Source of the DNA: Candidatus Cottocaccamicrobium excrementipullorum
Lineage (GTDB): Bacteria > Bacillota > Clostridia > Lachnospirales > Lachnospiraceae
Reading direction: 5' to 3'
Length of the DNA stretch: 34,373 bases
Assembly (NCBI GenBank): GCA_018713255.1
Contig: DVFL01000037.1
Location: 1 to 34,373 of the forward strand
Below, piece by piece: positions 1 to 34,373 of this stretch. The position numbers were made by a program, and so were the translations under genes. Each line of letters begins with the position of its first letter. Positions within the stretch are counted from its first letter, which is position 1. The notes beneath the pieces are model-generated. The model was given only the letters and a program-made list of their open reading frames with translations. It had not been told where the DNA came from and did no database searches.

Positions 1-40
1 CACAGGAAACGGAAAAATAACTTCTCCTCCGTTTCCTGTG
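1..40 (-). terminator. Probable intrinsic terminator of gltBD
   Basis: A perfect 12-bp inverted repeat (CACAGGAAACGG at 1-12, CCGTTTCCTGTG at 29-40) with a 16-nt loop lies 44 bp past the gltD stop. The 3' tail for minus-strand transcription falls outside the window, so a T-run cannot be confirmed; on the plus side the stem is followed only by TTT. Confidence 0.6.
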
Positions 41-84
41 TTTCGCTGCACTCGGAATATTCCTCAGCCAAAAAGATCTGATCT

Positions 85-1572
85 TTAAGCCAGATTTGTA
101 TACCCCATCAGGCTCTTGTCCACGGCTTTCGCCACTTCGCGCCCTTCCCGGATAGCCCAAACCACCAGGGACTGACCACGATGCATATCGCCTGCTGTAA
201 ATACCTTCTCTACAGAAGTCTGATAGCTTCCTGCTTCTGTGGACACGTTAGTTCTTCCATTTAATTCAACGCCAAAGGCGTCCGCCACATAAGACTGAGC
301 TCCCAGAAAGCCTGCGGCAATCAATACCAGGTCTGCAGCCAGCTCCTGCTCGCTTCCCTCCACCGGCTTCATCATGGTCCGCCCTGTCTCAGGGTCCTTC
401 TCTGCCGCCAGCTTGGTGGTAATAATCTTGCAGATCTTTCCCTCGCCGTCTTTAACAAATTCCTTTACTGTAGTCTGATAAACCCTGGGATCATGACCAA
501 AAATGGCGATAGCCTCCTCCTGGCCGTAATCTGTCTTGCAGATTCTGGGCCATTCAGGCCAGGAATTATCTTCTGTCCGCTTATCGGGAAGCTTGGGCAT
601 CATCTCCAGCTGGGTAACAGACGCGCATCCCTGACGGATAGCCGTACCCACGCAGTCGTTTCCTGTATCGCCGCCGCCGATCACCACCACATGTTTATCC
701 TTGGCAGAAATATAGTTTCCGTCCTCTAAATTCGAGTCCAGAAGGCTCTTGGTGGTGGCCTTCAGATAATCAACGGCGAAGTAAATTCCCTGTGCGTCCC
801 GTCCTGGCGCATTAATGTCTCTCGGGTTAGAAGCTCCGCAGGCCAGGATCACCCGGTCGAAATCCCGCAAAAGCTTATTAGCCTTGTAATTTCTTCCCAC
901 ATCAGCGTTGAACACGAAGGAAACTCCTTCCTCCTTCATCACGTTGATCTTCCGTTCAATTACCCACTTTTCCAGCTTCATATTAGGGATACCGTACATT
1001 AACAATCCGCCGGGACGGTCGCTCCGTTCAAATACCGTAACGCTGTGTCCTCTTTTGTTCAGTTGATCTGCCGCTGCCAAACCGGCAGGACCGGAACCGA
1101 TTACCGCTACCCTCTTTCCAGTGCGGATTTTCGGCGGCTTCGGCGCCGCATATCCTTCTGCGTAAGCCTTCTCAATGATCGCATGCTCATTATCTTTTAC
1201 CGTAACGGGATCGCCGTTCAACCCGCAGGTACAGGCAGCCTCGCAGGGCGCGGGGCATACCCGGGAGGTAAACTCCGGAAAGCTGTTGGTCTTTTTTAAC
1301 CGATTGTAGGCCTGCTGCCAGTTTCCTGTATACACTAAATCATTCCACTCAGGAATCAGATTATTTAAGGGGCAGCCTGAGGTCATTCCCTTAATCATCA
1401 TTCCCGACTGGCAGAAGGGAACGCCGCAGTCCATGCAGCGGGCTCCCTGGTTTCTCCTCTCTTTTTCACACAAAGGGAGATGAAATTCCTCATAATTCTT
1501 CACCCTGGTCCGGGGATCCACGGTGATGCTGTTTTCTCTGTCAAACTCCAAAAATCCTGTTGCTTTGCCCAT
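85..1572 (-). CDS. gltD: Glutamate synthase [NADPH] small (beta) subunit GltD
   Basis: Passes electrons from NADPH through FAD and Fe-S centres to GltB, for glutamate synthesis from glutamine and 2-oxoglutarate in the cytoplasm. Cysteine clusters near the N-terminus (CMDCGVPFC, then CPAPCEAAC) fit the Fe-S-binding domain. GSGPAGLAAADQL is the FAD dinucleotide fold and VVIGGGDTGNDC the NADPH fold. A C-terminal GD-H-RGQSLVVWAI motif is typical of the family. At 495 aa it has the usual length. The frame is open 16 codons further upstream, but those codons overlap the end of gltB; the ATG at 1572 has AGGAAGGAGG just upstream and gives the canonical MGKATGF-type N-terminus. It lies 16 bp after gltB and is clearly co-transcribed. 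NADH specificity cannot be excluded from sequence. Confidence 0.96.
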   Translation of the reverse strand: MGKATGFLEFDRENSITVDPRTRVKNYEEFHLPLCEKERRNQGARCMDCGVPFCQSGMMIKGMTSGCPLNNLIPEWNDLVYTGNWQQAYNRLKKTNSFPEFTSRVCPAPCEAACTCGLNGDPVTVKDNEHAIIEKAYAEGYAAPKPPKIRTGKRVAVIGSGPAGLAAADQLNKRGHSVTVFERSDRPGGLLMYGIPNMKLEKWVIERKINVMKEEGVSFVFNADVGRNYKANKLLRDFDRVILACGASNPRDINAPGRDAQGIYFAVDYLKATTKSLLDSNLEDGNYISAKDKHVVVIGGGDTGNDCVGTAIRQGCASVTQLEMMPKLPDKRTEDNSWPEWPRICKTDYGQEEAIAIFGHDPRVYQTTVKEFVKDGEGKICKIITTKLAAEKDPETGRTMMKPVEGSEQELAADLVLIAAGFLGAQSYVADAFGVELNGRTNVSTEAGSYQTSVEKVFTAGDMHRGQSLVVWAIREGREVAKAVDKSLMGYTNLA

Positions 1573-1588
1573 CTGTGCATCCTCCTTC

Positions 1589-4500
1589 CTACTGGTTGAT
1601 ATTGGCGTAGAACGCCTCAATCTGTGCCTGTTCGCTGCTTAAGCCCTTTTCCTCCATCTGCACAATGGTATTCATCATGCGCCGGTAATCATGAGGCATA
1701 ATCTTCTTGAACTTAGGAAGGTACTCTCCGAAATTATCCAGAATCTTCTTTCCTTTTTCTGAATTCGTATAGGACACATGCTCCTGGATCATGGCCTTCA
1801 GCTCCTGAACGTCATATTTATTGGTGACCTCTTCGAAGGAAACTAAGGACTTATTCAGGCGCTTGTATAAATCTCTGTTCTCATCCAGCACATAAGCAAT
1901 CCCGCCGCTCATTCCTGCCGCAAAATTCTTTCCGGTGGGTCCCAGGATCACTACCCGTCCGCCAGTCATGTACTCGCAGCCGTGATCGCCTACACCCTCT
2001 ACCACTGCTGTGGCTCCGGAGTTTCTTACACAGAACCTCTCTCCAGCCACGCCGTTAATAAAGGCTTTTCCGCTGGTAGCGCCGTAAAGGGCCACGTTTC
2101 CAATAATAATATTGTCCTCTGCCTTAAACTTCACGCCGGTGGGCGGATATACAATCAGCTTTCCGCCGGATAAGCCCTTGCCGAAATAATCGTTGGAATC
2201 GCCGATTAATTCCAGAGTAAGTCCCTTTGGAATAAAGGCGCCGAAGCTCTGGCCGCCGGAACCAGTACAGCTGATGGTAAAGGTGTCCTCAGGCAGTCCT
2301 TCTGGATAATGTCTGGTAATTTCAGCGCCAAACATGGTGCCCAACGTCCGGTCCACATTGGAAACGTCGATGGACAGGCTTCTCTTCTGGCCGGAGGCTA
2401 AAGCAGATTTCAGCTTTTTCAGCAGAATCTTCTGGTCAATCGTCTCCTCCAGCTTAAAATCAAATACCTGCTTTTCATGATAGCCAGCCAGCTTCTGTCC
2501 TTCATAGACATTGCCCAAGATCTTACTTAAATCTACCTCGGCAGCCCGGCTGCTTTCAATATTCTCTTTCTTCTTCAGCAGATCTGTCCGGCCCACCAGC
2601 TCATCTACGGTGCGGACACCCAGCTTCGCCATATATTCCCTTAATTCCTGGGCCACAAACCGCATGAAATTCATCACATATTCCGGTTTGCCCTTGAAGC
2701 GCTTGCGCAGCTCCGGATTCTGGGTGGCAATGCCCACAGGACAGGTATCCAGGTTGCACACCCTCATCATGACACAGCCAAGCGTCACCAAAGGAGCAGT
2801 AGCAAATCCAAACTCTTCAGCTCCCAGCATGCAGGCGATTGCTACATCCCGGCCGGTCATCAGCTTTCCGTCAGTTTCCAGAATTACTTTATCCCGCAGT
2901 CCGTTCATAATCAAGGTCTGATGAGCCTCTGCAATTCCCAGCTCCCAAGGAAGACCTGCATTGTAAATGGAGTTTCTTGGCGCAGCTCCCGTACCTCCGT
3001 CAAAGGAAGAAATCAAAATTACCTGGGCTCCCGCCTTGGCAACACCTGCCGCTACCGTTCCTACTCCAGCCTCAGATACCAGCTTAACAGAAATTCTGGC
3101 ATTGACATTGGAATTCTTTAAGTCATAGATTAACTGCGCTAAATCCTCAATGGAGTAAATATCATGGTGCGGAGGCGGAGAAATCAAACCTACGCCGGTG
3201 GTAGAATGACGAGTTTTGGCAACCCATGGGTAAACCTTTTTGCCTGGCAGCTGTCCGCCTTCACCCGGCTTCGCACCCTGAGCCATCTTAATCTGAATCT
3301 CCTGAGCGCTGACTAAATACCGTGAGGTAACGCCGAACCGTCCTGACGCTACCTGCTTAATAGCAGAACATTTATTCAAACCATCTTTTCCAATGGTGAG
3401 ACGTTCCAGGCTCTCGCCGCCTTCACCGGAGTTGGACTTGCCGTGAAGTCGGTTCATGGCAATGGCAAGGGTTTCATGTGCTTCCTGAGAGATAGAGCCG
3501 TAGCTCATGGCTCCTGTCTTAAACCGGCGCACAATGGAATCCACGCTTTCCACCTGATCAATCGGAATTCCTCCGTCTTCCGGATAGCAGAAATCAATCA
3601 GGCTGCGAAGGTTCCTGATCTGGTTCTCCCCGTACAGCGCATCAGAATACTCCTTGAAGATCTGATAATCTCCTTTTCTAGTAGCCTCCTGAAGAAGATG
3701 AATGGTAAGAGGATTATACAGATGGGACTCCTGCCCTGCTCTCTGCTTATGGCTTCCCACGCTTTCCAGAGTCAGATCTACGTCCAGACCCAGAGGATCG
3801 AAAGCTGCAGAATGGAGATCATTCACATCTTTCTCAATATCTGCAAGAGTAATTCCTCCAACTCGGCTGACCGTATTGGTGAAATATTTATCCACCACTT
3901 CTTTAGAAATACCGATGGCCTCGAAAATCTGAGCTCCCTGATAGGATTGAATCGTGGAAATTCCCATCTTGGAAGCGATCTTTACGATTCCATGAAGCAC
4001 AGCCGAGTTGTAATCATTCACCGCCGCATAGTAATCCTTGTCCAGCATCTTGGTCTCAATCAGATATCGGATGGACTCATGAGCCAGATAAGGACAAATG
4101 GCGCTGGCGCCATAGCCTAACAGGGTAGCAAAATGATGAACCTCTCTCGGCTCTCCGCTTTCCAGGATCAAGGCCACGCTGGTGCGCTTCTTGGTCCTCA
4201 CCAAATGCTGATGAATGGCAGAAACCGCAAGAAGAGAGGGAATCGGCACTCTGCTCTCGTCAATATCCCGGTCAGAAAGCACTAAAATCTTAGCGCCGTC
4301 CTTATGCGCCCGGTCAACCTCCAGATACAGCCGTTCAATGGCCTTCTCCAGAGAAGTATTTTTATAGTAAGTAGTGGAAATCGTCTCTACTTTAAATCCC
4401 GGTCTCTTCATGTTTTTAATTTTCAGCATGTCCGTATTGGTGAGAATGGGATTATTAACACTTAAAATGTGGCAATTCTCAGGAAGATCCTCCAAAAGAT

Positions 4501-6136
4501 TTCCTTCACGTCCAACATATACCGTAGTGGAAGTAACGATCTCCTCCCGGATTGCGTCGATAGGCGGATTAGTTACCTGAGCAAACAGCTGCTTAAAATA
4601 GTTGAACAAGGGCTGATGCATCTTGGAAAGCACTGCCAGTGGACTGTCTGCGCCCATGGCCGATACTGCCTCTGCTCCATTTAACGCCATGGGCAGAATC
4701 ATGGTTTTAAACTGCTCATAGGTATAGCCGTAGGTTTTCTGGAGCCGCAGCATCTGATCATGCTCCATCTGCGGAACTCCCTTGTTGGGGATGGGGAGCT
4801 CGTTTAAATTTACAATCTGGGAATCCAGCCATTCGCCGTAAGGCTGACTGGATGCGTACTTTTTCTTCAAATCTTCATCATTAACCAGCTCGCCCTTTAC
4901 CGTATCCACCAAAAGCATCCGGCCTGGTCTTAAACGATCTTTACGCACCACATGGCTCTGGTCAATATCAATAGCGCCCACTTCAGAAGCAAGGATCATA
5001 TAGTCGTCGTCGGTGATATAATACCGGGAAGGTCTTAACCCGTTCCGGTCAAGTACAGCGCCTACCACATCACCGTCTGTAAACAGGATGGAAGCCGGGC
5101 CATCCCAAGGCTCCATCATGGTAGCGTAATAACGATAAAAATCCTTTACCTCCTGGGGCATTGACTTATCATGCTGCCATGGAGCGGGAATGGTGATCAT
5201 TACCGCTTTGGGAAGCTCCATGCCGCTCATGACCATAAACTCCAAGGCATTGTCCAGCATGGCAGAGTCGGAGCCTTCCTGATTGATAATCGGAAGTACT
5301 TTATACATATCGTTTTTGAAGAACTCCGTCTCCATGGTTTCTTCCCTGGCCTTCATCCGGTCCACATTTCCGCGGATGGTGTTGATCTCTCCGTTGTGCA
5401 CAATAAAGCGGTAAGGATGAGCCCGCATCCAGCTGGGGTTAGTATTGGTGGAGAAACGGGAATGAACCAAAGCGATGGCCGTTTCATAATCGGTATCCTG
5501 CAGATCCTCAAAGAAGCGGCGAAGCTCGCCTACCAGGAACATCCCTTTATACACGATCGTACGGCTGCTTAAGGAAACCACATAGCTGTCCTCGTTGCTC
5601 TGCTCAAACACACGGCGCGCCACATAGAGCTTACGGTCGAAATCCAGTCCTGGATTAATGCCTGCCGGTTTGCCGACAAAGCCCTGGGCAATATAAGGCA
5701 TTACATCTACAGCACGCTTTCCCAGAATCTCCGGATGGTTGGGGACCTCACGCCAGCCCAGGAAAGACAAGCCTTCTTTTTTTACAATGATTTCAAACAT
5801 TTTTTTCGCCTGGTTTCGGGCCAGTTCATCCTGGGGGAAGAAGAACATACCCACGCCATATTCCCGCTCGCCTCCCAGATTAATTCCCAGGGGCTTCGTG
5901 ACTTTCTTGAAAAATTTGTGAGAAATCTGAAGCATAATGCCAACGCCGTCGCCGGTTTTGCCTTCTGCATCCTTGCCGGCCCGATGCTCCAAGTTTTCTA
6001 CAATGTGCAGGGCCTGGTCCACAGTTTTATGGGTCTTTTTTCCCTTGATGTTGGCTACCGCGCCGATTCCGCAGTTGTCGTGCTCGAAACGCGGATCATA
6101 CAGCCCGGGGGTTACAGGGTTCTGTTTCGCTTCCAT
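1589..6136 (-). CDS. gltB: Glutamate synthase large (alpha) subunit GltB
   Basis: The large subunit hydrolyses glutamine and uses the ammonia to aminate 2-oxoglutarate. At 1515 aa it has full bacterial length. The N-terminus carries DNCGIGA, so Cys22 is the likely Ntn nucleophile after removal of a 21-residue propeptide. This is followed by the glutaminase type-2 domain, the central domain, the FMN-binding synthase barrel (GGESLERL, PGEGGQLPG, SSFDGGTGAAPR) and the [3Fe-4S] ligands CVMMRVCNLDTC (C-X5-C-X4-C). The C-terminal gxGxG beta-helix region is also present (GQSFGAFIPKG, GGKLIVYPP, GEYMTGG-like). The start ATG at 6136 has AAGGAAG 8 nt upstream. It is the first gene of gltBD, preceded by a consensus promoter and a leader of about 140 nt. 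Confidence 0.98.
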   Translation of the reverse strand: MEAKQNPVTPGLYDPRFEHDNCGIGAVANIKGKKTHKTVDQALHIVENLEHRAGKDAEGKTGDGVGIMLQISHKFFKKVTKPLGINLGGEREYGVGMFFFPQDELARNQAKKMFEIIVKKEGLSFLGWREVPNHPEILGKRAVDVMPYIAQGFVGKPAGINPGLDFDRKLYVARRVFEQSNEDSYVVSLSSRTIVYKGMFLVGELRRFFEDLQDTDYETAIALVHSRFSTNTNPSWMRAHPYRFIVHNGEINTIRGNVDRMKAREETMETEFFKNDMYKVLPIINQEGSDSAMLDNALEFMVMSGMELPKAVMITIPAPWQHDKSMPQEVKDFYRYYATMMEPWDGPASILFTDGDVVGAVLDRNGLRPSRYYITDDDYMILASEVGAIDIDQSHVVRKDRLRPGRMLLVDTVKGELVNDEDLKKKYASSQPYGEWLDSQIVNLNELPIPNKGVPQMEHDQMLRLQKTYGYTYEQFKTMILPMALNGAEAVSAMGADSPLAVLSKMHQPLFNYFKQLFAQVTNPPIDAIREEIVTSTTVYVGREGNLLEDLPENCHILSVNNPILTNTDMLKIKNMKRPGFKVETISTTYYKNTSLEKAIERLYLEVDRAHKDGAKILVLSDRDIDESRVPIPSLLAVSAIHQHLVRTKKRTSVALILESGEPREVHHFATLLGYGASAICPYLAHESIRYLIETKMLDKDYYAAVNDYNSAVLHGIVKIASKMGISTIQSYQGAQIFEAIGISKEVVDKYFTNTVSRVGGITLADIEKDVNDLHSAAFDPLGLDVDLTLESVGSHKQRAGQESHLYNPLTIHLLQEATRKGDYQIFKEYSDALYGENQIRNLRSLIDFCYPEDGGIPIDQVESVDSIVRRFKTGAMSYGSISQEAHETLAIAMNRLHGKSNSGEGGESLERLTIGKDGLNKCSAIKQVASGRFGVTSRYLVSAQEIQIKMAQGAKPGEGGQLPGKKVYPWVAKTRHSTTGVGLISPPPHHDIYSIEDLAQLIYDLKNSNVNARISVKLVSEAGVGTVAAGVAKAGAQVILISSFDGGTGAAPRNSIYNAGLPWELGIAEAHQTLIMNGLRDKVILETDGKLMTGRDVAIACMLGAEEFGFATAPLVTLGCVMMRVCNLDTCPVGIATQNPELRKRFKGKPEYVMNFMRFVAQELREYMAKLGVRTVDELVGRTDLLKKKENIESSRAAEVDLSKILGNVYEGQKLAGYHEKQVFDFKLEETIDQKILLKKLKSALASGQKRSLSIDVSNVDRTLGTMFGAEITRHYPEGLPEDTFTISCTGSGGQSFGAFIPKGLTLELIGDSNDYFGKGLSGGKLIVYPPTGVKFKAEDNIIIGNVALYGATSGKAFINGVAGERFCVRNSGATAVVEGVGDHGCEYMTGGRVVILGPTGKNFAAGMSGGIAYVLDENRDLYKRLNKSLVSFEEVTNKYDVQELKAMIQEHVSYTNSEKGKKILDNFGEYLPKFKKIMPHDYRRMMNTIVQMEEKGLSSEQAQIEAFYANINQ

Positions 6137-6157
6137 ATTATCTTCCTTTCTCTCAAC

Positions 6158-6243
6158 TCAGCCGGACAATTCCCTTCCCACGGGCGGGGTGCCTTACCTG
6201 AAGGGGATGGCTGAATATTTATTGTGTACGATCCTTCTGGATC
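6158..6243 (-). promoter_or_regulatory. Structured 5' leader of gltB
   Basis: Between the gltB promoter and its start codon the transcript can form two clear hairpins. One has a perfect GATCC/GGATC stem with a 4-nt loop (6230-6243). The larger one is closed by TCAGCC/GGCTGA (6158-6163 with 6209-6214), with an inner CCCTTC/GAAGGG pairing (6172-6177 with 6200-6205). It ends about 21 nt before the start codon, near the ribosome site. No T-run follows, so it does not look like a terminator. I do not recognise a named riboswitch or T-box; the regulatory role is inference. Confidence 0.4.
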
Positions 6244-6280
6244 CTGCTTCAGGCCTGGGGGCGGGAAGCATTCTTGAATG

Positions 6281-6309
6281 ATCATACTACATGATTCTCA
6301 TTTTGTAAA
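6281..6309 (-). promoter_or_regulatory. Sigma-A promoter of gltBD
   Basis: Reading the minus strand: -35 TTTACA (6304-6309), 17-bp spacer, -10 TATGAT (6281-6286). Transcription would begin near 6274, giving a leader of about 138 nt before gltB. Confidence 0.8.
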
Positions 6310-6486
6310 TTACTTTTTTCTTTTAATTGTCAGATTATTTAATAATTCCACATTTTATCATATTGTTTTCTGTTTATTGCTTTATATATGGCGTATTTTT
6401 CTTTTCTGAAAGAACAATTTCTCCACTTTTTCCCTTCTCTGTCTCCACATTCCGATGTCCTTCCAAATTAGCAGGTTCCTGCACAG

Positions 6487-6522
6487 AAAAAAAGAAGCTG
6501 CCTGCTTCCACAGTACAGCTTC
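6487..6522 (-). terminator. Intrinsic terminator of ptsH
   Basis: On the minus strand, stem GAAGCTG/CAGCTTC (6516-6522 with 6494-6500) is followed by seven T (6487-6493), 25 bp after the HPr stop. The rest of the 411-bp gap between gltB and ptsH holds only the gltB promoter and leader and an AT-rich stretch (about 6310-6480) in which I see no gene. Confidence 0.85.
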
Positions 6523-6547
6523 CTCGCCATATTACATCTTCAATGAT

Positions 6548-6814
6548 TTACTTTTCTCCCAAGCCATCCTCGATAGCTTTGGTAATGGTTGCCAGAGCTT
6601 CGTTCTCGTCCTCGCCGTCACAGATCAAAGTGATCTCTGTTCCGCACTTGATTCCGGCTGCCATAACGTTTAATACGCTCTTAGCCACGATCCTCTTCTC
6701 ACCGCACTCGATGATGACGTCGCACTTAAACTTCATTGCAGTCTGAGATAAAACTCCTGCTGGTCTTAAATGTAAACCGGACGGGTTTACTACAGTTAAT
6801 GTTTTGCTTACCAT
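6548..6814 (-). CDS. ptsH: Phosphocarrier protein HPr
   Basis: Small cytoplasmic phosphocarrier (88 aa) that receives phosphate from enzyme I at His15 and passes it to sugar-specific EIIA domains. The active-site motif GLHLRPAG places His at residue 15. The regulatory motif AKSVLNVMAAG places Ser at 46, the HPr kinase/phosphorylase site through which Gram-positive bacteria drive CcpA-dependent catabolite repression. So this is a true catabolic HPr rather than a Crh-type paralogue lacking His15. AAGGAG precedes the ATG. It is monocistronic, with its own promoter and terminator; no ptsI lies nearby. Being a global catabolite signal, it could bear on the acid-sugar genes further right, but no such link is visible here. 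Confidence 0.96.
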   Translation of the reverse strand: MVSKTLTVVNPSGLHLRPAGVLSQTAMKFKCDVIIECGEKRIVAKSVLNVMAAGIKCGTEITLICDGEDENEALATITKAIEDGLGEK

Positions 6815-6887
6815 AGCTTCGTATCTCTCCTTATCTCGTCATTATTTAATTTCCCCAAGATTTCCCCTCTGAAACCTTCTATGGACA

Positions 6888-6916
6888 ATTTTATTACAAA
6901 TGCCCAGTTCTGTCAA
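6888..6916 (-). promoter_or_regulatory. Sigma-A promoter of ptsH
   Basis: -35 TTGACA (6911-6916), 17-bp spacer, -10 TAAAAT (6888-6893) on the minus strand. The -35 box begins 1 bp beyond the T-tract of the queH terminator. Confidence 0.85.
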
Positions 6917-6917
6917 G

Positions 6918-6939
6918 AAAAACGCCTGGCTTTTCAGGC
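6918..6939 (-). terminator. Intrinsic terminator of queH
   Basis: Minus-strand stem GCCTG/CAGGC (6935-6939 with 6924-6928), then G and TTTTT (6918-6922). It starts just after the queH stop codon and butts against the ptsH -35 box. Confidence 0.75.
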
Positions 6940-6943
6940 AGTT

Positions 6944-7609
6944 TTATCTTTTTTTATCAGCCTTTACCTGTTCCTTCATTTCTTTCTTCTGTTCTTCTCT
7001 TTCCCGAAGGGAGAACACACAGCCGCAGTAATCCTGACGGTAAAGGCTGTATTCCCGAGAAAGTTCAGTGGAACGTCTGTAGCCGTTTTTCTTCTTAAAA
7101 TCAGAATACAAATAGGAGACGCCGTACTTTTCTTCCATCTCCCTGCCGATTTCATTTAATTTATCAGCATTTTTCAAGGGACTGATGGACAAGGTGGTGG
7201 TAAAATAGTCGTATCCTCCAGCCTTAGCCTGCCTGGCTGCCTCTTCAAGACGCAGACGGTAACAGATAAAGCATCTCTCTCCTCCCTCTTTGTCTTTTTC
7301 ATGCCCTTTCACCGCCTGATAGAACGCTTCAGGCTCATAGCTCCCCTCCAGGTAAGCAATGGGATTTTCCTGAGGGAGCTGGGCGATCAGGCGCTTCTGT
7401 TCCTCCTTGCGGTGGAAAATTTCCTCCGGAGGATAAATATTGGGATTATAATAAAAAACGGTGATGGCAAAACAGGAAGACAAGGTTTCCAACACGTAGC
7501 TGCTGCAGGGTGCACAGCAGCTGTGAAGCAAAAGCCTGGGAATTTTCCCAGATTCCTGGTTCTGTTTTATAATAGCTTCCATCTCCCGCTGATAATTTCT
7601 TCGATTCAT
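6944..7609 (-). CDS. queH: Epoxyqueuosine reductase QueH
   Basis: Reduces epoxyqueuosine to queuosine in tRNA, the last step of Q synthesis. QueH is the non-cobalamin alternative to QueG. Diagnostic features: vicinal cysteines HSCCAPCSS (residues 30-37), FYYNPNIYPPEE, a CFICYRLRLEEAA motif, YDYFTTTLSISPLKN, and C-terminal DFKKKNGYRRS with YRQDYCGC. The paired cysteines bind an Fe-S cluster and adjacent metal in studied members. I chose the ATG at 7609 (221 aa) because GAGGAG sits 6 nt upstream; 17 further in-frame codons are unlike the family. It follows rpoD but is separated from it by a strong terminator, so expression needs read-through or its own promoter, which I could not identify. Confidence 0.93.
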   Translation of the reverse strand: MNRRNYQREMEAIIKQNQESGKIPRLLLHSCCAPCSSYVLETLSSCFAITVFYYNPNIYPPEEIFHRKEEQKRLIAQLPQENPIAYLEGSYEPEAFYQAVKGHEKDKEGGERCFICYRLRLEEAARQAKAGGYDYFTTTLSISPLKNADKLNEIGREMEEKYGVSYLYSDFKKKNGYRRSTELSREYSLYRQDYCGCVFSLREREEQKKEMKEQVKADKKR

Positions 7610-7668
7610 TTCCACTCCTCGCCCTCCGCCTTCCGGCGTGCTGCCTGTTTCAGAACACAAAAGAACGC

Positions 7669-7694
7669 AAAAGCCGCCGCATTAAAGCGGCGGC
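7669..7694 (-). terminator. Intrinsic terminator of rpoD
   Basis: GC-only 8-bp stem GCCGCCGC/GCGGCGGC (7687-7694 with 7673-7680) around a 6-nt loop, followed on the minus strand by TTTT, 9 bp after the rpoD stop. Confidence 0.88.
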
Positions 7695-7702
7695 CCCATA
7701 AC

Positions 7703-8833
7703 TTATAAGAAGTCTCGGATGCGCTTGCTCCGCACTGGATTTCTCAGCTTTCGCAGCGCCTTGGCCTCAATCTGACGGATACGTTCTCTTGTCACATTAA
7801 ACTCCTTGCCCACTTCCTCAAGAGTCCTTGGATGACCGTCCTCCAAGCCGAAGCGGAGTACAATCACCTGACGTTCTCTCTCCTTAAGATCTCCCAGCAA
7901 GGCATCAATGTGCTCACGGAGCATAACAGACTCTACATTTCCCTCTGGCGTTACCACATTGCTGTCCGCCACGAAATCTCCCAGGTTGGAATCATCTTCC
8001 TCACCGATAGGAGTCTCCAGAGAAGCAGGCTCCCTGGCGATCTGCATAATCTCCATCACCTTGTCCTCAGACATCTCAAGGGCTTCTGCAAGCTCTGTAA
8101 CAGAAGGCTCATATCCCAGTTCCAATGTCAGCTTCCGCTGCATCTTGGACATTTTGTTGATCGTCTCTACCATATGCACCGGCACCCGGATCGTTCTGGC
8201 CTGATCAGCCAACGCTCTGGTCACTGACTGCCGGATCCACCAGGTAGCATATGTACTCAGCTTGTACCCTTTTGTATAATCAAATTTTTCAACGCCTTTA
8301 ATCAGGCCTAAATTTCCCTCCTGCACCAGATCCAGGAAACTCATGCCTCTTCCCGTATACCGCTTGGCAATGCTGACTACCAGGCGCAGGTTGGCCTCGA
8401 TCAGACGTTCCTTGGCATATTCATCGCCCTCCGCCTTTCGTTTAGCAAGGCGCAGCTCTTCATCAGCGCTGAGAAGGGGAACAGTTCCGATCTCCTTCAA
8501 ATACATGCGGACCGGGTCCTCCGTACCGATGCCTTCCAGAAGATCTACTGCATCAAGATCAATGTCAAGCTCTTCATCATCTGCATCTTTCATGAAGCTA
8601 TCGTCTGCATCGTCCAGGAGCAAAGAATCGTCAGACAATACGTTTTCATCCAGTACCGGAACCACGTCGATGCCGCGGTTCTCCAGGTAGCTATAAATCT
8701 GATCCATCTGCTCCGGAGACAAGCTGTCGCCAGCGAAGAAATCATTGATTTCCGATGCGTCCAGCGCGTTATGTCTGGTCTTGGCGAATTCAACGAGTTT
8801 GCTCAGCTTCTCTAAAAAATTGTCCTTTTCCAC
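7703..8833 (-). CDS. rpoD: Primary RNA polymerase sigma factor RpoD/SigA
   Basis: The housekeeping sigma factor (376 aa), which directs RNA polymerase to TTGACA/TATAAT promoters of the type found throughout this window. A short region 1.1 (about residues 1-60) is followed by an acidic Asp-rich stretch (about 62-95). Region 1.2 begins [11 protein letters not shown]. Regions 2.1-2.4 include [25 protein letters not shown] and [10 protein letters not shown]. Region 3 contains [12 protein letters not shown], and region 4.2 carries the helix-turn-helix [20 protein letters not shown]. The start is GTG at 8833 with AAAGGAC 9 nt upstream. It has its own promoter and terminator, so it is monocistronic. 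The common dnaG-rpoD pairing of Firmicutes is absent; a lipid kinase lies upstream instead. Confidence 0.97.
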
Positions 8834-8886
8834 TTAATAACGTCCTTTCGCTAAGAAGTCAGTTAAAAAACCCTACACATCTTTTC

Positions 8887-8915
8887 ATTATATACGAAGA
8901 GAGTGCATTTTTCAA
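8887..8915 (-). promoter_or_regulatory. Sigma-A promoter of rpoD
   Basis: Minus strand: -35 TTGAAA (8910-8915), 17-bp spacer, -10 TATAAT (8887-8892), placing the start about 46 nt upstream of the GTG. A match this good suggests autoregulated housekeeping transcription. Confidence 0.82.
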
Positions 8916-8968
8916 CATATTTCTCTTCTGGATTTCAAAAAAGAATCCTGTTCCGAACAAAAGCAGGG

Positions 8969-9865
8969 TCAAAGCGGCTGAGGCTGGAGAATACACAGCT
9001 TTTCCCGCAGATTAAGAATTTCTGCTTGCTCAACGCTTCCCCCAAATTCTCCATCCAAAACCCAGTCCACCGGCTCCTCTGCAGTAATCTTCAGCGCACC
9101 GGTTTTGAACTTAAACACATAGTCGTTTGGCTCCTCTTTTAAAAACATGTAAGAAATAATGTTGCTGAAATCCCTCGGCGTCCTGGGATTTCTGATTAAA
9201 AGAACCTCAAATTCGCCGTCATTTAAGGCCACAGACTGACTGACCAGCCCCTTAAAGCCTCCCACTCTGGTGGCATTGGTAACCATGCCGAAAATAAATT
9301 CTTCCTCCAGCACATTTCCTTCCCATTCCACCTTCATCCGGCAAGGCTTAAGTCCTGCAAGACCTTTTACCCCCTCCAGCATATAAGCCTGATGGCCAAG
9401 AAGATTTTTCTTATCCTGAGATGTCAGGTAAGAAACCTCTGTAAAGGCGCCGAAAGCCGCCACATAAACAAAATATCTGTCCTGACCAAATTTTCCCACA
9501 TCAGTCCAGAAAGGAATTCCCTCCACCACAGTTTTCGCAGCTTCTGCTATTGATTTGGGAATCCCCAGGCTTGCTCCATAATCATTGGTTGAACCAGAAG
9601 GAATGTACCCTAAAAGAGGCGGCTTTTCCAATTCCATCAAACCGCTTACCGCCTCGTTTAAGGTTCCGTCTCCGCCGCTGACCGCCACCAGATCCTTATC
9701 CCCTCCCCAGCGCTTTACCGCCTCAGCGGCATCCTTGGGGCCTTGGGTAATATGCGTCTGAACGGCGTACCCATTTGCGGAAAACAGATCCAGCACTTCC
9801 AGAAGCCTGGGCTTAATCTGTTCCTTCCCCGACCGGGGATTAACAATAAACAGCATACTTTTCAT
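8969..9865 (-). CDS. Diacylglycerol kinase-family lipid kinase (YegS/BmrU/DgkB-like)
   Basis: Predicted ATP-dependent kinase of diacylglycerol or a related lipid, recycling lipid head-group by-products at the membrane. The catalytic-domain signature is clear: IVNPRSGK at the N-terminus, SGGDGTLNEAVSG (GGDGT at residues 64-68) and PSGSTNDYGASLGIP. The C-terminal half holds VLDGEFG, typical of the family's second domain. Length is 298 aa from the ATG at 9865, which has AGAGGGG upstream. A more distal ATG at 9907 overlaps the mutY stop (TAATG) but lacks a ribosome site and would add 14 atypical residues. It is last in the argF-birA-mutY run. Exact substrate cannot be told from sequence. Confidence 0.87.
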   Translation of the reverse strand: MKSMLFIVNPRSGKEQIKPRLLEVLDLFSANGYAVQTHITQGPKDAAEAVKRWGGDKDLVAVSGGDGTLNEAVSGLMELEKPPLLGYIPSGSTNDYGASLGIPKSIAEAAKTVVEGIPFWTDVGKFGQDRYFVYVAAFGAFTEVSYLTSQDKKNLLGHQAYMLEGVKGLAGLKPCRMKVEWEGNVLEEEFIFGMVTNATRVGGFKGLVSQSVALNDGEFEVLLIRNPRTPRDFSNIISYMFLKEEPNDYVFKFKTGALKITAEEPVDWVLDGEFGGSVEQAEILNLREKLCILQPQPL

Positions 9866-9906
9866 GATGATCGCCCCTCTGTACCGCAAACTGCTGTCAT
9901 TAAACA

Positions 9907-11052
9907 TTATAACGCAGAAAGAGCTTTCTTATACGCCAGGAAAGCGCTGGGCACCGGATATCTTCCCTCCAGCTCTTTCTTTTCCACGCCAAGATAAGCC
10001 GGAGGGATCCCGCCTTTAAGCTGAATATAATACCCTGTCATATGCCATTCTACATGAGAAAATACATGACGGGCCTCTCCTAAAGGCACAACCTTTTCCA
10101 CCTTATCTTCCGCCACGCCTACAGCCTCCGCCGCATCCTTCAGCGAACAGTCAGAAAGCCAGCCCTCCTCATTAGGAAACTCGTAAAGAGATGCCAAAAG
10201 GCCTTTATCCGGACGCTTTCTCAACGCCACCTGCGTACCGCTTCTGATCACCAGCACTGTGCGCTCTTCTACTCTTCTGCTCTTTTTTGAAGTTTTTACC
10301 GGAATTTCCTTCCACAGATCCTGGGAAGACGCAATGCAAACGGAGGCCATGGGGCATTCCTGGCATTTAGGCGCTCCCCGAGGAATACAAACTAAAGCCC
10401 CTACTTCAAAAAGTGCCTGGTTATAAATTCCCGGCTCATTCTGATCCATGGCTTCTTTCAAAATCCCCTGGAAGTATTTCTTCGTTTTCCCTTCTGCCGT
10501 ATCCATTCTGCTGCCCAGAAGCCGGGAGATCACCCGAAGGACATTGCCGTCTACCGCAGGGACAGGAATTCCGAAGGCAATGGAGGCTATTGCTCCCGCA
10601 GTATAGCTGCCGATTCCCGGAAGCTTGAGAAGAGCTTCATAGGAATCCGGAAGGCTGCCTCCGTACTGCTCCACAATCTGAACCGCTGCTTTCTTCAAAT
10701 TTCTCGCCCGGCTGTAATATCCTAATCCTTCCCACAGCTTAAGAAGATGGTCGTCTTCTGCCGCAGCTAGGGCAGCGGCATCAGGAAAGGCTTCCATAAA
10801 CCGCTGAAAATAAGGTTTTACCGCCTCTACCCTGGTCTGCTGAAGCATGATCTCAGAAATCCAAACCCGATAAGCATTGGAATCCTTTCTCCACGGCAGA
10901 TCCCTGGCATTCTTTCTGTACCAGGAAAGGAGAGGAGCTCTTATTGCCTCCAGCCGCTGCTGCTGTGATAACGTTCCCTTCTCCCGCTCCAGCACCTGAA
11001 GGAATCCATAATCCGGCGTTTTCTGCTGGTTTTCTTCGTTAAACGTATCCAT
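9907..11052 (-). CDS. mutY: A/G-specific adenine DNA glycosylase MutY
   Basis: Removes adenine mispaired with 8-oxoguanine or guanine. The catalytic HhH-GPD domain has SEIMLQQTRVE (catalytic Glu67), LPGIGSYTAGAI (hairpin-helix-hairpin) and PAVDGNVLRV (catalytic Asp168); the Glu-Asp spacing of 101 residues matches E. coli. The [4Fe-4S] ligands are Cys222, 230, 233 and 239, that is C-X7-C-X2-C-X5-C, one residue longer in the first gap than the E. coli C-X6-C. A C-terminal NUDIX-like 8-oxoG recognition domain follows (about 265-381). ATG at 11052 is preferred to GTG at 11058 because GAGG lies 5 nt before it. The 5' end overlaps birA by 14 bp, implying translational coupling. Confidence 0.95.
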   Translation of the reverse strand: MDTFNEENQQKTPDYGFLQVLEREKGTLSQQQRLEAIRAPLLSWYRKNARDLPWRKDSNAYRVWISEIMLQQTRVEAVKPYFQRFMEAFPDAAALAAAEDDHLLKLWEGLGYYSRARNLKKAAVQIVEQYGGSLPDSYEALLKLPGIGSYTAGAIASIAFGIPVPAVDGNVLRVISRLLGSRMDTAEGKTKKYFQGILKEAMDQNEPGIYNQALFEVGALVCIPRGAPKCQECPMASVCIASSQDLWKEIPVKTSKKSRRVEERTVLVIRSGTQVALRKRPDKGLLASLYEFPNEEGWLSDCSLKDAAEAVGVAEDKVEKVVPLGEARHVFSHVEWHMTGYYIQLKGGIPPAYLGVEKKELEGRYPVPSAFLAYKKALSAL

Positions 11053-12019
11053 ACACACCTCGCACAGAGACCTCTCCAGACCGCACCTGACGAAGATCCC
11101 CTCCGGGACATTCCACCAAAAGCTCTCCCTCTATGTTGATGCCGCGGCAGATTCCCTGGTAATCTCCTTTCGGATCCAAAACCTTCACCTGCCGGCCAAG
11201 ATTCACCAGCATTCCTTCGTAGAGATCTTTCAACTGGGAGAGATCTCCTGTTTGCAGAAAGATTTCATAAAATCTCTCAAAAGATTCCGCCAGTTTCGCC
11301 GCCAGGCTGCTGCGGTTTACCTCTTTTTTCCCTTCTAACTTAAGAGAAGTTGCCGTCTCTCGAATCTCTTCTGGAAATTCCTGCTGATTTACATTGATTC
11401 CAATCCCTGATACAATGTAATGAATCGCCTCCACCTCTGCATTCATCTCCGTCAAAATCCCGCAGACTTTCTTTCCATTGATCACCACATCATTAGGCCA
11501 TTTAATCCCTGCCAGAATCCCTGTCTCCGCCTTTATCGCTTCTGCCGCCGCCATACCGGCAATCAAGGTTATGGAAGAAGCGCAGGCCGGAGGAATATCC
11601 GGCCGCAGGACAAAACTAATATAGATACTGCTTCCGTGGGGCGAAGACCAGTTTCTTCCTCTTCTCCCCTTTCCTGCTGTCTGGCTGTCTGCCACCACAA
11701 CAGTTCCGTCCGGACAGCCTTCTCTGGCAAGTTTCGCCCCCTGGATATTGGTAGAATCTGTCTCGTCATAATATACCAGTTTTTTCCCGATCAACCGGGT
11801 ATGAAGCCGGCTTCCAATCTCTGCCGCCGTCATCACATCAGGAGTCTGCAGCAGACGGTACCCTTTGTTTCTTACCGCCTCAATCTGATATCCTTCCTCC
11901 TGAAGCTGGCGGATTACTTTCCACACAGCCGTTCTGGAAACTTTAAGGCGGCTGCACAGATCCTGTCCTGACACGAAACCGTCGTTTTCTTTTAATATCG
12001 TTAATATCTCTGTTTTCAT
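11039..12019 (-). CDS. birA: Bifunctional biotin-[acetyl-CoA-carboxylase] ligase / biotin operon repressor BirA
   Basis: Activates biotin to biotinyl-AMP and attaches it to carrier lysines; the N-terminal winged helix lets it repress biotin genes. The helix-turn-helix spans about residues 14-58 (LCSRLKVSRTAVWKVIRQL), the nucleotide loop is AGKGRRGRNWSSP (115-127), and KWPNDVVINGKKVCGIL holds the catalytic lysine (173). The C-terminal SH3-like domain ends with a GEVSVRG segment. Length is 326 aa, the two-domain form. ATG at 12019 has GGAG 7 nt upstream, lying in the 3' end of the preceding small gene (3-bp gap). No biotin synthesis genes are in the window, so its regulatory targets are elsewhere. 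Confidence 0.95.
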   Translation of the reverse strand: MKTEILTILKENDGFVSGQDLCSRLKVSRTAVWKVIRQLQEEGYQIEAVRNKGYRLLQTPDVMTAAEIGSRLHTRLIGKKLVYYDETDSTNIQGAKLAREGCPDGTVVVADSQTAGKGRRGRNWSSPHGSSIYISFVLRPDIPPACASSITLIAGMAAAEAIKAETGILAGIKWPNDVVINGKKVCGILTEMNAEVEAIHYIVSGIGINVNQQEFPEEIRETATSLKLEGKKEVNRSSLAAKLAESFERFYEIFLQTGDLSQLKDLYEGMLVNLGRQVKVLDPKGDYQGICRGINIEGELLVECPGGDLRQVRSGEVSVRGVYGYV

Positions 12020-12022
12020 GCT

Positions 12023-12328
12023 TTATCTCCAGATACTTAAGGCGCTGATTACAGAGAGCAGCAGAAGGCAGCTGCCGAACAGAATCAAACCGGCTCCTTT
12101 AAGCTGCCTGCGCTTATCTCTTCCGCTCTGCCTGATCTTTACCCAGCCGTTCACCAAATTAAGAATGGCAGCCAGCATAAAAATCAACGGAAAAAGCACC
12201 AGGTTATTCTCCGGATTCAGGAAGGAAATCACTGCCAAAATGACAATAACAATCCCCACCAAAATATGCATTACATCCAGAAAGAAATCCAGACTCCGTC
12301 CTCCCCGGCTTCTCGCTCCCTGTCCCAT
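12023..12328 (-). CDS. Small membrane protein of unknown function
   Basis: A 101-residue protein I cannot assign to a named family. A basic N-terminus (GQGARSRGGRS) precedes hydrophobic segments at about 18-37 and 44-63. A basic loop (KIRQSGRDKRRQLKG) is followed by a third segment at about 78-98, so three transmembrane helices are likely. It sits 3 bp after argF and 3 bp before birA, with TAGGAGAG in the last codons of argF, so it is almost certainly translated from the same message. The tight packing argues that it is a real gene; the neighbours do not suggest a role. Confidence 0.75.
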   Translation of the reverse strand: MGQGARSRGGRSLDFFLDVMHILVGIVIVILAVISFLNPENNLVLFPLIFMLAAILNLVNGWVKIRQSGRDKRRQLKGAGLILFGSCLLLLSVISALSIWR

Positions 12329-12331
12329 GCT

Positions 12332-13321
12332 TTACTCTCCTAACGTAGCAGCCATCACTGCTTTGATGGTATGCATTCTGTTCTCTGCCTCTTCAAATAC
12401 TCTGGATTGTGCTGATTCAAACACCTCGTCGGTAACTTCCATATCCTGAATACCGAAACGTTCTCCCATCTCCTGACCAATTTTCGTCTTCAGATCATGG
12501 AAAGCAGGAAGACAATGAAGGAAAATCGCCTGCGGACCGGCATTGGCCATTACCTCGGCAGTCACCTTATAGGGTGACAACTCTTCAATCCGTTCAGCCC
12601 ACACCTCGTCCGGCTCGCCCATGGATACCCACACATCTGTATAAATCACATCCGCTCCTTTGGTTCCTTCTTTAACATCCTCAGTCAGCGTGATGGTAGC
12701 TCCCGATTCCTTGGCGTATTCTCTGCACTGAGCTACCAGCTCCGGATTAGGGAAGTACTTTTTCGGAGCGCAGGCCACAAAGTGAAGGCCCAGCTTAGAG
12801 CAGGCAACCATCAGAGAATTTCCCATATTGTATCTGGCATCACCCATATAAACCAGTTTCACGCCTTCCAGACGGCCCAGCTGTTCCCGGATGGTAAGCA
12901 TATCCGCCAACATCTGCGTGGGATGATATTCATTCGTAAGGCCATTCCATACAGGCACACCGGCATACTTAGCAAGCTCCTCCACAATTTCCTGGCCAAA
13001 TCCCCTGTACTCAATTCCTTCATACATTCTTCCCAGCACTCTGGCAGTATCTGCAATGCTCTCTTTTTTTCCAATCTGAGAGCCTGAAGGATCCAGATAA
13101 GTCGTGCCCATTCCCAGATCATGAGCCGCCACCTCAAAAGCGCATCTGGTTCTGGTACTGGTTTTTTCAAAAATCAAGGCGATATTTTTTCCTCTGAATT
13201 TATCTACCAAAATTCCGTTTTTCTTCTTCTCTTTAAAATCCGCCGCCAGGTCCAGAAGATAAAGGATCTCTTCTTTTGTAAAGTCCTTCAGCGTAAGAAA
13301 ATTTCTTCCTTTTAAATTCAT
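12332..13321 (-). CDS. argF: Ornithine carbamoyltransferase, anabolic type
   Basis: Transfers carbamoyl from carbamoyl phosphate to ornithine to give citrulline in arginine synthesis. Carbamoyl-phosphate site STRTR is at residues 55-59, followed by [11 protein letters not shown]. Further family blocks are [42 protein letters not shown] and, near residue 270, HCLPAFHD with the ornithine/catalytic cysteine. Length is 329 aa. The frame is open 29 codons upstream, but ATG 13321 has AAGGAGG 8 nt away and gives the family N-terminus. It heads the run into birA and mutY. The same enzyme can run catabolically, but no arcA or arcC gene is present, so a biosynthetic role is favoured. Confidence 0.95.
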
Positions 13322-13355
13322 GTCATTATCCTCCTTGTCCGATCCGAACATTTTG

Positions 13356-13420
13356 AGGGTCACAAGAGCCTTAATTCTTCCGCAGAAAAACCTGCGCCAG
13401 ATTTCCAACCATTTGACCCT
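13356..13420 (-). promoter_or_regulatory. Structured leader upstream of argF
   Basis: A perfect 7-bp pair AGGGTCA/TGACCCT (13414-13420 with 13356-13362 on the minus strand) encloses about 51 nt, inside which CGCAG/CTGCG (13392-13396 with 13381-13385) forms a smaller hairpin. A TTGACA box at 13453-13458 is the likely -35 for this transcript, but the element 17 bp downstream (TAATTT) is a poor -10. No recognised ARG box or T-box signature is visible; the function is unknown. Confidence 0.35.
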
Positions 13421-13456
13421 ATTATCTTAAAATTACTATATCTGAAAGCCGCTGTC

Positions 13457-13515
13457 AAGAAAAAGGAAAAGCCGCAGTGAATTCCGGGATAAATCTGCCT
13501 CCCGGTTTTCCCTGC
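13457..13515 (-). terminator. Intrinsic terminator of nfeD-SPFH operon
   Basis: On the minus strand, a 15-bp imperfect stem (12 matched pairs, GCAG and CCGGG blocks at 13512-13515 and 13501-13505 pairing with 13474-13477 and 13484-13488). It is followed by GGC and a T-rich tail (13457-13470). The tail runs into the TTGACA box of the next unit. Confidence 0.65.
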
Positions 13516-13546
13516 AGCTGCCTTTACACAGTTCTGGCTGTGAAGC

Positions 13547-14497
13547 TTATCTTTCGTCTGCCTTATCCTTCTCCGCCACCTCGGTCAGCGACTTTACCAA
13601 GCCTGCAATTCCCTGAATCTCAGAGGGAATAATGATCTTCGTAGCTCTTCCATTCGCCGCCGCAGCAAAAGCTTCAAGGCTCTTCAGCTGAAGAACAGCG
13701 CTGTCGGCTCCTGCCTCCTTAATAAACCGAATAGCATCCGCCTGAGCCTGCTGCACCTTAAGAATAGCCTCCGCCTGACCTTCTGCTTCTTTAATCTTTT
13801 TCTCTTTCTCTGCCTCTGCCCGGAGAATGGCGGCCTGTTTCTCCGCCTCTGCATCCAGAATCGCTGATTCTTTCTTGCCCTCAGCCACCAGAATGGTAGA
13901 CTTCTTTTCTCCTTCCGCCCGAAGGATGGCTTCCCGGCGCTCCCGTTCTGCCTTCATCTGTTTCTCCATAGCATCCTGGATCGCTGCCGGCGGAATAATA
14001 TTCTTTAACTCCACCCGGTTTACCTTAATGCCCCAGGGGTCCGTCGCCACATCCAGAGAAGCCCGCATCTTGGCGTTAATCGTTTCTCTGGAGGTAAGAG
14101 TCTGATCCAGTTCCAGATCTCCGATAATATTCCGCAGCGTGGTGGCAGTCAAATTCTCAATGGCCATAATCGGATTCTCTACCCCGTAAGCGAAAAGCTT
14201 GGGATCGGTAATCTGGAAAAACACAACAGTGTCAATACGCATGGTAACGTTATCCTTGGTAATCACAGGCTGAGGCGGGAAATCTGCCACCTGCTCCTTA
14301 AGATTTACCCGCTTTGCCACACGGTCAACGAAGGGCACCTTAAAATGAATGCCTACCGACCAGGTGTCCAAATAAGCCCCAAGACGTTCCACGACCACAG
14401 CCTGCGCCTGAGGAACAATCTTAATGCAGGATGTAAGAATCAGCAGAATGACAATAATAATCAAGAAAAATGCCAGAAACGTAAACAGCCCTCCCAT
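13547..14497 (-). CDS. SPFH/Band-7 (stomatin-like) membrane protein
   Basis: Membrane-anchored scaffold of the stomatin/prohibitin/HflK group. The sequence starts with one transmembrane helix (about 4-24). It is followed by the SPFH domain: VPQAQAVVVERLG, FKVPFVDRVAKRVNLKEQ, ITKDNVTMRIDTVVFFQI, ENLTATTLRNIIG. Then comes a long charged coiled-coil with repeated AEGEKK/AEAEK motifs (about 185-255) and a C-terminal hydrophobic/oligomerisation tail. Length is 316 aa from the ATG at 14497. A TTG two codons earlier overlaps the nfeD stop and is also possible with the AGGAGAG site. It is paired with nfeD 2 bp upstream; SPFH-NfeD pairs are a known bacterial arrangement in membrane microdomains. Confidence 0.92.
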   Translation of the reverse strand: MGGLFTFLAFFLIIIVILLILTSCIKIVPQAQAVVVERLGAYLDTWSVGIHFKVPFVDRVAKRVNLKEQVADFPPQPVITKDNVTMRIDTVVFFQITDPKLFAYGVENPIMAIENLTATTLRNIIGDLELDQTLTSRETINAKMRASLDVATDPWGIKVNRVELKNIIPPAAIQDAMEKQMKAERERREAILRAEGEKKSTILVAEGKKESAILDAEAEKQAAILRAEAEKEKKIKEAEGQAEAILKVQQAQADAIRFIKEAGADSAVLQLKSLEAFAAAANGRATKIIIPSEIQGIAGLVKSLTEVAEKDKADER

Positions 14498-14499
14498 AC

Positions 14500-14940
14500 T
14501 CAATGCTCTCCTTCCTTAACTGGTTCTACAATCAGCTTCACGCCCTGTATCTTCTGCACCTTTACCAGAGTGCCTGCAGGAATCTTCTCTCCTGTCGCCG
14601 ACCGGGCGGTCCACACATTCCCATCCAGAACTGCAGCACCCGTCTGTGCTTCCCCATCCACTTCTTCGGTAATCCGGGCAGTGCGCCCAATGAGACTGTC
14701 CACATTCGTCTTCTTGACCCTCCGGTTTACATAGCGGAGTGCCAACGGCCTGGTAAGTCCCAGAAGGGCGAAAGAAACCAGGGCGAATGCCGCCAGCTGC
14801 ACTTCAATTCCGGCTCCTAAAAGGCAGAGAATCAATCCTGCCAGGGCGCCTCCGGCGAACCAGATGGTAGTCAGCGCCATGGTGCCCATCTCTACGATAA
14901 TGAAAAACAGGAATGCTCCTATCCAACCGATCACGCTCAT
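14500..14940 (-). CDS. NfeD-family membrane protein
   Basis: A 146-residue short-form NfeD partner for the SPFH protein. It has two or three transmembrane helices within about residues 1-72 (WIGAFLFFIIVE, IWFAGGALAGLILCLLG, ALVSFALLGLTRPLA). After a basic linker comes the C-terminal OB-fold with LIGRTARITEEVDG and VKVQKIQGVKLIVEPV. There is no N-terminal protease domain. ATG at 14940 has AGGAGG upstream; 19 earlier codons in frame lack support. It is first in the operon, with a promoter at 14988-15016. The pair probably works in membrane organisation or quality control; the exact role is unknown. Confidence 0.88.
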   Translation of the reverse strand: MSVIGWIGAFLFFIIVEMGTMALTTIWFAGGALAGLILCLLGAGIEVQLAAFALVSFALLGLTRPLALRYVNRRVKKTNVDSLIGRTARITEEVDGEAQTGAAVLDGNVWTARSATGEKIPAGTLVKVQKIQGVKLIVEPVKEGEH

Positions 14941-14987
14941 AGGTCCCCTCCTCCTGAAAATGTGTGATTTACAACTTCTTCCATTTG

Positions 14988-15016
14988 AGTATAACATACC
15001 CTAAACTGAAACACAA
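14988..15016 (-). promoter_or_regulatory. Promoter of nfeD-SPFH operon
   Basis: Minus strand: -35 TTGTGT (15011-15016), 17-bp spacer, -10 TATACT (14988-14993), about 48 bp upstream of the nfeD start. Confidence 0.6.
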
Positions 15017-15049
15017 CTTACCAATTTCTTACGTATTTTCATGAAAACG

Positions 15050-15841
15050 TTATTTCTTCCCAGCCCTTCTTCTCTGCCTTGCCGTCTCAAACATCAATAC
15101 CGAAGCAGCCACGGCAGCGTTTAAGGACTCCACCTGCCCTGCCATGGGAATCTTAACCCGGCAGTCGCTTAACGCCGCCGTTTCATCCTTAAGCCCTCTG
15201 GCTTCATTTCCAATGAGAAAGGCGCAGGGACCGGTATAATCTGCTTCATCATAGCTCACCGCTCCATCCAAATGCGCGGCAAACAGCCGAATTCCTTTTT
15301 CCTTCATGGCAAGGCAAGCTTTAGATAAATCCTCCACATAGACAAAGGGCACCCGATAAATGGACCCCATGGTGGAACGAATTACTTTCGGATTATAAAT
15401 ATCCGCCGTCGATTCATCCATCACAAGCGCTGTAATTCCAGCCCCTTCTCCGGCTCTGAGGATGGTCCCTAAGTTTCCCGGATCCTGAAGAGTTTCCAAA
15501 ACCATAATCAGAGGATTTTCTCCTGCATCCAGGATCTCTTCAAGACGATAATGCTTCTGGCGTACCAGCGCCAAAATCCCCTGAGGCGTTTTAGTATCCG
15601 CCATCACTCCCATCACCTGATCAGATACCAGCTCCCAGGAAAAACCTTCCAGCACCTCTTTGTGTTCAGACTCCTTAAGAAAGCTTTCTGACACGTACAG
15701 CCCCTCTACCTGATCAGGCGAAAGCTCCCTGCACATGCGGATTCCTTCCACCACATAAAGGTCCTCTTTCCGGCGTGCTCTGGCCTTTTTCACCAGCTCT
15801 GCCACCCGTCTTACCTGCTTGTTGGATGTGCTGTTAATCAT
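15050..15841 (-). CDS. TrmH/SpoU-family RNA 2'-O-ribose methyltransferase
   Basis: Predicted S-adenosylmethionine-dependent RNA ribose methyltransferase with the SPOUT trefoil-knot fold. An N-terminal substrate-binding domain (about 1-95, YVVEGIRMCRE) precedes the three catalytic motifs: LQDPGNLGTILRAGEGAG (motif 1, with the family Asn and Arg), FLIGNEARGL (motif 2) and VKIPMAGQVESLNAAVAASVLMFE (motif 3, split here for length). At 263 aa it matches RlmB/YsgA-type enzymes; whether the target is 23S rRNA or tRNA cannot be told. Its ATG overlaps the nadE stop by 4 bp (ATGA), so the two are translationally coupled. No clear terminator follows. Confidence 0.9.
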   Translation of the reverse strand: MINSTSNKQVRRVAELVKKARARRKEDLYVVEGIRMCRELSPDQVEGLYVSESFLKESEHKEVLEGFSWELVSDQVMGVMADTKTPQGILALVRQKHYRLEEILDAGENPLIMVLETLQDPGNLGTILRAGEGAGITALVMDESTADIYNPKVIRSTMGSIYRVPFVYVEDLSKACLAMKEKGIRLFAAHLDGAVSYDEADYTGPCAFLIGNEARGLKDETAALSDCRVKIPMAGQVESLNAAVAASVLMFETARQRRRAGKK

Positions 15842-17826
15842 ATTTCTTTCTCCTTCATCTCATCTTCCGTCAAAATCTCTTCTAAGTCCTCAAGCCAAAT
15901 TCTGCGGCTGGCATCACTTGGCATCCGCAGATCCCCTCGGGGAGATACCGCCACCGATCCGACCTTAGGACCGTCAGGAAGACAGGAACGTTTAAACTGC
16001 TGGGCAAAAAATCTGCGGTAAAATACCTCCAGCCATTTTTTAATCACCTGGGGACTATACTCACCCTCAAAAGCCTGAACCGCCATCCGCCAGATTTTAG
16101 AAGGCATGTAGCCGAACCGCAGCACATAATAGAGGAAGAAGTCGTGCAGCTCATAGGGCCCTACCAAATCCTCTGTTTTCTGTGAAATTTTCCCATCCTC
16201 GGGAGGAAGAAGCTCCGGACTCACCGGAGTATCCAACACATCGTAAAGCACTTGAGAAAGCTCTTTTTCCCCGCAGGTATCTGCATAATATCTTACTAAA
16301 TGACGCACCAAGGTTTTGGGAACTCCTACATTTACCCCGTACATGGACATATGATCTCCATTATAAGTGGCCCAGCCCAGGGCAAGTTCCGACATATCTC
16401 CCGTGCCGATAACCAGGCCTCCCTGCTGATTGGCAATATCCATCAGAATCTGAGTCCGCTCCCTGGCCTGACTGTTTTCATAAGTGACATCGTGAATCTC
16501 AGGGTCATGGCCAATATCTCTAAAATGCAGGGCAACAGCATCCTTGATTACTACTTCTTTCAGAGAAGCGCCGATTTTTCTGGTCATGGCGCAGGCATTC
16601 TGATAAGTTCTGTCTGTAGTGCCGTAGCATGGCATCGTAACGCACTGAATCTGACTTCTGGGAATCCCCAGCAGATCAAAGGCTCTGGTTGTCACCAGCA
16701 GTGCCAGAGTAGAATCCAGTCCTCCAGAAATGCCGATCACCGCGCTGCGGCTTCCAGTGTGAGCCAGACGCTTTTTCAGGCCCATAGACTGAATCGACAG
16801 AATCTCCTCGCACCGCTTGCTTCGCTGTCCTTCTTGATGCGGAACAAAGGGCGCCTTGTCGATCACCCGGCGAAGCCTTGTTTTATCATGCCCCTTCAGC
16901 ACAAAATCTATGACCTCATATCCCGCTCCCGCTTCCTCGCTTCCTTCTCCCCAGGAAGACGTCTGATGAAAGGCTCCATAGGTAGTCATTCGCCGGCGTT
17001 CACTGTTTAACCGCTGCAAATCCAGATCAGCGATAATCATCCCGTTGGAAAAGCGTTTGGACTCAGCCAGGCAGGTTCCATTCTCTGCAATTATATTCTG
17101 CCCGCCAAACACCAAGTCTTGAGTTGACTCTCCCTCGCCTGCATTGGCATATACGTATCCGCAGACTAACCGCGCAGACTGCCCGCAGATCAGTTCCCGC
17201 CGGTACACATCTTTTCCCGTGGTTTCATCGCTGGCGGAGCAGTTGACAATCAGAGAAGCTCCAGCCAAGCTATGACGAATGCTGGGAGGGCAAGGCGCCC
17301 ATACATCCTCGCAGAGTTCAGCCGCCGCCACAAGCTCCGGCATCGTCCGGCAGCGAAACAATAGACGGCTGCCCATGACCAGCGGTTCTCCAGAAAATCC
17401 ATCATTTTCCCGCCAGGGGCGATCATTTCCCGGGCAAAAGTGACGAAGCTCATAAAACTCAGAATAATTCGGAAGATTCCGTTTCGGAACCAGCCCAAGA
17501 AGCTTTCCTCGGCAGACAGCCCCGGCCACATTATAGAGCTTTCCCCTCCGTTCCCAGGGAAGGCCCACAAAAATCAGCATATCCATCTCCTTAGATGCCT
17601 GAACGATCTTTTCCAGTTCCTCCTTGGCCTTCCGAATCAGCGGATACTGAAGAAACAAATCCTGGCAGGTATAGCCCGTCAGAGCCAATTCTGGAAATAC
17701 CATGATTTCCACCTGCTCCTTCTCACCTTGCTCCATCAGTTTCACAATCTCTTTCCGGTTATATTCCGGATCTGCCACTTTGATGGTTGGGGTTGCCGCT
17801 GCAACCCGGATAAATCCGTCTTTCAT
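15838..17826 (-). CDS. nadE: Glutamine-dependent NAD+ synthetase
   Basis: Two-domain enzyme (662 aa) that amidates deamido-NAD+ using ammonia from glutamine, the last step of NAD synthesis. The nitrilase-type glutaminase domain (about 1-290) shows the Glu-Lys-Cys triad: Glu46 in FPELALTGY, Lys115 in VPKRNLPNY and Cys172 in ELCEDVW. The synthetase domain (about 330-630) begins with the PP-loop SGGLDSTLAL and includes GTGDMSELALGW and YNGDHMSMYGVN. ATG at 17826 has AAGGAG upstream. It shares a transcript with the spoU gene and is divergent from rrf2. A hairpin sits in its leader. Confidence 0.97.
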   Translation of the reverse strand: MKDGFIRVAAATPTIKVADPEYNRKEIVKLMEQGEKEQVEIMVFPELALTGYTCQDLFLQYPLIRKAKEELEKIVQASKEMDMLIFVGLPWERRGKLYNVAGAVCRGKLLGLVPKRNLPNYSEFYELRHFCPGNDRPWRENDGFSGEPLVMGSRLLFRCRTMPELVAAAELCEDVWAPCPPSIRHSLAGASLIVNCSASDETTGKDVYRRELICGQSARLVCGYVYANAGEGESTQDLVFGGQNIIAENGTCLAESKRFSNGMIIADLDLQRLNSERRRMTTYGAFHQTSSWGEGSEEAGAGYEVIDFVLKGHDKTRLRRVIDKAPFVPHQEGQRSKRCEEILSIQSMGLKKRLAHTGSRSAVIGISGGLDSTLALLVTTRAFDLLGIPRSQIQCVTMPCYGTTDRTYQNACAMTRKIGASLKEVVIKDAVALHFRDIGHDPEIHDVTYENSQARERTQILMDIANQQGGLVIGTGDMSELALGWATYNGDHMSMYGVNVGVPKTLVRHLVRYYADTCGEKELSQVLYDVLDTPVSPELLPPEDGKISQKTEDLVGPYELHDFFLYYVLRFGYMPSKIWRMAVQAFEGEYSPQVIKKWLEVFYRRFFAQQFKRSCLPDGPKVGSVAVSPRGDLRMPSDASRRIWLEDLEEILTEDEMKEKEI

Positions 17827-17851
17827 CTCATTCTCCTTGTTGCCTTATTAT

Positions 17852-17879
17852 GATCATGCGCCCTCAGCGCATGCAGATC
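17852..17879 (-). promoter_or_regulatory. Stem-loop in the nadE leader
   Basis: GATCATGCGC (17852-17861), loop CCTCA, then GCGCATG, a 2-nt bulge and GATC (17867-17879). It lies between the nadE -10 element and its ribosome site. It could be an RNA hairpin or a DNA operator; there is no T-run. Confidence 0.4.
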
Positions 17880-17900
17880 ATGATCTTTTCATCTTCGCCT

Positions 17901-17909
17901 ATCATACCA
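17901..17909 (-). promoter_or_regulatory. Extended -10 promoter of nadE
   Basis: Minus strand TGG followed by TATGAT (17901-17906), an extended -10 element. The -35 position (TTTCTT) is poor. It is about 75 bp upstream of nadE. Confidence 0.5.
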
Positions 17910-17947
17910 TATCCCTTGAGAAAAAGAAAGGCAGGCTGATTTTTCCG

Positions 17948-17976
17948 TTTACATTCTCTGTAAAATCAGGTAAAAT
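17948..17976 (+). promoter_or_regulatory. Sigma-A promoter of the Rrf2 gene
   Basis: -35 TTTACA (17948-17953), 17-bp spacer, -10 TAAAAT (17971-17976), about 46 bp before the start codon. Confidence 0.8.
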
Positions 17977-18021
17977 ACTTTATATCCTATTAAACAGATA
18001 AGAATAGAGGTGTTTATTCTA

Positions 18022-18453
18022 ATGAAAATATCCACAAAAGGCCGCTATGCTCTGCGAATGATGCTGGAATTCGCCATGCATCCTGGAGAATGCACCAAAA
18101 TCAGTCAGGTCGCTGCCAGACAGCAGATCTCCGTTAAATATTTAGAACAAATCGTTACCATTCTGTGCCGCGCCGGCTATGTCAAAAGCGTCCGCGGCGC
18201 TCAAGGAGGATATTTGTTAAGCCGTGATCCTTCCCAATATACCGTAGGCCAGATCCTTCGTCTGACAGAAGGCAGCCTGGCCCCTGTGGCCTGCTTAGAT
18301 GATCCGGAAAATCCCTGCAGCCGCTCTAAACGATGCGCCACCCTGAAAGTGTGGGAAAAACTCAGCGAAGCCATCAGCCAAGTGGTAGATAATATTACCC
18401 TGGCCGATCTGGTAGAAGAACAAAAGGCCATGCCGGATACAGATTTATTTTAA
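18022..18453 (+). CDS. Rrf2-family transcriptional regulator (IscR-like)
   Basis: DNA-binding regulator of 143 aa. The N-terminal MKISTKGRYALRMM and the winged helix-turn-helix (about 26-66, ISVKYLEQIV and RGAQGGYLL) are diagnostic of Rrf2. Three cysteines at 91, 99 and 105 (C-X7-C-X5-C) lie where IscR and NsrR bind an Fe-S cluster, so redox, iron or NO sensing is plausible; CymR-type members lack these cysteines. ATG at 18022 follows AGAGGTG; the in-frame GTG at 18010 overlaps that ribosome site. It has its own promoter and terminator. No iscS/iscU or cysteine genes are adjacent, so its targets are unknown. It is divergent from nadE. Confidence 0.92.
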   Translation: MKISTKGRYALRMMLEFAMHPGECTKISQVAARQQISVKYLEQIVTILCRAGYVKSVRGAQGGYLLSRDPSQYTVGQILRLTEGSLAPVACLDDPENPCSRSKRCATLKVWEKLSEAISQVVDNITLADLVEEQKAMPDTDLF

Positions 18454-18481
18454 GCCGGCCTGGCCTCTGGAATATCTATCC

Positions 18482-18510
18482 TGCCGCCGGACCGGCGGCA
18501 TTTATTTTTA
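18482..18510 (+). terminator. Intrinsic terminator of the Rrf2 gene
   Basis: GC-rich stem TGCCGCCG/CGGCGGCA with loop GAC (18482-18500), then TTTATTTTTA, 28 bp after the stop. Confidence 0.9.
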
Positions 18511-18520
18511 ATTTTCTCAG

Positions 18521-18657
18521 ACAAAAATGAGAGCTGCCCTTCCCCCACAGAAGGCAGCTCCCTGGTCACGATCACGAACCGTCACACTATTAGCTTTTAT
18601 GCTTTGGCATCCCCATACCAAAATACACATGTAAGGCACCCCGTTGTGCTTCTTACG
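18521..18657 (-). ncRNA. Unidentified small RNA with own promoter and terminator
   Basis: About 137 nt transcribed from the minus strand between the Rrf2 and SpoVAF genes, where no convincing protein is encoded. It is bounded by a near-consensus promoter (18664-18692) and an intrinsic terminator (18523-18560). Predicted folds: a 5' arm GTAAG/CTTAC around GCAC/GTGC with a 6-nt loop AACGGG (about 18630-18656); TTTGGTAT/ATGCCAAA with a GGGG loop (about 18602-18621); and a bulged GGTTCG/CGTGACC hairpin with TGAT loop (about 18562-18580) before the terminator. The AACGGG loop has A1 and G4, as in ANTAR-target hexaloops, but the second ANTAR loop is not evident. I do not recognise 6S, SRP, tmRNA or a named riboswitch. 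The ends are estimates. Confidence 0.7.
18523..18560 (-). terminator. Intrinsic terminator of the small RNA
   Basis: Minus-strand stem GAGCTGCC/GGCAGCTC (18553-18560 with 18531-18538), extended inside by TTC/GAA, followed by TCA and TTTTT (18523-18527). It faces the Rrf2 terminator, so the two units are insulated. Confidence 0.85.
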
Positions 18658-18663
18658 TGGATT

Positions 18664-18692
18664 AATATAGCACTATTTAACAGTTTTGTCAA
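18664..18692 (-). promoter_or_regulatory. Sigma-A promoter of the small RNA
   Basis: Minus strand: perfect -35 TTGACA (18687-18692), 17-bp spacer, -10 TATATT (18664-18669). The remaining stretch up to the SpoVAF gene (18693-18869) is AT-rich; I see only the GGAGG ribosome site and a 13-bp palindrome GGATATACTATCC, with no confident sigma-G promoter. Confidence 0.85.
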
Positions 18693-18869
18693 GGTAACCC
18701 CTTTTAATTTTATGAGTTTTTTATAACATATTTTCTACAAACTTCGATTTTTTTCTATGAATGTTTTTCTCCTGCGAACATTTGTCTTTTTTCATACTTT
18801 CTGTCCTTCTGGATATACTATCCGGGAAAATATAACGGCTTCAGCTGTTTTTTCCCGAAGGAGGACGAC

Positions 18870-20294
18870 ATGAATTTTTCCCAGGATTTTGACCAGAATA
18901 TTAAAGAATTTAAGTCGGTGCTGCACATTGACCAATGCTTTGATGTGGTGTACCGGGTTTTTGAAGCCGGCGGCCGGAAAGGCTGTCTGTTCTTCGTCGA
19001 CGGAATGACCAAGGATGAAGTTCTGTTAAAATTAATGCAGCTTTTTCAATCCATTAAACCAGAGGATATGCCTGCCGATGCCCATGCCTTCTCCAAGAAA
19101 ATGATTCCCTATGGAGAAACCGGCCTGGTGAAAGATCAGGATCAGGCAGTCGTCCAGCTTCTCTCCGGCATTACCTGTATGTTTCTGGAAGGATACGACC
19201 TGTGTCTCACCATCGACTGCCGCACTTATCCCGCCCGGGGCGTCAGCGAACCGGAAAAAGATAAGGTAATGCGCGGCTCCAGGGACGGTTTTGTAGAAAC
19301 GCTGATTTTTAATACCGCCCTTATCCGACGGCGCATCCGCGATCCCAAACTGATTATGGAAATTATGACGGCAGGAGACAGTTCACATACGGATATCGCC
19401 CTCTGTTATATGAAAGGACGGGTGGATGAAAAGCTTTTAGCGCAAATACGGCAGCGAATCAGCCGTCTCCAGGTAGACGCCCTTACGATGAATCAGGAAA
19501 GTCTGGCTGAATGTATTTATCCCCATAAATGGTACAACCCGTTTCCCAAATTTAAATTTACAGAACGCCCCGATGCCACAGCAGCCTGCATTCTGGAGGG
19601 AAGCATTGCCATTCTTGTGGACAATTCCCCTTCGGCAATGGTACTGCCCTCTTCCGTCTTTGATATTATCGAAGAGGCCGACGACTACTATTTTCCCCCG
19701 ATTACCGGAACCTACCTGCGTCTCTCCCGCATGAGCATCTCCCTGCTGACCTTGATTCTCACTCCCCTTTGGCTGGTGCTTTTGCAAAATCCGGAGGCTA
19801 TTCCCTCCTGGCTGGAATTTATCCGCCTATCGGAACCTCCCCATGTGCCGGTATTTTACCAGCTTTTGATCCTGGAATTTGCCATCGACGGCCTGCGCCT
19901 TGCCGCCATCAATACCCCAAGCATGCTCACCACTCCGCTGAGCGTTATTGCCGGTATCGTGCTGGGCGAATATTCTGTAAAATCTGGATGGTTCAACAGT
20001 GAAACCATGCTGTACATGGCCTTTGTCACAGTGGCCAACTACTCTCAGGCCAGTTTCGAGCTGGGCTATGCCTTAAAATTCATGCGCATTCTGATTCTGG
20101 TTCTCACCGCTCTCTTTAACTGGTATGGATTCTGGGCCGGACTGATCCTTTCCGCCTGTGCAGTAGCCTTTAACCGGACTATTGCAGGCAAGAGCTATCT
20201 CTATCCCCTCATTCCCTTCCATTTAAATGAGGTAAAGAAACGTTTTCTCCGGCCCCGGCTGCCCCATACTCAGAAGGAGCAGTCCGAACAATAA
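18870..20294 (+). CDS. GerA-family spore germination protein, SpoVAF-like
   Basis: Inner-membrane spore protein of the GerA/SpoVAF family (474 aa), acting in nutrient-triggered germination or dipicolinate release. A soluble N-terminal domain of about 270 residues contains the family block DCRTYPARGVSEPEKDKVMR with SRDGFVETLIFNTALIRRRI. The membrane part follows PPITGTYLRLSR and has four to six helices: LLTLILTPLWLVLL, LLILEFAIDGLRLAAI, SVIAGIVLGEYSVKSGW, MLYMAFVTVANYSQ, and two near the C-terminus. The start has AAGGAGG 6 nt away. There are no gerB or gerC partner genes, which favours a SpoVAF-type stand-alone member over a full germinant receptor. It is a marker that the organism sporulates. 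Confidence 0.88.
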   Translation: MNFSQDFDQNIKEFKSVLHIDQCFDVVYRVFEAGGRKGCLFFVDGMTKDEVLLKLMQLFQSIKPEDMPADAHAFSKKMIPYGETGLVKDQDQAVVQLLSGITCMFLEGYDLCLTIDCRTYPARGVSEPEKDKVMRGSRDGFVETLIFNTALIRRRIRDPKLIMEIMTAGDSSHTDIALCYMKGRVDEKLLAQIRQRISRLQVDALTMNQESLAECIYPHKWYNPFPKFKFTERPDATAACILEGSIAILVDNSPSAMVLPSSVFDIIEEADDYYFPPITGTYLRLSRMSISLLTLILTPLWLVLLQNPEAIPSWLEFIRLSEPPHVPVFYQLLILEFAIDGLRLAAINTPSMLTTPLSVIAGIVLGEYSVKSGWFNSETMLYMAFVTVANYSQASFELGYALKFMRILILVLTALFNWYGFWAGLILSACAVAFNRTIAGKSYLYPLIPFHLNEVKKRFLRPRLPHTQKEQSEQ

Positions 20295-20326
20295 ACGGCC
20301 CCTTTGGCAGAAACGTTCTGCAAAAA

Positions 20327-20370
20327 AGCCCGCCAAACTGTTCCTTTTCTTTTGTCCAGTTTGGCGGGCT
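20327..20370. terminator. Bidirectional intrinsic terminator
   Basis: Perfect 14-bp inverted repeat AGCCCGCCAAACTG (20327-20340) / CAGTTTGGCGGGCT (20357-20370). It is flanked by AAAAAA on the left (T-run for the minus strand) and ATTCATTTTATT on the right. It lies between the convergent SpoVAF and isomerase genes. A second small hairpin, GCAGAA/TTCTGC, lies at about 20307-20321. Confidence 0.88.
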
Positions 20371-20377
20371 ATTCATT

Positions 20378-21229
20378 TTATTCAGCTTCTACCTTATCAT
20401 AAATATCCTGAAGATATTGAATATCCTCCCGGAATCTTTCTTTGCTGGAGTTTTCCATAAGCATGGTAATGTACGGCTTCTGAGCTTTTACTAACTTCAT
20501 CAAAGGCTCGTAGTGGAAAAGTCCCTCTCCTACATGACGGTATTTCTGACTCCGTCCTTCAAACACAAAGTCCTTCATGTGCATCATGGAAATCTTGTCC
20601 CCGTAATAAGCGAAAGCCTTGCGGATCACATCCTCCTGGCAGTCCACCTCTTCTGGGTGAATCAGGTTAACGGGATCCAGAATCACTTCCACATTAGGAG
20701 AATCAATATCCTCCAAGAAGCGTTTCATCATCGCCGGACTGTAAAGAGTGTGGTCAAATACTCCTTCCACGCCTACGGTAACGCCCAGCTTCTCGGCAGC
20801 AGACACAATTTCCCGAAAGCTCTTTAATAACAGCTGATAAGCTCCTTCTGTTCTGGTATCCGGAACTACCTTCATATCTGGATCAAGCCGTCCGGTTTCC
20901 GTTCCTACCATATCGGCTCCAATGGCTTTGGCATATTTTAAGTGTTCAATGAATCTGGCTACTTCTGCCTGACGTCTTGATTCAATCGGATTAATAGGGT
21001 TAATGTAGCAGCCTAAAACCGCCACATGAATATCGTTCTTCTCCAGCTGCGTCCGAATATACCTTCCAAAACCTGCACTGTAATGACCGGTGGAAAAATC
21101 ATAATTGGAAATGGACTTTTTAAAAGCCAGCTGCACCTGATGAATATCATTCGCCTTGATCTCCTCAAAAAGCTTTTCCATCTCCATCTTCGGGCATAAG
21201 TCGTGACACCGCATTCCAAACTGGATCAT
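20378..21229 (-). CDS. Sugar phosphate isomerase/epimerase-like TIM-barrel protein
   Basis: A 283-residue protein of the xylose-isomerase-like TIM-barrel (AP endonuclease 2) superfamily. Likely divalent-metal ligands fall at strand ends in the usual order: Glu155 (GVEGVFDHT), Asp185 (VILDPVNL), His217 (MMHMKDF) and Glu259 (MLMENSS). YAKAIGADMVGTETG is the typical third-strand block. Such proteins isomerise, epimerise or dehydrate sugars and inositols; the substrate cannot be read from sequence. AGGAGG lies upstream of the ATG. It follows the KdgF-like cupin by 39 bp in an operon and neighbours the aldarate genes, suggesting a step in uronate or aldarate breakdown. GarL/HpcH-type aldolase motifs are not seen. 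Confidence 0.8.
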   Translation of the reverse strand: MIQFGMRCHDLCPKMEMEKLFEEIKANDIHQVQLAFKKSISNYDFSTGHYSAGFGRYIRTQLEKNDIHVAVLGCYINPINPIESRRQAEVARFIEHLKYAKAIGADMVGTETGRLDPDMKVVPDTRTEGAYQLLLKSFREIVSAAEKLGVTVGVEGVFDHTLYSPAMMKRFLEDIDSPNVEVILDPVNLIHPEEVDCQEDVIRKAFAYYGDKISMMHMKDFVFEGRSQKYRHVGEGLFHYEPLMKLVKAQKPYITMLMENSSKERFREDIQYLQDIYDKVEAE

Positions 21230-21268
21230 GTTTCTCTCCTCCTATATGCTGTGGATTCTGTTTCCGCT

Positions 21269-21598
21269 TTATTTATGGATAAAATCTTCCCGCATTGGGG
21301 TAAACATATCTAACAGCATGGTTTCTTCCAGGGTTTTTACTCCGTGAACCACATTAGGAGCTACATAATAAGTATCGCCTGCAGACAGCACTTTATCCTC
21401 CTGTCCTTCTTCCTGATAAATCAAAGAACCAGAAATGATATAGCCAATCTGCTCGTGGGGATGGCTGTGCTTAGCGCCAATGGCTCCCTTTTCAAAATGA
21501 AGCTCCACTGCCATGATATTGGGAGAATAGGATAACACCTTTCTCACCACACCCTCACCAGCTGGATCAGCTGTAACATTTTTGTTTTCTACGTACAT
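21269..21598 (-). CDS. Cupin-domain protein, KdgF-like
   Basis: Single-domain cupin of 109 aa. The metal site is GAKHSHPHEQIGYIISG (His44, His46, His48, Glu49, Gln50) and the second cupin motif is APNVVHGV (His85). The C-terminal block LLDMFTPMREDF has Asp97, Phe99 and Arg103, the D-x-F-x3-R spacing I recall for the active site of KdgF, which linearises unsaturated galacturonate from pectin or alginate. That, plus the neighbouring acid-sugar enzymes, makes a uronate ring-opening role likely, but many small cupins look alike. AAGGAGG precedes the ATG. It is first gene of a two-gene operon, divergent from the AEC permease. Confidence 0.75.
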   Translation of the reverse strand: MYVENKNVTADPAGEGVVRKVLSYSPNIMAVELHFEKGAIGAKHSHPHEQIGYIISGSLIYQEEGQEDKVLSAGDTYYVAPNVVHGVKTLEETMLLDMFTPMREDFIHK

Positions 21599-21644
21599 AA
21601 TTCGTATCCTCCTTCTATCTTGTTTTGTGCTGATGCTATAAAGA

Positions 21645-21653
21645 AGTATACCA
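21645..21653 (-). promoter_or_regulatory. Extended -10 promoter of the cupin operon
   Basis: Minus strand TGG then TATACT (21645-21650). The -35 is weak (TTTTCC at 17 bp). GGTATACTT also occurs in the opposing permease promoter, so one regulator could act on both; this is inference. Confidence 0.5.
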
Positions 21654-21769
21654 TGTTTCCACTTTTCGGAAAAGCCCTTTTTCGCCTTCCTGATTGGACG
21701 CCATTCCGCCGGCCTGGCTTTTCATTCCGTCCTATTAAAATAAATTCATGGGCTTCTTAAAAAAACTAA

Positions 21770-21799
21770 TTGGAACTGCCTGGTTTTTGGGGGTATACT
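21770..21799 (+). promoter_or_regulatory. Promoter of the AEC permease gene
   Basis: -35 TTGGAA (21770-21775), 18-bp spacer, -10 TATACT (21794-21799), 47 bp before the start codon. Confidence 0.6.
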
Positions 21800-21846
21800 T
21801 TTAATCACTAGAAGCAAAACACAAATGACGCAGGAGGATTGATAAC

Positions 21847-22755
21847 ATGGATGGCTTTATCAGCATGGTTAACGCCCAAATGATTCTTCTTCTCTATCTG
21901 GCAGTGGGAATGTACTGCCGCATGAAAAATATTATTGATGATCATGCCAAGGGAAAACTGACTGATCTGGTGCTGAAAATCACGCTCCCTTGTATGATCT
22001 TCGCCTCTTTTAACCGTCCCTTGACGCCGGATGTGCTGCAGAAAACCGCCCTGGTTCTTCTCGTTGCCCTGTGCATCGCCCTTCTTTCCTTCATCGGCGG
22101 AAAATTTCTCTATTACCGCTATCCCCATGAACGGAAATGTATTCTCCAATACTGTACCTTAGTCAATAACTCGGGATTTCTGGGCATGCCCATGGTTTCC
22201 TCTGTTTATGGAGCAGAAGGTCTTCTCTACGCCTCGTTCTTTATTATCCCGAATCGGATTATGATGTGGAGCGCCGGATTATCTCTCTTTACCCAGTCGG
22301 ATTTTAAGAGCAAGTGCAAAAACATTCTGTTAAATCCAGGTATTATCGCCTGCTTTCTGGGATTGGCCAGACAGCTGCTGTTAATTCCTCTTCCAGGATT
22401 TTTAGACAGCGCCATCGGCAACATCGGCAGCACCACCTCTCCCCTTTCCATGATGATCATCGGCACCATGCTGGTAGGTGTCTCCTGGAAATCTTTGCTG
22501 GAACCAAGCATTTTCTATCTGGGCGCTGTCCGCCTCATTGCCCTTCCGCTGATTGCCTTAGTAATCATGAAACTCCTCGGCTTCGAACCTATGCTGACGG
22601 GAGTATCCTTGATTCTCACCGCAATGCCCGCCGGAAGCACCAGCGCTTTATTAGCCTCTAAATACGGAGCCGATGCAGATTACGCTTCCCGGTGTATTAT
22701 TGCTACCACTATCTTATCCCTGATCACGATTCCCCTTCTGATGCTGCTGATCTGA
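21847..22755 (+). CDS. AEC-family transporter (auxin efflux carrier type)
   Basis: Integral membrane permease of 302 aa with about ten hydrophobic helices in the 5+5 arrangement of the AEC (PF03547-type) family. Recognisable blocks are the first helix MILLLYLAVGMYCR, KLTDLVLKITLPCMIF, the mid-protein YCTLVNNSGFLGMP with conserved Asn and Pro, and near the end LILTAMPAGSTSALLASKYG. Bacterial members move malate, malonate and other carboxylates, so an acid-sugar or related organic acid is a reasonable guess here; direction and substrate are not determined. AGGAGG precedes the ATG. It is divergent from the cupin operon and convergent with gudD. It is the only transporter gene in the cluster. Confidence 0.88.
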   Translation: MDGFISMVNAQMILLLYLAVGMYCRMKNIIDDHAKGKLTDLVLKITLPCMIFASFNRPLTPDVLQKTALVLLVALCIALLSFIGGKFLYYRYPHERKCILQYCTLVNNSGFLGMPMVSSVYGAEGLLYASFFIIPNRIMMWSAGLSLFTQSDFKSKCKNILLNPGIIACFLGLARQLLLIPLPGFLDSAIGNIGSTTSPLSMMIIGTMLVGVSWKSLLEPSIFYLGAVRLIALPLIALVIMKLLGFEPMLTGVSLILTAMPAGSTSALLASKYGADADYASRCIIATTILSLITIPLLMLLI

Positions 22756-22772
22756 ACATCTTCCATAAAACA

Positions 22773-22830
22773 AAGACAGTCCAGCAAGATGCAGGCTTTT
22801 TTAAAGCTCCACATCTTGCTGGACTGTCTT
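22773..22830. terminator. Long perfect hairpin between convergent genes
   Basis: A perfect 19-bp inverted repeat (22773-22791 with 22812-22830, core CAGCAAGATG/CATCTTGCTG) and a 20-nt loop that itself holds GCTTT/AAAGC. It lies between the permease (+) and gudD (-) stops. A T-rich run (TTTGTTTTATGG) follows on the minus strand; none follows on the plus. It is probably a bidirectional terminator for permease and gudD. Confidence 0.7.
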
Positions 22831-22848
22831 CCTATATGATCATTAACA

Positions 22849-24177
22849 TTACCGTACCAGACAAGGCTTCTTCGGATCAAACTTCCAGCCAGGAATCAGG
22901 TACTGCATAGCCATAGCGTCATTTCTTGCGCCCAGGCAGTTGTCCATATACAGCTGATGTGCCTTCCGGATCTGATCCATATCAACTTCGATGCCAAGGC
23001 CCGGCTTCTTGGGAACTTCCACGCAGCCGTCAACGATCTGCAGCGGCTCCTTGGTCAGTCTTTCCAGACCTTCCTGCCAGATCCAGTGGGTATCCAATGC
23101 ATTGTACTCCCCAGGAACAGCAGCGCCTACCTGAGTAAACATCGCCAGAGAAATATCAAAATGGTTGTTGGAATGGCTGCCCCAGGTATAACCGAAGTCG
23201 TGGCACATCTGAGCCACGCGGACAGAACCGCTCATGGTCCAGAAATGAGGATCAGCCAGAATAATATCAACAGCCTGAGACTCTAAGGAGTGTCCTACTT
23301 CTCTCCAGTCTGTAGCAATCATGTTGGTAGCGGTGGGGAATCCGGTACGGCGTCTGAACTCACTCATGATCTCTCTTCCGGAATATACGCCCTCTGCACC
23401 GCAGGGATCTTCACAATAGGTCAGAATTCCCTGCATGCCCTTTACATACTCAACTGCCTGCTCCAGCAGCCATCCGCCGTTGGGATCCAGGTCGATTCTT
23501 GCATTGGGGAATTCTTTCTTCAGGGCACGGATTACATCCATTTCCTCATTTCCAGGAAGCACGCCGCCCTTTAACTTAAAGTCCTCAAATCCGTATTTCT
23601 CTTTTGTGGCCTTGGCAAAAGCAACGATCGCATCAGCAGTCAGAGCTTCCTCATGGCGGATGCGGTACCACTCGCAGTCAGAATCCGGCTCAGAGTCATA
23701 GGGAAGATCTGTCTTCTTTCTGTCGCCTACAAAGAATAAGTAGCCCAGCATGCGGACCTTATCTCTCTGCTGGCCATCGCCTAACAGCTGACATACCGGA
23801 ACGCCTAAGTATTTGCCCAGCAAGTCTAAGCAGGGAGCCTCAATAGCGGTCTGCACATGTACGCCGGTACGAAGGTCAAAGGTCTGGTTTCCTCTTACGT
23901 CAACCTCGCCCTTGGAATCCAGATATTTCTTAACTTTTAACAGAGTACCCTTATACTCGGAAATCTTGGTGCCCTCTACAATGGGGATGCACTCTTCCAG
24001 AGCCTTGGTGATCTTCTGTCCGCCAGGAACCTCTCCCACGCCTACTTCGCCGTTGTCCGCATATAAAATAACAACGTTTCTGGTAAAGTATGGTGCATGA
24101 GCGCCGCTTAAGTTAAGTTCCATACAGTCTTTTCCGGCTACTGGCCAGACTTCCATTTTGGTAATTGTTGGTACCAT
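22849..24177 (-). CDS. gudD: D-glucarate dehydratase GudD
   Basis: Enolase-superfamily enzyme dehydrating D-glucarate (and L-idarate) to 5-keto-4-deoxy-D-glucarate. At 442 aa it aligns with E. coli GudD from memory with a constant offset of four. [10 protein letters not shown] holds catalytic Lys201/Lys203; Asp231 (LDPNGG), Glu256 (CEDPCGAE) and Asn285 ([10 protein letters not shown]) bind Mg2+; SHSNNHFD holds His335, the second acid/base. [19 protein letters not shown] and the C-terminal MQYLIPGW are also family hallmarks. ATG at 24177 has GGAGGG upstream. It is divergent from a LysR gene that is its probable activator, with promoter at 24238-24266. It is the best-supported glucarate enzyme of the two gudD-like genes here. 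Confidence 0.95.
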
Positions 24178-24237
24178 ATCCTTATCCCTCCATTTTTAAT
24201 ACATTTTTTCCTAAATGCTTGTCTTTTTGTTGGTTTT

Positions 24238-24266
24238 ATTGTATAAAACATATATGCATAAGTCAA
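24238..24266 (-). promoter_or_regulatory. Promoter of gudD with central palindrome
   Basis: Minus strand: -35 TTGACT (24261-24266), 17-bp spacer, -10 TACAAT (24238-24243). The spacer contains the palindrome TATGCATA. A LysR-type regulator from the facing gene could bind here. The complementary promoter for the LysR gene is not clear. Confidence 0.65.
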
Positions 24267-24317
24267 GGTAATTGTTTTTATATTATCTCTAAGCAAAACT
24301 TCTTAACAGGAGAAACC

Positions 24318-25250
24318 ATGGAATTAAAGCAGTTAGAATATATTGTAAAAATAGCAGAAGAAGGAAGCATTACTAAAGCGGCAGAAAAGCTGTTTATCTC
24401 TCAATCTGGCCTAAATCAGCAGCTGTTAAAACTGGAAAGCGATCTTGGGCAGCAGCTGTTTCACCGGGGCAAGAACGATTTCCGCCTGACAGAAGCTGGA
24501 GAAATCTACGTGGATTATGCCCGCCGAATTTTAAGCCTGAAGCAGGAGGCATACAATAAACTAAATGATCTGGCCAATAACCAAACTGGCAGACTGCGTC
24601 TGGGCCTTACGCCGGAACGTGGGATCAACATGCTGATGAACGTCTATCCCGCCTTCTACCGTCAATATCCGAATATCACCATCGAACCCCAGGAAATCAA
24701 CATCCACCAGCAGCTGTCCATGATTGCCAAGGGATACCTGGATCTTGGCTTCGTCACCTTAAGCGAGGAGGATAAGACTAACGATGAATATGTGCATATT
24801 TATTATGAAAATATTCTTCTGGCCGTTCCCCGGTCCAATCCTCTGGCCGCCAATGGCGCTCCTCCTGGCGAACCCTTTGCCACCGCCGATCTGTCTAAGT
24901 TTCGCAGCGAAAAATTTGTGCTGATGTTTAAGGATTCCACCTTAAGAAGAGTGATTGATCCTCTTTTTAAAGAAGCTGGTTTTGCTCCCCAGATTTTGTT
25001 TGAAACCTCCAGCAACGTTACGCTGCGCAACATGGTAAAAAATCAGCTGGCCTGTTCCCTGATCTCTCACAATTATGCCAAAGACCAGGAGGACATTGCT
25101 TACTTTTACCTTCCCTCCCGCCCCTTCTGGGAGCTTTGCGCCACATACAAAAGAGGCCACTATCTTACGAAAGCAGCCTCTTCTTTCCTTGAGCTTGCTA
25201 TCCAGCATTACCGGAAAACCGCTCTGGAAAATCATCAAAGTATTGTATAA
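24318..25250 (+). CDS. LysR-family regulator, probable regulator of gudD
   Basis: Transcription factor of 310 aa. The N-terminal winged helix (about 1-60) is MELKQLEYIVKIAEEGSITK followed by AAEKLFISQSGLNQQ and KLESDLGQQLFHR. The linker helix precedes a periplasmic-binding-like effector domain (about 90-300). ATG at 24318 follows AACAGGAG; an earlier ATG in frame would add 51 unlike residues. It is divergent from gudD by 140 bp, the classic LysR layout, so it most likely senses glucarate or its product and controls gudD. It resembles the third LysR at 29411 more than the second (shared SGLNQQ/SALNQQ, LTEAGEIYV). Its stop codon directly abuts that of garD. Confidence 0.9.
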   Translation: MELKQLEYIVKIAEEGSITKAAEKLFISQSGLNQQLLKLESDLGQQLFHRGKNDFRLTEAGEIYVDYARRILSLKQEAYNKLNDLANNQTGRLRLGLTPERGINMLMNVYPAFYRQYPNITIEPQEINIHQQLSMIAKGYLDLGFVTLSEEDKTNDEYVHIYYENILLAVPRSNPLAANGAPPGEPFATADLSKFRSEKFVLMFKDSTLRRVIDPLFKEAGFAPQILFETSSNVTLRNMVKNQLACSLISHNYAKDQEDIAYFYLPSRPFWELCATYKRGHYLTKAASSFLELAIQHYRKTALENHQSIV

Positions 25251-26768
25251 TCAGGTGATAGGCGCCGGGTTAAAGATGCACAGATCGTTGTGCAGCTTAT
25301 ATTTCTCGGCAAAGCTTTGTTTGCGCCCGCTGGCCACATCAATAATCTCCATAAACAGCTGAGTTCCAATATCTGCGATGGTGGCCTCTCCTGTGGCAAT
25401 CGGGCCCGCGTTAATGTCAATCAAATCCGGCCACTGCTCCTTCATCTCGTTTCTGGAACATACTTTGATCACCGGCGCGATGGCCAATCCGTAAGGCGTT
25501 CCCCGGCCGGTCATAAATACCTGAAGACCGATGCCGGAAGCCAGCTGACAGGGTCCGCAGACAATATCGCTGGCAGGCGTTGCCGCGTAAATCAATCCTT
25601 TCTTCGTCGGCTTTTCTGCCGGAGAAAGAACCTCCACAATCGGTGAAGTTCCAGATTTGGCAATGGACCCCATGGCCTTCTCCACAATATTGGCCAGGCC
25701 GCCCTTCTTGTTTCCCGGCGTAGGGTTGGCGCTCCGGTCTACCTGCCCTTCCGCCAGGTAATTGTCATACCACTTCATCTCAGCCGCAAGCTTCTTTCCC
25801 ACTTCTTCATTGACGCACCGCTCCGCCAGAAGGTATACGCCGTCGCGAACCTCTGTCACCTCAGAAAACAGCACGGTAGCGCCGCCTTTTACCAACATAT
25901 CTGCTGCGTAGCCGGCAGAGGGATTAGCCGTCACTCCGGAAAATGCATCGCTTCCTCCGCACTGCATGCCAATCAGCAGATCAGACAGAGGCAGAGTCTG
26001 ACGTTTCCTCTGATTTAAAATCGCCAGCTTCTTATCCGCCATCTCCATAAGAGAATTGATCATTTCATCAAATCCCTTCTTCTCCTGAAGGATAATCACA
26101 TTCTCCGGCGTAATATCCGCCTCATCACAAAGCATCTCTACAGTAAACTTCTCGCAGCCAAGGCCTACCACCATCAGCTGTCCTCCGAAATTCGGATGCT
26201 TGGATAGATTTCTCAAAGCGCGGATAGGCACCTTTGCCTCCGGCGCATTAATGGCCACGCCGCACCCATAGGCATGATTAATGGGAACAATGTCGTCCAC
26301 ATTGGGATATTTAGGCAGAAGCTCTTTCTTCATCCGCTCCACAGCCACATTCAGCACGCCGGTCACGCACTGCACCGTAGTGCTGATGCCCAGAATATTT
26401 CTGGTGCCGGCAGGACCTCCCCAGGGGTTAACATAGCCCTCCCAAGTAGTAACCGGCGGTTCCGGAAGATCAGTAACCAGATTGGTGGCAAAGGTCATGT
26501 TGTCTACATCAGGAGGCGTAGGCAGATGAAGCATGAATTCATTGATCCAGTCCCCCTTCTTAATATCCTCAATAGCATAACCAAGAACCACTCCATAACG
26601 GATAACCGGCTGATCCTTCGGGATATCACAGAGGGCTATCTTATGTGCCTGTGGAATATCATGACGGGCAATCACCCCATCCATCACCTGGGTCCCCTTT
26701 TTGATCTCGTGAACAGCAATCGCTACATTATCCTGATCCTTGATCTTTACAAACAACGGTGTCTGCAT
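25251..26768 (-). CDS. garD: Galactarate dehydratase GarD (UxaA/GarD family)
   Basis: Iron-dependent dehydratase turning galactarate (mucate) into 5-keto-4-deoxy-D-glucarate. The protein (505 aa) has the N-terminal SAF domain (about 8-85, [19 protein letters not shown]) and then the catalytic UxaA-type region: [91 protein letters not shown] and LYAATPASD-like [13 protein letters not shown]. These blocks and the FNPAPIT C-terminus agree with E. coli GarD rather than altronate dehydratase UxaA. ATG at 26768 has GGAGG 8 nt away; the in-frame ATG at 26789 lies before that site. It is divergent from the second LysR gene. Confidence 0.94.
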
Positions 26769-26803
26769 GTTTGTTTCCTCCTCTCTCATTCCTTTCTGCT
26801 ATC

Positions 26804-26832
26804 AGTATAACCGATTTAATTATATAAGTAAA
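26804..26832 (-). promoter_or_regulatory. Promoter of garD
   Basis: Minus strand: -35 TTTACT (26827-26832), 17-bp spacer, -10 TATACT (26804-26809), 36 bp before the garD start. The spacer and upstream flank are strongly AT-rich, suited to a LysR-type activator. Confidence 0.65.
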
Positions 26833-26921
26833 ATTAATAGAACTTTTATTTCTCGTAAAAAAATTAAGAACACATCTGGTCATTCTTTTCTGCTACAATA
26901 AACTTATCAGGAGGAATTGCC

Positions 26922-27815
26922 ATGGATACCAAATACCTTAATTACATTCTGACCATTGCAAAAAAACAGAACATGACTAAAGCTGCCGAGGAACTTTTTG
27001 TCTCCCAGTCTTCCTTAAGCCAGTATTTAACTAAACTGGAAAGCCAGCTGGGAACCCCTCTGTTCTTCCGCAGCAAAGGCCGCCTTACCCTTACACCGGC
27101 AGGACAGCTCTATGTGGAAGCTGCCAAAAAGGTTCTTGCCATCAAGGATGATCTCTACCGGAACATTCAAAGCCTGGACAATCGAGGCCATATTACCATC
27201 GGTGTAACTTCCCAGTTCGGCTTAAAAATGCTTACTGAAATCATTCCCCCCTTTAAATCTGACTTTCCTGAAGTAACAATTGAAATTACAGAATCCAACG
27301 TTCCCGTTCTTACCCGGCTGATTCAGGAGGAAAATATCGACTGCGCCATTATGGCCCTAAACTCCCCCGGCATCTTCAGTCCCGATCAGATTCACATCCT
27401 CCGGCAGGAAGAAGTTTTTTGGGCTGTTCCCAGAAGCCATCCCTACTGCCAGGAAAATAAAGGCCATCCTGTAACGCCAAAAGAGCTTTCCCAGCACTTT
27501 TCCGGCGTCCCTGTATTTTTATCCAAAAAAGGATCCAGCCTTCGCCCTCTGGAAGACCAGATCATTGAAGATGCTCATCTAACCATGACCACAGTTTGTG
27601 AAACCAACAGCATTACCGCTGCCCGAAGTATGGTAGCCATGGGAATCGGCGTAACTCTCATCGCCGCCTCCTGCGCCTCAGATCTGGAGCATGTTGCCTA
27701 CTATCCCTTCAGCCCCCCGCTGACCCGATTAAATGCCTTTGTCCATCGAAAAAACTGGGCAAAAAATCCGCCGGAAGAAAATCTTCTCCAGCGGATTCTG
27801 TCCTATTTCCCCTAA
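26922..27815 (+). CDS. LysR-family regulator, probable regulator of garD
   Basis: Transcription factor of 297 aa. The winged helix has MDTKYLNYILTIAKKQNMTK, AAEELFVSQSSLSQYL and KLESQLGTPLFFR; the effector-binding domain spans about 88-297. It is divergent from garD by 153 bp with AGGAGG before the ATG, so galactarate or a product is the likely ligand and garD the target. It is the most diverged of the three LysR proteins here, in keeping with a different enzyme partner. The 3' end is 53 bp from the convergent second gudD-like gene. Confidence 0.9.
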   Translation: MDTKYLNYILTIAKKQNMTKAAEELFVSQSSLSQYLTKLESQLGTPLFFRSKGRLTLTPAGQLYVEAAKKVLAIKDDLYRNIQSLDNRGHITIGVTSQFGLKMLTEIIPPFKSDFPEVTIEITESNVPVLTRLIQEENIDCAIMALNSPGIFSPDQIHILRQEEVFWAVPRSHPYCQENKGHPVTPKELSQHFSGVPVFLSKKGSSLRPLEDQIIEDAHLTMTTVCETNSITAARSMVAMGIGVTLIAASCASDLEHVAYYPFSPPLTRLNAFVHRKNWAKNPPEENLLQRILSYFP

Positions 27816-27824
27816 CCTGACATC

Positions 27825-27845
27825 GGTGTGCAAGGAAGGTACACC
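27825..27845. terminator. Weak hairpin between convergent LysR and gudD-like genes
   Basis: GGTGTGC/GTACACC (7 pairs including one G-T) around AAGGAAG. No T-run follows on either strand, so termination here is uncertain. Confidence 0.35.
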
Positions 27846-27868
27846 CTCTCTTTGACCGACGCTAATGG

Positions 27869-29221
27869 TTACCGTACTAAAGCCGGCTTTTTGCAGTCGT
27901 ATTTCCATCCAGGAATCAGATACTGCATCGCCACCGCGTCATCTCTGTCATGGGAAGGAAGCTTATTGTAAAGTGCATTGGCCTCCATCACTTTATCCAT
28001 ATCAATGGTTACGCCCATTCCCGGCTTGTCCGGTACCTGGAGATAGCCATCCACAATCTGAGGCGTATCCTTTAACAGATTCTGGCCGTCCTGCCAGATC
28101 CAATGGGTATCCAAGGCCGTAGGATTGCCTGGAGCGGCAGCTGCCACATGAGCAAATGCCGTCAGGGTAATATCAAAATGGTTGTTGGAATGACTTCCCC
28201 AGGTAAGTCCCCAGTCATTTAAAATCTGGGCCATGCGCACGCTTCCTCCAAATCCCCAGAAATGAGGATCAGCCAGCACAATGTCCACAGATTTCAGGGC
28301 AGCTGCATGATAGAACTGTCTCCAGTCAGTGGCAATCATATTGGTCGCCACCGGAAGCTTCACCGCATTTTTAAATTCCGCCATGATCTCTCGGCTGGAA
28401 TATCCTGCTTCAGGGCCGCAGGGATCCTCAATATAAGTCAGCACATTTTCCATTGGACGACAAAGCTCAATCGCCTCCTGAAGACTCCAGGCGCCGTTGG
28501 GATCGATGTTGATCCGTCCATTAGGGAAGGCTTTCTTAAGCGCACGAACCGCTTCCATTTCTTCACTTCCTGGAAGAACGCCTCCCTTCAGCTTAAAGTT
28601 CTGGAACCCATATTTTTCATGAAGAACCTGAGCCTGCTCCACAATCGCCGCCGGCGTCAGCATAGGACTGCGGCGGATTTTAAACCAGGGGTCTTTGCTG
28701 TCCTTTTCATCAATGTAGGGAAGATCTGGCGCAGCCTTCTCCTTATCACTGATGTAAAACAGATATCCTAAGGTTTCCACCTTGTCTCTCTGCTTTCCAT
28801 CCCCCAGCAGCTCACACATCGGCAGATTCAAATACTGCCCTAAAAGATCCAAAAGTGCACATTCAATGGCCCACTCCGCCTTCACCACAAACTTTAACTT
28901 GCTGATATCCAGGGTCTGAATTCCCTCCCCATCATCCTCGGCAGCCCGCTTACTGGCTTTATGAATGCTGTCCAGAATTCCCCGGTATCTGCCGATGGGC
29001 TTTCCTACTACCAGGGGAATACAGCTTTTCAACGCATCGCAAGTATAATCCCCTCCATGAATTTCTCCAATTCCCGTATGGCCGGCGCTGTCTTTTAAAA
29101 TCACCAGATTTCGGGTAAACCAGGGGGCATGAGCCCCGCTGAGGGTCATCAGCATGCTGTCATACCCGGCTACGGGAATAACCTGCATCTCTGTAACAAT
29201 TGGCGTTCCTTTTCCTTCCAT
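27869..29221 (-). CDS. Enolase-superfamily acid-sugar dehydratase, GudD/GudX-like
   Basis: A 450-aa paralogue of the gudD product at 22849. It keeps all catalytic residues: Lys210/Lys212 ([10 protein letters not shown]), Asp240 (IDPNGA), Glu265 (IEDPCGPE), Asn294 ([10 protein letters not shown]) and His344 (SHSNNHFD). So it is active in principle, unlike poorly active GudX proteins. It differs in the N-terminal capping domain (an insert near 90-112 rich in charged residues) and in the active-site rim (HFWGFGGSVRMAQ against [13 protein letters not shown]). It may therefore prefer another aldarate such as idarate or galactarate. ATG at 29221 has AGGAGG 9 nt upstream; 29 earlier codons in frame are unsupported. 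It is divergent from the third LysR gene. Confidence 0.88.
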   Translation of the reverse strand: MEGKGTPIVTEMQVIPVAGYDSMLMTLSGAHAPWFTRNLVILKDSAGHTGIGEIHGGDYTCDALKSCIPLVVGKPIGRYRGILDSIHKASKRAAEDDGEGIQTLDISKLKFVVKAEWAIECALLDLLGQYLNLPMCELLGDGKQRDKVETLGYLFYISDKEKAAPDLPYIDEKDSKDPWFKIRRSPMLTPAAIVEQAQVLHEKYGFQNFKLKGGVLPGSEEMEAVRALKKAFPNGRINIDPNGAWSLQEAIELCRPMENVLTYIEDPCGPEAGYSSREIMAEFKNAVKLPVATNMIATDWRQFYHAAALKSVDIVLADPHFWGFGGSVRMAQILNDWGLTWGSHSNNHFDITLTAFAHVAAAAPGNPTALDTHWIWQDGQNLLKDTPQIVDGYLQVPDKPGMGVTIDMDKVMEANALYNKLPSHDRDDAVAMQYLIPGWKYDCKKPALVR

Positions 29222-29256
29222 GATCAATCTCCTCCTGACCGCTTTTTTATGATTAA

Positions 29257-29317
29257 ATTTTACCAAGATTTTATTATTTTCTCCAATATATAATCCTGAT
29301 TTTACCAATAAGATTTT
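29257..29317. repeat. Direct repeat upstream of the second gudD-like gene
   Basis: ATTTTACCAAGATTTT (29257-29272) and ATTTTACCAATAAGATTTT (29299-29317) share the same order, with a 3-bp insertion in the second. Their starts are 42 bp apart, four helical turns, in the divergent gap between the dehydratase and its LysR gene. They are candidate binding sites for that LysR protein. No clean -35/-10 pair for the dehydratase was found. Confidence 0.45.
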
Positions 29318-29347
29318 CTAATCCTTCTAAAGCCGGACTATTTGTCC

Positions 29348-29376
29348 TTGATTTTAAGGCTAAAATAAGCTATGAT
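29348..29376 (+). promoter_or_regulatory. Promoter of the third LysR gene
   Basis: -35 TTGATT (29348-29353), 17-bp spacer, -10 TATGAT (29371-29376), 35 bp before the start codon. Confidence 0.6.
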
Positions 29377-29410
29377 TTGAGCAAACCGGCAATGATTAGG
29401 AGGCAGCATA

Positions 29411-30337
29411 ATGGATACAAAACAAATCGAGTATATTTTAAAAATTGCAGAAGAAAACAACATCACCAAGGCTGCAGCCAAACTTTACATCACTCAATCT
29501 GCGCTGAATCAGCAGCTGATCAAGCTGGAAAAAGAGCTGGGCACGCCTCTCTTCCACCGTTCCCGAACCAACTGGCACCTTACCGAAGCAGGGGAAATTT
29601 ATGTCAGAAACGCCAAACATATGCTTCAGATTAAAAAGGACACTTACCAGATGATCCACGATCTGACAGAAGGACGATGCGGCCATCTGTCCGTAGGATT
29701 TACGGCAGGGCGGGGAATTACCATGTTTACCACCTCCTACGCCGTATTTCACCAGCGGTATCCCAATATTATTATTGAACCAAAAGAAGGAATTGTTCAT
29801 GACCTTCAGCGTCTGATTGCTCAAGGAGATCTGGATATCGGTTTTTTAACCCTGACAGACAAGGATAGGACAGACGATGTTTATGAAACCATTTATCGAG
29901 AAGAACTGTTCCTGGCAGTTCCCTCTGTTCATCCCATCGCCAGAAGCTATTCCACAAAAGAAGGCGGTTATCCCACCATTGATATCAGCGCATTTCAATA
30001 TGAACCCTTCGTCCTCATGGATAAACGTTCCACCATGCACACCTTGATTAATCAAATTTTTGCCGATGCAGGATTTGAGCCTCAAGTATTATTCGAAACA
30101 GGAAATAATCATACCATTATTTCCATGATCAAAGCCAATCTGTGCTGCGGTATTCTTACATACTATTATGTAAAAGACCTTCCGGAAGGCATCACCTGCT
30201 TTCGCCTCCCCAGCCGCCCCACCTGGGAATTCACTGCCAGCTATAAAAAAGGCCGGTATCTAAGTGAAGCCGCCAGGTGCTTCATTGACTTAATGAAGCA
30301 GCAATGGGGAGACGCCGGGAAAGAGCTGCCTGCCTGA
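29411..30337 (+). CDS. LysR-family regulator, probable regulator of the second gudD-like gene
   Basis: Transcription factor of 308 aa. The winged helix contains MDTKQIEYILKIAEENNITK, AAAKLYITQSALNQQ and KLEKELGTPLFHR; the effector domain covers about 90-295. AGGAGG lies upstream of the ATG. It is divergent from the dehydratase by 189 bp, so local control is likely. Shared stretches with the LysR at 24318 (LTEAGEIYV, GFTAGRGI against GLTPERGI, IIIEPKE against ITIEPQE, and ATYKRGHYLT against ASYKKGRYLS) suggest that the LysR-gudD pair duplicated as a unit. The terminator stem begins within its last codons. Confidence 0.9.
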   Translation: MDTKQIEYILKIAEENNITKAAAKLYITQSALNQQLIKLEKELGTPLFHRSRTNWHLTEAGEIYVRNAKHMLQIKKDTYQMIHDLTEGRCGHLSVGFTAGRGITMFTTSYAVFHQRYPNIIIEPKEGIVHDLQRLIAQGDLDIGFLTLTDKDRTDDVYETIYREELFLAVPSVHPIARSYSTKEGGYPTIDISAFQYEPFVLMDKRSTMHTLINQIFADAGFEPQVLFETGNNHTIISMIKANLCCGILTYYYVKDLPEGITCFRLPSRPTWEFTASYKKGRYLSEAARCFIDLMKQQWGDAGKELPA

Positions 30338-30357
30338 TGGACAGCTCTTTTTCTCTT
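30320..30357 (+). terminator. Intrinsic terminator of the third LysR gene, overlapping its 3' end
   Basis: AAAGAGCTG/CAGCTCTTT (30320-30328 with 30342-30350) then TTCTCTT. The stop codon (30335-30337) lies in the loop, so coding sequence and terminator overlap. Confidence 0.75.
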
Positions 30358-30412
30358 AACCAAACCGTGCCAATCTCCAAGATCTCCCGCGCCAAGCATG
30401 ATGCTGATCGGC

Positions 30413-30475
30413 AAAAAGGAGCGGCTGCTCCGGCAAATGTATTTCATTCATCTGCCGTTGCAGCCGCTCTTTTTT
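30413..30475. terminator. Bidirectional intrinsic terminator
   Basis: A 15-bp stem (30413-30427 with 30461-30475, core GAGCGGCTG/CAGCCGCTC, one G-T pair) has A-run and T-run ends on both sides and an inner CGGCA/TGCCG pairing. It lies between the third LysR (+) and the surface-protein gene (-), 20 bp past the latter's stop. Confidence 0.88.
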
Positions 30476-30494
30476 GTTTTTACCGCTTTCTGGC

Positions 30495-33400
30495 TTATGC
30501 TTCTTTGTCTTTCTTCCGCTTTCTGGAAATTCCGAAAGCTCCCAGCAAAGATACCAGCATCATTCCCACCAGTCCGCTGATGGATATGCTGTTGTCGCCA
30601 GTTCTGGGAAGGCCGATTAACGGCACTTCCTCCTCAGGAATTACAGGAGTTCCTGATTGCTCTCCTCCGGGAAGAGGCGCCAATGGCACTTCTTCGGGAT
30701 TAATAGTTACGGTAGTTCCGGGATCATCGGTACGAATCACAGAGCTTGCACCGCCCTCAGGGGTGGAACCGTTTCCGCCTCCGCCGCCAGTTCCGCTGCC
30801 GCCTCCGCCGATCCGGTTAAACATCGCCGTAAAGGTGGCATCCGCCGTAAATTCTGCCGCGCGGATCGCATCTGCATCCCTGTAATTCTGATCCCCGAAG
30901 GTCCATCCTCCGAACCGGAAGCCAACCGTTGCCGTTACAGTAACATCTGCATCGGGGTGAACCGGCATTCTAGAAGCTTCGGTATATACGCCATCCTCAA
31001 CAAAGGTGTGTACCTCGTAGGTGGTTCCTTCTACTCTTCCATTTCCTCCAGATACATACTGGAAGATAGTCTGGTACTTATCCGGAATTCCGTCAGGATC
31101 ATCCGGCACATTGTCGTCCGGATTCTCAGGATCCGTTCCGCCCTTCGTATCCTCCGCGAAGTACGCGGTGAAGATAACATCGTCTGTATAGGTTTCAGCC
31201 TTTAACTGAGTCATGGCCGCCGAGAAATCTTTCTGGCTTCCGTCAATGGTCCAGTAGTCGAAGGCGTAGCCTGCATCAGGCCGTACCGTTACTTTTGCTT
31301 TCGGGCTTACGGCTGTTTTGACAATAAAGTCACCGTTCTCATCCGTAAAGGTATGAGTTTCATAGGTCTTTCCGTCTACTGTTCCGTTTCCGGCAGATAC
31401 ATACTTAAAGATGATCTGATACATATCCGGGATATTATCCTCTTTATCCGGGATAGGATCTGTTGGATTCTCCGGATCAGCTTCTCCCGGATTGCCCTTT
31501 TCATCTAATGCATAATAAATATTTACAATATTTTCTTCTGCATTCAATCCAACGGTTTTATCCTTTGTTGCTAGATAGTCCGGCCAATCTGGCAGAAGCA
31601 CATAGTGAAGCTCATCCTTCACAACTTCATTAACCGGTTCAGCTTTCAAAATCACTTCACCATACTGCGCTGTCTTGCTGTGATCAATTACCTCCGAACT
31701 TGTCTCTTTTCCATCTGCATCCAGGTAAATTCGGTTTACCGTATACGACAAATCGTAGCGCTGTTCTACAACCAATCTGCCAGGAACCAGCTGAATCTCA
31801 TAATTCGCTGTCGTATCCTCCCCGCCAATAAGAGTTTCAAGAATTCCTGTCGTTTCAACCCGGACGCTTTCTCTTCTGATAGCATTAGAAGAGGATCCAA
31901 TTTCTACTTGACTTCCATCGTATTCAAGCTCACGCTCTACTACACGCTCTCCTTCTACTACACCTTCAATGCTTTCCGCAAACTCAGCAGTAAGAGGCTT
32001 TCCGTCATACAGTTTAGAGGCGCTGCCAGCAGTGAGCACTAACTTTGCTTTCTCAATGACCAGGGTGCCAGGGGTTGTGGTAACCATAAATTGACTAGTT
32101 ACATCATTTCCTTCCACATCTCTTACAACTGCATTGCCCGTTACTTCAACTGTGTAAGAGCCTGCAGCCGTTGCCGCTGCTTTTGCTGTCAGTCCCTCCA
32201 CCGTATACGTTCCGCCATCTGCCGTAACGAATGTGGTGGCTTTCAGACCTTCCACAACCTGCTCCTTGCCGTTATACGAATAAACAGCACTGTTTGCTTC
32301 TACATTAATCGCGTACTTAACGCCCTTGTCCCGCACAATCAACTGGCCTTCGGACTTAATAATATTGTAGTTTTCAGCCTTTGTATTCTCATTCAAAGTA
32401 TATTCGAAGGAATTAGGACTGCTTCCTACTAATGTCTGGGTTCCGGTAAAGGTATACTCTGCACCTTCTCCTTCTGCCCATCCAGTTTCTGTTGCAAGAG
32501 GTTCATTTCCATTAACAAGAGGCTTGCCGTCATATTCTTTGGTAAGATCCTTACTTCTTAATACAACCTCCCTCTTATTGATGATCAACTGACCATTTAC
32601 AACCAAAACAGAGAATTGATCCGTTACATCATTACCTGCAGCATCTTTTACCACTGGGGTTCCGGTTACATTTACCGGATAGGTTCCTGCATCGGTTTCC
32701 TTCGCTTCTGCAGTAAGGCCTTCTACCCTATAAGTGTTTCCTTCTATCTCAAAGGTTGTTGCAATAAATCCACTTACGGCCTTCTCCGTTCCATCATATA
32801 CCGTTGTATCGCTGTTTGCCTCGATGGTAATCTCATACTTGGCATCACGGTTAGTTACCGTCAACGTTCCATTCTGGATTGTGATGATGTAGTTTCCAGC
32901 ATCCGTTCCCGCATTCAGCTCATAGGTGAAGTAGTTCTCACTGCTTCCCACTAAGGTCTGACTTCCGGTTACAGCATAGGATGCTCCTTCACCTGCCGCA
33001 AAACCATCTCCGCTTACCGTTACCTCATGATTCGTTAATGGAGTACCATCATAAGGTTTGCTGGCTGTCGCGCTGGTTAAGGTAACTGTTCTCTTCTCAA
33101 TGGTCAGTTTGCCATCAAGAGTCTTTACAGAGAATTGATCCGTTACATCATTTCCATCCGCATCCTTCACCACCGGGGTTCCGGTTACGTTGGCTGGATA
33201 AGTTCCCGCATCAGTTCCCTTTGCCTCTGCGGTAAGGCCCTCTACGGTATAGGTCTGACCGTCAATCACAAAGGTATCTTCCACCAGGCCGCTTACAGTC
33301 TTTTCAGTACCATCATACTTCTCAGTTCCGCTGTTGGCCACTACGGTGATTTCATACTTAGCATCACGGTTGGTTACCGTCAGAGTTCCGAGCTGGATGG

Positions 33401-34373
33401 TGATGGTGTAGTTTTCTGCATCTGTTTCGGCATTCAGCTCATAGGTAAAGTAATTCTGGCTGCTTCCTACTATGGTCTGACTTCCGGTGACGGTATAAAC
33501 TGCTCCCTCACCTGCTGCAAAGCCATCTCCTCCTACCGTTACCTCATCATTCGTTAACGGCGTGCCGTCATACTCCTTGCTGGCGGTTGCGCTGGTTAAG
33601 GTCACGTCACGCTTCTCGATGACAAGACTTCCATTCTCAGTCTTCACAGAGAACTGACTGGTTACATCGTTTCCTTCCGCATCTTTCACTACCGGAATTC
33701 CCGTTACATTAGACGGATATGTTCCCGCATTGGTTCCCTTTGCTTCTGCAGTAAGGCCCTCTACAGTATAGGTCTGGCCGGCAATGGTAAAGGTTGTGGT
33801 TTCGAACCCGCTTACGGTCTTTTCCATTCCGTCATACTTCTCGGTTCCGCTGTTGGCCACTACGGTGATTTCATATTTTGCATCGCGGTTGGTTACTGTC
33901 AGGGTTCCCGGGTTTGTGGTAATGGTGTAGTTTCTTTCATCTGTTCCGGCATTCAGCTTATAGGTGAAGTAGTTCTGGCTGCTTCCTACTAAGGTCTGAC
34001 TTCCGGTTACAGCATAGGATGCTCCTTCACCTGCCGCAAAACCATCTCCTCCTACCGTTACCTCATCATTTGTTAACGGCGTACCGTCATACTGCTTGCT
34101 GTCCGTTGCGCTGGTTAAGGTAACTGTTCTCTTCTCAATGGTCAGTTTGCCATCAAGAGTCTTTACGGAGAACTGATCCGTTACATCATTTCCATCCGCA
34201 TCCTTCACCACCGGGGTTCCGGTTACATTGGCTGGATAAGTTCCCGCATCGGTTCCCTTTGCCTCTGCGCTAAGACCCTCTACAATATAGGTCTGACCGT
34301 CAATCACAAAGGTATCTTTCACCAGGCCGCTTACAGTCTTTTCAGTACCATCATACTTCTCAGTTCCGCTGTT
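30495..34373 (-). CDS. Large LPXTG-anchored surface protein with MBG/YDG-like repeats (N-terminus outside window)
   Basis: C-terminal 1292 residues of a cell-wall protein; the reading frame is still open at the right edge. Order from the N-terminal side: alternating domains of about 85 aa with EKYDGTEKTVSG and KEYDGTPLTNDEVTV motifs (MBG/YDG type, about 31770-34373). Next is a segment YTVNRIYLDADGKE like a MucBP domain (about 31480-31765). Then come two InlB_B/Flg_new-like repeats (YVSAGNGTVDGKTYETHTF, about 31145-31425; YVSGGNGRVEGTTYEVHTF, about 30812-31080). A Gly-rich linker (GGGGSGTGGGGG), a Pro/Glu-rich wall spacer, and LPRTG (30597-30611), a hydrophobic helix and RKRKKDKEA complete it. 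Sortase A-type anchoring is expected, with the repeats as stalk or adhesin. Ligand unknown. Confidence 0.93.
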   Translation of the reverse strand, partial: NSGTEKYDGTEKTVSGLVKDTFVIDGQTYIVEGLSAEAKGTDAGTYPANVTGTPVVKDADGNDVTDQFSVKTLDGKLTIEKRTVTLTSATDSKQYDGTPLTNDEVTVGGDGFAAGEGASYAVTGSQTLVGSSQNYFTYKLNAGTDERNYTITTNPGTLTVTNRDAKYEITVVANSGTEKYDGMEKTVSGFETTTFTIAGQTYTVEGLTAEAKGTNAGTYPSNVTGIPVVKDAEGNDVTSQFSVKTENGSLVIEKRDVTLTSATASKEYDGTPLTNDEVTVGGDGFAAGEGAVYTVTGSQTIVGSSQNYFTYELNAETDAENYTITIQLGTLTVTNRDAKYEITVVANSGTEKYDGTEKTVSGLVEDTFVIDGQTYTVEGLTAEAKGTDAGTYPANVTGTPVVKDADGNDVTDQFSVKTLDGKLTIEKRTVTLTSATASKPYDGTPLTNHEVTVSGDGFAAGEGASYAVTGSQTLVGSSENYFTYELNAGTDAGNYIITIQNGTLTVTNRDAKYEITIEANSDTTVYDGTEKAVSGFIATTFEIEGNTYRVEGLTAEAKETDAGTYPVNVTGTPVVKDAAGNDVTDQFSVLVVNGQLIINKREVVLRSKDLTKEYDGKPLVNGNEPLATETGWAEGEGAEYTFTGTQTLVGSSPNSFEYTLNENTKAENYNIIKSEGQLIVRDKGVKYAINVEANSAVYSYNGKEQVVEGLKATTFVTADGGTYTVEGLTAKAAATAAGSYTVEVTGNAVVRDVEGNDVTSQFMVTTTPGTLVIEKAKLVLTAGSASKLYDGKPLTAEFAESIEGVVEGERVVERELEYDGSQVEIGSSSNAIRRESVRVETTGILETLIGGEDTTANYEIQLVPGRLVVEQRYDLSYTVNRIYLDADGKETSSEVIDHSKTAQYGEVILKAEPVNEVVKDELHYVLLPDWPDYLATKDKTVGLNAEENIVNIYYALDEKGNPGEADPENPTDPIPDKEDNIPDMYQIIFKYVSAGNGTVDGKTYETHTFTDENGDFIVKTAVSPKAKVTVRPDAGYAFDYWTIDGSQKDFSAAMTQLKAETYTDDVIFTAYFAEDTKGGTDPENPDDNVPDDPDGIPDKYQTIFQYVSGGNGRVEGTTYEVHTFVEDGVYTEASRMPVHPDADVTVTATVGFRFGGWTFGDQNYRDADAIRAAEFTADATFTAMFNRIGGGGSGTGGGGGNGSTPEGGASSVIRTDDPGTTVTINPEEVPLAPLPGGEQSGTPVIPEEEVPLIGLPRTGDNSISISGLVGMMLVSLLGAFGISRKRKKDKEA
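32842..34373 (-). repeat. 519-bp tandem repeats inside the surface-protein gene
   Basis: The anchor GCATC(A/G)CGGTT (reverse strand of the NRDAKYE codons) recurs at 32842, 33361 and 33880, exactly 519 bp (173 aa) apart. The third copy runs off the window. Each unit encodes one A-type and one B-type domain. Long stretches are near-identical between copies, with changes such as TVSG/AVSG and LVEDTF/FETTTF. A diverged unit (about 522 bp) precedes, with anchor near 32320. Copies are in frame, so the number can vary without breaking the gene. Confidence 0.85.

Follow-up and report, generated by a model that had tools for sequence, protein, structure and literature searches.

Three divergent dehydratase-LysR pairs in series in a Lachnospiraceae gut bacterium: old regulator-enzyme units of the glucarate/galactarate pathway, probably reshuffled

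The glucarate and galactarate (gud/gar) genes of E. coli have a common regulator, CdaR, which Monterrubio et al. reportedly described in 2000. A 34,373-nucleotide contig of Candidatus Cottocaccamicrobium excrementipullorum (DVFL01000037.1; hereafter the window) raises the question of how three dehydratase genes in series came to face three LysR genes in this Lachnospiraceae gut bacterium. The gud/gar pathway itself is already known from relatives, and the island carries a variant of it. It probably represents the upper half of the Bacillota pathway, laid out as three old LysR-enzyme units that were reshuffled and not locally duplicated. The genes are as follows:

21847..22755, plus strand: AEC-family permease (PF03547), a candidate aldarate transporter
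22849..24177, minus strand: gudD1, enolase-superfamily enzyme of the D-glucarate dehydratase type, 442 aa
24318..25250, plus strand: LysR1, a 310-aa regulator, convergent with garD
25251..26768, minus strand: garD, galactarate dehydratase, 505 aa with the start favored here
26922..27815, plus strand: LysR2 regulator, 297 aa
27869..29221, minus strand: gudD2, another enolase of the glucarate dehydratase type, 450 aa with the start favored here
29411..30337, plus strand: LysR3 regulator, 308 aa

An earlier note on this DNA had described the pairs gudD1-LysR1, garD-LysR2, and gudD2-LysR3, and that description holds: all six reading frames are open, order and strands are as claimed, and the family profiles are matched. 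Gene starts were picked by reading of ribosome sites, which favored 24177 for gudD1, 24318 for LysR1, 26922 for LysR2, and 29411 for LysR3, as well as 26768 for garD (a product of 505 aa, not 512) and 29221 for gudD2 (450 aa, not 479). The divergent genes are separated by 140 bp (gudD1/LysR1), 153 bp (garD/LysR2), and 189 bp (gudD2/LysR3). The AEC-family permease gene adjoins the island in several relatives too.

The assignment of the island to aldarate utilisation is borne out by the dehydratase families. GarD scores 770 bits, above the curated TIGR03248 cut-off of 731, while GudD1 and GudD2 match TIGR03247 across nearly its full length at 728 and 647 bits, both below the equivalog cut-off of 829. 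Where the Bacillota gud/gar pathway calls for GudD or GarD, the window thus offers a GarD above its cut-off and two full-length GudD homologues, which share 65% (GudD1) and 57% (GudD2) identity with E. coli GudD and 55% with each other. For the active site, we compared 19 positions of E. coli GudD; three did not carry the presumed residue in E. coli and were left out. The 16 usable positions are identical in GudD1 and GudD2, in line with the proposal that both enolases have intact catalytic residues. E. coli GudX has the same residues at all 16, so these positions do not discriminate substrates. At position 155, one of the three left out, GudD2 has S, and GudD1, E. coli GudD, and GudX have G. 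Judging by family and residues, GudD1 and GudD2 would convert D-glucarate, and probably L-idarate too, to 5-keto-4-deoxyglucarate, and GarD would form the same compound from galactarate.

The gud/gar pathway of Enterocloster clostridioformis has GudD, GarD, GarR, and GudL among its enzymes (Levy et al., 2025; PMC11775122), and the same four are encoded in the window genome. Here garR, gudL, and garK follow one another on a separate contig (C9), apart from the island. GarR (C9:47605-48471) scores 435 bits, above the TIGR01505 cut-off of 341, and the DapA-like GudL (L186:9503-10402, PF00701) carries M110, K167, and K194, the three residues given for the GudL aldolase (PMC11775122). With the adjacent glycerate kinase (garK), these enzymes would be expected to take 5-keto-4-deoxyglucarate to pyruvate and a phosphoglycerate. 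No dedicated transporter was found. The GarABC transporter of the gud/gar pathway, which we take to be TctBAC, is missing from the matches: TctA (PF01970) had no match in the 96%-complete window genome, with the control matched in 5 of 14 genomes. GarABC does not belong to the minimal pathway (PMC11775122). A search run without a positive control found no homologue in the window genome of the 448-aa transporter whose gene adjoins garD in two sister genomes (G299 and G300).

Each of the three regulators has HTH_1 and LysR_substrate domains and is divergent from the neighboring enzyme gene; no cut-off was reached among the best 25 NCBIfam models for each. The pairings recur in relatives, with ten collection loci left out of the counts as duplicates of others counted. 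Relatives of LysR1 (at least 65% identity) face gudD1 in 5/6 loci, the sixth ending at a contig end, and relatives of LysR3 (>70%) face gudD1 (7) or gudD2 (5) in all 12. LysR2 relatives face garD in 8/11 loci. Of the other three, the one in G300 faces a transporter gene that precedes garD, the one in L166 (45% identity) faces TctB, and the one in G302 has LysR1 upstream in the same orientation. The LysR genes are thus largely co-inherited with their neighbors, and because each LysR-enzyme pairing is seen again in other genomes, the layout is not a chance one. Nor is the triple layout confined to this genome. Gene-order comparison finds it in three genomes, namely the window's, its sister G300 (L074), and, outside the genus, Clostridia bacterium UC5.1-1D2 (L117).

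Within the genus, the layout of the island differs widely. Tandem gudD1 and gudD2 stand behind LysR3 in 6/11 genomes; that a gudD1 lies behind LysR3, not LysR1, in 6/11 weighs against the main reading. Beyond the genus, in [Clostridium] clostridioforme AGR2157 (L115), LysR3 faces gudD2-TctBAC and LysR2 faces garD-gudD1, with garR-gudL-like genes alongside. The variability within the genus agrees with a reading in which the triple layout is a passing result of gene loss and shuffling and has no regulatory meaning, the pairs having become adjacent when garD and gudD2 lost the transporter genes between them. In all six sister loci with tandem gudD genes, TctBA comes after gudD2, and the gene for the 448-aa transporter lies by garD in the two sisters named above; the window genome yielded neither. 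On the other hand, the pairings, unlike their order, recur across genera, and we lean slightly against this explanation while regarding it as a serious one.

The earlier note had also suggested that a LysR-gudD pair duplicated around garD, with LysR1 and LysR3 as the duplicated regulators. The two are indeed nearer to each other (48% identity) than to LysR2 (~35% to each), whose clade lies well apart from both, and the AU test does not rule against a LysR1+LysR3 clade (p = 0.147). However, orthologues of both LysR1 and LysR3 occur in other genera. In a LysR tree cleared of 19 near-identical or very distant rows out of 74, and without the split LysR genes of L117, LysR1 joins an orthologue from Candidatus Lachnoclostridium stercoravium (97/89), and LysR3 joins mostly garD-facing regulators (92/88); in the sister clade of LysR3, 10 of 11 rows face either garD itself or a LarA-type gene in its vicinity. 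Similarly, in a GudD tree from which 17 of 66 rows were removed as near-identical, GudD1 and GudD2 fall into two strongly supported clades (100/100 and 100/97), both with members from other orders and families. The AU test also allows a tree in which a branch sets E. coli GudD and GudX apart together (p = 0.392), so that the tree settles the two-clade split but not where either clade stands with respect to E. coli GudD. Because both protein pairs are old paralogues with separate relatives elsewhere, local duplication is unsupported, and with orthologous LysR-enzyme pairs also present outside the genus we consider it highly improbable. The three pairs would instead be units of long standing that are inherited together across genera and have been reshuffled in this one.

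In the proposed arrangement, each dehydratase gene would share a promoter region with its divergent LysR gene, and the LysR protein would presumably bind a two-part operator and activate transcription when an aldarate or its keto-deoxy product is present. Four non-coding features, to which no strand is assigned, bear on this:

24178..24317: gudD1/LysR1 divergent promoter region
26825..26839: TAAGTAAAATTAATA, a putative first operator half close to the garD promoter
26854..26868: putative second half, spaced 14 nt from the one above and in the window palindromic with degeneracy
29283..29324: gudD2 upstream element, its conservation judged by eye with no statistic

The putative second half is a perfect palindrome in three sister genomes (L075, L076, and L079). 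In the gudD1/LysR1 region, blocks at 24235-24249, ~24259-24273, and 24289-24304 align in 5/5 LysR1|gudD1 loci. The gudD2 element is kept in 10/13 aligned genomes, with either LysR3 or gudD1 upstream, the alignment having taken in 13 of 16 extracted stretches. Of the others, L125 does not show the element, L111 has no upstream bases, and L117 has a misplaced start; a separate alignment finds the element in L117.

A motif was built from 16 of 17 eligible LysR3-like|garD and LysR3-like|LarA sites, with four same-genus loci held out and the core chosen by eye after viewing the alignments. Single half-sites matched strongly at LysR2|garD and weakly at gudD, so a two-part model (14-15 nt spacing) was used. 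It is found at 8/8 LysR2|garD loci at p = 0.003, the second half having been trained on these loci, and outside the training set at 7/8 LysR3|gudD1 loci at p ≤ 0.007, of which L077 and L085 are near copies; LysR1|gudD1 loci match in 2/5 (p ≤ 0.007). In the window, the garD promoter carries the motif (p = 0.003), and the match is not significant at gudD1 (p = 0.33) or gudD2 (p = 0.44). In a control set, the regions upstream of 15 further LysR genes in this genome, the two-part motif occurs in 2 at p ≤ 0.01 and 4 at p ≤ 0.05, and the half-motif gives the same counts; to some extent, then, the motif is a general feature of LysR promoters. When the whole genome was scanned for the first half, two exact matches and a third with one mismatch came up, against one match for the reversed pattern. 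The second exact TAAGTAAAATTAATA copy, on contig C16 between ORFs resembling purL and phosphofructokinase by eye, may be a chance match.

The window's three promoters carry three different conserved elements, and separate promoter control of the modules is plausible. Separate sensing of aldarate stereoisomers by the three LysR proteins is unproven: a single clade, LysR3, faces gudD1 or gudD2, most of its sister clade faces garD or a LarA-type gene, and the two enolases agree at all 16 usable positions. The LysR proteins might instead form one common regulon, recognising almost identical operators and answering one signal, for example 5-keto-4-deoxyglucarate, in which case enzyme pairing would say little about the isomer sensed. 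The presence of the garD motif at LysR3|gudD1 and some LysR1|gudD1 promoters is consistent with this, as is the single product that all three enzymes should give, and garD promoters that face different LysR clades carry the same motif. Against it stand the three distinct elements and the distance of the LysR2 clade from LysR1 and LysR3, and we find a common regulon rather doubtful. The regulator opposite garD is LysR3-like in Lacrimispora and others and LysR2 here and in Enterocloster. Tentatively, the garD operator may have stayed constant across Lachnospiraceae while the facing LysR was swapped between clades. The displaced LysR3 line would then have passed to the gudD genes, with an element specific to gudD2 arising there. 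If true, the three LysR proteins would be a re-wirable circuit with overlapping operator specificity, not three private switches.

Compared with the E. clostridioformis pathway, the window has an additional LysR1-gudD1 pair, and its genome is without a TctBAC-type transporter and keeps garR-gudL-garK on another contig. L115, from the species of the Levy et al. strain, has the orthologous genes together with LysR2 and LysR3 orthologues; the word "LysR" is absent from the main text of that paper (PMC11775122). The E. coli system has homologous GudD and GarD, but one common regulator as opposed to three LysR proteins and GarL in place of the DapA-like GudL, and a GudP-type gene is missing among the window's annotated island genes. 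In Halomonas, GguR regulons include TctABC, a predicted TTT-family galactarate/glucarate transporter (PMC5507952). That transporter family also occurs in the window's sister genomes, whereas the single shared GntR-family regulator differs from the three LysR proteins of the window, whose genome has no TctA match. Among the matches listed in a search of literature titles and abstract openings, none concerned LysR control of gud/gar in Clostridia.

What is new is the reshuffling between species of old, separate LysR-enzyme units. For these commensals, the collected loci give probable regulators as well as a candidate operator, and the natural variants, with gudD1-gudD2 in tandem behind one LysR or with one LysR each, could test separate isomer sensing.

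The window spans all of contig C21, from a 3.37-Mb genome that is 96% complete. The earlier note described a row of three divergent dehydratase-LysR pairs on it, and closer inspection bears this out:

20378-21598: PF01261 sugar-isomerase-like TIM barrel and a small cupin, flanking the island
21847-22755: AEC-family permease, adjoining the island
22849-30337: divergent pairs gudD1/LysR1, garD/LysR2 and gudD2/LysR3
30495-34373: long repetitive surface protein adjoining LysR3 and extending to the contig end

Reading of the ribosome sites shifts the starts of garD to 26768 and of gudD2 to 29221, giving intergenic gaps of 140, 153, and 189 bp for the three pairs in the order listed; LysR1 and garD stand tail to tail with zero gap. 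One of the two genes at 20378-21598, the TIM barrel or the cupin, is likewise found near related loci in genomes G302, G303, and G305. The surface protein matches, with weak Pfam scores, an MBG-like repeat and, at its C-terminus, an LPXTG-like anchor.

The earlier note knew of no description of the triple layout. The same three divergent pairs occur in G300 of the same genus, where a gene for a 448-aa transporter separates LysR2 from garD, and in one genome from another genus, that of Clostridia bacterium UC5.1-1D2 (L117), whose draft has splits in LysR1, LysR2, and some further genes. garD is present at ≥68% identity in 11 of 299 genomes sampled from the family, own genome counted, in addition to two high-identity garD pieces in G025. 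Within the genus, gudD2 is found at ≥87% identity in 9/11 genomes and garD at ≥93% in 8/11. Six of these 11 (G111, G301, G302, G303, G306, and G307) feature a tandem gudD1-gudD2 behind a single divergent LysR3, in all cases with TctBA downstream; LysR2 lies opposite garD in five of the six, and in G302 it is there without garD. G299 has no LysR2 at the corresponding place. G302 also has a second gudD1, so that one copy stands beside a LysR1 and the other inside the LysR3 unit. The branch length between the two copies (L077:6023-7357 and 14751-16079) is zero, suggesting that one was copied recently or that gene conversion took place. Across 92 garD loci, the gene directly facing garD is LysR3-like in 19 and LysR2 in eight. 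In 60 loci the upstream neighbor shares the strand of garD or is absent, and in five it is something else. In [Clostridium] clostridioforme AGR2157 (L115) the order is garR-like, gudL-like, LysR3/gudD2-TctBAC-LysR2/garD-gudD1-AEC, the first two genes being named from length and N-terminal sequence. PMC11775122 concerns this species and states a GudD identity of 64.3%, close to the 63.7% of L115 gudD1. Among the literature matches listed, no title or abstract opening dealt with LysR control of gud/gar in Clostridia.

The phylogenies bear on how the pairs arose. In the GudD tree, gudD2 (100/100, 17 rows) and gudD1 (100/97, 30 rows) form separate clades, both including Erysipelotrichaceae and unplaced Clostridia members that carry both genes. 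In the LysR tree, the LysR3 orthologues group together (100/100, 11 rows). The clade next to them (92/88) also has 11 rows, and in 10 of these the LysR lies opposite garD or a LarA-type gene close to it. LysR1 pairs with an orthologue from Candidatus Lachnoclostridium stercoravium (97/89), and LysR2 is far from both. Constraining LysR1 and LysR3 to a single clade lowers the likelihood by 17.6 log units and is not rejected (AU p 0.147); even if they are sisters, their split would be older than the genus, because both have orthologues outside it. The proposed duplication of a LysR-gudD pair around garD is therefore unsupported.

A motif, TAAGTAAAATTAATA, was built from 16 of 17 eligible sites (7 distinct) in other genera where a LysR3-like gene faces garD or LarA, its core being chosen by eye after alignments, those of LysR2/garD among them, had been viewed. 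It scores p 0.005 at 7/8 LysR2/garD promoters, window included, and 0.015 at the remaining one; among 15 control LysR upstream regions, two reach p ≤0.01 and four ≤0.05. A two-part motif adds a second half, CTTAATTTTTTTAAG, ~14-15 nt away, and gives p 0.003 at 8/8 LysR2/garD loci, the same loci from which CTTAATTTTTTTAAG was learned. Outside training, it reaches p ≤0.007 at 7/8 LysR3/gudD1 promoters, a set that includes two near-identical loci, L077 and L085, and one locus, L081, with a distant LysR piece. It also reaches p ≤0.007 at 2/5 LysR1/gudD1 and p ≤0.013 at 2/5 LysR3/gudD2 promoters, and is not significant at the window's gudD1 (p 0.33) or gudD2 (p 0.44) promoter. The two-part motif is partly generic, since 2/15 controls reach p ≤0.01 and 4/15 ≤0.05. 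Across 145 kb of the window genome, only the garD site gives a two-part match scoring ≥16 with a 13-15 nt gap. A single further exact copy of the putative garD operator half was found in the genome (C16:13472-13486, L220), between ORFs resembling purL and a phosphofructokinase. It is possible that the putative garD operator was retained while the LysR clade opposite garD was exchanged.

A different block, around 29283-29324 and judged by alignment alone, precedes gudD2 in 10/13 aligned genomes, whether the upstream gene is LysR3 or gudD1. In the six tandem genomes gudD1 lies between the LysR3-side motif and this gudD2 element; it has thus either entered or left the LysR3 unit.

As for the enzymes, garD exceeds the equivalog cut-off of the galactarate dehydratase model; gudD1 and gudD2 align to the glucarate dehydratase model over nearly full length, both below cut-off. 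They are 55% identical to each other and 65% and 57% identical, respectively, to E. coli GudD; the solved glucarate dehydratase 4hyr is closest to gudD1 by score. We checked 19 positions of E. coli GudD. The expected residue is present in that enzyme at 16 and differs at the other three; one of these, position 155, is S in gudD2 and G in the others. All 16 usable positions are identical in gudD1 and gudD2, and also in E. coli GudX, so the substrate preference of gudD2 cannot be read from these intact residues.

Contig C9 of the same genome carries two tandem PrpR-type sigma-54 activators (L186:4340-8279) immediately upstream of garR, a DapA-like aldolase (gudL), and glycerate kinase (garK). 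The aldolase has M110, K167, and K194, residues discussed for GudL in PMC11775122. With this row and the island, the genome contains both halves of the gud/gar pathway, upper and lower, and the tandem activators are possible regulators of the lower half. A transporter is the missing piece: no TctA-family match was found in the window genome (control matched in 5/14 genomes), nor, in a search run without a positive control, a homologue of the 448-aa transporter that lies beside garD in G299 and G300. An AEC match lies ≤8 kb from garD in 29 of the 92 loci (window counted), and the permease at 21847-22755 may be the island's transporter. On contig C25 (32154-33317; L187:9070-10368), a LarA-like nickel-pincer isomerase (NCBIfam group 22, above cut-off) may be an aldarate epimerase, because its family is matched ≤8 kb from garD in 18/92 loci.

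Separate sensing of stereoisomers, as first proposed, does not follow from the data, because members of one LysR clade face gudD1 or gudD2, those of its sister clade mostly face garD or a neighboring gene, and the GudD1 and GudD2 active sites look alike. Each of the window's three promoters bears a different element, and separate control would be compatible with this. The data fit LysR-dehydratase pairs that are old units, co-inherited and reshuffled.
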